From assembly GCF_025766255.1 (NCBI RefSeq), contig NW_026516704.1, forward strand, positions 62,001 through 126,000: 64,000 nt of DNA. The letters are read 5' to 3'. The stretch comes from Zychaea mexicana. Its lineage: Eukaryota > Mucoromycota > Mucoromycetes > Mucorales > Lichtheimiaceae. The position numbers were made by a program, and so were the translations under genes. Below are positions 1-64,000 of the stretch, in pieces. Below the pieces are notes generated by a model. The model did no database searches, was not told the origin of the DNA, and saw only the letters and a list, made by a program, of their open reading frames with translations. Numbering within the stretch: position 1 is the stretch's first letter; the number at the start of each line of letters is the position of its first letter.

Positions 1-704
1 CTCTGGAAACCGGAAAATTTTCAAAGATCCGCTGTGCTTTCATGCTGATAATTTCCATCGGTCTTGGAATGATGGCATCTGAAAATTCGAACCTCAGTAG
101 CTTGCCGCTATTGCTGGTTTCACTTCTGTCCCTTTCTGCGAAGTCAAAAATGAAACTTTGATAGCTGCTCTAATCTTGTGTTTTGCTATATTACGAATAC
201 GTACCATCTCCTCTCGGTATCTGCTTTGGCTGTTCTTGTTGTTCCTCGATTTGAATGGTGTTGGGTAATTCATTTGGGTGACAGTAACTTGTTGATGCAT
301 GCAATGTAGTACTGTAACTTTGTTGCAAATAACTAGCATCTATCCTATGCCCGTTAACGATCGCCGCATCACTCTCACGTTCAATAGAATCTTCCGGTTG
401 ATCGGGCGATGAAAGTACTTGTTCGAGATGCTGTCTCTGTAATGGCCTGATGCAAAAAGACACGTTCAGTTAATTAATTAACCATGTCGAAGTGCTAGCT
501 GCATTACCTCGAAACTAAGCTAGAATCGGCGCAATCATCGGTTCTTCTCTTTTTTCTCTGATATTCACGAAGACAAAGCGCTGCATGCGTGCGGAAATAG
601 TCTTTATTAACAGCTTGGCGACACCAACCGCATGCTATGGTTTCTCCAGGGTTCAATGATCGCTTTTGGCGTTTACGATACTTGTTTGGCAGCCCAGAAG
701 TCAT
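1..704 (-). CDS. CACTA/tnp2-type zinc-finger gene, 5' part (runs off left edge)
   Basis: Unrecognised as a named gene, but three exons can be built with matching phases: 704-508, 446-205 and 135-1 (GT...AG introns). The start MTSGLPNKYRK is basic and is followed by a C-x2-C...H...C zinc-finger-like stretch (GWCRQAV..., residues about 24-42), then a KKRR cluster, an acidic/Q-rich linker and a helical segment ending at the window edge (SDAIIPRPMEII). The plan (small zinc finger, acidic linker, helical region) is the same as at the start of the tnp2 gene at 19186 and 35275. It also sits head-to-head with a coiled-coil gene, as there. Inference: the 5' end of another CACTA-type transposase. The rest lies outside the window, so catalytic residues cannot be checked. 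Confidence 0.5.
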
Positions 705-760
705 TATATATTTGTTTAGTAACAGAGAAAAAGTTGTATTGTAACGGAGCTCTTTTATAT

Positions 761-856
761 AGATTGCAATGAAAAGTGGAGTGGTGGTGGTACAGCTGCG
801 GAACGCGTAGATCGCAATGAACAGTGGAGTGATGGTGGTACAGCTGCGGAACGCGT
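761..856. repeat. 48-bp direct tandem duplication in a bidirectional intergenic region
   Basis: Two adjacent 48-bp copies (761-808 and 809-856) with a few mismatches lie between the divergent starts at 704 and 943. This is where a shared promoter would be expected. ORFs on both strands read through the repeat (an ATG at 817 on plus), but I take these as artefacts of the repeat. Confidence 0.8.
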
Positions 857-942
857 GTTGGCGACGCGCAAACATAAAAAAAAGATTGTTCAGCCGTTTT
901 GAACTGTGCGCTTTCCGCTCTTCTTCCTCTTTTCTCTCTCAC

Positions 943-1777
943 ATGGCACCACTTCCCCGAGCAACTATTCAAGCTTTGCTTGAAAATATACAATCTCTTT
1001 CCCAGCGCTTTGAATCACTTACTGACAGCGTTAACCAAGTTCAAGAAACTCAAAGAGAACTTATCAACAGCTTAACAAATATCCAAGAAAATCAAGAAAA
1101 TATGCGTCAAACCATTGACACTCTCATCAGCGACCAAGAAAGCCCAGCACCGCTTCAAGAAGATACTCAAGATGGGATACTTCTAGGCTCTACAAGGAGA
1201 AGAGATATTGACCGCCCGTTTCAGATCGTAAACGGAAGAAGGCGTGCGGCTGAATTGGACGTAAGGGTGATTGAACGGATGATACACCGCGAGTTTTTCC
1301 ACGCAGACCAAGTTTGTGCTGAGAATGCCATCATCAATATGCATACTGCTTTGATGGAATCCGTTAACAACCTTCGCAATTCACTCGGCGTCAATGATTA
1401 CAGTATTCCTTGGAGTGAGATTGATCGCACTTTGCAGCTTCAAGCCATCAAGGACCTGGAAGATAGCTTGTTGCCTTTGAGTATAGGACTTGATCGATGT
1501 AAAAACTCATGGGCTGCATCCTTTTTGATGGCGTACAAATGGGGTTATTTATTCCAATATCGTAAACGAAGGGTCAGTTTAGAGCGTGCTGCGGCGTCAA
1601 GACAAGTAAGGCAATGCGCAGCATGTACAGTATCTTTATGTCTACGTGTGTATGTCATTGACCATTATTTCTTTTATAACGTCATTCAATAACGCGCAGG
1701 ATCCGGACAGCCATCAGCATTCAGACGATGCGACAACGTCGTCTTCAGTACATTCTACTGTCTCATCAAATAGGTAG
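943..1777 (+). CDS. coiled-coil helical protein, possible CACTA accessory gene
   Basis: Two exons, 943-1605 and 1700-1777, joined in phase over a 94-bp GTAAGG...CAG intron, give about 246 aa. I chose the ATG at 943 (MAPLPRATI) rather than 817 because 817 lies in a tandem repeat. Residues about 8-65 form a coiled coil (QRFESLTDSVNQVQETQ). A basic TRRRDIDR patch follows, then a Trp-containing helical domain (WSEIDRTLQ...NSWAASFL) and an Asp/His/Ser-rich tail ending SSNR. The plan resembles the minus-strand gene starting at 19032 and the gene at 52390. It is divergent from the zinc-finger gene at 704. Plant CACTA elements carry a second DNA-binding protein beside the transposase. A similar role here is inference only. 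Confidence 0.5.
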
Positions 1778-2517
1778 GCCAATCGTGACATCAAATAATT
1801 TGATAGCTTAGCGCATGACGTACTGATAAAGCCTTTCTTCATGGGACCTGGAAGCGAAAATTATCAAGACCAAGACCGGCCTACATGTCGCCGCCGCCGC
1901 CGTTTTCACTAACATGATATACCGTATACTGTTTACATATAGGTACTCTTTGGACCCTTCTTCCCTTGCAATCCATTTTTTCTTTTTTCCCAACATGTCT
2001 AACTTTACATAACTTCCTGCTACGTCTTTTTAATCACGTTTCTTCTTTATCTATGTATATTTCTTTTACTGTATATCTTGACACATACATGTATGTGTCT
2101 CTCACTTTGTTATATCTGAATATGTGTAGTCTTTTGTTCAGTTCCTCATTGCAATAAAACAAATACCTCTCAATATTGGATTCGCACAGCAATAATCTCA
2201 TAATAGCCGATACTATAATTGAAGGATTGATGCATGAATTATTATCGAAATCTAAGTAGGATTCTTGGCTCATGGAGATAGCAAAAATTACTCGTGAATC
2301 ATCGCTTCCAAAAAAGAATAACCATTACCCTTAAATTACAGCATCTTCCAGAGAATAAAAGTTATCATTTGATTATAGTTTCTACTCTTTAATAATCCAA
2401 TAAAATTAAAACAAGAATAAGGATAGAAAATGCATTTTTCTATAATTAGTCTACCCTAAATTTCAAGGTTTATTATACTATGTATCAAAGGATACTATCA
2501 TAAGATTTTCCGCTGTG
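1778..2517. other. intergenic, AT-rich, no gene seen
   Basis: About 740 bases with only short open frames full of low-complexity residues. I see no splice-consistent coding segment, RNA gene or clear repeat. Confidence 0.6.
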
Positions 2518-3521
2518 ACAAGAAACTGGTCGCACTGGTCGCAATGGTTCTCCTGCTCGGTGTCTGTACTTTGTTGACGTTGAACGCCAACAAAGACAAA
2601 TACAAAGTCTGAAAAGAGTAAGCCAGCACCTATCCCCGTGACAAGCATTCAACGATGTCATTTTAGCATCAAAGTGCATCCGGCAGATACTTGCAGAGTC
2701 TTTAGACTCTCAAGTTACCAACTGCTTTGGGTACGGTATTGTCGAGCTTTGCTCTTATTGCCAGAAAATCAAAGGTATACACATAGTTTCATTTTACTAT
2801 TAAAATTATTAGACACTTAAGCTTCCAACCTATTTGTAGATTCTCCTCTCCCTCCTTCTACTACTGTCCGCCCCTCAATGGATTGGATTATCGATCACAC
2901 ACCACCATCAATTGTACGTATATACAAAGTCATCTTCGTTATTACTCTGTCAGCATTAGTACTAATCTATACACCTTTCCTTAGCCGACCCCCACTGACG
3001 CATATCTTGGTCTTTCTCGAAAGAGAAAGTATATATCGGATGCTGACAATTTCAAGTCAGTTATGATGATAGCTAAGGATCACTGCATACCTTGCTTGTT
3101 TACTTTTGGCATAGCCGAAAGTGAGCATACAACCTCTCTCCAGTGCATTGCTCATATTGGTCAATGTTTCCGTTGCTTTGGTGACCACTATGTCTCTAAC
3201 CCAGCATGTGTAAAACCAGTAAGGGAGGGCTTTTGCAAGAAATGCCTTGTGCCTAACCAGTGGAACCAAACCATCTTCCATGATGGTAACTGGTCGAACT
3301 GTAGTGGTTCATATGAGGACCTTTTGTACCGTCTCTGCTGGGCAGCCTATCTGCGTAAGCCCCAATTCATACGCCAAGCTGGCTATAGTAAAAACCACCT
3401 TACGGCAATCGAAATACAACAAGACTTTGCCTATTGGCTTATAGCTACTGGGCCCCATACATATCCAAATAACGCCATGTATTTAGGCCATATAATTTTA
3501 TCACACTTCTTCATCACATAG
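2518..3521 (+). pseudogene. cysteine-rich RecQ-tail-like gene remnant
   Basis: Three exons fit by phase: about 2518-2774, 2840-2913 and 2985-3521. Exon 1 carries a CIRQIL...C...LCSYC pattern. This is like the zinc-binding C-x(n)-C-x2-C segment that follows the helicase core of RecQ-family proteins. Exon 3 is rich in Cys/His pairs (CIPC, CFRC, CKKC, NCS), and a Trp/Tyr-rich helix follows (LCWAAYLRK). There is an in-frame TGA in exon 1 at about 2639 and no start or helicase motifs upstream, so this is a 3' remnant. Similar cysteine-rich tails occur on fungal RecQ-like helicases linked to mobile DNA. That assignment comes from memory of the pattern and is moderate at best. Confidence 0.4.
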
Positions 3522-3749
3522 AACCTTTACCTCTCTTCTCTCCTCTTTTCGATTTTTTATATATACTATTATCATATCTTCTTCTCTGCTCCCCTTTTTA
3601 TCTTTTATATTAGATCTCTCTTGTCTCTTTTATCTTGTATCCCTTTCTCTCTTTTTGACTCTTATCCCTTTCTATTCTTATATTCTCAAATATATTTTAC
3701 TTATCAAATGGATTTATACTTTAAAAAAAAGTTGGGGTAGACCTAGGTC

Positions 3750-4103
3750 TACTAGGCATACTTAGTTGAGATTACCCTTTGCTCAATATTAAATGGCTTA
3801 CATCTCTACAACGTATTGATGAAGTAGGACTTTTCATCATAATAAATCGTGTTGCTGGACCATTTTTTTATCCAAAGATCAAATACAAATTGTGAGTATA
3901 CCTAGGGTATACCTAGGGTATACTGGGCATACTTGGTACAGATTGCCTTTGCTCAATAATAAATGGCTTATATCTCCACAACCTATTAATTAAGTCGGAC
4001 TTTTCCACATAATAAATCGTGTTCCTGGACCGTTTTTCTATCTAAATATCAAATAGAAATTTTGAGTATACCTGGGGTATACCTGGGTATACTAGGTATA
4101 CTC
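3750..4103. repeat. about 170-bp direct tandem repeat, two copies plus a partial third
   Basis: Copies begin with TACTAGGCATACTT-like sequence at 3750, 3921 and (partial) 4090. Each copy has TTTGCTCAAT, AAATGGCTTA, ATAAATCGTG and CTGGACC blocks in the same order, and ends in runs of ATACCTAGGGT/ATACCTGGGGT. Divergence between copies is moderate. No coding content. Confidence 0.8.
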
Positions 4104-4147
4104 CAGCTACTAAGTAATCGCTGTGGCAATTCTATATGTCATTTCCC

Positions 4148-4310
4148 CCCCCGTTCCCTTTTCGTTTCTACATTTTTCTTTTCATACCCATGGTTCCCTT
4201 TTCGTTTCTGCGTTCCCTTTTTGTTCAATCTTGTCATTCTCCCACCCATTCCTTTTCCGTTACTATGTTCCCTTTTCGTCACCGCGGTTCCCTTTTCGTC
4301 CTCTTCCAAA
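4148..4310. repeat. degenerate pyrimidine-rich repeat (GTTCCCTTTTCGT motif)
   Basis: The motif GTTCCCTTTTCGT or close variants recurs about six times at uneven spacing. The ORFs here in all three plus frames are Phe/Pro-rich artefacts of the composition. It ends shortly before the gene at 4403. Confidence 0.7.
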
Positions 4311-4402
4311 AAGAGTTTGTCATTGTCATTTTGCTTTCCCCTGCTTAAACGTGTCTGACATAGATTTAGGAAAATGCGGATCTATTGATTTCTCCTTTTT
4401 TC

Positions 4403-5632
4403 ATGACAACATTTGCATCTGATTGGCGTTTCAAAAACTATTCTGATTGGCACGAAAATTTGGTTCCAAATGGCAAGAAGACGGCAAATAGACTATACGA
4501 CGAATATCACTCTGATTTGGTCAAGATAAAGGCGTACTCGGGCAGTCCTCATACCATCAAGGGTTTTGTTGGCCGATTATTGAATGAAAAGGTAGTTAGT
4601 GAACAAAAGTATTGGAAAGCTATTGATTTTTCTTGTGTTGTTGTAGGAAAAAAACTATGATCAAGAGCCAGTCAAGACAACTACCATTTACAAAGACAGC
4701 ATTGTGGGGGGCCACAACAATACTCTGATTCACACGCATGACCAAGGTCAATCTTCAGGTAAGAATTTCGTACTTTATTTAATGATTGATTATTAACATT
4801 GATTTTTTGATTCTTTCACAGGCAAATCCGACGGCAATAGTGATGATCAGTCGTACCACACTCAGAAAGATGGTAAGACAAACGTATTTCTATTTTATTG
4901 TTAGATATTATCAATATATTTATGTTTTTCTTTTTGATTGTTCATAGATGCCACCAGTCAAGCTACCCCTGATGTGCGTCGTCCTCCTCTCAATTCAGCC
5001 AACTACAATACCACAAGCAACTCCGGTCCCTCTAATAGCTACGACGACGAACTTGACTATGAAGCCACTCCAAACACCATTGATACCCATCCTGATGCCG
5101 ACGATGTCTGTCCCTCTGATACACTTCTGCTCATTTCGCCCCCAGTCTCATCCTTTGACGAATCCACAGCCACGTCCACCTCATAATTGTCATTATCATT
5201 ACAAGCACCACATGGAGCTCCGTTTATCGTGGATCGTGTAGACATCTCTGAAAGGTTTTATCGTTACAGCAATATGTCTTTGATTTTGTGAAAACCAACA
5301 ACTTGACAGTAGAATCTGACTCTTATCTTATCCTTTCGATGTCATCAATTCTTCTGCTGCAAAACAACAATCGACTTAACCATGCCATGATTCCCTTTTT
5401 TGGAGACAAACTCTACAGCAAAATCTGCAAGCACAACCTTGGCGAATGGAACATGACTCTCAAATTCCCTGGAAATGTCTTGCTGGAATCTATCATCATT
5501 GCACAGAACCTGTATGACGAAACCACTGATCGAATCAATGCGTGTGCTTCACTACTTATCCTGGCAAGCACCATTGATGATCCTATCGACAAAAGGCTAC
5601 TGGTCTCGGGCGTCCTACTATTAGTTGTCTAA
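4403..5632 (+). CDS. unknown spliced gene with degraded 3' extension
   Basis: Not recognised. Four exons fit in phase: 4403-4591, 4647-4758, 4822-4872 and 4948-5186, all with GT...AG introns of 50-75 bp. The N-terminal 63 residues are charged and Trp-rich (SDWRFKNYSDWHENL). The middle is hydrophilic, and exon 4 is Asp/Ser/Pro-rich and ends at a TAA (5184-5186). The same frame stays protein-like past this TAA (PHGAPFIVDRVDISERF) to about 5285. A one-base frame change then leads into a helical, Leu-rich segment ending at 5632. I infer that the ancestral protein included this C-terminal domain and that the TAA and the frameshift make the 3' part a pseudogene. It sits just left of the Rep/transposase module, but nothing links them functionally. 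Confidence 0.45.
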
Positions 5633-5816
5633 CCAATTATAATCTACTAGCTGTAATATAGATAATAAAATTGCTATGACCGGTATAACCATCAGTGGCC
5701 GAAATAATTATTGATTTACAATAAAAATAATAAAAATTGAATTTTTTTATTTATATTGGTAGCCTCCCACGAGAAAAAAAAGAGCGATTGTTTAAAGTAC
5801 ATAACAATAAATAAAA

Positions 5817-7306
5817 ATGAACACAACACAACACACTGAACAACTCGATATTGAAACTAAAAATTTAATTGATAATAAATGGACTTTTCTTGATAAATCT
5901 TGGCCTGAAATGCAACATAGATTTAATCATAGAACAGCTATTAAAGATATGAAGAATAATACAATAGATGATATAAAGGATGTATTACTTCATAGATTTG
6001 GATTTATACCTGTATTTTATTTTCTTACAGTTTTATATGGAAATGTTGAATATCCAGGGCCATACTGCGAGATTGAAAAAGGACTTGCATTATTATATCA
6101 TATGGTATCAGGTGTATCAGGAAAGGATATGCATACTGTTATGCCATATGCAACATTTTATGATTTGTATAAGCGGTTCTGGATTACTAACTATAATGAA
6201 TTGAATAAAAAGGTAAAACAAGATTTAGATAGTATGTTCTCATCACCACGTATTCGCATTCTATCAGCAATAATAAACAATCCAGATGGTTTTAAGAATA
6301 TTACACTATTTATTGATGGACATGATAGTAAAATAAAGTATTATAAACCAAATGAGTCACATTCACAGTTATATTCATATAAATTAAAAGGGCCAGCTGT
6401 ACGTACACAAGTTATACAGGATATGAATGAAATAATTACACATGTTTCAGTATCTAAAAAATGTGCTATCAGAAATGATGGTACTATGTTTATTAATATG
6501 AAACTATATAAAAAAATAAGTGAGGCAGATTGTTTAGGAATGGATGGTGGATATAACTTATTTATACAAAAGTTTAAAGATAATGCGACAGATGCTGGAT
6601 ATAGTTTTTATGACCGTAATTTTTTACATCCCATAAGAAAAGAACCAGGACAAAAGTTAACAATCAATGAGACATACTTTAATAACAAGTTTGGATCATT
6701 TCGTTCCACAATAGAAGCACAGTTTTCTATGTTAGGCTCTAAATTTGAACGATTTAATAATAATCGTGCAGCATTGCAAATATCTGATATAAGATATTAT
6801 AATATTCAGTTTCGTGTTGCTTGTACTCTTACTAATATATGGCGATTTGTAAATAAGTATAATATAGAGGTAGAACCACATCATAAATTATGGTATGGAA
6901 AAGATTTTGAATTCCCAAGTAAGAAAAACAAACTTGACTTAGTATTTTCAAATGAGCAAAAAGTAAATACTGAATATAACGAAATGGTTGACATGCAGCA
7001 GAAATTTCTACAGCTTAACATTAATCAATCAATAGATATGGCTATAGATAGTGAGGACGAAACTGAAAATAATACATCTAAACGCAAGAGAAAAAATCAA
7101 AGAGAACAGAGAAATATAGCACATAGTAATTCATATGAAATTGAGAAGATTGTAGGACATGTGTATACTGATACAGTAATAAGTACATATTTGAGGTTAA
7201 GTGGGTTGGATATAGTGTAAAGGATAATAGTTGGTTAACAGTTGATAAGTTTAATTCCCGGGAAATGCTACATGAATATATGGCCATATATGGTCTTCAG
7301 CTCTAA
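5817..7306 (+). pseudogene. DDE transposase (IS5/Harbinger-like DDE_Tnp_4 type) with C-terminal chromodomain, frameshifted
   Basis: The open frame 5817-7220 encodes 467 aa. A helix-turn-helix-like segment (about 88-121) is followed by a DDE core: FIDGHDSKI (Asp167), MDGGYN (Asp243) and RSTIEAQF (Glu300). This spacing fits the IS5/PIF-Harbinger family, which cuts and pastes DNA in the nucleus. A basic KRKRK stretch at 422-426 may be a nuclear signal. From residue 440 (YEIEKIVGHVY) the sequence starts like a chromodomain. The remainder (YIFEVKWVGYSVKDNSW) is in another frame from 7172 and ends at a TAA at 7304-7306. A single missing base near 7172 explains the break. Chromodomains bind methylated histone tails and are best known on chromovirus integrases, so one on this transposase type is unusual. 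Confidence 0.8.
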
Positions 7307-7704
7307 ATTAATTTCTTACTTATTTGCTTATTAAAAAATTTCATATTGAAACTGGCCGCATCAACTTTGTGTTTACTGGCCCAATTATATTTATGTTTTA
7401 TGTATTCATCAGTTATACTTGTACTTATATTAGTATCTGTTGATTTATTTTTGACGTTAGTTTCTTTTGTTATATCTATATTATCTATTATAGCCTGTTT
7501 TATATCCTTATGCTTTTCAAAATATTCTTTTGGCTGTATTTCTTCTACTATTTGCTTGTTTCTCCGTTTATTTTTAATGTGTCTTTTTTTCCTTTTACGT
7601 TTTGGTATATTATTTGGTATGTTGCAGTCACTGCTTTTCTCTGATTCAGATGTACTTACATCTATGTATTTATGTTGTCTATATCTTCTGGTGGGTTTTC
7701 CCAA
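7303..7704 (-). CDS. small basic protein of unknown function
   Basis: Open frame of 133 aa, Lys/Arg-rich in the middle (RKRKKRHIKNKRR, about residues 36-48) and otherwise hydrophilic. Not recognised. It lies downstream of the Rep gene on the same strand, overlaps the small ORF 7662-7937 by 43 bases in another frame, and abuts the end of the chromodomain frame tail to tail. The overlap could mean a spliced or frameshifted single product. A nucleic-acid-binding role is suggested only by the charge. Confidence 0.4.
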   Translation of the reverse strand: MGKPTRRYRQHKYIDVSTSESEKSSDCNIPNNIPKRKRKKRHIKNKRRNKQIVEEIQPKEYFEKHKDIKQAIIDNIDITKETNVKNKSTDTNISTSITDEYIKHKYNWASKHKVDAASFNMKFFNKQISKKLI

Positions 7705-7937
7705 GCAGTAGTATCATTTACAACATCATCACATTTTATATTATTAAACACATCTTCCCAATGCCTATAATCTACTGATGATGGTACCTTTATAGTTGAC
7801 CATCCTCTATTATTTTGTTGAGGTGGATTATATTGTTTATTGTTCTGTGTATTATTACTATTATGTTTTTCTTCTTGTTCCTTCATATATTCTTCTATGT
7901 GAGCTAATTCTTGTAGTTCCTCTACTGTTTTATCCAT
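7662..7937 (-). CDS. small acidic/Asn-Gln-rich protein of unknown function
   Basis: Open frame of 91 aa starting MDKTVEELQELAHIEEYM, predicted helical, with an Asn/Gln-rich centre and an acidic end. Not recognised. It begins 69 bases after the Rep stop on the same strand and overlaps the basic ORF 7303-7704. Cotranscription with Rep is plausible from the spacing but not shown. Confidence 0.4.
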   Translation of the reverse strand: MDKTVEELQELAHIEEYMKEQEEKHNSNNTQNNKQYNPPQQNNRGWSTIKVPSSVDYRHWEDVFNNIKCDDVVNDTTAWENPPEDIDNINT

Positions 7938-8006
7938 CGGTGTATATTTGTTAATATCATCCTGACCACTATTATGTGCATAACGGATAAATGTATGCTG
8001 ATCTTA

Positions 8007-9413
8007 TTATTTGTTTTCGAATTCACCTTTGTATAAGTCCTCATACAGATCCATGTTTTCATAATACATGAATTTATTTTCATAATCCTTCACCTTCATT
8101 GTGTATGGATTCCATATTATATGACCTTTACGGTTCTTATCAACATAGATAATATATAAACGATTGAGCGTTGGCTCTAACTCATATACTGATTTGTTTT
8201 TGTATAACATGTGCGGCATATAGTTACTATTCAGTATTATTGGCATATTTTTCTTTTTAGTTATTGACTTTGTGAATTTGCCATTAAGTTTTAACCGTGT
8301 TCCTTCTAACATTTGGTTTAAAAATGTTAATTTGAAATCAGAACCTGTTTCTTCATTATACATAAAATCATAATCATCATCCTTATAATCTGACCAATCA
8401 TTTTCTTTATTCATTAGATATGCTCGATGGCCACCTTGTTCTAATACATCAATGTTATATGTCTTACCTACATTTGATGGACCTACAATCCAGTATTGTG
8501 GTATCTTATTTTTACCACCAAACATTGTTTCAATCCTAAACATAGACCACATATGTAATTTATTTCCAGGGTTATTTTCCATATCTGCATCATGAAAGTA
8601 AGAATTTAAATTTGATTTTACAGTATCATATTTCCATAGTAATTCTGGATATATTTCGGTTGCCTTCCGCATATTAAGCTGCTTCGTAATTAATTGATAT
8701 CCAAGTAACTGCTGGTGCATTTTTCTGGTCTTAACTTCATAATTTGGATCCATATTATAACAAATATAATCTTTTCCTTTCATACAGTAGCTAATGGACT
8801 TTTGTGGATTACTACCTGGTTTAATATTTGGAGTAACACCATCGATAGTAAAGAATTTACGTGCTGTTTTTGTGTCGAACCGCTCATTCATTTGTATCTA
8901 TATATGAACATGTTTCTCACCAGTTTCTGGTGTAATTTCATCACATGCAATTGCCTTTTCAATTCGATAACCAATACGTTCATGTTTTATAAACCATTCC
9001 ATGATTTGTTCTTTTGTTAAATGGAAGTCCTTACAAATATATGTGAACAGGCCTTTAGTGTTTTGGAATCGGAATTCTTTGCCGCCCTGTGAGGAATCTG
9101 CACCAGAGGTGTTACCCTCTAACATTGCATCGGAAAATTGAGGATTTGAGGATTTGAGGAATTTTGCAAAAGCCCTAATCCGTCCCATTATTGCAGTACG
9201 GTTCTCGTCCCTTACTTCCTTTGTTATGTTAGCCTTTTTGAGGTCCTTTTCGAGTTCGACCCTCAGTTGGTCAGCAATTGTTTTTTCACTAACATCTTGA
9301 TGATGTTCAGTAAGATGCTTTGCTCTTTCTATTAAGAGCGTCAATGTTATTCCTAAAATAGGAATAAATTCAGCCATAATGGCAATAAATGTGAGGAGGT
9401 TCATTTGGTCCAT
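8007..9413 (-). pseudogene. rep: CRESS-DNA-type Rep (HUH endonuclease + SF3 helicase) with one in-frame stop
   Basis: One reading frame runs from an ATG at 9413 to a stop at 8007, broken by a single TAG at 8898-8900. The first part has a hydrophobic, then charged helical N-terminus and rolling-circle motif I (LFTY, residues 122-125). Motif II (HVHI, 168-171) lies directly before the TAG. After it come motif III with the nicking Tyr (YCMK), a Walker A box (GPSNVGKT), an acidic Walker-B-like segment (YDFMYNEET) and helicase motif C (PIILNSNY). Such Reps nick and rejoin origin DNA and unwind it during rolling-circle replication in small circular DNA viruses and plasmids. Copies are known as insertions in fungal genomes. 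Read-through or a recent nonsense mutation could both explain the TAG. I saw no stem-loop origin nearby. Confidence 0.85.
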
Positions 9414-9675
9414 GTTGTGTTTTCGTTGGGGTAGTTTTGTTAGAGTGCTAAAAAATATAACAAATATATTTTGCTTTATATTCTGTGGTGTTATTTTTAT
9501 ATTAAAAAAATTCAATTTTTATTTTTTTTCAAAAATTTAAATGTATGCATGCCAAGACATTCGTGCATGAATTATTTCAATAAAAATTAGTTTGGCTATC
9601 CTGACATATTTCAGCTAATTAGTCATCTAGGGTTACTAGACTGCATTAAAATCATCATAACCATGGCCGGTCCCC

Positions 9676-10291
9676 TTAGCATCTCTACAAGTTATCATCA
9701 TAGTTTTGCTTTACATGTATAGATGATACTTACATCTTGAAAGTTCTTTATTAGTCAAACGCAGATGTTCCTGAATTTGATCCCACTCCAACTTGTTATT
9801 GACAAGTTCTTCGATCCATTTACGTGTTTCAGCAGGGAGTTGTGAGCGAGTAGCATTAGTTATCTTGGTAGGGTCATGGTGTTGATGTTGCCAGTGATAT
9901 ACAAGTTTGATTTTGCCTGAGAATAAGTATTGAATACGGTATCGAGCACGACAATCTACTTTAATAGATAGTTTTGCAAGTCGACGTTTTTTGATGGGAG
10001 CAGGTTCAGTTGAGTCTATAGGCAGAGCAGGGGCAGCTGGAGCCAATGTTTCTCTTGAGTGATCACAAAAAAAGTGATACTACGTTCAACTGTCCGAGGA
10101 CGGCCGGCATCTGAAGCCTTGGGTACGGAGATGTACTTGTTGTTGGTGATGAAGTTGGCATGCTGCTTGGGGTTTTCTTTAACCCACTCGTCAAGTTGTT
10201 GCTGGTTGTCAAAAGTCTCTGTAACTACTTCGGTCGGGTAGGTGGGAAAGACACAGACAAGGTATCCAAGGCTATCAGATGCAGAGGCCAT
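9676..10291 (-). pseudogene. MULE/FAR1-like transposase N-terminal gene, U1 copy
   Basis: The frame from ATG 10291 (MASASDSLGYLVCVF) matches the U2 and U3 copies. A one-base shortening of an A-run near 10065 breaks the frame, and about 15 bases are missing near 10105, between GCAT repeats. Near 9738 this copy has one more T than U2/U3. With that T, the donor at the end of the exon is in phase with the following exon, which survives only in the other units. The predicted domain is a WRKY-GCM1/FAR1-type zinc finger (C...C...HxH), the usual DNA-binding head of Mutator-like transposases. The 3' part is cut off at 9676 by the neighbouring sequence. Confidence 0.6.
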
Positions 10292-10543
10292 TGTTGTAGG
10301 TGAGCAATTGACAAAACAACAAAGGTACAGTTGTGACGCGTCGCTGTGGGAACTTGAAAAAATTTTACTCAGTGATTGAAAACTTCTCTGATGTAATTTT
10401 TCTTGATGAATAATGAAACTGCCCCCAGATGGGTGCACCCCTTTTCGGGTTCCTCAAATAAGGGGATGCAGGGGATGCAGGGGCACCTTTTTCTTTCTTC
10501 TTTAAGCTACAGCATCTTTTACTTCTTTAAGCTTGTTCCGTCA

Positions 10544-11282
10544 ATGTTTGGATGCACAGACTTAAGTTTGTCCCAGGCGGCATGCTTAGCCCTTGGATTA
10601 CAACAAACCAAAGAACAACGGCTTCAAGCAGTTGCCAGAATACAAGAGTTGGATATGGTGCACGTACATGTTATAGGCGCCAATCCACTGTTTCCGAGCC
10701 TGGTGTCAACGAGGGTACAAGAGATGAATCCCTTTGTGTACATCACATATACAGATGATAGTAAGTGTGTTTGTAGTCTCATTAATAGACCTGTGGCTGA
10801 CATAAATGTATTCAGGTGACCAAATTGGCGACTCCTCATCTTCTACCCCATGCACTACATCATCGACCGTTGTTACTAAAGAAAGTGTCAACGCTTCATC
10901 TTGGGCAAGTGATATAATTGTGTATCAATACAAAGGTAAAAGCAGCTTTTTTCCATTATAGGTTTCGTGTTTTGTAACGTTTTGTGTAGTCACTGTTTCT
11001 AAACAGGAAGCCCTGGAATACTTGAAGCAAGTCATGCTGCCAGAACGACCGTCGAACCATACCCTATTCGAGCACATCTTCTTGGTGTCAGCTCAGCAAA
11101 AATATATCTTGGAAAAACGCTTCGGACCACTCACAAACTCGACGAAGCAAATTGAGGGTTGGGTCAACGGCTGCAACGCGTGGGGTGAACGTACATCAAG
11201 AAAGTCAGATGGCAAAAAAGTAGAAGGTCGTTGGGGGGTAATGGGTTTAACACGAAACAGTTATTTACATATCCTCCTTTAG
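10544..11282 (+). CDS. three-exon gene of unknown function, U1 copy (uninterrupted)
   Basis: Exons 10544-10760, 10816-10935 and 11011-11282 join in phase (introns GTAAGT...CAG and GTAAAA...AAG). The protein starts MFGCTDLSLSQAACLAL, has a Ser/Thr-rich middle and then a helical part (HTLFEHIFLVSAQQK...TKQIEGWVN). It is divergent from the MULE-like gene at 10291, so the two may share a promoter. After about residue 200 the frame runs into mitochondrial-plasmid-like DNA and stops at 11282, next to a perfect hairpin. The fragment at 14717 probably continued the gene before that insertion. I do not recognise the family. Confidence 0.5.
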
Positions 11283-11315
11283 AAGGAAAGAAAACAAACA
11301 TACTTCTTTCCTTCT
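11281..11315. terminator. perfect 12-bp hairpin at the left edge of the plasmid-like segment
   Basis: AGAAGGAAAGAA at 11281 pairs with TTCTTTCCTTCT ending at 11315, loop 11 bases. The same hairpin is found in U2 and U3 (about 27323 and 40023). It overlaps the stop codon of the upstream frame and lies where nuclear-type sequence gives way to AT-rich plasmid-like sequence. It could be a plasmid end, a transcript end signal or a mitochondrial hairpin element. The role is inference. Confidence 0.5.
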
Positions 11316-11423
11316 AGATAGGATCTTATTCAGACATACCTTTTTGAGGTAAATTCTATAAGTATCATTATTTAATGAGAAACTAAATGTCTTTATTTTT
11401 TAAAAAAATAGTATTATTTAACT

Positions 11424-11524
11424 GATGCTATCTAATTTTATTAATTTATTAAAAAAAATGTTTACAAAAATGTCTTTTAAAATTTTAGCGATCGCCCTAT
11501 TCCCCCTTCGTATCCTGCGATTAA
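11424..11524 (+). repeat. direct repeat in front of the plasmid-like membrane ORF
   Basis: GATGCTATCTAATT (11424-11437) followed by a GC-richer block at 11484-11524 (TTTAGCGATCGCCCTATT then CCCTTCG and CCTGCGATTAA). The same two-part arrangement precedes the RNA polymerase frame at 12742-12844. In a background of mostly A and T these GC-richer blocks stand out and may be promoters or processing signals of the original mitochondrial plasmid. Confidence 0.6.
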
Positions 11525-11575
11525 CTTTAAACTTAGTTTGGGTTATTTCTAGTTATTGGTTTAAAATACTTATTT

Positions 11576-12634
11576 ATGGATATAATAGATTATTACAAAC
11601 TTAATATTCTTTATTACAGAATAATATTCTATCCATTATTAAGTTTTTTTAAACATAAGTATTACTATTCTATAGATAAAAATCATTTTAGATTTGCATC
11701 TGTATTTTTAATTCCTAATATTCTAGTTGATTCTATTCATCTTTATTTTATAGAATTTATTCACTTCTTAAATGATAATCTTTCTAACATTTTTACAGGC
11801 TCTTTAGGTTTAGTATTACTAGGTTTATTAATTTATATAAGTTCTGCCCCTAATTTATCTAATACAAATCCTTCATCAAAAAATACTTTTAATGTTAATT
11901 TTGGAGATGGAGGTGCAGCATCAAAAAATCATCCATCAAATAGTAATTCTAATAATGATAAACTAATTACTTCTCCTGGAATTGCTGCTGCGGGAATTAT
12001 TTCTAGAACAACAATAACTGCTGTAGTTAAAATTGCAAAAACAAATCCTAGAAATGGATTGTTTTTAGGTATTGTTGGTACTATTGGTGGTTTTGCTACT
12101 TATGGATTAGGTGAAATAATGAATCATAACTATGAAGAAAGAAAAAAAATGAGAGAAATGTATGGAAGAATGTATTATCACTCTATTAAAAGATCTGGTA
12201 GTCCTCCACCAGATGGAAACTTCAAGATTAATTCTCCAAATGAAAATAGTAATAATTTTGTAAAATCAATTTTAAAATTCATTAAAAATCCACAAGATGT
12301 ATTTAATTTATTAAATAAATATTTTAGAGGTAGTGATAGAAGTCCTACTCCTATTTTAATTTTATGTATTTGTCTATTTACATTTATTGGAATTCTTGGT
12401 TGTTTCTTTTTAATTATAGGTATGTTAAGTAAACTAATTAAAATTGAAGAATGAGAATATATTAAGAATAGACCTTTATTACATAAATTAGTTTGCCTTA
12501 TTATTTCATTAAGATATTGGAATAATTCTATATTATTAATAATTATGTTATTATGTCATATTAGAATTTTAGTTATTTACTATTATTTAAACGAATCATT
12601 CTGGGTTGATGATTTATATAAAAGATTATTATAA
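11576..12634 (+). pseudogene. mitochondrial-plasmid-like membrane protein ORF, U1 copy
   Basis: Very AT-rich frame from ATG 11576. It has hydrophobic segments (LGLVLLGLLIYISS at about 80-93, FLGIVGTIGGFATYGLGE, and ILCICLFTFIGILGCFFLI near 255), separated by Asn/Ser/Lys-rich stretches. An in-frame TGA at 12452-12454 is CGA in U2 and U3, so it is a mutation and not a mitochondrial Trp codon. Beyond it the frame stays homologous with two more membrane segments to 12634. I do not recognise the family. Its place before a phage-type RNA polymerase suggests an accessory ORF of a linear mitochondrial plasmid. Confidence 0.55.
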
Positions 12635-12741
12635 TTATTTTATAAAATTCTCCCCTGGTACCTTGATTTATGCCTTCTTGTGGCGGTACTGTAACTAGAG
12701 ATAATTAATCTTGAAACTAAATAAATCATTACTAAAAACTA

Positions 12742-12844
12742 GATGCTATCTAATTACTTACTTACTTTAAAATATGATGTTTACAAACTTATTCTATATT
12801 TTTAGCGATTGCCCTATTTTCCCTTCGAATACCTGCGATTTAAA
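12742..12844 (+). repeat. direct repeat in front of the RNA polymerase frame
   Basis: Second copy of the two-part motif: GATGCTATCTAATT at 12742-12755 and TTTAGCGATTGCCCTATT...CTGCGATTTAA at 12801-12844. It matches the block at 11484-11524 apart from a few substitutions and small gaps. It lies directly upstream of the polymerase reading frame. Confidence 0.6.
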
Positions 12845-12849
12845 CTCTT

Positions 12850-14716
12850 TCACAGAGCTTATTTCAAGTTACATTAGGATTAAAACACCTGATGGTTTAA
12901 TTACCAGTAATATCTAGATCAATACTCCGGATAATTTACTTTTAGCTTTATTACCTTCAGTAGTATGTATAAACAAAAACCCTTCAGAAAATAATATTTT
13001 AAATTCAACTTTAAATGATTCAAAAGATTTTTCTCTTACAAATGAAAATTCTAATGGTTATATTACTATTAAAGAAATTTTATCAAATGATACTTTATCT
13101 CTTAAAGAAAAACAATTAAATTTAGAAGAAAAATTACATTCTTTATGGTTGAAAAAACTAGAAAAAATGAGTAAGTCTAAGGATTTCTTAAATATAGATC
13201 CTAGGTTTAGAATATTTTTAAATAACTATAAGTTGTTAGAAGATGACTTAAAAATGTATTTTGAAAATGAAAAATTTATTAGAAACAAAAAATATCTTTT
13301 TATGTTTAAAGAAATAGATAAATCCTTGATGCTGTTCTTGATTTTAAGTTTGTTAATCCCCTTTATTATGAAATATGAAGATAATAAAGAACAATCAGTT
13401 GCTACTTTATTTCATAGATTAGGAAAAACTATATATAAAGAATGTTTATATCAAAAATATATTAAAGAAGTTGATGATAAATCTAAGGATATTGTAACTT
13501 TTAATTTATATTTGAAGAATTTTACAATGAATGAAGAGAATTTTATTACTATTGGTGGTACTGTTATTATTAGTTATTTGGATATGAAAAGTGATCTTTT
13601 CAATATCTTAGAACGATATGATGTTAAAAGTAAAAAAACTCATAGAGAAATTATTCCTAGTTACCAATTGAAAAAATATATTAAATATTTAGGTATGATT
13701 GATGGTCATGAATTACCTATAGTATATCCACCTATTTATTGGGAATTAAATGATAACAAAGAATTTAAGACATATAGTGGATATATTACTAATAATATTA
13801 AGAGTTTTAATCCTTTAATTAGAAGTAAAAGATTTACTGAATCAAATATTAAATTTATAAATAAAATGATATATAAAATGGTTAATTATATGTCATCTAT
13901 TGGTTTCAATATTAATCTTAAAGTATTAGATTTTCTAATGAATCTGCCACTTAATGATGATTTAGTTATGAGAACATTACATAAGGAGACAGATGAAATG
14001 AGTGAGATTATTAAAAAGAATAATAAAGAAAAAGAATTTGAAATTACATCTCATAAAAGTAAATTCTTATATAATAATTTAATTTTAACTATTGCTAAGC
14101 TTTATAGAGATGTTGAACAATTTTATTTTACTTTCTTTTTAGACTAGAGAGGAAGAGTTTATTGCCAAGGGGGTGAATTAAATCTCTAAGGTGGTGAATT
14201 AGCAAGATCATTAAAGTTATTCAAAAAAGGTTATGTATTATCTGAAAATGGATTAAATTCATTAAAGGTTTATGGAGCAAATACTTTTGGATTAAATAAA
14301 TTATCTATTACCAAAAGATTAGAATGGGTTGATCAACATTTTTCAGAAATCTTAGATTTAAATTCAGGATTATCGAGAAAAGCTGATGAACCTATGTTGT
14401 TTTTAGCTTTTTGTTTTGAGTTACAAGGTTATAATAAGGATCTATTAAACTTTATTTCTAGATTACCAATTTATTTAGATGCAACATATAATGGTGTACA
14501 ACATTTAGCTGCAATGATTTCTGATTTTGATCTAGCTAGTAAAGTTAATTTAGTTGAATCTAATATGAAAGATGATCCTAATGATCTTTATAGTTTAATG
14601 TTAAATCCTATTAATGAAGAAATTAAGAAAATAAAGGAATGTGATTTAGAGTATGCCAGATTAAAGGGCTTAGTATTAAATAGAAAGATTGTAATAAGAA
14701 GTTTAATACTGGCTGT
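12850..14716 (+). pseudogene. rpo: phage-type (mitochondrial plasmid) RNA polymerase, truncated, U1 copy
   Basis: A single frame can be followed from about 12850 to 14716 with stops at 12915 (TAG, TGG in U2/U3), 14145 (TAG in all copies) and 14187 (TAA, CAA in U3). Single-subunit polymerase landmarks appear in order: LPIVYPPIYW, the RGRVYCQGGELN block just after the 14145 stop, GGELARSL, the catalytic-Asp motif YLDATYNGVQHLAAM and the start of motif B (LNRKIVIRS). Sequence then changes to nuclear type, so the C-terminal catalytic His/Asp region is missing. Such polymerases transcribe linear mitochondrial plasmids of fungi. This copy is in nuclear-type surroundings and cannot be functional. 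Confidence 0.8.
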
Positions 14717-15220
14717 GGGTCTTGTTAGACAAGTACTTGGATGTCAACGTTATTGAGGACCTTGCAAAATACGAGCGACACTGCCGTCACCATCCGATGT
14801 CAACAATCAGCTACGCCTGAAAATCAAAAGGAGGAAAAGAACGTCTTAGCACTCGATGCAACCTTCTAAGCAACATGGTTCATCGTTTGCATACGAGAAG
14901 CCTCTGCACCAAAGTTTTCATGTCGCCCTATTGCAACGCAGATGAAAATTTGGAATCTCGTGACAGCACTGGAAACCAAAAAAATCACCTGGCTTTAGTT
15001 AAGAACTGCGATGGGGATATGACAAGTTACGTGAATGACTTTTCTATTTAATGCACAGATACTCATTCTTTCTTTTTTCAGCTTTAATGCAGTTGCTGAA
15101 AACAAAGTTCAAGCCCATCTGTTTGGCAGTCATAGATTTTGCCGGGTTAAGCACAGAGCCAAATGACATTCGTGCATTCGTCAGGTAGAGTAGACATATT
15201 ATGAGGCTATCCGTGGATAA
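14717..15220 (+). pseudogene. YARKS-motif gene fragment, U1 copy
   Basis: Protein-like frame beginning LDKYLDVNVIEDLAKYERH, then MSTISYARKSKGGKERLSTR and CTKVFVSPYCNADE in the intact U2 version. After a probable intron ending TTTTTTCAG near 15082 comes a hydrophobic strand (ICLAVIDFAGLSTEPND). U1 has TGA at 14818-14820 where U2 and U3 have CGA. The YARKS strand and the later VIDFAGL strand recall the core of serine recombinases, but the match is too weak to name. I infer it continues the three-exon gene at 10544, split by the plasmid-like insertion. Confidence 0.4.
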
Positions 15221-15693
15221 AATCAACTAATATGATACTGAAAAATAGGAAATTTACACAAATTGAAGAGATTGTGGTGGACCGCGGATTGACTTTCGAC
15301 GTATTTTCGCGACATGACCTGCTGACGAAGGAAGAGATAATCAACCGTTTCGACCGTCGCACTAGCTGTGTCAAACGTTTGGCAATTCCTCAACTTGTAC
15401 AAAAATAAAGAGAAAAGAGAGTAAAGAAGAAGAAAAAAAGAGCTCCCTTACCAAGCCTACCCCTCACCCCTCGAATTTGCTTTTACATTCGACACTTCCT
15501 TACCAAGCCTACCCCTCACCCTCGAAGTTGCTTTTACATACAACACAACGTACAGACCCTGCAGATAAGGTTGAAATCAATAATTAGCGATAAGTGCAAA
15601 TTTTATAATAAATACAAATAAGAGTATGTTTTAATGTCCTGCAAAAACAAGTTGTTTTTTCACCCTCCCGTTCGCAACAATAGCGAAGTAAAA
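15221..15693. other. non-coding stretch with CCTTACCAAGCCTACCCCTCACCC direct repeat
   Basis: Between the YARKS fragment and the Gypsy fragment. A block of about 45 bp containing ACCAAGCCTACCCCTCACC and TTGCTTTTACAT occurs twice in tandem near 15447-15540. It may be Gypsy LTR or untranslated sequence. No gene seen. The same in U2 and U3. Confidence 0.5.
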
Positions 15694-16219
15694 TTATATT
15701 CCAAAAAAAATTTGTAGACCAAGTAAGGCGTCGTTCTCTGGACTTCCTATACGATTATGTGATTCAAACATGGTGATATTCACTTTTTCGTGCAGTGCAA
15801 GTATAGTTGTAATGCTTTGTCGCCATAATCCATCGTACATTCGCTCTTTTGGAGCTTGAGACGATAAGATAGCATTCATTGCTGTATGATCTGTGTGGAC
15901 TGTAGGTTGGGCACCATGCGTATAACAATGAAAGTACCATAAAGATTGAATCACGCACATCGCCTCACGTCCAGTCACGCTATAATTCTTCTTGGCTAGT
16001 GCCAACGTTTTGCTAGCATATAGGCAACTGGTCTTGAGTTTTGACAAAACACTTCCAATAGCGACATCCGAAGCGTCACAATAGAGATCGTATGGCAAGT
16101 TAGGGCCGGGATAATATGCTAGCGTTGGAAGTTCAATGAGCCGTATTTGATATCTTGAAAGGCTGCTTCTTCTTTGTATGCCACTGCCATTCCTCGCTTT
16201 TTTGTAGTAATTTGTATAT
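15694..16219 (-). pseudogene. Ty3/Gypsy RNase H fragment, U1 copy
   Basis: Minus-strand frame with RNase H landmarks LYCDASDVAIGSVLSK (first Asp), TGREAMCVIQSLWYF (Glu) and VHTDHTAM (second Asp), the order in Ty3/Gypsy pol after reverse transcriptase. At 16219 it is cut and joined in the same frame to the MULE-like gene of U2. That fusion frame is an artefact of the tandem duplication. Integrase is absent on the 3' side. Confidence 0.75.
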
Positions 16220-16970
16220 GATAAATCTTTTCTTGCTAATCTTGACTGTTGGTTGGCAATGATATTCATGACATGATGCTGCTTCACACGTAAGGCTTCC
16301 GGGAACGGTCCTTCGCCTTCCTCGAGCTGATACCACAGGTTAGCATCTCTACAAGTTATCATCATAGTTTTGCTTTACATGTATAGATGATACTTACATC
16401 TTGAAGTTCTTTATCAGTCAAACGCAGATGTTCCTGAATTTGATCCCACTCCAACTTGTTATTAACAAGTTCTTCGATCCATTTACGTGTTTCAGCAGGG
16501 AGTTGTGAGCGAGTAGCATTGGTTATCTCGGTAGGGTCATGGTGTTGATGTTGCCAGTGATATACAAGTTTGATTTTGCCTGAGAATAAGTATTGAATAC
16601 GGTATCGAGCACGACAATTTACTTTAATAGATGGTTTTGCAAGTCGACGTTTTTTGATGGGAGCAGGTTCAGTTGAGTCTATAGGCAGAGCAGGGATAGC
16701 TGGAGCCGATGTTTCTCTTGAGTGATCACAAAAAAAAGTGATACTACGTTCAACTGTCCGAGGACGGCCGGCATTATTTCGGCGTGCATCTGAAGCCTTG
16801 GGTACGGAGATGTACTTGTTGTTGGTGATGAAGTTGGCATGCTGCTTGGGGTTTTCTTTAACCCACTCGTCAAGTTGTTGCTGGTTGTCAAAAGTCTCTG
16901 TAACTACTTCGGTCGGGTAGGTGGGAAAGACACAGACAAGGTATCCAAGGCTATCAGATGCAGAGGCCAT
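16220..16970 (-). pseudogene. MULE/FAR1-like transposase N-terminal gene, U2 copy
   Basis: Exon 1 runs from ATG 16970 to a GTAAGT donor at 16397 (191 codons). Its C...C...H-x-H finger (CRARYRIQYLFSGKIKLVYH, HWQHQHHDP) fits the WRKY-GCM1/FAR1 DNA-binding head of Mutator-like transposases. Helices follow (RKWIEELVNNKLEWDQIQEHL). The next exon near 16340-16220 reads LWYQLEEGEGPFPEALRV...ARKDLSY, as expected for the linker before a MULE core, then is cut by the Gypsy fragment. One T fewer than U1 at the end of exon 1 spoils the splice phase. No transposase core is present. Confidence 0.6.
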
Positions 16971-17222
16971 TGTTGTAGGTGAGCAATTGACAAAACAACA
17001 AAGGTATAGTTGTGACGCGTTGCTGTGGGAACTTGAAAAAATTTTACTCAGTGATTGAAAACTTCTCTGATGTAATTTTTCTTGATGAATAATGAAACTG
17101 CCCCCAGATGGGTGCACCCCTTTTCGGGTTCCTCAAATAAGGGGATGCAGGGGATGCAGGGGCACCTTTTTCTTTCTTCTTTAAGCTACAGCATCTTTTA
17201 CTTCTTTAAGCTTGTTCCGTCA

Positions 17223-17694
17223 ATGTTTGGATGCACAGACTTAAGTTTGTCCCAGGCAGCATGCTTAGCCCTTAGATTACAACAAACCAAAGAACAATGG
17301 CTTCAAGCAGTTGCCAGAATACAAGAGTTGGATATGGTGCCTGTACATGTTATGGGCGCCAATCTACTGTTTCTGTGCCTGGTGTCAACGAGGGTACAAG
17401 AGATGAATCCCTTTGTGTACATCACATATGCAGACGATAGTAAGTGTGTTTGTAGTCTCATTAATAGACCTGTGGCTGACATAAATGTATTCAGGTGACC
17501 AAATTGGTGACTCCTCATCTTCTACCCCATGCACTACATCATCGACCGTTGTTACTAAAGAAAGTATCAATGCTTCATCTTCGGCAAGTGATACAATTGC
17601 ATATCAATACAAAGGTAAAAGCAGCTTTTTTCTGTTATAGGTCTCGTGTTTTGTAACGTTTTGTGTAGTCACTGTTTCTAAACAGGAAGCCCTG
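17223..17694 (+). pseudogene. three-exon gene, U2 copy, 5' part (split by CACTA)
   Basis: Same gene as at 10544. Exons 1 and 2 are present, and the third is interrupted four bases after its splice acceptor by the CACTA element. The coding sequence resumes at 27054. Before the insertion the frame was the same as in U1. Confidence 0.7.
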
Positions 17695-17715
17695 CACTAT
17701 AGGAAAATTCTTGTA

Positions 17716-17850
17716 AGCACTAAGTAAAGTAACAAGAATTCTTGTGGATTCTTGTGAATTTAAAGTAGCGGTCACACATTCACAAGAAAATTACAAAACG
17801 TTTTGTAGAATACCAAAGCGGTCACACGTTCACAAAACATTTTTGTGGAA
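17716..17850. repeat. left subterminal repeats of CACTA copy A
   Basis: Repeats of CACAAGAA/TTCTTGTG and GCGGTCACACNTTCACAA. Such short subterminal arrays are the transposase or accessory-protein binding sites in known CACTA elements. The same array is found in copy B at about 33816-33970. Confidence 0.7.
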
Positions 17851-18082
17851 TATTCATTATATAGATTTTAAAAAATAGCTTTATTCAATTACATGATACT
17901 AGCTAAGGTTTATTAATTGATGGAATACTGGTCGAGCGTATATAGATGAAAACCACCCCTTTCTCTCTCTATATATATCACATACACTCTCGCTATATAT
18001 ATACGTGTATGTGTGTGTGTGTTTATACAATAATCAACTTTCTGATACTTTAACTTACCTTTTAATTATGTTTATTTTTGTG

Positions 18083-19032
18083 GGGGGGAGCAGCTCCGAG
18101 CCGCTTTGTAGTACGACGTCGTTTGGTAGACTGCGTGGAGGAAGGAGTAGGGGCAGGGGCAGGAAGAAAAGCAGAAGTGGAGACAGGAAGAGAAGCAGGA
18201 AGAGAAGCAGAAGAGACAGGAAGAGCAGAAGCGGAAACAGGAAGAGAGGCAGAAGAGACAGGAAGAGCAGAAGAGACAGGAGGAGAAGCAGGAAGAGAGA
18301 CAGAAGAGACAGGAAGAGCAGAAGCGGTAACAGGAAGAGAAGCAGAAGAGATAGGAAGCAGCAGGAAGAGAAGCAGGAAGAGAAGCAGAAGCCGGTTCTT
18401 GTTGTCTACCTGAGAGTTAATATATATACAATTGTGGTTGCTCTAGTGTAGTAGTTATCATACCTCAACTTGCTGGATCTGCCGTAGTTATTCCAGCATT
18501 CTTGGACGATGTGGCGAGCTGCCCACTGGTCCTGGCAGACAGCAAAATCAATTCCCTGCTTCTTTGCCAGGTTCGTGAAAAGGCTGATAGCCCAGTTGCT
18601 ATCCTTGCTTTGCAGCTTAGCAAAGTAGCAGGTCGCGCTGTTGTCAGCACGATCCCGCAATCTCTTCTCTAGAACAACCACAACACGCTCCCAGATGTGC
18701 TTGATGTCCGTCTGGGCTTTGATCAAAGCACCACCTTCAAACTGGTGGTAGCCTTGAAGGAGAAGGCGCTCGACATCATCCTTGTTAGCTTTCTTCACCA
18801 TCTTCCCCTTGGTATTTAGAGCCACTGGGTGGGGAATGAGGGAAACCGTCTCAGCAAGTTCTGCTTCATCGACAACTGGCACCTCGACTAGGGATTGCGC
18901 CGTTAGCAGTTGGTCGAGCTTCTCCAGAATGATTGCTTGATTCGTCTCTACATTGATAAGACGATGCTCCATATGAGTGAAGACTTGGAGGAAATTGAGG
19001 TTAGCGTTGGAAGGTGTTTGGTTAGTGTTCAT
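18083..19032 (-). CDS. coiled-coil accessory protein of CACTA copy A
   Basis: From ATG 19032 (MNTNQTPSNANLNF) the frame has a coiled coil (NVETNQAIILEKLDQLL, about 27-43), a linker, a basic KGKMVKKANKDD stretch and a helical Trp-containing domain (SNWAISLF...QDQWAARHIVQECWNNYG). A GTATGA donor follows SSKL near 18472 and an acceptor CTCAG lies near 18413. The next exon would enter the minisatellite and end in a basic tail (TKRRRTTKR) near 18083, though the exact phase across the repeat is unsettled. It is divergent from the transposase gene at 19186 over 150 bp. By position it is analogous to the second gene of plant CACTA elements. Homology is not claimed. Confidence 0.55.
18130..18395. repeat. 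12-bp-based purine-rich minisatellite (copy A)
   Basis: Variants of AGGAAGAGAAGC and AGGAAGAGCAGA are repeated about 20 times. On the minus strand they read as Ala-Ser-Leu-Pro repeats in the frame that ends TKRRRTTKRLGAAPP. On the plus strand they give an Arg/Ser-rich ORF. I favour the minus-strand reading as the tail of the coiled-coil gene, because that gene family otherwise ends in a Ser/Pro-rich, basic tail. Confidence 0.7.
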
Positions 19033-19779
19033 TTTTTTAAAAAAAAGTTTTTGGGAAGAAGAGAAGAAAGAAAAAAAAATTGCAGTAATTTAAAAGTATT
19101 TGTCACCTTAATTAACCAAGTGGCTATAACATATCGTTCAATTAAGACTTACCTATCATTTCATACTCATCGTCCACCATCCACCATGCCCATATATTGT
19201 TGCGATAACTGCGATGAGACCTTTAGGTCTGCAATAAAGTACAAAAACCACGTCAAAGAACACAAGTGGGAACAGTGCCGTAGCAGCAGCAGTTCGCCTC
19301 CACCAGTTACTGCGTTGGTGTTAGCACCCGACCTAACGAATGCCGATCCTGGTACCTTGATGGGAAACGCTAATCTCGAGGTCCCTCCCGAGATCATTGC
19401 GGCTGATCGCGAAAGTGACAGCGTAGACCACGAGACCAGTGACAACGAAAGCTGTGGCGAAAATAACGACGAAGGTAGCGACGTCGAAGCTATGCTTCCA
19501 CTTGAGGACGCGCCAACTCGCATTAATGAAGGGGATGTTGAAGAAATCGATGTTTCAAATATCGAGCAGTAAGCCGAAGATAACAGATGGGATCTCGAAC
19601 TATTGGCGATTGTTCTTATCTACAATCTTCTGAGGGATTGTCATGACAATCTGATTAGCTTTTGCATTCGCTTTGCGAAGCACTCTATCGACAGCTTCAG
19701 TAAGTAAATGAGTAGTGATCAATGTATATACATGTTAAACATTTTTCGTATGGTGCATACTAACTTGAATCGTTAATAT

Positions 19780-20808
19780 ATTTGAAATACCGACCCAAAA
19801 AAAGAAAGTGTATCAGAGTTGTCCAAAGTGAATTTTTTGAGATTCTGACCAGCAAGATGTGTTTAATAGCATATTATAAGCATTTCTTACTCGTTACTTT
19901 ATGAAAAAAGGTGTTTTAGAGAGCTCTGATAGCCATCAAAGTTTTGTCGGAATATGAAAATTTACTATGTAGACCCAAGAATTCGACAAGGTGGGAGGGG
20001 TAGATCAGTGAGGTGATGTAGGCTATTACAGCCTGTGTAACATTGTATTTGTCATGGTTACACAAACATGTTATCCTCATCATCATACTGCTTTTTTACA
20101 AGGGTTGTGTTTCCCTCATTGATACTCGCTCATTGTGGTGAAACTACACTACTTTGAGTTTGATCCAAATAACTCAACCCATTCCATCTTCTTCGTAACC
20201 ATTAAAATGCAGTAGAGAGAACACCACACACATGGATGAATCAAATATTACATAATTAGCACCATATTGATAATCTCTCAAACATGGATTACAATCGAGA
20301 ATGACTCAGGACCAACTATTGTCAATACTTCGTTGCAATATAATATCGATAATCTCTTAAACATGAATCAGAATCGAGAATCATAACTCAGGACCAACCA
20401 TTGTCAGTACTTAGTTTCAATCTACATTATCTGAGTTGAGCGAAGTGTACCTGTCAAAGAGCGGATACTAATTCCAGCACAGACAAAAGTGAGACTTCAC
20501 CAAACAAGGAACGCACTGATCGAGGCAAAGATCACTCTTTACAATCGGAAGACAACGTCCATTATCATGGCCGACAAACTCAACCTTCCCATCCTTCTTC
20601 ATCTTTGAAACATCCGAAACCCGGCATGTCCGCGATCCATTTATCAGTTCATCCGAACGGAAGTTTTGATAGCATCTCCAACAGTATATAAAGGGTTGTG
20701 AATTCATTTAGTGAAATTATCTCATATTTGACTCTCACTGTATTTCATATTGTCTTTTAATAATTATCCTTCTCTTATTATCTATCACAACCCGCGTTTA
20801 TCACACCC
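19780..20808. other. 5' non-coding part of the TA-element
   Basis: About 1 kb without a convincing gene. It contains two copies of a roughly 60-bp segment (ATAATCTCTCAAACATGGATTACAATCGAGAATGA and variant, near 20270 and 20346). It probably holds the promoter of the transposase. Confidence 0.5.
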
Positions 20809-22941
20809 ATGCCCCCTCCAAACAAGCGACAAAGACGCGCCAAAGAACAGCGGAACAATACCACTTACAAGCATTTTGGATCCATTTCACCGTTACTTGA
20901 GGATCGCACTGTGCAAATCCCGATTGTTGAAGATCAGGAACTTGACGATTTCGAGATACTTGCATCAATCGACGATGAACCTGATTCGACTGCTTCTATA
21001 CCTGATTTTGGTATACGATCGAGTAATGAAGTGTGCTCACGTGGCCCATACTGGGGAAATGGAAGAACGACAAAGTACTACCGGCAGCAAATAGCAGCAA
21101 AGAAGGCAAATGGGTCTTACCGTATTACCGATTTCATGCGTAGCACTGCTGAAACAACCGACACAGAAGCGTCGCAAGAGACGACAAGTGCCAATGAAGA
21201 ATGGATAGAGTCGCTGCTCGACTACAAGTCGATGATGACTATGGAAGAAGCATGCGAACGGCTGGAACCTCTCGTTGTTCCCCGAATGAACATTAAGAAA
21301 GAGGCGGAAAGGGGCTTGAATGACTTTGAGCTGAGAAAATACATTGCGGTCCATGCGTATTTCCGCGAACGCGTTGGAGGCAAAGGAGCAATAGCAGCAT
21401 CCGAAATAGCAGCTAGGATTGCATGGATATGTCCATCCAAGTATTATCGACCCATGGTAATTCGATGTTTTTATGCCAAACAGTATCTCGAGACTGGCCG
21501 CATTTCACCACATCAGCAAGGCAAACACGTCAAGCGATTATCACTTCTAAGTGATGAAGACGTGGCTGAAGCAGCACAGCATTGGCTGAAAGAAACAAAA
21601 CCACAGCATAGAGACTTGCCAGAATTGTTGAAGTTTCTGAACGAGATTGTCATTCCGACACTCCTTGGACTTCCAGGACAAATATCAGCTTCTGTCCTAA
21701 GCAATTACCTTCATGAATGGGGCTACAAGTATCGTACGAACAAAAAGGACGTTTACGTCGACGGTCACGAGCGCGAAGATGTGGTGAAATATCGTCAAAC
21801 GTGGGCAGCACAGATGATTGAATATAAGCAATTCATGGAAACGTATCCTGAAGGGCAAGAGCATGTCATCCAAGAACCTCGGCTACCGGAAGGACAAAGG
21901 AAGATTGTCATGGTAACCCATGACGAATCAACCTTCTACTCAAACGATGGCAAAACTGATCTTTGGCTCCATGAAGGTGAAAATCCAATCAGAAAGAAGT
22001 CTCCAGGAGGATCAATCATGGTTAGCGAGTTTCAGTGCCCATGTCATGGAACCATGAGGATCAAAGGTTGGAAATCACGGAAGTTCTTTTTCGCAGGTGT
22101 GAACCGTGATGGCTACTGGACCTCAAAAGATATGCTGGAGCAGCTAAAAGAAGATGCCATTCCTCTCTTTGAGCGACTCCACCCTGACTGCCAGGCTTTG
22201 TTTGTATTCGACCAGTCCAGCAACCACAATGCCTACGGAGCAAGTGCAAAATTAGCAAGCAAATTTACCTTGAAGGACAAAGTGCTAAAGGGGATCGAAG
22301 AAAGAGTTATCTTACCTGGCAAGTACACCGATTTTAACGGCGAACAGAAGATACAGAACTTCTATATTTTGCAAAAAGAAGTAGTCAAGACAAAACGTGG
22401 TCCAAAAGAGGTCCGAACCTGGATTCAAAAAGGACTTAGGACTATACTGGAAGAGCGTGGTCTTGGTCGTTGGAGTGAATTCGAGGCAAAGAAACAACAT
22501 TGGATAACCAATTGCAAAGCTCCTCCAAATGAGTACAATGACTGCTGCCCCTTCCATATGCTTCAAGCTCAACCTGACTTCGTTGCCCAAAAAACGATGT
22601 TGCACGAAGCTGTACTCAAGGCAGGCCATCTCTTTGCATTGTATCCGAAGTACCATTGTGAAACCAACTGGATCGAAAGGTACTAGGGCGCGTCGAAACG
22701 TATTGCAAGAAAAGAGTGTAATTACTCTTATTCTTCCTTAAAAAATAATCTCGATGGCTATCTTGATCGCACGTCTCCTCCTGATGATCCTCCTTTGGCA
22801 ATACGTCGATACTACAACCGTTGCTGGCGTTATATCCAAGCATACAAGGATATGAAAGACGATCGTGAAGCTGCCAAGATCGTAGAGAAATTTACTTCTA
22901 GAAGTTACAAATCCCACCGCAGAATTGGAGCAAGTGATTAG
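20809..22941 (+). pseudogene. DDE transposase (IS630/Tc1-mariner-like) with a single nonsense codon
   Basis: Reading frame of 711 codons, interrupted only by TAG at 22684-22686 (codon 626). An N-terminal basic stretch (NKRQRRAKEQRNN) and a helical region precede the catalytic core: MVTHDESTFYSND (first Asp), ALFVFDQSSNHNAYG (second Asp) and CETNWIERY followed by the stop (Glu). The family motif is N-x-I-E-x2-W, so the TAG most likely replaces the Trp after Glu-Arg-Tyr. The downstream frame (GASKRIARKECNY to SHRRIGASD) is intact. It would excise and insert the element at TA. Apart from the stop it looks young, so TGG to TAG may be a recent mutation. Confidence 0.85.
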
Positions 22942-25900
22942 TTTTTATTTTTACCTCTGTTATTTCTGACTTCCATAAATAAATGATTATAGCTATCGAT
23001 CATGTAATTTCCTGACCAGTGCAAACATAGAGTATGATATATGAAGAAACATATCGGGTGTTTCGGGTGCAAATTTAGCCGCGGCGTTTCAAAAATTCTC
23101 AATTTTCGACAGCTCACGGTTTAAGTCAGTATGCACCATAGTGGAAAATCGCAGCTTTGAAGACTTGTGTAGCCCATACTTGGCCAGCAAAAGGGCTGGA
23201 TATATTTGCCCTATCAAGCCGAGGAATCTGGATATGTGCGCGGACGGATGTGTTCTTATCACTGGCAGTCAAGACAAGTGCCCAAAGTGCGAGAAGCCTC
23301 GTTATTTGGAAAACGGGAAGCCTGCACAGGTCATGAGATATATCCCTATCTCACACCTTTTTGCAAGTTTGTTTGCCACCGCTATGAGTCGCGATACTTT
23401 AAGATTTGGCAACAAGAGTGTAGGAGAAGAAGGCGTCACGACTGATATTGTTGATGGGCGTGCCTTCGAAATCTGCCGCCATTTCTTCGATGGAGAGTAT
23501 GACATTACGCTTGGCTTGTTTGTGGACGGTTTCATGCCATTCCGTCGAGGCCGTAATAATACAATATCAATGACGATTGTCCACCTTGTAGTCTTCACGC
23601 TTCCTCAATCCAAAAGGTATTCTAGCAACGTATAAAGGTTTGATTTGGCACTGATATAAACCAGATACTATATAGATACAAACTGAAGAATATGCTCCAA
23701 GTCGCCATTATCCCTGGACCATACAAGCCCAAAGACATTCATAGCTTTTTAAAGCCTTTGATGGATGATCTTCAGGTTTTGGGAACAATTGGAATGCGAG
23801 TGCGTTGTCCTGGCATTCCTGCGCCGATACCAGTAAAAGCGCATCTCATGCTTACATCTGGAGACACACCTGCTGTCACGGATCTTGCATGTCACTCAGG
23901 ACACACTTCGTACTACGGCTGCAGAGTATATGTTATCCTTGCTACAAGTTGCGTCAGTCCCAGTGGCAATGGCCGAGCCAGATATTTCGTTGGTGGAGCT
24001 CAGCTGGACCAAAGCAGAAGCAACCGCGAGTATCTTAACGGAGATACGGTAAATATCTGAACATATTGACTATGATATAGAGGAATACATGTGTTACTCA
24101 ACAAAAAAATATACTAGCGACGCGGTTTGTATGGGACACCATTAGCAGCCTTACCGACATTCCATGGTGCTACATTTTTTGGACTTGATGAGATGCATTT
24201 AATTGGCCAGAACATTGCACACCAATTGTACAGATGGATCACGGAAGCCTATGCCAATGCATAATTACCATTTGCCCTCAGTGATACCGCTATCAGACAG
24301 ATGGGTATAGCTATGTCGGAATCTGTGGCGAGTCTTCCTATAGGATTAAATGGTGCATTATCAGGTAACAGACATATGAATGTGTGCGTGTTTCTCTTTT
24401 GCATAACATATCGATATATATACTCCTTTTAGATATCTTTACCCGTTCTGTAAGTGCACATGCAGTTGACTAGATTGATTTCCTGTCACTCACTCTGCCA
24501 TCACTAGTGTTTGAGCAGTTGAACACTGTTGGATGTCAGCACATCGAGCAACTTAATAATCTGGTTATTGCGTGTGCCTTGGCTCTTTCTTGAAATATAA
24601 CCGACGAGCAGCTTATTGACATAGATAAGTAAGTTACACTCATTTGATTAACTACTTAACTTAACCAACATTTCTTTTTAGCCGCATCAATTCTTGGCAT
24701 ACGTTTCTCTCAGGTCCCTATATGCCCAATAACATGTACACCATCTGCCACCACCTTCTGCGACATGCGCTAGATATCATTTGTATGCTCGGACCTCTCA
24801 GATCGATTAGTGCACGTCCCATGGAAAGAGCCGTTGGTAAGTGATGTTTATGTGTAACTGTCTACTTTATTTTTAATGGAAACTTGCAGCTGAAGCCAAA
24901 AGACGTATACAATCAAGGAAGCTTCCAGGAGTTAATGCCTAGAATGCAAATGTCAAGACTGCCATTATCAGGCTCTTGGGCAGAGTCCTTGATTTTGAGC
25001 AATCGACGACTAGCGACGACAATAAGGCGAATGACGTGTTTTATGTTGGTTGCGATGAAAACGGGGTGAATGACTGCGATGATGAGGATGCGCCAGAATT
25101 GAGAGGGCCTCGACTGAAAAGGGACGCCAGGTTGACAGACTATAGTCATCTGAGACTTAAGGCTCATCTTAAACAATATTACAAGAGACTGCAAGCTGGC
25201 ATGGAGCGGAATGAGGGAGATAGGATGATTATAGATGGCGAAGATGATCTGATGGGGCTCGACGAAGTTGGAAACGCTCTTGAAGAAAGCATAGTTGTCG
25301 CACCAAACCTTTTTGTAGACGGCACTGTCTATGAGAGTCTAGGTGCTGGAAAAGTGTGCAGTAGGATGGCACACTATATCCGGCTCGAACTTCCAATGGA
25401 CAAACACTACCATTTCGCAAACAGGGAGCAAGAGACCATTTGGGGTGATTTCTTCGGCGACCTTCATCTTTCATTCGCGCACACATATCGAGGTTAGGAA
25501 CTTACACTGAAAGGATATTAATCACTTTTGGAGTGTTATAGGGTAGGCGTTTTTTTTAACCAAGATTGTGGTGTTTTAGGAATAACCCGCATCCTTTGCT
25601 TGGTGGAACTGAAGCGCGAAGTGAAGCTTTCTCAATGGGGTTACCCTATAGGCTCATCACGATCAAATACAAAATGATATGTCACAGAAGCCCAAAACAT
25701 CCAAAGTTTTGCAGATACGATCAAATCATCCATTTCAGAAAACGGTCTACATTATATATATCCTAGATTAGTCTCTGGCTATGTGAACCTCGGAGACATT
25801 AGAAAACTCTGAAATCCACAACTGACTACACTTCTACTGTATCTATCCATTCACCCACAAAAGCATAACGAAGGTTTGCTCAATTCCTGTTACTCATATG

Positions 25901-26018
25901 TGTTACTCTCTTTATTATTACCTTTAACACACCCCTTTCCTTTTTCAACTTTCACGCCTTCCCACCACAGAACGTATTATCTGACTCGTGCCTCTTATAT
26001 AGTTTAAAATTTTCATTA

Positions 26019-26565
26019 TCAAAGACCTAGCTCGTCGAACAGTTCATCTGTGGTCTGGAGTTTTCGTATTGTTTCCTCAGCAGAGATGCTATGTTTTTCG
26101 AAATCGTTAGTACCAGTCGAAGGTATTGTTTCTGGCGCTGAGGAATCGTCGACAGGAGAGTTTGCACCATACAAATATAGGAAGGAGGGTGAGTATACTT
26201 GAGTGGAGCCAGATCCATTGCTGCAGGTATTTGATGGCGGTTCTCTATGTATACAGTTACAAAACTTATTTACTACAGTGACAACGAATGACAGTGTGAG
26301 ATCGCTATTTACTTACCTTTGGTCGCATATAAAATGCGAAAGATCCAAATCAGAATCATAATCACCTCTCTTATATTCTTTGTTTATAGCGTCCAAAACG
26401 TCATTGCAGTGTTCTGCCAAGTTTTGGCATGGAACACCACGCGTTGCTTCGAGCAAAGCTTTTATTCTATTTGGATCGTGAAAGTTAAATAAATAAGGGA
26501 CTATGATAACGTTCTTCTTTGCACATACAATAAGCGCTCCCTGTTGTAATGTTGACGCAAAATCC
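26019..26565 (-). CDS. small two-exon gene at the right end of CACTA copy A
   Basis: Not recognised. Exon a (26565-26317) reads FASTLQQGALIVCAKKNVI, then HDPNRIKALLEATRG and KRGDYDSDLDLSHFICDQ. Exon b (26220-26019) is Ser/Thr/Glu-rich and ends ELFDELGL. The GTAAGT donor and CAG acceptor join in phase. A 5' exon may exist beyond the AG at 26566. It is convergent with the transposase gene. Conservation with copy B supports a real coding region. The function is unknown. Confidence 0.45.
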
Positions 26566-26734
26566 TATTCACGTCCAAAACTTGTTCACGGCAAACGCAA
26601 GATCGGCTGTTCGTTTCCTCAGTAGTTTTGTGCAAAGAGAACATAGCAGCAGTCAAATGAATAATAAATGTACCCAGAGCATTTCAACACAACTACTGGT
26701 TATTTAACTTAAGCTCACATCACGATAGTACTGT

Positions 26735-27053
26735 ATAATCACAAAAACATCACAAGAATCCACAAGAATCCACAAGAACCACCAAAGAAAATTGGCGACC
26801 CAGAGCAGGCAGTGACAGATGTCACAAATTTACAAGAAATCTACAAGAATCTACAAGAATGAGGCCGGCGGGGTCCAAATTCACAAGAAATCCACAAGAA
26901 TCTACAAAAACCACAAAAAAATTTGGCAACCTAGAGCAGCGTCACAAATTTACAAGAAATCCATAAGAAATCCACAAGAACCACAAGAATGAGGCCAGCA
27001 GGGGTCCAAATTCACAAGAACTTCACAAGAACCATAAGAATTTTCCTACAGTG
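26735..27053. repeat. right subterminal repeats of CACTA copy A
   Basis: More than fifteen CACAAGAA/TACAAGAA-type octamers within two diverged copies of a block of about 120 bp (each with TTGGCRACCYAGAGCAG and GAATGAGGCCRGC). They are oriented toward the terminus. The same array is in copy B at 39435-39753. Confidence 0.8.
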
Positions 27054-27323
27054 CTGGAATACTTGAAGCAAGTCATGCTGCTAAACCAACTGTCGAACGA
27101 TACCCTATTCGAGCACATCTTCTTAGTGTCAGCTCAGCAAAAATCTATCTTAGAAAAACGCTTTGGACCAGCCACAAACTCGACGAAGCAAATTGAGGGT
27201 TGGGTCAACAGCTGTAACGTATGGGGTGAACGTACATCAAGAAAGTTAGATGGCAAAAAAGTGGAAGGTCGCTGGGGGGTAATGGGTTTAAAACGAAACA
27301 GTTATTTACATATCCTCCTTTAG
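27054..27323 (+). pseudogene. three-exon gene, U2 copy, 3' part
   Basis: Resumes after the CACTA target duplication: LEYLKQVMLLNQLSNDTLFEHIFLVSAQQK. It is colinear with 11013-11282. It ends at the same hairpin next to the plasmid-like segment. Confidence 0.7.
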
Positions 27324-27654
27324 AAGGAAAGAAAACAAACATACTTCTTTCCTTCTAGATAGGATCTTATTCAGACATACCTTTTCGAGGTGGATTCTAT
27401 AAGTATCATTATTTAATGAGAAACTAAATGTCTTTATTTTTTAAAAAAATAATATTATTTAATTGATGCTATCTAATTTTATTATAATATTATTTAATTG
27501 ATGCTATCTAATTTTATTAATTTATTGAAAAAATGTTTAGAAAAATGTCTTCTAAAATTTTAGTAATCGCCCTATTCCCCCTTCGTATCCTACGATTAAC
27601 TTGAAACTTAGTTTGGGTTATTTCTAGTTATTAGTTTAAAATACTTATTTATAG

Positions 27655-28728
27655 ATGTAATAGATTATTACAAACTTATTATTCTTTATTACAGAATAAT
27701 ATTCTATCTATTATTAAGTTTATTAAACATAAGTATTACTATTCTACAGATAAAAATCATTTTAGATTTGCATCTGTATTTTTAATTCCTAATATTCTAG
27801 TTGATTCTATTCATCTTTATTTTATAGGATTTATTCACTTTTTTAATGATAATCTCTCTAACATTTTTACAGGCTCTTTAGGTCTATTATTACTAGGTTT
27901 ATTAGTTTATATAAGTTCTGCCCCTAATTCATCTAATATAAATCCTTCATTAAAAAATACTTTTAATGTTAATTTTGGAGATAGAGGTGCAGCGTCAAAA
28001 AATCATCCATCAAATAGTAATTCTAATAATAATAAACTAATTACTTCTCCTGGAGTTGCTGCGGGAATTATTTCTGGAACAACAATAACTGCTGCAGTTA
28101 AAATTGCAAAAACAAATCCTAGAAATGGATTGTTTTTAGGTATTGTTGGTACTATTAGTGGTTTTGCTACTTATGGATTAGGTGAAATGATGAATCATAA
28201 CTATGAAGAAAGAAAAAAATGAGAGAAATGTGTGAAAGAATGTATTATCACTCTATTAAAAGATCTGGTAGTCCTCCACCAGATGGAAACTTCAAAATTA
28301 ATTCTCTAAATGAAAATAGTAATAATTTTGTAGAATTAATTTCAAAATTTATTGAAAATCCACAAGATGTATTTAATTTATTAAATGAATATTTTAGAGG
28401 TAGTGATGGAAATCCTACTCCTATTTTAACTTTATGTGTTTGTCTATTTACATTTATTGGAATTCTTAGTTGTTTCTTTTTAATTATAGGTATGTTAAGT
28501 AGCCTAATTAAAATTGAAGAACGAGAATTTATTAAGAATAGACCTTTATTATATAAATTAGTTTGCCTTATTATTTCATTAAGAGATTGGAATAATTTTG
28601 TATTATTAATAATTATGTTATTATGTCATATTGGAATTTTAGTTATTTGCTATTATTTAAACGAGTCATTCTGGGTTGATGATTCATATAAAAGATTGTT
28701 ATTATTATTTTATAAAAATAATAAATAA
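27655..28728 (+). pseudogene. mitochondrial-plasmid-like membrane ORF, U2 copy
   Basis: Homologous to 11576-12634. The start codon is altered and one A is missing from the run near 28215, so only 28219-28728 remains open. Here the frame reads through the site that is TGA in U1 (CGA at 28522) and ends LLFYKNNK at a stop at 28726-28728. Confidence 0.6.
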
Positions 28729-28909
28729 TCTCCCATGATATCAATATTTATTATTATTATTTTATAAAACTCTCCCCCGGTACCTTGTGGCGGTACTGTA
28801 AGTAGAGATAATTAATCTTGAAACTAAATAAATCATTACTAAAAATTAGATGCTATCTAATTACTTACTTTAAAAATATGATGTTTACAAACTTATTCTA
28901 TATTTTTAG

Positions 28910-30816
28910 CGATTGCCCTATCTTCCCTTCGAATACCTGCGATTTAAACTCTTTTACAGAGCTTATTTCAAGTTATATCAGGATTAAAACACCTGATGGT
29001 TTAATTACTAGTAATATCTGGATTAATACTCCAGTTAATTTACTTTTAGCTTTATTACCTTCAGTGGTATATATAAATAAAAACCCTTTAGAAAATAATA
29101 TTTTAAATTCAACTTTTAATGATTTAAAAGACTTTTCTCTTACAAATGAAAATCTAGTGGTTATATTACTATTAAAGAAATTTAATCAAACGATACTTTA
29201 TCTCTTAAAGAAAAACAATTAAATTTAGAAGAAAAATTACATTCTTTATGGTTGAAAAAACTAGAAAAAATGAGTAAGTCTAAGGATTTCTTAAATACAA
29301 ATCCTAGGTTTAGAATATTTTTAAATAACTATAAGTTGTTAGAAGATGACTTAAAAATGTATTTTGAAAATGAAAAATTTATTAGAAACAAAAAATATCT
29401 TTTTATGTTTAAAGAAATAGATAAATCCTTGATGCTGTTCTTGATTTTAAGTTTGTTAATCCCCTTTATTATGAAATATGAAGATAATAAAGAACAATCA
29501 GTTGCTACCTTATTTCATAGATTAGGAAACACTTTATATAAAGAATGTTTATATCAAAAATATATTAAAGAAGTTGATGATAAATCTAAGGATATTGTAA
29601 CTTTTAATTTATATTTGAAGAATTTTATAATGAATGAAGAGAATTTTATTAATATTGGTGGTACTGTTATTAGTTATTTGGATATGAAAAGTGATCTTTT
29701 TAATATCTTAGAATGAATGATGTTTAAAGTAAAAAAACTCATACAGAAATTATTCCTAGTTACTAATTGAAAAACTATATTAAATATTTAGGTATGATTG
29801 ATGGTCATGAATTACCTATAGTATATCCACCTATTTATTGGGAATTAAATGATAACAAAGAATTTAAGACATATAGTAAATATATTACTAATAATATTAA
29901 GAATCTTAATCCTTTAATTAGAAGTAGAAGATTTACTGAATCAAATATTAAATTTATAAATAAAATAACAATTAAAATGGTTAATTATATGTCATCTATT
30001 GGTTTCAATATTAATCTTAAAGTATTAGATTTTCTAATGAATCTGCTACTTAATAATGATTTAGTTATGAGAACATTACATAAGGAGACAGATGAAATGA
30101 GTGAGATTATTAAAAAGAATAATAAAGAAAAAGAATTTGAAATTACATCTCATAAAAGTAAATTCTTATATAATAATTTAATTTTAACTATTGCTAAGCT
30201 TTATAGAGATGTTGAACAATTTTATTTTACTTTCTTTTTAGACTAGAGAGGAAGAGTTTATTGCCAAGGGGGTGAATTAAATCTCTAAGGTGGTGAATTA
30301 GCAAGATCATTAAAGTTATTCAAAAAAGGTGATGTATTATCTGAAAATGGATTAAATTCATTAAAGGTTTATGGAGCAAATGCTTTTAGATTAAATAAAT
30401 TATCTATTACCAAAAGATTAGAATGGGTTGATCAACATTTTTCAGAAATCTTAGATTTAAATTCAGGATTATCGAGAAAAGCTGATGAACCTATGTTATT
30501 TTTAGCTTTTTGTTTTGAGTTACAAGGTTATAATAAGGATCTATTAAACTTTATTTCTAGATTACCAATTTATTTAGATGTAACATGTAATGGTGTACAA
30601 CATTTAGCTGCAATGATTTCTGATTTTGATCTAGCTAGTAAAGTTAATTTAGTTGAATCTGATATGAAAGATGATCCTAATGATCTTTATAGTTTAATGT
30701 TAAATCCTATTAATGAAGAAATTAAGAAAATAGAGGAATGTGATTTAGAGTATGCTAGATTAAAGGGCTTAAAATTAAATAGAAAGATTGTAAAAAGAAG
30801 TTTAATACTAGCTGTG
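28910..30816 (+). pseudogene. rpo: phage-type RNA polymerase fragment, U2 copy
   Basis: Colinear with the U1 copy. There are frameshifts near 29155 and 29716-29765, and stops at 30243 (TAG) and 30286 (TAA). It keeps YLDVTCNGVQHLAAM and LNRKIVKRSLI, then breaks off at the same point. The shared end point in all three units shows that truncation came before the tandem duplications. Confidence 0.75.
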
Positions 30817-31289
30817 GGTCTTGTTAGACAAGTACTTAGATGTCAACGTTATTGAGGACCTTGCAAAATACGAGCGACACTGCCGTCACTATCCGATGTC
30901 AACAATCAGCTATGCCCGAAAATCAAAAGGAGGAAAAGAACGTCTTAGCACTCGATGCAACCTTCTAAGCAACATGGTTCATCGTTTGCGCACAAGAAGC
31001 CTGTGCACCAAAGTTTTTGTGTCGCCCTATTGCAACGCAGATGAAAATATGGAATCTTGTGACAGCACCGGAAACCAAAAAAATCACCTGGCTTTGGTTA
31101 AGAACTGCAATGGGGATATGACAAGTTATGTGAATGACTTTTCTATTCAATGCACAGATACTCATTCTTTCTTTTTTCAGCTTTAATGCAATTGCTGAAA
31201 ACAAAGTTCAAGCCCATCTGTTTGGCAGTCATAGATTTTGCCGGGTTAAGCACAGAGCCAAATGACATTCGTGCATTCGTCAGGTAGAG
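30817..31289 (+). pseudogene. YARKS-motif gene fragment, U2 copy
   Basis: Same fragment as at 14717, with the CGA codon intact (30917), so LDKYLDVNVIEDLAKYERH through SISYARKSKGG to NDFSIQ is open. The second part (ICLAVIDFAGLSTEPND) follows a TTTTTTCAG acceptor. Confidence 0.4.
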
Positions 31290-31793
31290 TAGACATATTA
31301 TGAGGCTATCCGTGGATAAAATCAACTAATATGATACTGAAAAATAGGAAATTTACACAAATTGAAGAGATTGTGGTGGACCGCGGATTGACTTCCGACG
31401 TATTTTTGCGACATGACCTGCTGACGAAGGAAGAGATAATCAACCGTTTCGACTGTCGCACTGACTGTGTCAAACGTTCGGCAATTCCTCAACTTGTACA
31501 AAAATAAAGAGAAAAGAGAGTAAAGAAGAAGAAAAAAAAGAGCTCCCTTACCAAGCCTACCCCTCACCCCTCGAATTTGCTTTTACATTCGACACTTCCT
31601 TACCAAGCCTACCCCTCACCCCTCGAAGTTGCTTTTACATACAACACAACGTACAGACCCTGCAGATAAGGTTGAAATCAATAATTAGCGATAAGTGCAA
31701 ATTTTATAATAAATACAAATAAGAGTATGTTTTAATGTCCTGCAAAAACAAGTTGTTTTTTCACCCTCCCGTTCGCAACAATAGCGAAGTAAA

Positions 31794-32319
31794 ATTATAT
31801 TCCAAAAAAAAATTGTAGACCAAATAAGGCGTCGTTCTCTGGACTTCCTATACGATTATGTTATTCAAACATGGTGATATTCACTTTTTCGTGCAGTGCA
31901 AGTATAGTTGTAATGCTTTGTCGCCATAATCCATCGTACATTCGCTCTTTTGGAGCTTGAGACGATAAGATAGCATTCATTGCTGTATGATCTGTGTGGA
32001 CTGTAGGTTGGGCACCATGCGTATAACAATGAAAGTACCATAAAGATTGAATTACGCACATCGCCTCACGTCCAGTCACACTATATTCTTCTTGGCTAGT
32101 GCCAACGTTTTGCTAGCATATAGGCAACTGGTCTTGAGTTTTGACAAAACACTTCCAATAGCGACATCCGAAGCGTCACAATAGAGATCGTATGGCAAGT
32201 TAGGGCCGGGATAATATGCTAGCGTTGGAAGTTCAATGAGCCGTATTTGATATCTTGAAAGGCTGCTTCTTCTTTGTATGCCACTGCCATTCCTCGCTTT
32301 TTTGTAGTAATTTGTATAT
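31794..32319 (-). pseudogene. Ty3/Gypsy RNase H fragment, U2 copy
   Basis: Near-identical to 15694-16219, with a one-base loss in the codons before SVTGREA (near 32086) that breaks the frame. It ends at the same junction with the next MULE-like copy. Confidence 0.7.
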
Positions 32320-33070
32320 GATAAATCTTTTCTTGCTAATCTTGACTGTTGGTTGGCAATGATATTCATGACATGCTGCTGCTTCACACGTAAGGCTTCC
32401 GGGAACGGTCCTTCGCCTTCCTCGAGCTGATACCACAGGTTAGCATCTCTACAAGTTATCATCATAGTTTTGCTTTACATGTATAGATGATACTTACATA
32501 TTGAAGTTCTTTATCAGTCAAACGCAGATGTTCCTGAATTTGATCCCACTCCAACTTGTTATTGACAAGTTCTTCGATCCATTTACGTGTTTCAGCAGGG
32601 AGTTGTGAGCGAGTAGCATTGGTTATCTCGGTAGGGTCATGGTGTTGATGTTGCCAGTGATATACAAGTTTGATTTTGCCTGAGAATAAGTATTGAATAC
32701 GGTATCGAGCACGACAATTTACTTTAATAGATGGTTTTGCAAGTCGACGTTTTTTTAAGGGAGCAGGTTCAGTTGAGTCTATAGGCAGAGCAGGGATAGC
32801 TAGAGCCGATGTTTCTCTTGAGTGATCACAAAAAAAAGTGATACTACGTTCAACTGTCTGAGGACGGCCGGCATTATTTCGGCGTGCATCTGAAGCCTTG
32901 GGTACGGAGATGTACTTGTTGTTGGTGATGAAGTTGGCATGCTGCTTGGGGTTTTCTTTAACCCACTCGTCAAGTTGTTGCTGGTTGTCAAAAGTCTCTG
33001 TAACTACTTCGGTCGGGTAGGTGGGAAAGACACAGACAAGGTATCCAAGGCTATCAGATGCAGAGGCCAT
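32320..33070 (-). pseudogene. MULE/FAR1-like transposase N-terminal gene, U3 copy
   Basis: As the U2 copy: ATG 33070, WRKY-GCM1/FAR1-like finger, GTAAGT donor near 32497, a second exon near 32440-32320, then the Gypsy junction. It shares the missing T with U2. One PIKKRR codon is altered (TTTTTTTAAGG near 32752). Confidence 0.6.
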
Positions 33071-33322
33071 TGTTGTAGGTGAGCAATTGACAAAACAACA
33101 AAGGTACAGTTGTGACGCGTCGCTGTGGGAACTTGAAAAAATTTTACTCAGTGATTGAAAACTTCTCTGATGTAATTTTTCTTGATGAATAATGAAACTG
33201 CCCCCAGATGGGTGCACCCCTTTTCGGGTTCCTCAAATAAGGGGATGCAGGGGATGCAGGGGCATCTTTTTCTTTCTTCTTTAAGCTACAGCATCTTTTA
33301 CTTCTTTAAGCTTGTTCCGTCA

Positions 33323-33794
33323 ATGTTTGGATGCACAGACTTAAGTTTGTCCCAGGCAGCATGCTTAGCCCTTGGATTACAACAAACCAAAGAACAATGG
33401 CTTCAAGCAGTTGCCAGAATACAAGAGTTGGATATGGTGCCTGTACATGTTATGGGCGCCAATCTACTGTTTCTGTGCCTGGTGTCAACGAGGGTACAAG
33501 AGATGAATCCCTTTGTGTACATTACATATGCAGACGATAGTAAGTGTGTTTGTAGTCTCATTAATAGACCTGTGGCTGACATAAATGTATTCAGGTGACC
33601 AAATTGGCGACTCCTCATCTTCTACCCCATGCACTACATCATCGACTGTTGTTACTAAAGAAAGTATCAATGCTTCATCTTCGGCAAGTGATACAATTGC
33701 ATATCAATACAAAGGTAAAAGCAGCTTTTTTCTGTTATAGGTCTCGTGTTTTGTAACGTTTTGTGTAGTCACTGTTTCTAAACAGGAAGCCCTG
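33323..33794 (+). pseudogene. three-exon gene, U3 copy, 5' part (split by CACTA)
   Basis: Exons 1 and 2 as in U2, with the CACTA element at the identical position in exon 3. The coding sequence resumes at 39754-40023. Confidence 0.7.
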
Positions 33795-34202
33795 CACTGT
33801 AGGAAAATTCTTGTGAATTTTAAATTCTTGTAAACACTAAGTAAAGTAACAAGAATTCTTGTGGATTCTTGTGAATTTAAAGTAGCGGTCACACGTTCAC
33901 AAGAAAATCACAAAACATTTTGTGGAATACCAAAGCGGTCACACGTTCACAAAACATTTTTGTGGAATATTCATTATATAGATTTTAAAAAATAGCTTTA
34001 TTCAATTACATGATACTAGCTAAGGTTTATTTGTTGATGGAATACTGGTCGACGAGCGTATATAGATGAAAACCACCCCTTTCTCTCTCTATATATATCA
34101 CATACACTCTCGCTATATATATACGTGTATGTGTGTGTGTGTTTATACAATAATCAACTTTCTGATACTTTAACTTACCTTTTAATTATGTTTATTTTTG
34201 TG

Positions 34203-35120
34203 GGGGGGAGCAGCTCCGAGCCGCTTTGTAGTACGACGTCGTTTGGTAGACTGCGTGGAGGAAGGAGTAGGGGCAGGGGCAGGAAGAAAAGCAGAAGTGG
34301 AGACAGGAAGAGAAGCAGGAAGAGAAGCAGAAGAGACAGGAAGAGCAGAAGCGGAAACAGGAAGAGAGGCAGAAGAGACAGGAAGAGCAGAAGAGACAGG
34401 AGGAGAAGCAGGAAGAGAGACAGAAGAGACAGGAAGAGCAGAAGCGGAAACAGGAAGAGAAGCAGAAGAGATAGGAAGCAGCAGGAAGAGAAGCAGGAAG
34501 AGAAGCAGAAGCCGGTTCTTGTTGTCTACCTGAGAGTTAATATATATACAATTGTGGTTGCTCTAGTGTAGTAGTTATCATACCTCAACTTGCTGGATCT
34601 GCCGTAGTTATTCCAGCATTCTTGGACGATGTGGCGAGCTGCCCACTGGTCCTGGCAGACAGCAAAATCAATTCCCTGCTTCTTTGCCAGGTTCGTGAAA
34701 AGGCTGATAGCCCAGTTGCTATCCTTGCTTTGCAGCTTAGCAAAGTAGCAGGTCGCGCTGTTGTCAGCACGATCCCGCAATCTCTTCTCCAGAACAACCA
34801 CAACACGCTCCTGGATGTGCTTGATGTCTGTCTAGGCTTTGATCAAAGCACCACCTTCAAACTGGTGGTAGCCTTGAAGGAGAAGGCGCTCGACATCATC
34901 CTTGTTAGCTTTCTTCAATATCTTCCCCTTGGTATGTCTCAGCAAGTTCTGCTTCATCGACAACTGGCACCTCGACTAGGGATTGCGCCGTTAGCAGTTG
35001 GTCGAGCTTCTCCAGAATGATTGCTTGATTCGTCTCTACATTGATACGACGATGCTCCATACGAGTGAAGACTTGGAGGAAATTAAGGTTAGCGTTGGAA
35101 GGTGTTTGGTTAGTGTTCAT
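34203..35120 (-). pseudogene. coiled-coil accessory gene, CACTA copy B (frameshifted)
   Basis: From ATG 35120 the protein matches copy A as far as DEAELAET. About 45 bases are then missing near 34932 compared with copy A, shifting the frame to an early stop. A further in-frame TAG lies near 34833, and the rest is homologous. Copy A keeps the intact version. Confidence 0.6.
34250..34515. repeat. 12-bp-based purine-rich minisatellite (copy B)
   Basis: Same array as 18130-18395, almost base for base. The lack of repeat-number change suggests the two copies separated recently. Confidence 0.7.
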
Positions 35121-35274
35121 TTTTTTAAAAAAAAGTTTTTGGGAAGAAGAGAAGAAAGAAAAAAAAAATTGCAGTAATTTAAAAGTATTTGTCACCTTAA
35201 TTAACCAAGTGGCTATAACATATCGTTCAATTAAGACTTACCTATCATTTCATACTCATCGTCCACCATCCACC

Positions 35275-38195
35275 ATGCCCATATATTGTTGCAATAACTG
35301 CGATGAGACCTTTAGGTCTGCAATAAAGTACAAAAACCACGTCAAAGAACACAAGCGGGAACAGTGCCGTAGCAGCAGCAGTTCGCCTCCACCAGTTACT
35401 GCGTTGGTGTTAGCACCCGACCTAACGAATGCCGATCCTGGTACCTTGATGGGAAACGCTAATCTCGAGGTCCCTCCTGAGATCATTGCGGCTGATCGCG
35501 AAAGTGACAGCGTAGACCACGAGACCAGTGACAACGAAAGCTGTGGCGAAAATAACGACGAAGGTAGCGACGTCGAAGCTATGCTTCCACTTGAGGACGC
35601 GCCAACTCGCATTAATGAAGGGGATATTGAAGAAATCGATGTTTCAAATATCGAGCAGCAAGCCGAAGATAACAGATGGGATCTCGAACTATTGGCGATT
35701 GTTCTTAACTACAATCTTCTGAGGGATTGTCATGACAATCTGATTAGCTTTTGCATTCGCTTTGCGAAGCACTCTATCGACAGCTTCAGTAAGTAAATGA
35801 GTAGTGATCAATGTATATACATGTTAAACATTTTTCGTAGTGGAAAATCGCAGCTTTGAAGACTTGTGTAGCCCATACTTGGCCAGCAAAAGGGCTGGAT
35901 ATATTTGCCCTATCAAGCCGAGGAATCTGGATATGTGCGCGGACGGATGTGTTCTTATCACTGGCAGTCAAGACAAGTGCCCAAAGTGCGAGAAGCCTCG
36001 TTATTTGGAAAACGGGAAGCCTGCACAGGTCATGAGATATATCCCTATCTCACACCTTTTTGCAAGTTTGTTTGCCACCGCTATGAGTCGCGATACTTTA
36101 AGATTTGGCAACAAGAGTGTAGGAGAAGAAGGCGTCACGACTGATATTGTTGATGGGCGTGCCTTCGAAATCTGCCGCCATTTCTTCGATGGAGAGTATG
36201 ACATTACGCTTGGCTTGTTTGTGGACGGTTTCGTGCCATTCCGTCGAGGCCGTAATAATACAATATCAATGACGATTGTCCACCTTGTAGTCTTCACGCT
36301 TCCTCAATCCAAAAGGTATTCTAGCAACGTATAAAGGTTTGATTTGGCACTGATATAAACCAGATACTATATAGATACAAACTGAAGAATATGCTCCAAG
36401 TCGCCATTATCCCTGGACCATACAAGCCCAAAGACATTCATAGCTTTTTAAAGCCTTTGATGGATGATCTTCAGGTTTTGGGAACAATTGGAATGCGAGT
36501 GCGTTGTCCTGGCATTCCTGCGCCGATACCAGTAAAAGCGCATCTCATGCTTGCATCTGGAGACACACCTGCTGTCACGGATCTTGCATGTCACTCAGGA
36601 CACACTTCGTACTACGGCTGCAGAGTATATGTTATCCTTGCTACAAGTTGCGTCAGTCCCAGTGGCAATGGCCGAGCCAGATATTTCGTTGGTGGAGCTC
36701 AGCTGGACCAAAGCAGAAGCAACCGCGAGTATCTTAACGGAGATACGGTAAATATCTGAACATATTGACTATGATATAGAGGAATACATGTGTTACTCAA
36801 CAAAAAAATATACTAGCGACGCGGTTTGTATGGGACACCATTAGCAGCCTTACCGACATTCCATGGTGCTACATTTTTTGGACTTGATGAGATGCATTTA
36901 ATTGGCCAGAACATTGCACACCAATTGTACAGATGGATCACGGAAGCCTATGCCAATGCATAATTACCATTTGCCCTCAGTGATACCGCTATCAGACAGA
37001 TGGGTATAGCTATGTCGGAATCTGTGGCGAGTCTTCCTATAGGATTAAATGGTGCATTATCAGGTAACAGACATATGAATGTGTGCGTGTTTCTCTTTTG
37101 CATAACATATCGATATATATACTCCTTTTAGATATCTTTACCCGTTCTGTAAGTGCACATGCAGTTGACTGGATTGATTTCCTGTCACTCACTCTGCCAT
37201 CACTAGTGTTTGAGCAGTTGAACACTGTTGGATGTCAGCACATCGAGCAACTTAATAATCTGGTTATTGCGTGTGCCTTGGCTCTTTCTTGAAATATAAC
37301 CGACGAGCAGCTTATTGACATAGATAAGTAAGTTACACTCATTTGATTAACTACTTAACTTAACCAACATTTCTTTTTAGCCGCATCAATTCTTGGCATA
37401 CGTTTCTCTCAGGTCCCCATATGCCCAATAACATGTACACCATCTGCCACCACCTTCTGCGACATGCGCTAGATATCATTTGTATGCTCGGACCTCTCAG
37501 ATCGATTAGTGCACGTCCCATGGAAAGAGCCGTTGGTAAGTGATGTTTACGTGTAACTGTCTACTTTATTTTTAATGGAAACTTGCAGCTGAAGCCAAAA
37601 GACGTATACAATCAAGGAAGCTTCCAGGAGTTAATGCCTAGAATGCAAATGTCAAGACTGCCATTATCAGGCTCTTGGGCAGAGTCCTTGATTTTGAGCA
37701 ATCGACGACTAGCGACGACAATAAGGCGAATGACGTGTTTTATGTTGGCTGCGATGAAAACGGGGTGAATGACTGCAATGATGAGGATGCGCCAGAATTG
37801 AGAGGGCCTCGACTGAAAAGGGACGCCAGGTTGACAGACTATAGTCATCTGAGACTTAAGGCTCATCTTAAACAATATTACAAGAGACTGCAAGCTGGCA
37901 TGGAGCGGAATGAGGGATATAGGATGATTATAGATGGCGAAGATGATCTGATGGGGCTCGACGAAGTTGGAAACGCTCTTGAAGAAAGCATAGTTGTCGC
38001 ACCAAACCTTTTTGTAGACGGCACTGTCTATGAGAGTCTAGGTGCTGGAAAAGTGTGCAGTAGGATGGCACACTATATCCGGCTCGAACTTCCAATGGAC
38101 AAACACTACCATTTCGCAAACAGGGAGCAAGAGACCATTTGGGGTGATTTCTTTGGCGACCTTCATCTTTCATTCGCGCACACATATCGAGGTTA
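35275..38195 (+). pseudogene. tnp2-type (CACTA) transposase gene, copy B
   Basis: Same exon plan as copy A without the nested insertion. Exon 1 runs 35275-35788 with the C2H2 finger and acidic linker, then an intron GTAAGT...TTCGTAG ending at 35839. The VDGF exon starts at 35840, followed by IIPGPYKP, GLDEMHLIG, RPMERAVG and the C-terminal exon to 38195. It keeps CAA at 35659 and TGG at 37170, which are stops in copy A. It still has the shared stops near 36961 (TAA), 37291 (TGA) and 37638 (TAG), so the element was already dead when copied, unless some of these lie in unrecognised introns. Confidence 0.8.
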
Positions 38196-38718
38196 GGAAC
38201 TTACACTGAAAGGATATTAATCACTTTTGGAGTGTTATAGGGTAGGCGTTTTTTTTAACCAAGATTGTGGTGTTTTAGGAATAACCCGCATCCTTTGCTT
38301 GGTGGAACTGAAGCACGAAGTGAAGCTTTCTCAATGGGGTTACCCTATAGGCTCATCACGATCAAATACAAAATGATATGTCACAGAAGCCCAAAACATC
38401 CAAAGTTTTGCAGATACGATCAAATCATCCATTTCAGAAAACGGTCTACATTATATATATCCTGGATTAGTCTCTGGCTATGTGAACCTCGGAGACATTA
38501 GAAAACTCTGAAATCCACAACTGACTACACTTCTACTGTATCTATCCATTCACCCACAAAAGCATAACGAAGGTTTGCTCAATTCCTGTTACTCATATGT
38601 GTTACTCTCTTTATTATTACCTTTAAACACACCCCTTTCCTTTTTCAACTTTCACGCCTTCCCACCACAGAACGTATTATCTGACTCGTGCCTCTTATAT
38701 AGTTTAAAATTTTCATTA

Positions 38719-39264
38719 TCAAAGACCTAGCTCGTCGAACAGTTCATCTGTGGTCTGGAGTTTTCGTATTGTTTCCTCAGCAGAGATGCTATGTTTTTCG
38801 AAATCGTTAGTACCAGTCGAAGGTATTGTTTCTGGCGCTGAGGAATCGTCGACAGGAGAGTTTGCGCCATACAAATATGGGAAGGAGGGTGAGTATACTT
38901 GAGTGGAGCCAGATCCATTGCTGCAGGTATTTGATGGCGGTTCTCTATGTATACAGTTACAAAACTTATTTACTACAGTGACAACGAATGACAGTGTGAG
39001 ATCGCTATTTACTTACCTTTGGTCGCATATAAAATGCGAAAGATCCAAATCAGAATCATAATCACCTCTCTTATATTCTTTGTTTATAGCGTCCAAAACG
39101 TCATTGCAGTGTTCTGCCAAGTTTTGGCACGGAACACCACGCGTTGCTTCAAGCAAAGCTTTTATTCTATTTGGATCGTGAAAGTTAAATAAATAAGGGA
39201 CTATGATAACGTTCTTCTTTGCACATACAATAAGCACTCCCTGTTGTAATGTTGACGCAAAATC
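38719..39264 (-). CDS. small two-exon gene at the right end of CACTA copy B
   Basis: Exon a 39264-39017 and exon b 38920-38719 join in phase over an intron of about 96 bp. The product is as in copy A, with a few substitutions (GVLIV for GALIV, FPYLYG for FLYLYG). Unknown function. Confidence 0.45.
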
Positions 39265-39753
39265 CTATTCACGTCCAAAACTTGTTCACGGCAAACGCAA
39301 GATCGGCTGTTCGTTTCCTCAGTAGTTTTGTGCAAAGAGAACATAGCAGCAGTCAAATGAATAATAAATGTACCCAGAGCATTTCAACACAACTACTGGT
39401 TATTTAACTTAAGCTCACATCAAGATAGTACTGTATAATCACAAAAACATCACAAGAATCCACAAGAATCCACAAGAACCACCAAAGAAAATTGGCGACC
39501 CAGAGCAGGCAGTGACAGATGTCACAAATTTACAAGAAATCTATAAGAATCTACAAGAATGAGGCCGGCGGGGTCCAAATTCACAAGAAATCCACAAGAA
39601 TCTACAAAAACCACAAAAAAATTTGGCAACCTAGAGCAGCGTCACAAATTTACAAGAAATCCATAAGAAATCCACAAGAACCACAAGAATGAGGCCAGCA
39701 GGGGTCCAAATTCACAAGAACTTCACAAGAACCATAAGAATTTTCCTACAGTG

Positions 39754-40023
39754 CTGGAATACTTGAAGCAAGTCATGCTGCTAAACCAACTGTCGAACGA
39801 TACCCTATTCGAGCACATCTTCTTAGTGTCAGCTCAGCAAAAATCTATCTTAGAAAAACGCTTTGGACCAGCCACAAACTCGACGAAGCAAATTGAGGGT
39901 TGGGTCAACAGCTGTAACGTGTGGGGTGAACGTACATCAAGAAAGTTAGATGGCAAAAAAGTGGAAGGTCGCTGGGGGGTAATGGGTTTAAAACGAAACA
40001 GTTATTTATATATCCTCCTTTAG
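39754..40023 (+). pseudogene. three-exon gene, U3 copy, 3' part
   Basis: Continuation after CACTA copy B, nearly identical to 27054-27323. It ends at the hairpin at 40023. Confidence 0.7.
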
Positions 40024-40339
40024 AAGGAAAGAAAACAAACATACTTCTTTCCTTCTAGATAGGATCTTATTCAGACATGCCTTTCCGAGGTAGATTCTAT
40101 AAGTATCATTATTTAATGAGAAACTAAATGTCTTTATTTTTTAAAAAAATAATATTATTTAATTGATGCTATCTAATTTTATTATAATATTATTTAATTG
40201 ATGCTATCTAATTTTATTAATTTATTGAAAAAATGTTTAGAAAAATGTCTTCTAAAATTTTAGTGATCGCCCTATTCCCCCTTCGTATCCTACGATTAAC
40301 TTGAAACTTAGTTTGGGTTATTTCTAGTTATTAGTTTAA

Positions 40340-41411
40340 AATACTTATTTATAGATGTAATAGATTATTACAAACTTATTATCTTTATTACAGAATAATA
40401 TTCTATCTGTTATTAAGTTTATTAAACATAAGTATTACTATTCTACAGATAAAAATCATTTTAGATTTGCATCTGTATTTTAGTTGATTCTATTCATCTT
40501 TATTTTATAGGATTTATTCACTTTTTTAATGATAATCTCTCTAACATTTTTACAGGCTCTTTAGGTCTATTATTACTAGGTTTATTAATTTATATAAGTT
40601 CTGCCCCTAATTCATCTAATATAAATCCTTCATTAAAAAATACTTTTAATGTTAATTTTGGAGATAGAGGTGCAGCGTCAAAAAATCATCCATCAAATAG
40701 TAATTCTAATAATAATAAACTAATTACTTCTCCTGGAGTTGCTGCGGGAATTATTTCTGGAACAACAATAACTGCTGCAGTTAAAATTGCAAAAACAAAT
40801 CCTAGAAATGGATTGTTTTTAGGTATTGTTGGTACTATTGGTGGTTTTGCTACTTATGGATTAGGTGAAATGATGAATCATAACTATGAAGAAAGAAAAA
40901 AATGAGAGAAATGTGTGAAAGAATGTATTATCACTCTATTAAAAGATCTGGTAGTCCTCCACCAGATGGAAACTTCAAAATTAATTCTCTAAATGAAAAT
41001 AGTAATAATTTTGTAGAATTAATTTCAAAATTTATTGAAAATCCACAAGATGTATTTAATTTATTAAATGAATATTTTAGAGGTAGTGATGGAAATCCTA
41101 CTCCTATTTTAACTTTATGTGTTTGTCTATTTACATTTATTGGAATTCTTGGTTGTTTCTTTTTAATTATAGGTATGTTAAGTAGCCTAATTAAAATTGA
41201 AGAACGAGAATTTATTAAGAATAGACCTTTATTATATAAATTAGTTTGCCTTATTATTTCATTAAGAGATTGGAATAATTTTGTATTATTAATAATTATG
41301 TTATTATGTCATATTGGAATTTTAGTTATTTGCTATTATTTAAACGAGTCATTCTGGGTTGATGATTCATATAAAAGATTGTTATTATTATTTTATAAAA
41401 ATAATAAATAA
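40340..41411 (+). pseudogene. mitochondrial-plasmid-like membrane ORF, U3 copy
   Basis: Shares the lost A with U2 (frame break near 40898) and has a further 20-base gap near 40481. The 3' part 40902-41411 is open and keeps the two terminal membrane segments. Confidence 0.6.
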
Positions 41412-41589
41412 TCTCCCATGATATCAATATTTATTATTATTATTTTATAAAACTCTCCCCCGGTACCTTGTGGCGGTACTGTAAGTAGAGATAATTAATC
41501 TTGAAACTAAATAAATCATTACTAAAAATTAGATGCTATCTAATTACTTACTTTAAAAATATGATGTTTACAAACTTATTCTATATTTT

Positions 41590-43499
41590 TAGCGATTGCC
41601 CTATCTTCCCTTCGAATACCTGCGATTTAAACTCTTTTACAGAGTTTATTTCAAGTTATATTAGGATTAAAACACCTGATGGTTTAATTACTAGTAATAT
41701 CTGGATTAATACTCCGGTTAATTTACTTTTAGCTTTATTACCTTCAGTGGTATGTATAAATAAAAACCCTTTAGAAAATAATATTTAAATTCAACTTTTA
41801 ATGATTTAAAAGACTTTTCTCTTACAAATGAAAATCTAGTGGTTATATTACTATTAAAGAAATTTAATCAAACGATACTTTATCTCTTAAAGAAAAACAA
41901 TTAAATTTAGAAGAAAAATTACATTCTTTATGGTTGAAAAAACTAGAAAAAATGAGTAAGTCTAAGGATTTCTTAAATACAAATCCTGGGTTTAGAATAT
42001 TTTTAAATAACTATAAGTTATTAGAAGATGATTAAAAAATGTATTTTGAAAATGAAAAATTTATTAGAAACAAAAAATATCTTTTTATGTTTAAAGAAAT
42101 AGATAAATCCTTGATGCTGTTCTTGATTTTAAGTTTGTTAATCCCCTTTATTATGAAATATGAAGATAATAAAGAACAATCAGTTGCTACTTTATTTCAT
42201 AGATTAGGAAAAACTTTATATAAAGAATGTTTATATCAAAAATATATTAAAGAAGTTGATGATAAATCTAAGGATATTGTAACTTTTAATTTATATTTGA
42301 AGAATTTTATAATGAATGAAGAGAATTTTATTAATATTGGTGGTACTGTTATTAGTTATTTGGATATGAAAAGTGATCTTTTTAATATCTTAGAATGAAT
42401 GATGTTTAAAGTAAAAAAACTCATACAGAAATTATTCCTAGTTACTAATTGAAAAACTATATTAAATATTTAGGTATGATTGATGGTCATGAATTACCTA
42501 TAGTATATCCACCTATTTATTGGGAATTAAATGATAACAAAGAATTTAAGACATATAGTAAATATATTACTAATAATATTAAGAATCTTAATCCTTTAAT
42601 TAGAAGTAGAAGATTTACTGAATCAAATATTAAATTTATAAATAAAATAACAATTAAAATGGTTAATTATATGTCATCTATTGGTTTCAATATTAATCTT
42701 AAAGTATTAGATTTTCTAATGAATCTGCTACTTAATAATGATTTAGTTATGAGAACATTACATAAGGAGACAGATGAAATGAGTGAGATTATTAAAAAGA
42801 ATAATAAAGAAAAAGAATTTGAAATTACATCTCATAAAAGTAAATTCTTATATAATAATTTAATTTTAACTATTGCTAAACTTTATAGAGATGTTGAACA
42901 ATTTTATTTTACTTTCTTTTTAGACTAGAGAGGAAGAGTTTATTGCCAAGGGGGTGAATTAAATCTCCAAGGTGGTAAATTAGCAAGATCATTAAAGTTA
43001 TTCAAAAAAGGTGATGTATTATCTGAAAATGGATTAAATTGATTAAAGGTTTATGGAGCAAATGCTTTTGGATTAAATAAATTATCTATTACCAAAAGAT
43101 TAGAATGGGTTGATCAACATTTTTCAGAAATGTTAGATTTAAATTCAGGATTATGGAGAAAAGCTGATGAACCTATGTTATTTTTAGCTTTTTGTTTTGA
43201 GTTACAAGGTTATAATAAGGATCTATTAAACTTTATTTCTAGATTATTAATTTATTTAGATGCAACATGTAATGGTGTACAACATTTAGCTGCAATGATT
43301 TCTGATTTTGATCTAGCTAGTAAAGTTAATTTAGTTGAATCTGATATGAAAGATGATCCTAATGATCTTTATAGTTTAATGTTAAATCCTATTAATGAAG
43401 AAATTAAGAAAATAGAGGAATGTGATTTAGAGTATGCCAGATTAAAGGGTTTAGAATTAAATAGAAAGATTGTAAAAAGAAGTTTAATACTGGCTGTGG
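41590..43499 (+). pseudogene. rpo: phage-type RNA polymerase fragment, U3 copy
   Basis: Colinear with U1 and U2. Stops include a TAA near 42033 and TAG at 42925. U3 still has CAA at 42968 where U1 and U2 have TAA. It keeps YLDATCNGVQHLAAM and LNRKIVKRSLI and has the same truncation point. Confidence 0.75.
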
Positions 43500-43971
43500 G
43501 TCTTGTTAGACAAGTACTTGGATGTCAACGTTATTGAGGACCTTGCAAAATACGAGCAACAGTGCCGTCACCATCCGATGTCAACAATCAGCTATGCCCG
43601 AAAATCAAAAGGAGGAAAAGAACGTCTTAGCACTCGATGCAACCTTCTAAGCAACATAGTTCATCGTTTGCGCACGAGAAGCCTGTGCACCAAAGTTTTT
43701 GTGTCGCCCTATTGCAACGCAGATGAAAATATGGAATCTTGTGACAGCACCAGAAACCAAAAAAATCACCTGGCTTTGGTTAAGAACTGCAATAGGGATA
43801 TGACAAGTTATGTGAATGACTTTTCTATTTAATGCACAGATACTCATTCTTTCTTTTTTCGGCTTTAATGCAATTGCTGAAAACAAAGTTCAAGCCCATC
43901 TGTTTGGCAGTCATAGATTTTACCAGGTTAAGCACAGAGGCAAATGACATTCGTGCATTCGTCAGGTAGAG
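43500..43971 (+). pseudogene. YARKS-motif gene fragment, U3 copy
   Basis: As in U2, open over LDKYLDVNVIEDLAKYEQQ to NDFSI, with small substitutions. Followed by the non-coding GC-richer stretch and the Gypsy fragment. Confidence 0.4.
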
Positions 43972-44476
43972 TAGACGTATTATGAGGCTATCCGTGGATA
44001 AAATCAACTTATATGATACTAAAAAATAGGAAATTTACACAAATTGAAGAGATTGTGGTGGATCGCGGATTGACTTTCGACGTATTTTCGCGACATGACC
44101 TGCTGACGAAGGAAGAGATAATCAACTGTTTCGACTGTCGCACTGGCTGTGTCAAACGTTCGGCAATTCCTCAACTTGTACAATAAAAAAGAGAAAAGAG
44201 AGTAAAGAAGAAGAAAAAAAAGAGCTCCCTTACCAAGCCTACCCCTCACCCCTCGAATTTGCTTTTACATTTGACACTTCCTTACCAAGCCTACCCCTCA
44301 CCCCTCGAAGTTGCTTTTACATACAACACAACGTACAGACCCTGCAGATAAGGTTGAAATCAATAATTAGCGATAAGTGCAAATTTCATAATAAATACAA
44401 ATAAGAGTATGTTTTAATGTCCTGTAAAAACAAGTTGTTTTTTCACCCTCCCGTTCGCAACAATAGTGAAGTAAAA

Positions 44477-46882
44477 TTATATTCCAAAAAAAATTTGTGG
44501 ACCAAATAAGGCGTCGTTCTCTGGACTTCCTATACGATTATGTTATTCAAACATGGTGATATTCACTTTTTCGTGCAGTGCAAGTATAGTTGTAATGCTT
44601 TGTCGCCATAATCCATCGTACATTCGCTCTTTTGGAGCTTGAGACGATAAGATAGCATTCATTGCTGCATGATCTGTGTGGACTGTAGGTTGGGCACCAT
44701 GCGTATAACAATGAAAGTACCATAAAGATTGAATTACGCACATCGCCTCACGTCCAGTCACGCTATAATTCTTCTTGGCTGGTGCCAACGTTTTGCTAGC
44801 ATATAGGCAACTGGTCTTGAGTTTTGACAAAACACTTCCAATGGCGACATCCGAAGCGTCACAATGGAGATCGTATGGCAAGTTAGGGCCGGGATAATAT
44901 GCTAGCATTGGAAGTTCAATGAGTCGTATTTGATATCTTGAAAGGCTGCTTCTTCTTTGTATGCCACTGCCATTCCTCGCTTTTTTGTAGTAATTTGTAT
45001 ATCATAGAGGTGCCGGCAAGTGGGCTAGATTTGCGAAGAACCGGTGATAAAAATAACTCATTTCTTATAATCGCTGTAGATTTTTTTGTATTGACTGGGC
45101 GTGGGTATACCACAATCGCTTCAACATGTTCTGGGTCTGATTGTACACCTCCATTGGTCACGATGAATCCAAGATACTTGATATCTGGTACCATAAATTT
45201 GCATTCGTGAATACTGAGCTTAGATTAAATGTTGTGTAGGATCTGGAGCACGTCCTCCACATACTTGAGATGTGTTGCCATATCTAACAAAAATATTAAA
45301 ATGCCATCAATATAAATCTTCACGTAATAGAGATGCCCTATAATTTGTTGTCCAAAACGTGCTCCACATGCTTGAGATGTGTTGCCATATCTAACAAAAA
45401 TATTAAAATGCCATCAATATAAATCTTCACGTAATAGAGATGCCCTATAATTTGTTGTCCAAAACGTGCAAAGGTAGACAGTCCATTGATTACTGCATAA
45501 TGATAATACGACAAAGTCCCAAAGTTTGTGATTTGTTGCAAATGCGGTTTCGGGTATGTCATTTTCGTGCATTGGAATTTCCAGTAGCCATATTTGAGGT
45601 CGCAGATGGAGAAAACTTTTGCTGGAAGCAATTTGTCGAGTAAATTCTCGATGCGGCACAGTGGAAACTTGTCTTGTTTTATTACTGCATTCAGTGGTTT
45701 ATAATTGATTGCAACTTTTTTTGAGCCGTCAGACTTGGCGATCAACAGTGGTACTGAACACCATGGGCTGTTGCTTGGTTTGATTACACGGCGTTTAAGC
45801 ACTTCCTGAATTTGCAGATCCAAGGCGGCCTTTTCTTTTGGTGATCTTCTTAGCAATCGGCACTGAACAGGTCTGCATCGCCAGTATCATTTTGATGACA
45901 TACTAATGCATTCAAGGGCGTGTCATCAGACAGATTTGGCATTTCCTGCATAAGCTTTCGCACTTCTATTGGAACATTAGCTTGGAATTTGTGCAGGATT
46001 GGAAATTGCGTTGATTTGCGCTTTCAAGTGCAATTTAGACAAAGCCCGCTTATTGTCTACGACTAGCAAGAGAGATTTTTCTAACATCGAATCCATGCCA
46101 ATCATTACTGCTATATTTTGGTGCTCGACAACTCGAAGAGTCATCGGCCATGTTGTGTGCTCGATCTGAATTGTTGTATTACAAGCTAGAAGGGAGATTT
46201 CTTTTATCGAGTTTCCATATTGCAGTCGCATCGGCTCTTCTGGTAGCAGAGAAAATTGCTGCTTGTACCGTTGCTTCATCCAACGATGTTATCTCTGCGC
46301 CGCAGGCGATTAGTACTTTGATGCACAAGTCACTGATATTATAGTTGCCCAAACAGCAAATCTTGTTGACCATTCGTCGTCGTAGCTGCTTGCCTGTGAT
46401 GATTGCTTTACCCGAAGTTGTATCAGTAATTTTGGTGGTTGATGTTTTTTGTAATAAGATTGAGAAAGTTGGCTTCGTAGATGCTGTCTGAATCCGTCGT
46501 CGTCAGGGCCTCAGTAATTTTGAAATACTGCAATTGCAGTAAATTTTTGCGGCCATTCGCCCTACCCACGTCTTCCATATGAAGATGGGTCGAAGCTTCC
46601 ATATACAAATGCTGTGCCACCCCGACTTCAACAAACAACACGCGATTCAGTGTCTGCGCATGCATACTCGCCTCCGCATCAGCCATAACTGCACTACAGA
46701 CCCAATGTCCACATCTTAAACCAATTGCCCCACTCCCGGCCGCGATAACCTCGACGCATCCAGCACTTACGCGCCACATGGCCTATCATCTGCAAAATAC
46801 TTGCTGAACTAGATGCGCACCAACACCCTGGCACTGATCTACAGTAGTATCTTGATGCTGACCCTGGCGTCGACCTTCTCAA
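44477..46882 (-). pseudogene. Ty3/Gypsy retrotransposon gag-pol remnant
   Basis: Minus-strand order from high to low coordinates. First is a degenerate zinc knuckle (GHVARKC, near 46790). Next is a protease-like stretch near 46320 (LIACGAEITSL, where the usual D-T/S-G reads A-C-G), then RT from 45856 (SPWCSVPLLI, INYKPLNAV, FPLCRIENLLDKL, FSICDLKYGYW). The YIDD box reads YIDG. RNase H follows (LHCDASDVAIGSVLSK, TGREAMC, VHTDHAAM) to 44543. No integrase or LTRs were identified. Loss of the protease Asp and of the second RT Asp, plus a 107-bp duplication in RT, show it is dead. The part below 45002 belongs to the tandem array. Confidence 0.75.
45255..45468. repeat. 107-bp tandem duplication inside the Gypsy RT
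   Basis: The segment starting CTCCACATRCTTGAGATGTG at 45255 recurs at 45362 with two mismatches. It covers the YIDG box, so that box is present twice. Confidence 0.9.
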
Positions 46883-46889
46883 GTGAAAT

Positions 46890-47530
46890 GATTCTCCACC
46901 TCCTGCTCCTGTATAGTATATATAAGTTTAAAAATAAACAAAAGAAACATAGGAAAAAACACAAAAGTGTTAACCTGCTCCTTTTCTATCCACTTTCCAT
47001 ATCTTTATCATAGACTCTCTCCCTCCCTTAGATTTCTTTTCTCTTTCTTCGTCCTTTTCCCTGTTTCCTCAGATCAGGGTTTTTTATTCCTCGCTTTTGA
47101 GACCCGGACTAGAGCGGAAATGCTTTCACGAGCGCAGCGTTCATTGAGTCATTAATAAAATCGAATTTTTAACATTCGCTTAATTGACTATCTGACAGTA
47201 ATCATTGCATAGCGCAGTATCGTTTAACGCTCATGCATTATGTATACTGTACCCGGATCAATGCTTTCGCGCCATTAAATTATTTGCTCTGTATAAGTGG
47301 GTCTAACATCTGTTAGCTAAATTTATTTGTTCTGAAATATATTTGCTGCATTCGGTCTGATATACGTGCTCACTTTTTTATTATATTGGATCATGCATTC
47401 GTTCCATTCCTCTATTTCTTTTCTATTATTTCTTGCTTCACACTTTATTGCATCTGTTAGTTTCATTCTCTCATTTTGTTATGTGCGGTTCAATTAGCAG
47501 CGTTTACCCGCTGTGTATGTTGCGTTTGTA
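46890..47530. other. non-coding, pyrimidine-rich
   Basis: No gene seen. It contains T/C-rich runs and scattered CGCTCATGCATT/GCATTCG-type words, leading into the minisatellite at 47532. Confidence 0.5.
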
Positions 47531-47531
47531 A

Positions 47532-47790
47532 CGTTTGCTCGCCTCATTCATTTCATTTGTTAGATTTGCTTGTCACGTTCGCTTAATTCGTTAGATTTAC
47601 TCGCCACGTTCACTTCATTTATTGGATTTGCTCGCCGCGTCTTGTTCGTTTCATTTGTTTGATTTGCTCGCTACGTTCGTTTCATTTGTTGAATTTGTTC
47701 GCTGTGTTTGTTTTATCTATCAGATTTGCTTGCTCTGTTCTTTTCAATTGCTAAGTTTGCTCGCTACATTTTCTTCATTTACCATACTAC
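47532..47790. repeat. degenerate minisatellite, about 31-bp period, seven to eight units
   Basis: Units of the type GATTTGCTCGCTACGTTCG followed by TTTCATTTGTT. The GATTTGCTYGC core recurs every 31 or so bases with 15-25 percent variation. ORFs here are artefacts. Confidence 0.8.
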
Positions 47791-48389
47791 GATGCTTAAT
47801 CCATTGATTGTGCATCTTCAATTAATATAGCTATCGATTGTAACTATTCATTCGTCATGTTTGTTGCGTAGTCCCCTCTTTATGCTCGCTCATTATATAA
47901 AGCTATTCTTGCTGCATTTAGCCGCTTCTAGATAAGCCCGATCTGCATTTTTTTGGGCTGCATGGGATTGTGCATACGATCTAGTCCCCAAATTGACTCG
48001 TAGCATACATCAGATATTGCTCCATTACACTCGCTGGTGTCTCGTGCAGAGCAAAATCAACTCCTTACTAGATTGATATCAATACAGTAGCTACCGTTTC
48101 AGCAGAACGTAGATAAGCAGGAAAAAGCCTTTCTCAATCACTACAGATAGAGTTACCATGCGATGATGTGTTCTCTGCACTAGCTTCTCGGCGTCTTAAC
48201 TTTTGTCCAGACTAATATAACTTACGAGAGCACAACATTGCTATATACCTGTTTTATTTTATCCATTATACTCTCTACTATCATTTCTCCTTTTGATAAC
48301 GATTACTAAGGGAATGCAAGCATAAAGCTAAAGCTGACATCGCTACCATACCACTACCGTCATCGCCACCACAGCAACAACAACAAACA

Positions 48390-49005
48390 ATGCTACCTTT
48401 TTGGTCATCCTTTTTGCCCGTTCCTTTACCATCACCTTTTCCGTTCGCTGATCGGCCTATTGTGCCAAACCTGGATATGGTCTGCGATGCAATTCCTCGC
48501 ACTGCTGTGGATTTAGTGCACAATCCGAATCCAGATGGAAATCGTGGTCCCCGCTCGTTGGCTGTTGCTTTACTTGGAGATGAAAAACGATATATTGTTA
48601 TCAAGGCCGGAATGCGCGAGTTCTTTATCAACAATCGCGGGAAAAGTATCTTTAGGGTTTCGACGCTGAAAGGGTGCTAGGTGTTCTTGATCCAAACGCA
48701 CATCATTGGTTTTACTACCCAGAGTGTGCTCAGCTTGCCTCGGATGCTTATAACACGCCTATAGCGTTCTTTGGCACCGAATCCTCGTTGTTTTGCCCCT
48801 TAATGAGCACTCATCCCAAGCAATACGTACAGCTCCAATCGTTATGTGGCTAATTTATGACCATATCATTTTCATCCAGCTCAGGCTGGGTGCATTGTTT
48901 GAATGGCCTGCCTGCTACCCTTATTCTCGAGGTAAAGGCCGCAAAGATGGTGGTGCTAGAATCCGAGGTGGTCAATGGTATCCCTTATTCCCAAAACGCA
49001 TTTGA
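48390..49005 (+). pseudogene. OTU-like cysteine protease remnant lacking the catalytic Cys
   Basis: Three frames are needed. 48390-48655 has PNPDGNRGPRSLAVALLGDE, corresponding to the OTU active-site block D-G-N-C-x-x-R-S/A. Here the Cys is Arg (CGT). About 48657-48854 gives RVLGVLDPNAHHWFYYPECAQLA and TPIAFFGTESSLFCPL, the conserved OTU core. The frame ending 49005 gives WLIYDHIIFIQL, where His would be the catalytic base. OTU proteases remove ubiquitin, and in fungi OTU domains are also fused to FAR1/MULE transposases. No transposase part is visible upstream. Two frameshifts and the lost Cys make it a pseudogene. Confidence 0.65.
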
Positions 49006-49109
49006 AAGCATGATCCAAGTGGAACCACCCCTTTCAGAGAATTTTGACGCTCATTCTCTTTCATTTGGATCTGAAGCAGAACACTCTGACACTGAGCATT
49101 TGACCTAAC

Positions 49110-49897
49110 TGGACATTATCCACCTTAGTAGCACAATGTCTCTTCTTGCCCGTTCTTTCTTTTCTCTCTGTTTTCTTCCTTTACTTCCCCCCACTCCCTT
49201 TTTTTGATATTCATATAATTAATCCGATATACACATGCTTAAGCCAATATATACACTAACGAGGAATAGGTGAGCCCACGAGACTGCAAAGCAATAGGTC
49301 ATTCAATTAAATGGATAATCTGATGATACATACCACTTCCTTTATGTAATTTTCGTTGACAATACCTTCTGTAACTTTATAACAGCTTTATTCTGCAAAT
49401 CCTCTATTATCAGCATGAGCAGTAGCTGCCAATGTGTCTGTATGCAAAAAAACCAGCAAACCCTTGTGCACCTACTCGTACTCTTTAGTTCCTTGAATAT
49501 GTCGGACCATACAGGTGTCTGTTCAATGTTAGAGTTCAACATCTTGCCATCTAGGTTGTAATAGCCAAGGGAAAAAAGCAGTTACACTCGCATAGTTCGT
49601 CAAATTTAACTAGTGTGTAGACAATGTTTCAAGTATAATAACATCTATTAGCAGTTGTAGTCATCATTTTCATCTTTGAATTTTGCTTCGTCGTTTTCAG
49701 ATGAAAAAAAAATTAGAAACGATCACATGAAAGATGCCACACAACGGCCAATTGCCTTTTAATCACACCACTCTGGTTTTTTTTTCGTCTAGTACATTGT
49801 TGATTTGTCCGTAAAGGAGCCGCCGTAATACGGACAAAAGAAGCCAAAGTGCACGAAAAAGTAAACAGGAATCAGGTTACTTTTGTTAACAGAGCTG
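49110..49897. other. intergenic, no gene seen
   Basis: AT-rich with no splice-consistent coding sequence on either strand. It ends at the left arm of the TIR element. Confidence 0.5.
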
Positions 49898-49990
49898 CTC
49901 GAGCGACCAAACTTTTTCCTTGCGTAGACCAAATTTTTACATATAGGAGTTTAAACATCCGTTACACATGTCCCCTCTACTATCTTTACT

Positions 49991-50859
49991 AGGGGTCGCA
50001 ATTGGACGGGTCGGGTCGGGTCAAGAAAACACTGACCCGACCTGACCCGTTCAACCCGACGGGTCAAAACTCGGGTTGACGGGTCACTACTGATTTTGAT
50101 TTGGTGACAAAGGAGGTGTCAATCAACCTGAGCTTGAGCACTGGAAGTGCAAAACTACATGTATACACAGCTCTCTAAGATGATGGCACGCAAATTCCTA
50201 GCAGTGCTAGCAATATCTACGTTTTGTGTGATTATTCTTAAAGGTAAAGGGTTTGTGCCATAACAAAAGAAATCGTTTGCGCTCACATGCATTAAAGAAA
50301 GCATAATGGTTAAAGTGTGGTTAAAAATCGACTTCCTTTAAATGCCCGTAATCCTTTTTCCTTTTCCCTTTTCTTTTCATTTCTTCCTTCTTCTTTCATT
50401 TCTCTTTTCTTAATTCCTTCTACGTCTTTTGTCAAATCTCGTCTCTCACTGCCACTCTCTATTGTCTATTCTCATTGTACTATTGCTACTTCTTTACTTT
50501 GCTACTTCTTTACTACTATTACATATATTGCTTATAGCTTACTTATCTTACACTTTTGAATATAAAATATGATCCCACAATGAAAAAGAATATAAGTACG
50601 TTTTATGTTACAGTTCTATAGCAGACATATTGACAACTACATCTTTAATATAATGATCCTTTCCAACAAGAAGATTGACTACTTGAATACAAGTACCTCA
50701 TAGATATCATATGTATACACGGGTCACAACGGGTCAACGGGTCGGGTCAAGGGTTAGACGGGTTGACCCGCGGGTCAGAAAAGCATCAACCCGACCCGTT
50801 GACCCGTCCTCAACCCGCGTGTCGGTTTTGACCCGCGGGTCAGATTGCGACCCCTAATT
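49991..50859. mobile_element. non-autonomous hAT-like element
   Basis: Ends AGGGGTCGCAAT and its reverse complement ATTGCGACCCCT, with dense GGGTC/GACCC subterminal repeats at both ends. The 8-bp TCTTTACT is repeated at 49983-49990 and 50860-50867. The opposite arm of the surrounding TIR element preserves the empty site (TCTTCACT once), so the insertion is directly visible. Four bases (AATT) beyond the right terminus remain unexplained. No coding capacity. An 8-bp duplication and A-G-G-G-type ends fit hAT. Confidence 0.85.
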
Positions 50860-51212
50860 TCTTTACTCCTTCGGCAGACCAAACTTCTCCCCACACCAAT
50901 TTCAGATTTTTCTTACAATCTGTAATTCCTTGCGTAGACCACAAAAAAGTGGAAGTGTAATTCTTTGTGTAGACCAACTTTTATTATGTTGCCTTGTAGT
51001 GACGTTCAGTAAGTGAGATATAATATCCAGTGGTAGCCATTTACCACGCAGGTTTGCATTGTATTCCATTATTCTTTTTCTTTATTTATTAGAAGAATAT
51101 ATAGAAAGAGAAAAAAAGAGAAGATTAAATGAAAGTGTATAGGGATATGTTGGAGAAGATAAAGTATGGTTCTGCTTTTTATTCATCAGAGTATATGATG
51201 CTCTTGGTCGCC

Positions 51213-51542
51213 CTACTCTTCACTGTCTGAGTCATCGTCATCTAGATATTTAAAACAGCCGTAGTCAACGCTACGCTCTATGTGGATAAGCGCCATATTG
51301 CTAAGGGGACTGTGTTCTTCTGCTAGGCTAATGGTGCAATCACAATCTTCTTCTGACTCACCGGCCGACTCAAGATCTTCCCTAACTAGACGCATACCGA
51401 CCTCTGGAACAAAAAAAGAGTCTATATATTCCGTGGTATCTATCGGTTTGATGTGCTCATTCGCAGCACCGATCTCGTGTACCAGCATGTCTTGGAGTGT
51501 TTTTGCGATAATTTTCTTGCCTTTAAATCCATAGTATCCAGG
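51213..51542 (-). pseudogene. RTC4-like domain exon
   Basis: An exon from a TTTTACAG acceptor at 51543 to a stop at 51213 reads PGYYGFKGKKIIAKTLQDML, then IDSFFVPEVGMRLVREDLES and a Glu/Asp-rich end (DDDDSDSEE). The PGYYG-x-KG block and the V-P-E-x-x-x-R-L-x-x-E-D block are hallmarks of the RTC4 C-terminal domain. The domain is named after yeast Rtc4, linked to telomere capping. In other fungi it often sits in uncharacterised multi-copy proteins. A possible 5' exon near 51600-51700 (LENLFETLLRQLLLYN) does not fit in phase, so the gene is probably a fragment caught between the TIR arms. Confidence 0.6.
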
Positions 51543-52389
51543 CTGTAAAATATAAAGATAATTGTTATTATATCATAGGATCTACTATATATACATTTCG
51601 ATGTTGCTGTAAAATTTCGTATTGTAAAGAAGTAGCTGGCGCAGCAATGTTTCAAATAAATTCTCGAGTGTTTGTGTTTGCAGCTAACAAGTTGTAATGG
51701 AGTGTTTGCTATCACTATTAATTTTTTTTTTTTTTTGATCTACACAAAGAATTACACTTCCACTTTTTTGTGGTCTACGCAAGGAATTACAGATTGTAAG
51801 AAAAATCTGAAATTGGTGTGGGGAGAAGTTTGGTCTACCGAAGGAGTGAAGATAGTAGAGGGGACATGTGTAACGGATGTATAAACTCCTATTGTAAAAA
51901 TTTGGTCTACGCTAGGAAAAATTTGGTCGCTCGAGGAAGCTTTGTTTTTGAAACCCCCTATTGGGACAATTTCTGAACAAACTGAACAATCTGAACACTT
52001 CCTGCAACACAAGCTTCCGTATTCGTACTGTGGAGGATAAAACATTTGAGAGAAAAATATTTTTACAACAAAGGTGTATTTAAACTCTTTGCAAGATCTG
52101 TAAGACTAATGTCTCCTGGAACCATCGTAGGATGATATAAATAGTATCTATTATCCACCAGCGATGATTTGAGCATTCCAGCAGGATTCAAGATGTTTTC
52201 TCCTTCAGGCGTGCTTCAGGCATGGAACTTTCAGGTGTACGATGTACATGTGGAATTCCGTTGTATTGTCGTTTTACTCGTCTTACAACTGGACTTGTGG
52301 ACCTGACCTCTTACGCGTTTGATTATCTTACTCCTATTTTTTCCCCACTTTGTTTAGTTACTTTTAACTTACTTTACTATTTCTTAGGA

Positions 52390-53635
52390 ATGAATCACTT
52401 CCAGCATCCAACGTTTTTACAAAACGATCCGTACCTCACTCTTCTTACAGAGATTCGCGACATTGCGTTGCGTCTGGAAAGTAGCGTGACCAACATTGAA
52501 AACGTGTTAAGTCTCAATCCGCAGCAACAACCTCATCCGCAGCGACTACAACCCCAACAACTTCTCTCTAATGAGCAAGATGTACGTGAACGCATTGCGC
52601 AGTCGTACCAACCTTCGCATACTGCTCTACTCTTTCCAAGTGAGACGATCAGAAGGCACAGTACGTGTGTAACAGCCGATCAGTCACCAAGCTGCACATA
52701 GTGCAATCTTTAAAAGGCTTCGGTAGTCTTGATCAAGAAAAGGCCGTAGCCATGTACCACTCGCTCAGCGAAGAGTCCAAGGCTCATAAAGGACGGTTGC
52801 AGAGGTACAAGCTAAAACATATCGCGAAGTGCCCGAACATGTCAAGAGGATAGAATGGAAGACATTCGAAGATAATGTCAAATACATGTACAAGTTGCCT
52901 CTTGATCAATGTGAACAGCATAGGGTAGTAGATTATTTTATCCATGTTATATTTAACGCGATTACCAGGTAAATGTAGTGTCATGATATTAGAAACAACA
53001 CCAATATTTCTGATGCTGGTTTCATCGCTTGGTGCTCGGTCTGCAATGTAAGCAAATGAATAGTCAACAGAATCTTGTGGATTATATTATAATAGAGTCA
53101 TATGGACCTAACTAGCCGGCGAGGAGCTCTCCATGCACCATTGCAAACTGATGGGTCATTCATGTCAATGTAAGTCATATACGAAATTATGTTAAAGTAT
53201 GCTTTTATAGGACAAGAAGTGGTCAAACTAAATCCTGCTGTTCTAAGATCTAACGTAAGTAATAACAAACTAGCATATACAATTTATCATTCTCTAATCA
53301 AATCATTTTGTAGACCACTCCTTTCAGAATCACCATCCATCCCAATGCCATCACCATCTTTTTCTTCGACTCGTCAACAATCCCAACTGCCCCTTCCACC
53401 ACAAGAATCCGAACAATCTACCACTGCTTCTTTATCCGTTCCTTTATCATTCATTCCTCCATCAGCTCCTGCTCTACTACAAAAACCTACTTCTTCGTCA
53501 TCCGCTGTCTTCTCCATTCCTTCCTCCATAGTCCCCTCACCACAACAACCTGCTGCATCACAAACCACTAGATTGCAGCAAGGAAAGCACAAAACTCCCT
53601 TATTCCCACCTCCACAACGCGAACGTCAAAACTAA
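52390..53635 (+). pseudogene. third coiled-coil family gene, partly degraded
   Basis: ATG 52390 (MNHFQHPTFLQNDPYL). A coiled coil (RDIALRLESSVTNIENVL) is followed by a Gln-rich linker, a helical domain (SLKGFGSLDQEKAVAMY...RIEWKTFEDNVKYMYKL), several small exons with GT...AG introns and a long Ser/Pro-rich tail (53322-53635). The layout matches the genes at 943 and 19032. Between GRLQ and EVQAKTYREV, near 52802, the frame shifts without an intron. One later exon junction near 53161 also fails in phase, so I call it degraded. It may be the accessory gene of a lost CACTA element. Confidence 0.45.
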
Positions 53636-53782
53636 TATGAAAAACTACATGAATAGCTATATGAATAGCTAAATGACAATATTCATAAGAAATGAATTAT
53701 GATCAACCTATATTGATGAATGGTGCCGCTCTTATGTTTGGGTACACAATTTGCCAAATACAGATAGTTCTCTCAGCTGGTT

Positions 53783-54190
53783 TTGAATACCAAGTTCAGA
53801 TTGTTCAGCAAACTTCCCATGTTGAACAGAGTGGTATATTATATAAAGAAATACCAACAAGCTTCCAATGCTAAATTCAACAAGGCTAAAACCCAAGCCA
53901 TATCCTTCAGTGGTTTACCGCAACCTGACTGGAACACAAGGTTACAACAATTTGGCATTCCAACATGCCATGACCGCACCAAGCCAGACGCTATCGTGTA
54001 CCTAGGATACCCACTTTCCTCATCCAACCCACAACTGCAGACCTTCATAGATCATCTACTCGCAACGATTAAGAACCATTGCAACATACATCTGGGAAGA
54101 GGATTATCGGTGCGTGGCAGGGCTATGGTTTTGAACACTCTTATACTGTCTAAACTATGGCATGTACTCCGTGTCATTGACGCGCCCTAG
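53783..54190 (+). pseudogene. LINE reverse transcriptase C-terminal fragment
   Basis: Frame with KAKTQAISFSG, IVYLGYPLSSSNPQLQTF and LSVRGRAMVLNTLILSKLWHVLRV. The Y-L-G-Y-x-L block and the S-x-R-G-R-A-x-V-L-N-x-L-x-x-S-K-L-W-H block are characteristic of the region after the catalytic core in fungal LINE reverse transcriptases. A stop at 54188 and loss of everything upstream show a remnant. Confidence 0.65.
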
Positions 54191-54256
54191 CCAGATTCCA
54201 CAGAACGCTCAAAAGCATCATTAGCAATTTCGTTATGCATCGCATGTTCCCCCAGT

Positions 54257-54881
54257 AAAGCGCTGAATCCTAGCTTTCAGGAAGTGAAGTCCAATGACAT
54301 CAAATCCTTCGATAATAGTTCATTTTGGGAACCAGATGCGATCACAGATGTCGATTTCCGTGCCCTTCGACAGTTCATGAACGTAGAACGCGCTACTGAG
54401 GAGCTTTTGTTGTATCGGTAAACCTATTTATGTAGTATAAAGACGTCAGATATGGTTGACGTACTGATTGCAATGTAAAACTGCTTTTTAGGACGAAGAA
54501 AACCAGCTTAAATCCTATGTTTTAAATAGATGTAAGCGAATCTATAGAGCATTAGAAGAAGAAAAACGCGGGGAAGCATATCAAAACCTCATTTCCCGCA
54601 AGTTACCAGCGGCTGAAAAACTCTACAAGAAGGTGCACGGCCATTCCAGGCAATATTACCAGCAACAACATGAGCAGGAAGAGCCTTTGGTTCTCGAGAG
54701 AATCGAAAACGATGCGGAAGAGGATGACGAGGAGGAAGAATGTCCTGAGGACAGATTGATGATATCTTTCGCTGATATCATTATGAGATTGATGCTTGCG
54801 CAGAGCGGGCAAGAAAACGTTGAAGACTTGCAGCGCGAGCTCGGCATCCACGAAAATTTTGATACCAATGATGTGCCATAG
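54257..54881 (+). CDS. unknown protein with acidic centre
   Basis: Exon 54257-54417 (ALNPSFQEVKSNDIKSFD...RQFMNVERATEELLLY) and exon 54492-54881 (DEENQLKSYVLNRCKRIYRA, then an acidic EEDDEEEE run and a helical end) look like one protein. They are separated by a GTAAAC...TTTTAG intron whose phases differ by one base. No family recognised. It follows the LINE fragment and may be a captured or degenerate gene. Confidence 0.35.
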
Positions 54882-55437
54882 TAAAGACCTGTATTACTGT
54901 ATACGCTAATAACTGTACTTTACTTATGCCTCGGTATTATGTTTATACGCCCTTACTTGCTATTATGTTACCTCTCACATTTCAACTATGCAAAGAATCC
55001 ATTTTCCATAAGCTATTTGTTTGTTTATATTTATAACTCATATGATAAATGGCTCTTCTCACAATTTTTTAATATAACAATGAGCAAATAAAGAACACTT
55101 AAATTGTCTGTCTGTTAGAATCAATAGATAGTAAGCTGTAGTATATTAATTCCATTCATGTCTTTCTTATCACATATATACATACAGTCATATGATACCT
55201 TTAGGCTGCTGTAGAGCAATTATTTTGAGAGTAAAAAAGTACACATTGTATGTGATGACATACAATAAGCATCATTATATGTGGGCGGAAAAATGGCCCC
55301 TAGGCAAAAGGGGATAGTCAGCTAAATTGAAAGTTAGCAAAATTAGTGATTAACTCTGGTTCGAAAACTGCTAACTTTCGCAAATAAAAGGTTTTACCGG
55401 GCAATTTTTAGCAGGGAATTTTGTGCGCCAGTGGTGC
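54882..55437. other. intergenic, no gene seen
   Basis: AT-rich. It contains a possible stem (AAAGTTAGCAAA near 55332 and TGCTAACTTTCGC near 55369). It leads directly into the 31-bp array. Confidence 0.5.
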
Positions 55438-55623
55438 AATAAATTGTAGACACCCAGTTCGCCATCTCAATGAATTGTAGACACACGGTTCGCCAAGTCA
55501 ATAAATTGTAGACACACGGTTCGCCATCTCAATAAATTGTAGACACACGGTTCGCCATCTCAATAAACTGTAGACACACGGTTCGCCAAGTCAATAAATT
55601 GTAGACACACGGTTCGCCAAGTC
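55438..55623. repeat. 31-bp tandem array, six units
   Basis: Units start at 55438, 55469, 55500, 55531, 55562 and 55593, each of the form CAATAAATTGTAGACACACGG plus TTCGCCATCT. Positions 28-31 alternate between ATCT and AAGT types. Identity between units is about 90 percent or more. There are no unique spacers. Confidence 0.95.
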
Positions 55624-55659
55624 ATGCACCACCGTGTACCTTTCTATTTCATTTTAACA

Positions 55660-56737
55660 TTATGTCAAAAACGTCCCCTGTTACTTTTTGCGAAGAAAAA
55701 CTTCACTTCCCCAACGGTAGCTATACTGTTGTTGTAGCCGCTGAATTTGACGTAAATAAACGCGAGTATGCGAAACACAATCTGAACATAGGCTGATGGC
55801 AAGACGCGTCGAATCGGCAAGAAGTGCGACTTCAACGGTGGTGCGATCAGACCTGCCGTGAAACCAGCTGCTCTCGAGAACCAGCTTAGAAAAAGCTTGC
55901 GATGAATGCGGTCATCGTTTTGAATTAAAGACCTTTCCTGCCAAAGTTCACTTCTATTTCTCAGGGTGACCAGTGTAGAGTGCTCCATGAGGGTTGCCGT
56001 TCTTACGGAACATATATCGGGAAGCATCTTTCTCAAGAAAAGAAGGCTGTGCTTCTGGAATTGCCCCGCGATAATCCTGCTTTGAAGCTATCAGAATTGA
56101 AGAACGGCACGAACGAGAAAACAGGCAAAGTCACTATGGCTGGCGCCGAGTTTGACCTTCTTTTGGGCTCATTGGATAGATGCGGGTATCATTTAGAAAT
56201 CGCGAAGGAGACCGCAAAAAAAGCAGATTTCCATGAGCTGGAGGATGCTACGTTGTCAGCTCGAGTGTCTCCAAATTTGGCTCTATCATATCCTATCGAG
56301 CATGCGAAATCAGCAACAGCTTCCTCAACGACAACGTCAGCAACAACAATAACGACAACACACTTTCTAGCACCGGAACAGCAACAAAACCTATCCCTGA
56401 CGAAGAAATAGAGCAGCTACTGATGTCGTTGGTTAACGATGATGAATAGTCAGAAAACGAGGATCGGCACGAGATACAGCATATACCGTCATCGCAAAGT
56501 AATAATTTATCGCTGAATCCGAACAAAGAGATGTCCTGTTATATTAATGCAGTCGTGGAGGCATTTTGGCACTTGTTATTAGCGTACATTGCTCGCTTCG
56601 ATCCTAGTTCTTTTATAGAGCCATCAAACTACGACATTTTTGCACTAACTTTACACGAAACGTTAATAGACTGTCAGTCCGGCGATCGTAAGGTCTGCAT
56701 CATCCAGGAGAATGCGAAACTTTGTCTGGGGCCTTGA
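55660..56737 (+). pseudogene. USP-like cysteine peptidase gene remnant
   Basis: The frame starting near 55980 has CRVLHEGCRSYGTYIGKHL and a helical part (KVTMAGAEFDLLLGSLDRCGYHLEIA). A second frame from about 56310 (PIPDEEIEQLLMSLV) has TAG at 56447 and leads to NPNKEMSCYINAVVEAFWHL. That resembles the Cys box of ubiquitin-specific proteases (N-x-x-x-x-C-Y-x-N-x-x-x-x-x-x-x-x), and the helix RFDPSSFIEPSNYDIFALTL follows. The His box is not present before the end at 56737. Several frames and stops indicate a pseudogene. The family assignment rests mainly on the Cys box. Confidence 0.4.
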
Positions 56738-56976
56738 AGTGTCAGAATATGACGACCCGGACATTGGACCCGCGAGGGAAGACAGACCAGAGTTTCGATT
56801 TAGAAAACATCTCAAACATATGACCAAAAAATATTTTACAATAAGCGACGCTTCTTATCTTCAAACAAAATACGTTTCTTTTTATATACGTAAATAGTTT
56901 AAGTGGGTCTGCTAAACAGTTTAGCATAGGGAGAAAAAAGCTAAACACCTAGATACTTTTGGAGAATCGCTGTCGC

Positions 56977-58620
56977 TTACTTGTTAAGCTCGTTTAGGCT
57001 AAGACCAAGAGCATTGCGCCTTTCTTCACCCATTGCTGCTGCTGTCGTTTCCGAAATCCCATTAGCAGGGGCAAATCGCTCGACCTCCTTAATGATCTTG
57101 AATTTGCGACTGAAGAACTTACGATCGCCGTTTCTCCATTTTGCACCCCACGTTTTCACTGCATAGCCCCCAGCAAGCCCAACCGACCACTCTGCCCAAA
57201 GGTCAGTGACAGTCTTGATCCCCCGGTTCATCATGTAAAATGGGGCTCACTCGTTGCATCAAGATCCAGTGACTCAAAAGGTGCTGAACTCGGGATGGAT
57301 GTAACTGTTGCTGTTGTTGGCTGCTGCTCTGGATGGTGCTGCTGCTGCTGCTGATGGCCAATTGATGCTTAGGTATACCGCCGCACGGCTGGATACCAGG
57401 TCAGGAAGTTTCTCGGTCATTTTGCCTTCTGCTTCTGCGTTGCATTCAAACGCGAAACCATTTCAGTGTTCATCGTGCTCATGCGTTGCTCAAGGTTGGG
57501 TACAGCACGTTGCAAGAGCAGATCTTGAAGGGGTGGCATCTTCTCGGATGGATCGTTGAGGATCTCTAATAGTTAAAATAGTAACAACAATAAGTACCAT
57601 ATTGATGATCATCTGCATTTTTTTTAAATCAACCCTTACGCTTTAAGCTGGATGTATAGCGGCTCTTTGAATATTTGATGGTCAACGGCAGTACGAGGCA
57701 AAAAGAAGCATCCCTGTTGAGTAGGAAAGCCGGCCAAGACACGCATGACTTTGCGAGGAGGACTTGTTAAATAAGCACCATTCATCGTGGTGTTGTTCCA
57801 ACTGCCTAATCTTCTTAATTGCGCCTCATCAGCACCATCCAAATCTGCCATCTTGCATGAGGAGCCACGGGCCGCATGGGTCTTGTTGGAGGAGACAATG
57901 TTACATTTGGCGAACGCCTCGTCGATTGCTCGAAGTTGCTCCTGATATGAGATTTCGGTGGTGTTGGTGGCGGAAGGAGAAGTGCCCTTGAGCAAGCGGA
58001 TATCATACCAATATCGTTTGTGAGTGAAGAAGGGGAATGGTGGTTCGTTTTCGACATGCCAACGCCAGAAAAAATAAAATGAAAGAGCCATGAAGGGGCA
58101 TATTTCGACGCGGGTGTTCCGGATGCAAGCTACAAGTTCCTAACGACCGTGCTTGTTTGTCTTTCCTTGCTTGGTGATCATCATGAGGGAATGGCATTTG
58201 GACGGGCCTTCAAGCTCCAGTCCGACACTGTGCATGTCGGGTATAAAGGTGGCCTTCCGGGCCGACTCGCTATGCAACAAACAGTAGTGAGAAAGCAAAA
58301 ATGCAAGAGCATTGCGCAAGAGGACCCTTCGTTCTTGGCTATGTAGTAATCGACAACGTCGGCAATTTGATCGGTGGTCGTATATCCATCGATCAATGTT
58401 TCAAGTGCGCGTTCGTCGTAATATTCTCGTCGCGGATTTGGACGAGGTCGATAAGTTCCTTGACAGCGCTACGTGGATGAGGATGGCTATTGGCAAACGA
58501 ACGAACTTGTTGCTGATATAAATCGACAATGGCTGCAACGTAGCTCATGAAAGTGGAAACCTTGATTTTTATGAGCTGCGCCGATCCTTTGCCCTTGCGA
58601 CGAGCATCACGGCTCGTGAC
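56977..58620 (-). pseudogene. Crypton-type tyrosine recombinase with GCR1_C-like tail
   Basis: Read from high coordinates: STFMSYVAAIVDLYQQQVRS and PHPRSAVKELIDLVQIRDEN, then LIDGYTTTDQIADVVDYY and, after frame changes, ALSFYFFWRWHVENEPPFPF and WYDIRLLKGTS. The catalytic part KTHAARGSSCKMADL (H-x-x-R) with SWNNTTMNGAYLT (Tyr nucleophile) follows, in the frame 57636-58091. A later exon gives EILNDPSEKMPPLQ. The last frame 56977-57234 (IKTVTDLWAEWSVGLAGGYAV...WRNGDRKFFSRK) matches the Gcr1 DNA-binding (GCR1_C) domain found at the end of fungal Cryptons. At least three frame breaks and stops near 57385 show it is inactive. Confidence 0.75.
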
Positions 58621-58649
58621 CTCTTACTTGAGATTGTATTAAGTTAAGA

Positions 58650-59186
58650 AGCAGTAAAGCAAAACCATGAACTTGAAGTCGCACAATTCAAAATTGTCGT
58701 ACATACCTCTTCCTTTAGAAACAAATGAAGTTTGTCGCCATAAACAATATAACGAGCTTCTGCAGGCAAATTTTGGCATCATTGTAACGCACCATTTACG
58801 GTATCCCGCTTTTTATTGACTAAGGTTTTTTTGGTGTTGGCTGGGCGTGCTTCGAGTACTTCACGGTGCATTTCATTAGAGATTCACACATAGCCATTTG
58901 CGAGGTCTGATACGTGGAAGAGCTGACAGTGGTGTTGGGAGACATATTTTTTTATGGAGGTTGTTCGGCCTCGAAATAAGTGAATTTATCTGCATGCCCG
59001 AGTGTCTATGACAGTGGCTGGCTGTGTGCGAAACTTGTAGTACGGATTGACAATACGATACATGAGCGTGACTATGGCTAAGAACAATAAGGTGCGGTTG
59101 AATAAGGAGTTGGAGATTAAAGGGAAAAGGGATAGATTGTATCTATTTTTTTTTTTTGTGTGTGGGTTGTTACAGAGAAGAGATGG
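58650..59186. other. intergenic, unassigned
   Basis: Weak minus-strand resemblance to a retroelement RT near 58800-58920 (Ala-Arg-Pro-rich frame), too short to support. Otherwise nothing. Confidence 0.4.
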
Positions 59187-60270
59187 TTATAAAGGTGGAG
59201 GTCTAAAGCGGGCTAGCAGAGAAGAGACGCGGGTGGTGACCAGGCGTGGTACGAATGGCTCATCATGGAAGATAAAACGCCAAAAGGCCGCCCAGATTGT
59301 TTGTAGGATACAGGCAATGATAGTCGGTGTGGTGATTGGGCGTGTAGGTGACTCGTCGGGTAATGTGATTTGATAGAGGAGTGACAGGATCGAGTTTGAG
59401 TTAGGATCCGAGTACCGAAGGCGGCCCCAAACTAGTTGCCACACTTGATATTTGCGAGGGCAGTCAAGTAGGAAGTGGGTCGTAGTATCGTTGTTGGAGC
59501 GACAAAGATGACAATCTGGTGATGTAGCATGAGAGATATGGAAGCGATGAAGGCGTGATGAAGTTGGTAATGTCCCGTGGATAGCGCGGTACCAGACGTT
59601 GCGGGCAGTGTGTGACCAAAAGTTGGACCAATGTTGAGTAGTAATGCCAGTGACACTATGTAGTGGTGGTGAGCAGGTGTGGCGATATCGTTTTGTCTGC
59701 CATTTCGGCAAGGTGGTATGCATGCGGCGAGAGAGTGGTGATGCATCAATTGCGCCAAGACGCCCAGAGTGGCTGTTGCCTGAAAATGCTGGGGGGAGAC
59801 AGAGACGTGCAAAGCCATTGATCATGAAGAGTCGTCCTTGAGCCAGATCTTTGAAAAATCGATTAGTGAGAATCCGCCGTACAATACCATCGCAATTGAG
59901 CGACGGTGGAGATAGCCATGTGAGTCGTCGAAGTACAGATATCAGATACTTTCATTGTTTTGAAACCAGGACGATGTAGGCGGGTGTTACCGATTTTGAG
60001 GCCCAAATGGCGTTGAGTGGGAGTTGGAGGACTGATGCGGCAGGGAGGTTGGAGAATAGCCAGTCGATTGAAAGTTGATCGATAGCACGATACAGCAGGT
60101 AGCCGACGGTGGTAGAGTCCCTTGCATCGAGACCACGTAAACAAGGAAAAACCAGAATGAAGCGGGGTCGACAGGGATGCCAGAAGTGACCACAAGGTGG
60201 TGCCAAAGACCGGTGGTAAGATATCTTTGATGAGTTGAGTCTTGGCCGAAAAGCGACTCCATGAGAGACA
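59187..60270 (-). pseudogene. LINE 3' fragment with zf-RVT-like cysteine motif
   Basis: Upstream frames (LDARDSTTVGYLLYRAID, then DGIVRRILTNRFFKDLAQGR) lead into the open frame 59825-59187. That frame has ARNVWYRAIHGTLPTSSRL, HISHATSPDCHLCRSNNDTT and HFLLDCPRKYQVW. The W-Y-R...LPT block and C-x2-C...H-x3-C motif are typical of the region C-terminal to fungal LINE reverse transcriptases. Frame breaks near 59945 and 59870 show decay. It is on the strand opposite to the fragment at 53783, so it is not part of the same copy. Confidence 0.65.
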
Positions 60271-60307
60271 TAATAGACAAAGATGTATTAAGAAAAGTGA
60301 ATTACTA

Positions 60308-60366
60308 CGCGCACGACAAAACGTGACCTCGCGCACGACAAAACGTGACCTCGCGCACGACAATTT
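60308..60366. repeat. 22-bp tandem repeat, 2.7 units
   Basis: CGCGCACGACAAAACGTGAC-type units at 60308, 60330 and 60352. It lies at the 5' end of the LINE fragment. Confidence 0.9.
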
Positions 60367-60628
60367 CTGTGGTAGTTTAGTATTCTGCAGCTGTCGTACG
60401 CACCGTCTCTTGCACAGTTTGAAAGACACGACATAGATGGTAGATAGATACTGGTAGTATGTACCACAATGAATCCGGAAAAGCTCACATGCGGGCGATG
60501 GATTATCAAAGTCAGCTATCAACTATCTCAAACATTCTGGCTACTCAAGTCTGTTATGTGTTGAATGTAGAGGAGGTGTTTATCCGTCGTGTTCTTCCTT
60601 TCTTTTTTTTCTTCGCAAAGAATACAAT

Positions 60629-60810
60629 GGGATCCATTACTGAGCTGTGTTTCGACACTTTAGACGATCCAAAAGAAGCAGTAACCGGCTATGCGAGCAG
60701 TAACGGGTTTTAAGTCAACAGTAAGGCTACGAATAAACGTGCTTGCTCATTACTTTGCAAACATTGTGGTGCCTATAACCGCATCGAGCAGCGCAAGTGG
60801 TTAAGATGGC
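60629..60810 (+). pseudogene. FAR1/MULE-like zinc-finger N-terminal fragment
   Basis: Short frame MGSITELCFDTLDDPKEAVT with YASSNGF, a TAA at 60711-60713, then NKRACSLLCKHCGAYN and a Trp end. This is the start of a FAR1-type domain (aromatic-rich helix, basic strand, C-x-x-x-C-x2-C-x2-C). It is broken by one stop and ends after about 60 codons. Confidence 0.45.
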
Positions 60811-61223
60811 AGTAAATGATTGTCAGGTATGGTTGTTACACCCAAATAGGCGGTACGCATGTGCAACTGCCAAAAAAAAAATTGCGTGCGTGACGTCAAG
60901 TTTAATCGTGCGCGTAGTAGCTCCCATAGACGAAATACATCATAAATGAGATCACTGTTTCAGAAGTATGTAAAGCATACAGTAGATACACGGATTGATG
61001 ATATCCAACACAGTAAACTAAATATGATACTGTTAAAGAAGCGAAAAAATGAAAGATCGATAGGATATACTACGAGCAATGTATGGGCCATGGAAGCGTA
61101 TCAACAAGGAATCAGATTTGTAATAACTTATTGTAAAACACTCCACTAGAATAGACGATCGAGGTTGACAAGCCATACAATTGGCACCTTAACGAGCGGC
61201 ATAATTTTCCTCTAAACATCTCC

Positions 61224-63979
61224 ATGAATGATCCCAGAGCCAAGAAGATACTTGGCGATCAAACAGCCAAACAGACGACCGCGATGAAGGCTTTGAGAGA
61301 GAAATACGATATGCAGACCTTGCTGAATGCTGTGCGCGCAAACTCAGGCCAGGCACTCACAAAGCGTAATGCCATCACAGAAAGAGCCCATGCATATACA
61401 CATAGAAAATGGGCCGGTGTGTACTTGTCCTTGCATGCCCATGATGACATCTCGTCCGAACAAGAGCTTGCTTTGGTGGAAGAGGCTTGGAAAATAGAAT
61501 CGTTCACTCCTGGTTCCTTCCTTGCCTCTTAATTTTTCTTGAAAGAAAAAAAAGAAAGCAAACTCACAATGACGACTGTTGTAGAAACCATATCTGATTA
61601 TTTGACCTTAGGTGCGTCACGACTCGGAGGTCGTGTCCATGAATATGGCATACTACAACAAAGCACTTTGCGAGACGAAATGAAGCGTATCCTGCATGAG
61701 GTGAGTTTTGAAGTAGCACTCTTACAATAAGTCAAAAAAATATACTGATGAATGACATTTGTCTGCTTTAAAAGAAGGCGAAGCGAAGAAATCCAGGCTG
61801 GACAGTTCCGGACAGTCTTTACATTGCTACTCTTGCGACCTTGATGTTCTTGCGCGAGCAAGAACTTATCGACAACAGTGGCCGAGCACGAGCTGTGGCG
61901 AAGTCTGCCGAAGTGCATATGGCCTTGAATCATATTATACACCATGGCACCACATGTGTGTTGGATCAACTACAAAACGCGGCCGCCCTGCTCAACGGCT
62001 TCCTCACCGGGATGCGACCAAGCAGCATTGTCCCGCCCTTGATTAAAGACCATGAACACAACGTTCTACGTTGGAAGCAAGTCATCATAAGAAGAACAAG
62101 ACGAGATAACAATGGCGATGTTTTTGCTGTACGCCTCGAGTTTACCCATATGAAAAAGCGTAGCAATGATGCAACTGCTCGTCACCGCAACGAGACAAGA
62201 ACAATCCAATCTCCAAGTAGCTCCTTAGACCTTGATTTTGGCTTGACACTTATTGCTCTTGTCGTCAAGCGTGGTATTGCTGATACAGAAGTCCATGAAT
62301 GGTACAACTCCGGTCAGAGTGTCTTTCCAAACAAAAATGCCCATGCGAATGACCCTGTATTTCTACAGATGAGCAGAAACCGGTGAGTAAAAAGAAGGTT
62401 ATTATTACTGCAATTGAACATATAACGGGGTATATTAACACAAAAGTTTATCAAAACTATTTTAGTCGATCATTATTGCAAGGCAAAGCCGCAACAAGTG
62501 AGCACATAGCGAACACTTTTTTAGAAAGTGCGAAGGCCGTCGGACCGCCGCTTAAGAAAGTTTCTTTAGCCTTGCAATCATCTGTACATGAAAGGTTTTG
62601 TTTGTTAACATTCAATGTCGGCTTTATCACCTATCTTTTCTGCAGCTCATATACAATGGTATTCCTTGCTCGCGGGATTATAGATCGCACAATCTTCCGA
62701 CTTTGATGACCATGGCGTACGTCGACTCGCTGGCCATGCGGATACCAGCATCACTTTCTGGCGGTCGTACCAAGATCGAATGGAAACCTTTGACATGATG
62801 TCCTTGCAACTAGAAGGAAGAGTCAATCGCTTGATTGACCCAGATATCTAGACTCCTGCCGAATTCCGCATTTCCGAACTTAAGGCTTTGGCTTTGACAA
62901 AAAGAAGAAAAATACAAAGCCAACGAAACAGAGCCCGTGAAAGAAGCGGTTGCAACATTGAAGACCTTGGAGATGTCAACTGAAGCTACACCACAAGACA
63001 TCGCCAGCCAAAAGGCAATCGTACACAGTCGGAATAATACGGCATACAGGATAGCCAAACGAAACAAAAGAACAGCTACATTTGTCAAGCTGCAACAAGA
63101 TATAACCCTTGACAGCAAGGGAGTGTTGCGTTTTCCGACATGGGCAGTGGTTAGTGAAATGATGATGATCAAAGGTACTTGACAGTGTATACAATGGTAC
63201 AGGTTTTTTACTCTTTTTATTGATGTACCCTGAAATATATCGACATATTTAGTCCGCAACAAGATGCCGTCGAATCTGCCCATGAAGAATCTGACCATGA
63301 AGAATCTGACCAAGGACCCGCGCAGATACCGCCAAGAAATCTTAACGATCCAAGGGTGGAGCGTTTAGAGTAAGTAAATATTCGTTTACATCAGATCGTG
63401 TAAACGGCATGCTGGTATATAATAGCAATAAACTTATCTACAATGTATATATGTAAGTTTTCTATTGAATATACCCCAGAAAATCCACGGGCCCTTGAGA
63501 TGCTATATTTGCTCTGACGATGGCAAAAAACCATATTCAGGAGAAGCAGCCGTAGTGAAGCACCTTTGGAAATCATACCAATCCTCACAATGGCAAATAG
63601 CAAACGCGTATGGTGCTATGGATGGAGTGCATACACGGCTTAAGGCCTTCATGACCGACAATGTGACGCTAAACAGGAATAGTTACAACGTTTGTAACTA
63701 GTAAGAAAATGTTTCTTTTATTGTATACCAAGTATCAGCTTTGGATTGTTGTACGGGGTAAATGCTAATTATATATGCTTCTATGCATATAGTGGAACGA
63801 AAAACAAGAAAGATATGATTCTTCATTTCACGAATGAAGACGACCTTGAAAATCCACCTGAGGATATAACCATGGAGGAAGTCAAGGAACATATCTTTAA
63901 CTATTTCCGCCAGTATCACAACTATGACCTTGAACCAAGCACCCTGGAGAATGTGATACAACAACATAGAGGAGGTTAG
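61224..63979 (+). pseudogene. tyrosine recombinase with DUF3435-like features, 5' stop and frame breaks
   Basis: Exons fit in phase: 61224-61700 (in-frame TAA at 61530), 61775-62382, 62466-62583 and 62684 onward. Landmarks: LNGFLTGMRPSSIVPP (catalytic Arg I), VRLEFTHMKKR (beta-strand Lys), VRRLAGHADTSITFWRSYQD (box II His and candidate Tyr). After TAG at 62849 the frame continues (TPAEFRISELKALALTK), shifts near 62905 into KYKANETEPVKEAVATLK, then reaches later exons with acidic HEESDHEESD repeats and a C-x2-C finger (CYICSDDGKKP, 63501-63700). The last exon ends at 63979. Order and zinc finger recall DUF3435 recombinases. Two stops and a frameshift suggest a decayed copy, or introns I missed. 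Confidence 0.55.
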
Positions 63980-64000
63980 TAAGGGTGACTTGCGGTCAAC

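What the first reader, a model, noticed from the sequence alone, without database searches (positions are those of the whole stretch)
5729..9523. Chromodomain DDE transposase and CRESS-type Rep combined in one inverted-repeat-bounded module
Seen directly: a DDE_Tnp_4-like transposase (Asp167, Asp243, Glu300) on plus; a Rep with HUH motifs I-III and SF3 Walker A on minus; two small ORFs; perfect 21-base inverted repeats outside the outer genes. HUH Reps replicate by rolling circle and DDE enzymes move DNA by cut and paste. One element with both would join two mobility mechanisms. Whether it is a true composite element, or a virus- or plasmid-derived Rep next to a transposon, is inference. I know of no described family with this gene set.
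Basis: partly seen in the sequence, partly recalled or inferred. Interest (0 to 1): 0.92.

Follow-up and report, generated by a model that had tools for sequence, protein, structure and literature searches.

The report
Fungal transposon carrying viral-type replication gene
A repeated 4-kilobase mobile element in a fungal genome carries both a cut-and-paste transposase and a replication protein of the kind used by small circular DNA viruses; whether the second enzyme really copies the element is open.

Summary
The unit is window 5609-9675 (4067 bp); the repeats lie 120 and 152 bp inside. Twenty other nearly full-length copies (89-98%) were found in this genome; 9 of 13 usable insertions have a 3-bp target duplication (0 of 200,000 shuffles reach nine). 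It has two genes, not four: a 494-aa DDE_Tnp_4 transposase with a C-terminal chromodomain and a ~703-aa geminivirus-type HUH-SF3 Rep, of which the 'two small ORFs' are broken pieces. Rep shows purifying selection (dN/dS 0.16-0.27). A Rep was listed beside 38 of 55 transposase loci of this family, and 0 of 27 sibling loci (46-65% identity). Six loci (five independent) join a right end to a left end across a conserved 15-nt spacer, suggesting a joined-end form. But a Rep-less sibling has one such joint, also 15 nt, so the joint cannot be credited to Rep. No circle was seen. A truffle transposon with Rep and transposase genes was published in 2011, so this is a new variant, not a new kind.

The parts
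5609..9675 (.). Whole element (family A), 4067 bp, left end GGCGTCC, right end GGTCCCC
   Evidence: Similarity between dispersed copies stops here; 3-bp TSDs abut these ends in other copies. Window copy: flanks TCG / TTA, no TSD.
5729..5749 (.).
   Evidence: similar motifs near the genes of sibling elements L045, L047, L048 (by eye)
5817..7220 (+). Transposase ORF, DDE_Tnp_4; 467 aa here, frameshifted within the C-terminal chromodomain (494 aa in open copies)
7303..7704 (-). Broken C-terminal piece of Rep ('small ORF')
   Evidence: part of the single 703-aa frame in L026
7662..7937 (-). Broken piece of Rep ('small ORF')
8007..8891 (-). Rep, SF3 helicase half (Walker A GPSNVGKT)
8898..9413 (-). 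Rep, N-terminal half with HUH endonuclease (HVHI), ended by an in-frame TAG at 8898-8900
   Evidence: HUH domain of the family matches geminivirus Rep structures
9503..9523 (.). Right arm of the subterminal 21-bp inverted repeat, 152 bp inside the right end

Best explanation
It is a PIF/Harbinger-like (IS5-group, DDE_Tnp_4) DNA transposon of a probably Mucorales fungus that carries a geminivirus-type Rep as its second gene. Shown: both genes sit inside one dispersed unit with common ends and 3-bp target duplications; the Rep sequence evolved under constraint. Inferred: the transposase cuts and inserts at the GGCGTCC / GGTCCCC ends, with the chromodomain guiding it to marked chromatin. The transposase family can also leave ends joined head to tail across 15 nt; a Rep-less sibling does so too, so this step is probably the transposase's. 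Least certain: in this lineage Rep then multiplies the joined-end form by rolling-circle replication before reintegration, and a ~1.2-kb satellite with the same ends uses the same proteins. In such a circle Rep and transposase would diverge from one intergenic region, the layout of a small ambisense CRESS replicon.
For: 54 match rows genome-wide, 20 besides the window nearly full length. TSD 9 of 13, shuffle mean 1.16, maximum 8. Convergent Rep within 9 kb of 38 of 55 family-A transposase loci (24 within 500 bp), against 0 of 27 siblings at 46-65%. Rep dN/dS 0.16-0.27 over six pairs of four frames. HUH domain matched to geminivirus and other CRESS Reps; Walker A and other SF3 residues invariant in 11 sequences. 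Head-to-tail joints with a conserved 15-nt spacer at 6 loci, 5 independent; reversed-pattern controls 0. Rep P0004 and transposase P0035 both report a longest contig of 4459 bases with source jgi. Circinella minor has relatives of both proteins.
Against: The key control went against Rep: a Rep-less sibling (C113, L045) has a head-to-tail joint of the same 15-nt length. No circle was observed. The joint does not fold better than shuffles (z 0.18 to 1.67, 5 of 5). Outer flanks of joined pairs show no TSD where readable (C303 ATT / TAT; C51 and C194). 17 of 55 family-A transposase loci lack a nearby Rep and 19 of 59 Rep loci lack a transposase. No listed copy has both frames open. The second HUH histidine is tyrosine in P0004 and in C140. 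The joint may descend from one old dimer. Viral contigs gave no confirmed relative.
Confidence: 0.45

Rival explanations
1. One composite transposon, but Rep does not replicate it. Rep is an accessory DNA-binding or nicking factor, and copies spread by cut and paste. The 15-nt joints are made by the transposase, by insertion at a fixed distance from a resident end, or inherited from an old dimer.
For: A Rep-less sibling has a joint of the same length; sibling elements spread without Rep; L047 has a small Cys/His protein gene in Rep's position; no hairpin at the joint; some 3-mer matches fit sequential insertion (C115 TGA/TGA; C51 ATT/ATT if the satellite ends in T).
Against: SF3 ATPase residues are invariant in 11 sequences and the gene is constrained, more than a mere DNA-binding role needs. 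Five independent family-A joints share spacer sequence as well as length; the sibling's spacer differs in sequence.
Confidence: 0.43
2. It is mainly an endogenous CRESS-type virus or plasmid that captured a transposase in place of a capsid gene.
For: Geminivirus-type Rep; if circular, the layout is ambisense like CRESS viruses (inference).
Against: Rep-less siblings share the subterminal motif, convergent gene order and, in L047, an apparent 3-bp TSD, so the transposon backbone looks older. No capsid gene; no confirmed relative in viral contigs.
Confidence: 0.08
3. A Rep from a virus or plasmid lies by chance next to, or was inserted into, a transposon.
For: None beyond the different origins of the two genes.
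Against: Many dispersed copies hold both genes between the same ends; TSDs flank the whole unit.
Confidence: 0.02

Closest known systems
Geminivirus-like transposon of Tuber melanosporum (Liu et al. 2011, PMC3198968; passages, section 8)
   Same: Dispersed fungal element with a geminivirus-type Rep-like ORF and transposase ORFs between inverted repeats
   Different: Two transposase ORFs of a family not stated in the section, 37-bp TIRs, no obvious TSD, frames interrupted or truncated. Here one chromodomain DDE_Tnp_4 transposase, hardly any TIR, 3-bp TSDs, some open Rep frames, a satellite and spacer joints. Sequences were not compared.
PIF/Harbinger (PHIS: PIF/Harbinger, ISL2EU, Spy, Pangu, Nuwa; Han et al. 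2015, PMC4482050, passages)
   Same: DDE_Tnp_4-type transposase, second gene, 3-bp TSD, about 4 kb
   Different: Second gene is Rep rather than a Myb/SANT protein; C-terminal chromodomain; TSDs follow no one described motif; hardly any TIR
Helitrons and Replitrons (Helitron facts from passages; Replitrons recalled)
   Same: Eukaryotic mobile elements with an HUH nuclease
   Different: There the HUH protein is the transposase; here a separate DDE transposase is present with TSDs, and the helicase is SF3
Polintons and Teratorn (passages of PMC6431247; Teratorn size from an abstract in the listing)
   Same: Replication genes joined to a DDE-type integrase or transposase
   Different: Polintons 15-25 kb and Teratorn 180 kb, with large viral gene sets; here 4 kb with a rolling-circle type Rep

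Membership tests
PIF/Harbinger (PHIS) superfamily | DDE_Tnp_4-type transposase with DDE triad | tested here: met
   Pfam above its cut-off; D167 and E300 invariant, D243 at 90% or more in 25 sequences. The fold search found no DDE core.
PIF/Harbinger (PHIS) superfamily | 3-bp target site duplication | tested here: met
   9 of 13 usable insertions
PIF/Harbinger (PHIS) superfamily | Group-specific TSD motif (such as ANT, CWG, TNA) | tested here: not met
   AAT, CTT, TGT, GAG, CTT, TAG, CAT, ATT, GAG fit no single motif
PIF/Harbinger (PHIS) superfamily | Terminal inverted repeats | tested here: inconclusive
   Terminal 7 nt agree at 5 positions; the 21-bp repeat is subterminal. A Rep-less sibling agrees at 10 of 12 terminal positions.
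PIF/Harbinger (PHIS) superfamily | Second protein with Myb/SANT domain | tested here: not met
   Second protein is Rep; no Myb domain called
PIF/Harbinger (PHIS) superfamily | Place in a tree of the superfamily | not tested
   No tree was made
Geminivirus-type CRESS Rep | HUH motifs I-III in a geminivirus-type catalytic domain | tested here: met
   (motif names recalled); Gemini_AL1 matched by 8 of 11 members at E<=0.05, best 2.3e-8, but 0.0016 and below cut-off for P0001; 1l2m E=6e-9 with the profile. P0004 has tyrosine at the second histidine.
Geminivirus-type CRESS Rep | SF3 helicase Walker A/B and motif C | tested here: met
   G316 K317 T318, E354 E355, N395 and N397 invariant in 11 sequences
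CRESS-DNA virus | Capsid gene | tested here: not met
   Two genes only
CRESS-DNA virus | Hairpin origin | tested here: inconclusive
   No hairpin better than shuffles at 5 of 5 joints; rest of the noncoding DNA not tested
CRESS-DNA virus | Circular genome | not testable with these tools
   Only indirect joints, which a Rep-less sibling also has
Geminivirus-like transposon (Tuber) | Sequence relation to the Tuber Rep and transposases | not tested
   No Tuber sequence was compared

The most novel reading that the evidence does not exclude
A eukaryotic DNA transposon that is also a rolling-circle replicon: the transposase joins the ends across a 15-nt spacer, Rep multiplies the resulting circle, the transposase reintegrates it, and a short satellite shares the system, much as subviral DNAs share a helper's Rep.
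Probability: 0.22. Interest if true: 0.88.

Novelty: new variant of a known kind. Interest (0 to 1): 0.68.

Why it matters
It is a well-delimited, multi-copy case of two mobility enzymes, a DDE transposase and a viral-type rolling-circle Rep, kept together in a 4-kb element, beside sibling elements without Rep in the same genome. That makes a natural comparison for a long-standing idea: that small DNA viruses and transposons turn into each other by swapping integration and replication modules. The fixed 15-nt head-to-tail joint, seen in two families, is a further testable product, with or without Rep.

Tried and rejected
Rejected: the 21-bp inverted repeats as ends; the two small ORFs as genes; chance neighbours. 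A hairpin at the joint was not found. Viral contigs: 21 and 23 pattern stretches, no confirmed relative of Rep or transposase. The phage collection had no transposase match; Rep was not searched there. PHROGs had none for either protein. Foldseek of the transposase model (relative P0015) gave one match at E<=0.001, a chromodomain, and no DDE core among the 50 listed. The Rep model (relative P0004) is weak: mean pLDDT 55.8, about 80 in most of the HUH region. L073 (C90) has TTTAAAATC before its left end, like the spacer, but no right end was recognised upstream in L098.

Rows dropped before the TSD count: of 21 copies, nine: L011 (right end missing), L014, L019, L020, L028 (left end missing), L025 (both), L015 and L023 (segmental duplicates of L013 and L022), L017 (same left flank as L016; its right end is a joint). 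C140 was added. The 3-mers were read by eye from the printed ends.
Full report
WHAT IS THERE. The window is G000:C242:62001-126000 of an unnamed 50.3-Mb genome in 305 contigs. The closest named transposase relative is from Circinella minor, a Mucorales fungus (78%), which also has Rep fragments at 51-84%. The host's identity is inferred from this. The segment holds a DDE_Tnp_4 ORF on plus (5817-7220) and Rep pieces on minus, and the 21-bp inverted repeats are exact.

ENDS. Searching the genome with 5700-9550 gave 54 match rows (40 of 421 candidates scored); besides the window, 20 are nearly full length at 89-98%. Similarity continues past the 21-bp repeats. Searches with the flanks put the common boundaries at about 5609 and 9675, and the printed ends of 20 other copies, where not truncated, begin near GGCGTCC and stop near GGTCCCC. 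The terminal 7 nt agree at 5 of 7 positions in inverted orientation; the longest exact inverted match between the end regions is the 21-bp repeat, 120 and 152 bp inside. Similar motifs lie near the genes of siblings L045, L047 and L048 (by eye), so the repeat is more likely a shared promoter or binding motif than an end (inference).

TARGET DUPLICATION. Of 13 usable independent insertions, nine have identical 3-mers on both sides: AAT, CTT, TGT, GAG, CTT, TAG, CAT, ATT, and GAG for the Rep-only copy C140. Four do not: the window copy, L009, L012 and L027. None of 200,000 shuffles reached nine (mean 1.16, maximum 8). The window copy's right flank is another repeat, most listed copies of which begin at 9676, while its left flank showed no part of that repeat; recombination between copies could explain the missing TSD.

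TWO GENES. In some other copies the minus-strand gene is one open frame of 696-703 aa (L012, L025, L026) and the transposase is 494 aa (L019, L028). Near full-length Rep rows without a stop: 4 of 69; full-length transposase rows without a stop: 4 of 92, all four family A (this search also lists siblings, some of them open with partial query cover). No listed copy has both. The transposase carries Pfam DDE_Tnp_4 and, in the two open copies scanned, Chromo; solved chromodomains match by sequence and, for relative P0015, by fold. No DDE structure was matched by fold. Rep P0001 has FTYI, HVHI, YCMK, GPSNVGKT and NSN stretches, which I assign from memory to motifs I-III, Walker A and motif C. The second HUH histidine is tyrosine in metagenome relative P0004 and in C140. 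A profile of 11 sequences matches geminivirus Rep domains (7vg8, 1l2m) and Vientovirus Rep (9pqf, 9pqq) at E 3e-9 to 6e-9 (titles). With single sequences Pfam Gemini_AL1 stays below its cut-off.

SELECTION. Six pairwise comparisons of four open Rep frames gave dN/dS 0.16-0.27; the two open family-A transposases gave 0.30. These are simple Nei-Gojobori estimates on copies that also decay. C140, a derivative of about 2.5 kb with the transposase deleted, has an open Rep and a TSD.

SIBLINGS. The genome holds related transposases at 46-65%. A convergent Rep was listed within 9 kb of 38 of 55 loci at 74% or more (24 within 500 bp), of the single 66% locus, and of 0 of 27 loci at 65% or less (from the capped lists; a very different Rep could be missed). 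Four sibling loci read directly have no Rep by tblastn (L045-L048). L047 is a 2.3-kb element (16 rows at 80-96% cover most of it) with an apparent ATT duplication and a small Cys/His-rich gene in Rep's position. L045 has a related gene (39%). In that family the usual order, read from match coordinates at six loci, is also transposase then this gene. These small proteins match no Pfam family and gave no BLASTP match to Rep. Rep may have replaced such a gene in one lineage (inference; no tree was made).

OTHER GENOMES. Ten Rep relatives were found, sixteen proteins with the profile, and 93 transposase relatives. Rep P0004 and transposase P0035 give the same longest-contig length (4459), both with source jgi, so they probably share a contig; the contig was not seen. 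Circinella minor has both proteins, adjacency not seen.

HEAD-TO-TAIL JOINTS. A family-A right end followed by a left end within 30 nt occurs four times, always with 15 nt between, 0 in the reversed-pattern control. Looser patterns give six left ends preceded and five right ends followed by the spacer, at the same six loci: C51, C53, C79, C115, C194, C303. C51 and C194 share flanks and count once. Spacers: TGTATTTTTAAAATT, TGAATTTTTAAAATC, TGAATTCTTAAAATT, TGAATATTTAAAATT, TGGATTTTTAAAATT (in C53 the satellite is taken to end in T). The single copies viewed do not show it, apart from TTTAAAATC before L073. One joint is A-A (C115), two are A-satellite (C51/C194, C79), two satellite-A (C53, C303). 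The satellite is about 1.2 kb; of 40 left ends fetched, 16 are of its type, 23 of A type and one (L070) unlike both. It shares ends and a Rep segment of 27 residues (67%) with A. Constant joints in several combinations are what joined-end circles or concatemers would leave.

RESULTS AGAINST A ROLE OF REP IN THE JOINT. The C113 locus (L045) of a Rep-less sibling has the same arrangement: right end CGATTTGTCCTC, then TCCAGATAACTTGCA (15 nt), then left end GGGGATAAATCG; it is the only hit of its pattern in the genome, control 0. The solo ends of that family that were viewed (L103-L106) have other flanks. So the 15-nt spacing belongs to the wider transposase family, and only the constant spacer sequence is peculiar to family A, against one sibling joint. 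Further: no hairpin; no matching outer flanks where readable (C303 ATT/TAT; C51 GAA and C194 TTA against TAT or ATT, the left ends not surely of the same copy); two inner 3-mer matches that fit sequential insertion (C115 TGA/TGA; C51 ATT/ATT if the satellite ends in T). Descent from an old dimer is not excluded.

LITERATURE. Ten searches were made. The closest precedent is Liu et al. 2011 (PMC3198968; passages, section 8). Passages were read of PMC12730594, PMC6431247, PMC6668415, PMC4482050 and PMC7928374. Nothing in these passages describes this arrangement; subscription papers and Repbase could not be searched.

VERDICT. A real composite transposon and a new variant of a known kind. A rolling-circle stage is possible and testable but unproven.

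Noticed in passing
L045 (C113), outside the window: A Rep-less sibling has a head-to-tail joint with exactly 15 nt between ends, like family A but with another spacer sequence.
   Followed up: yes
window 9676-10420: Right flank is another repeated family; most listed copies begin exactly at the element boundary, suggesting a recombined insertion site.
   Followed up: partly
window 11408-18815, 27054-35843, 39754-45006: An AT-rich block (GC about 0.23) with ORFs 11576-12454 and 13149-14147 is repeated at about 93-99%. It may be inserted organelle-plasmid DNA, but Pfam names nothing above cut-off.
   Followed up: partly
window 23139-32323 and 35838-45006: A 9.2-kb segmental duplication at 98.8%.
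   Followed up: no
L067, L050, L053: A second short element (about 1.2 kb) shares the ends and a Rep segment with the main element and has small ORFs of its own.
   Followed up: partly
L099 (C140:18200-21300); also C174: Rep-only derivative: transposase deleted, Rep open in C140, TSD GAG; second HUH histidine is tyrosine.
   Followed up: partly
L047 2997-3524, L045 5308-5799: Sibling transposons carry a small Cys/His-rich basic protein gene.
   Followed up: partly
P0005, P0006 (metagenome Rep relatives): Their C-termini hold a Cys/His-rich stretch that recalls the siblings' small protein (by eye).
   Followed up: no
C79:237017-257712 (L016, L017): Inverted duplicates with the same left flank; one has the element alone with TSD TGT, the other the element plus spacer plus a truncated satellite.
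   Followed up: partly
window 15694-16365 and 59187-59825: Retroelement remnants: RNase H of reverse transcriptase and zf-RVT.
   Followed up: no
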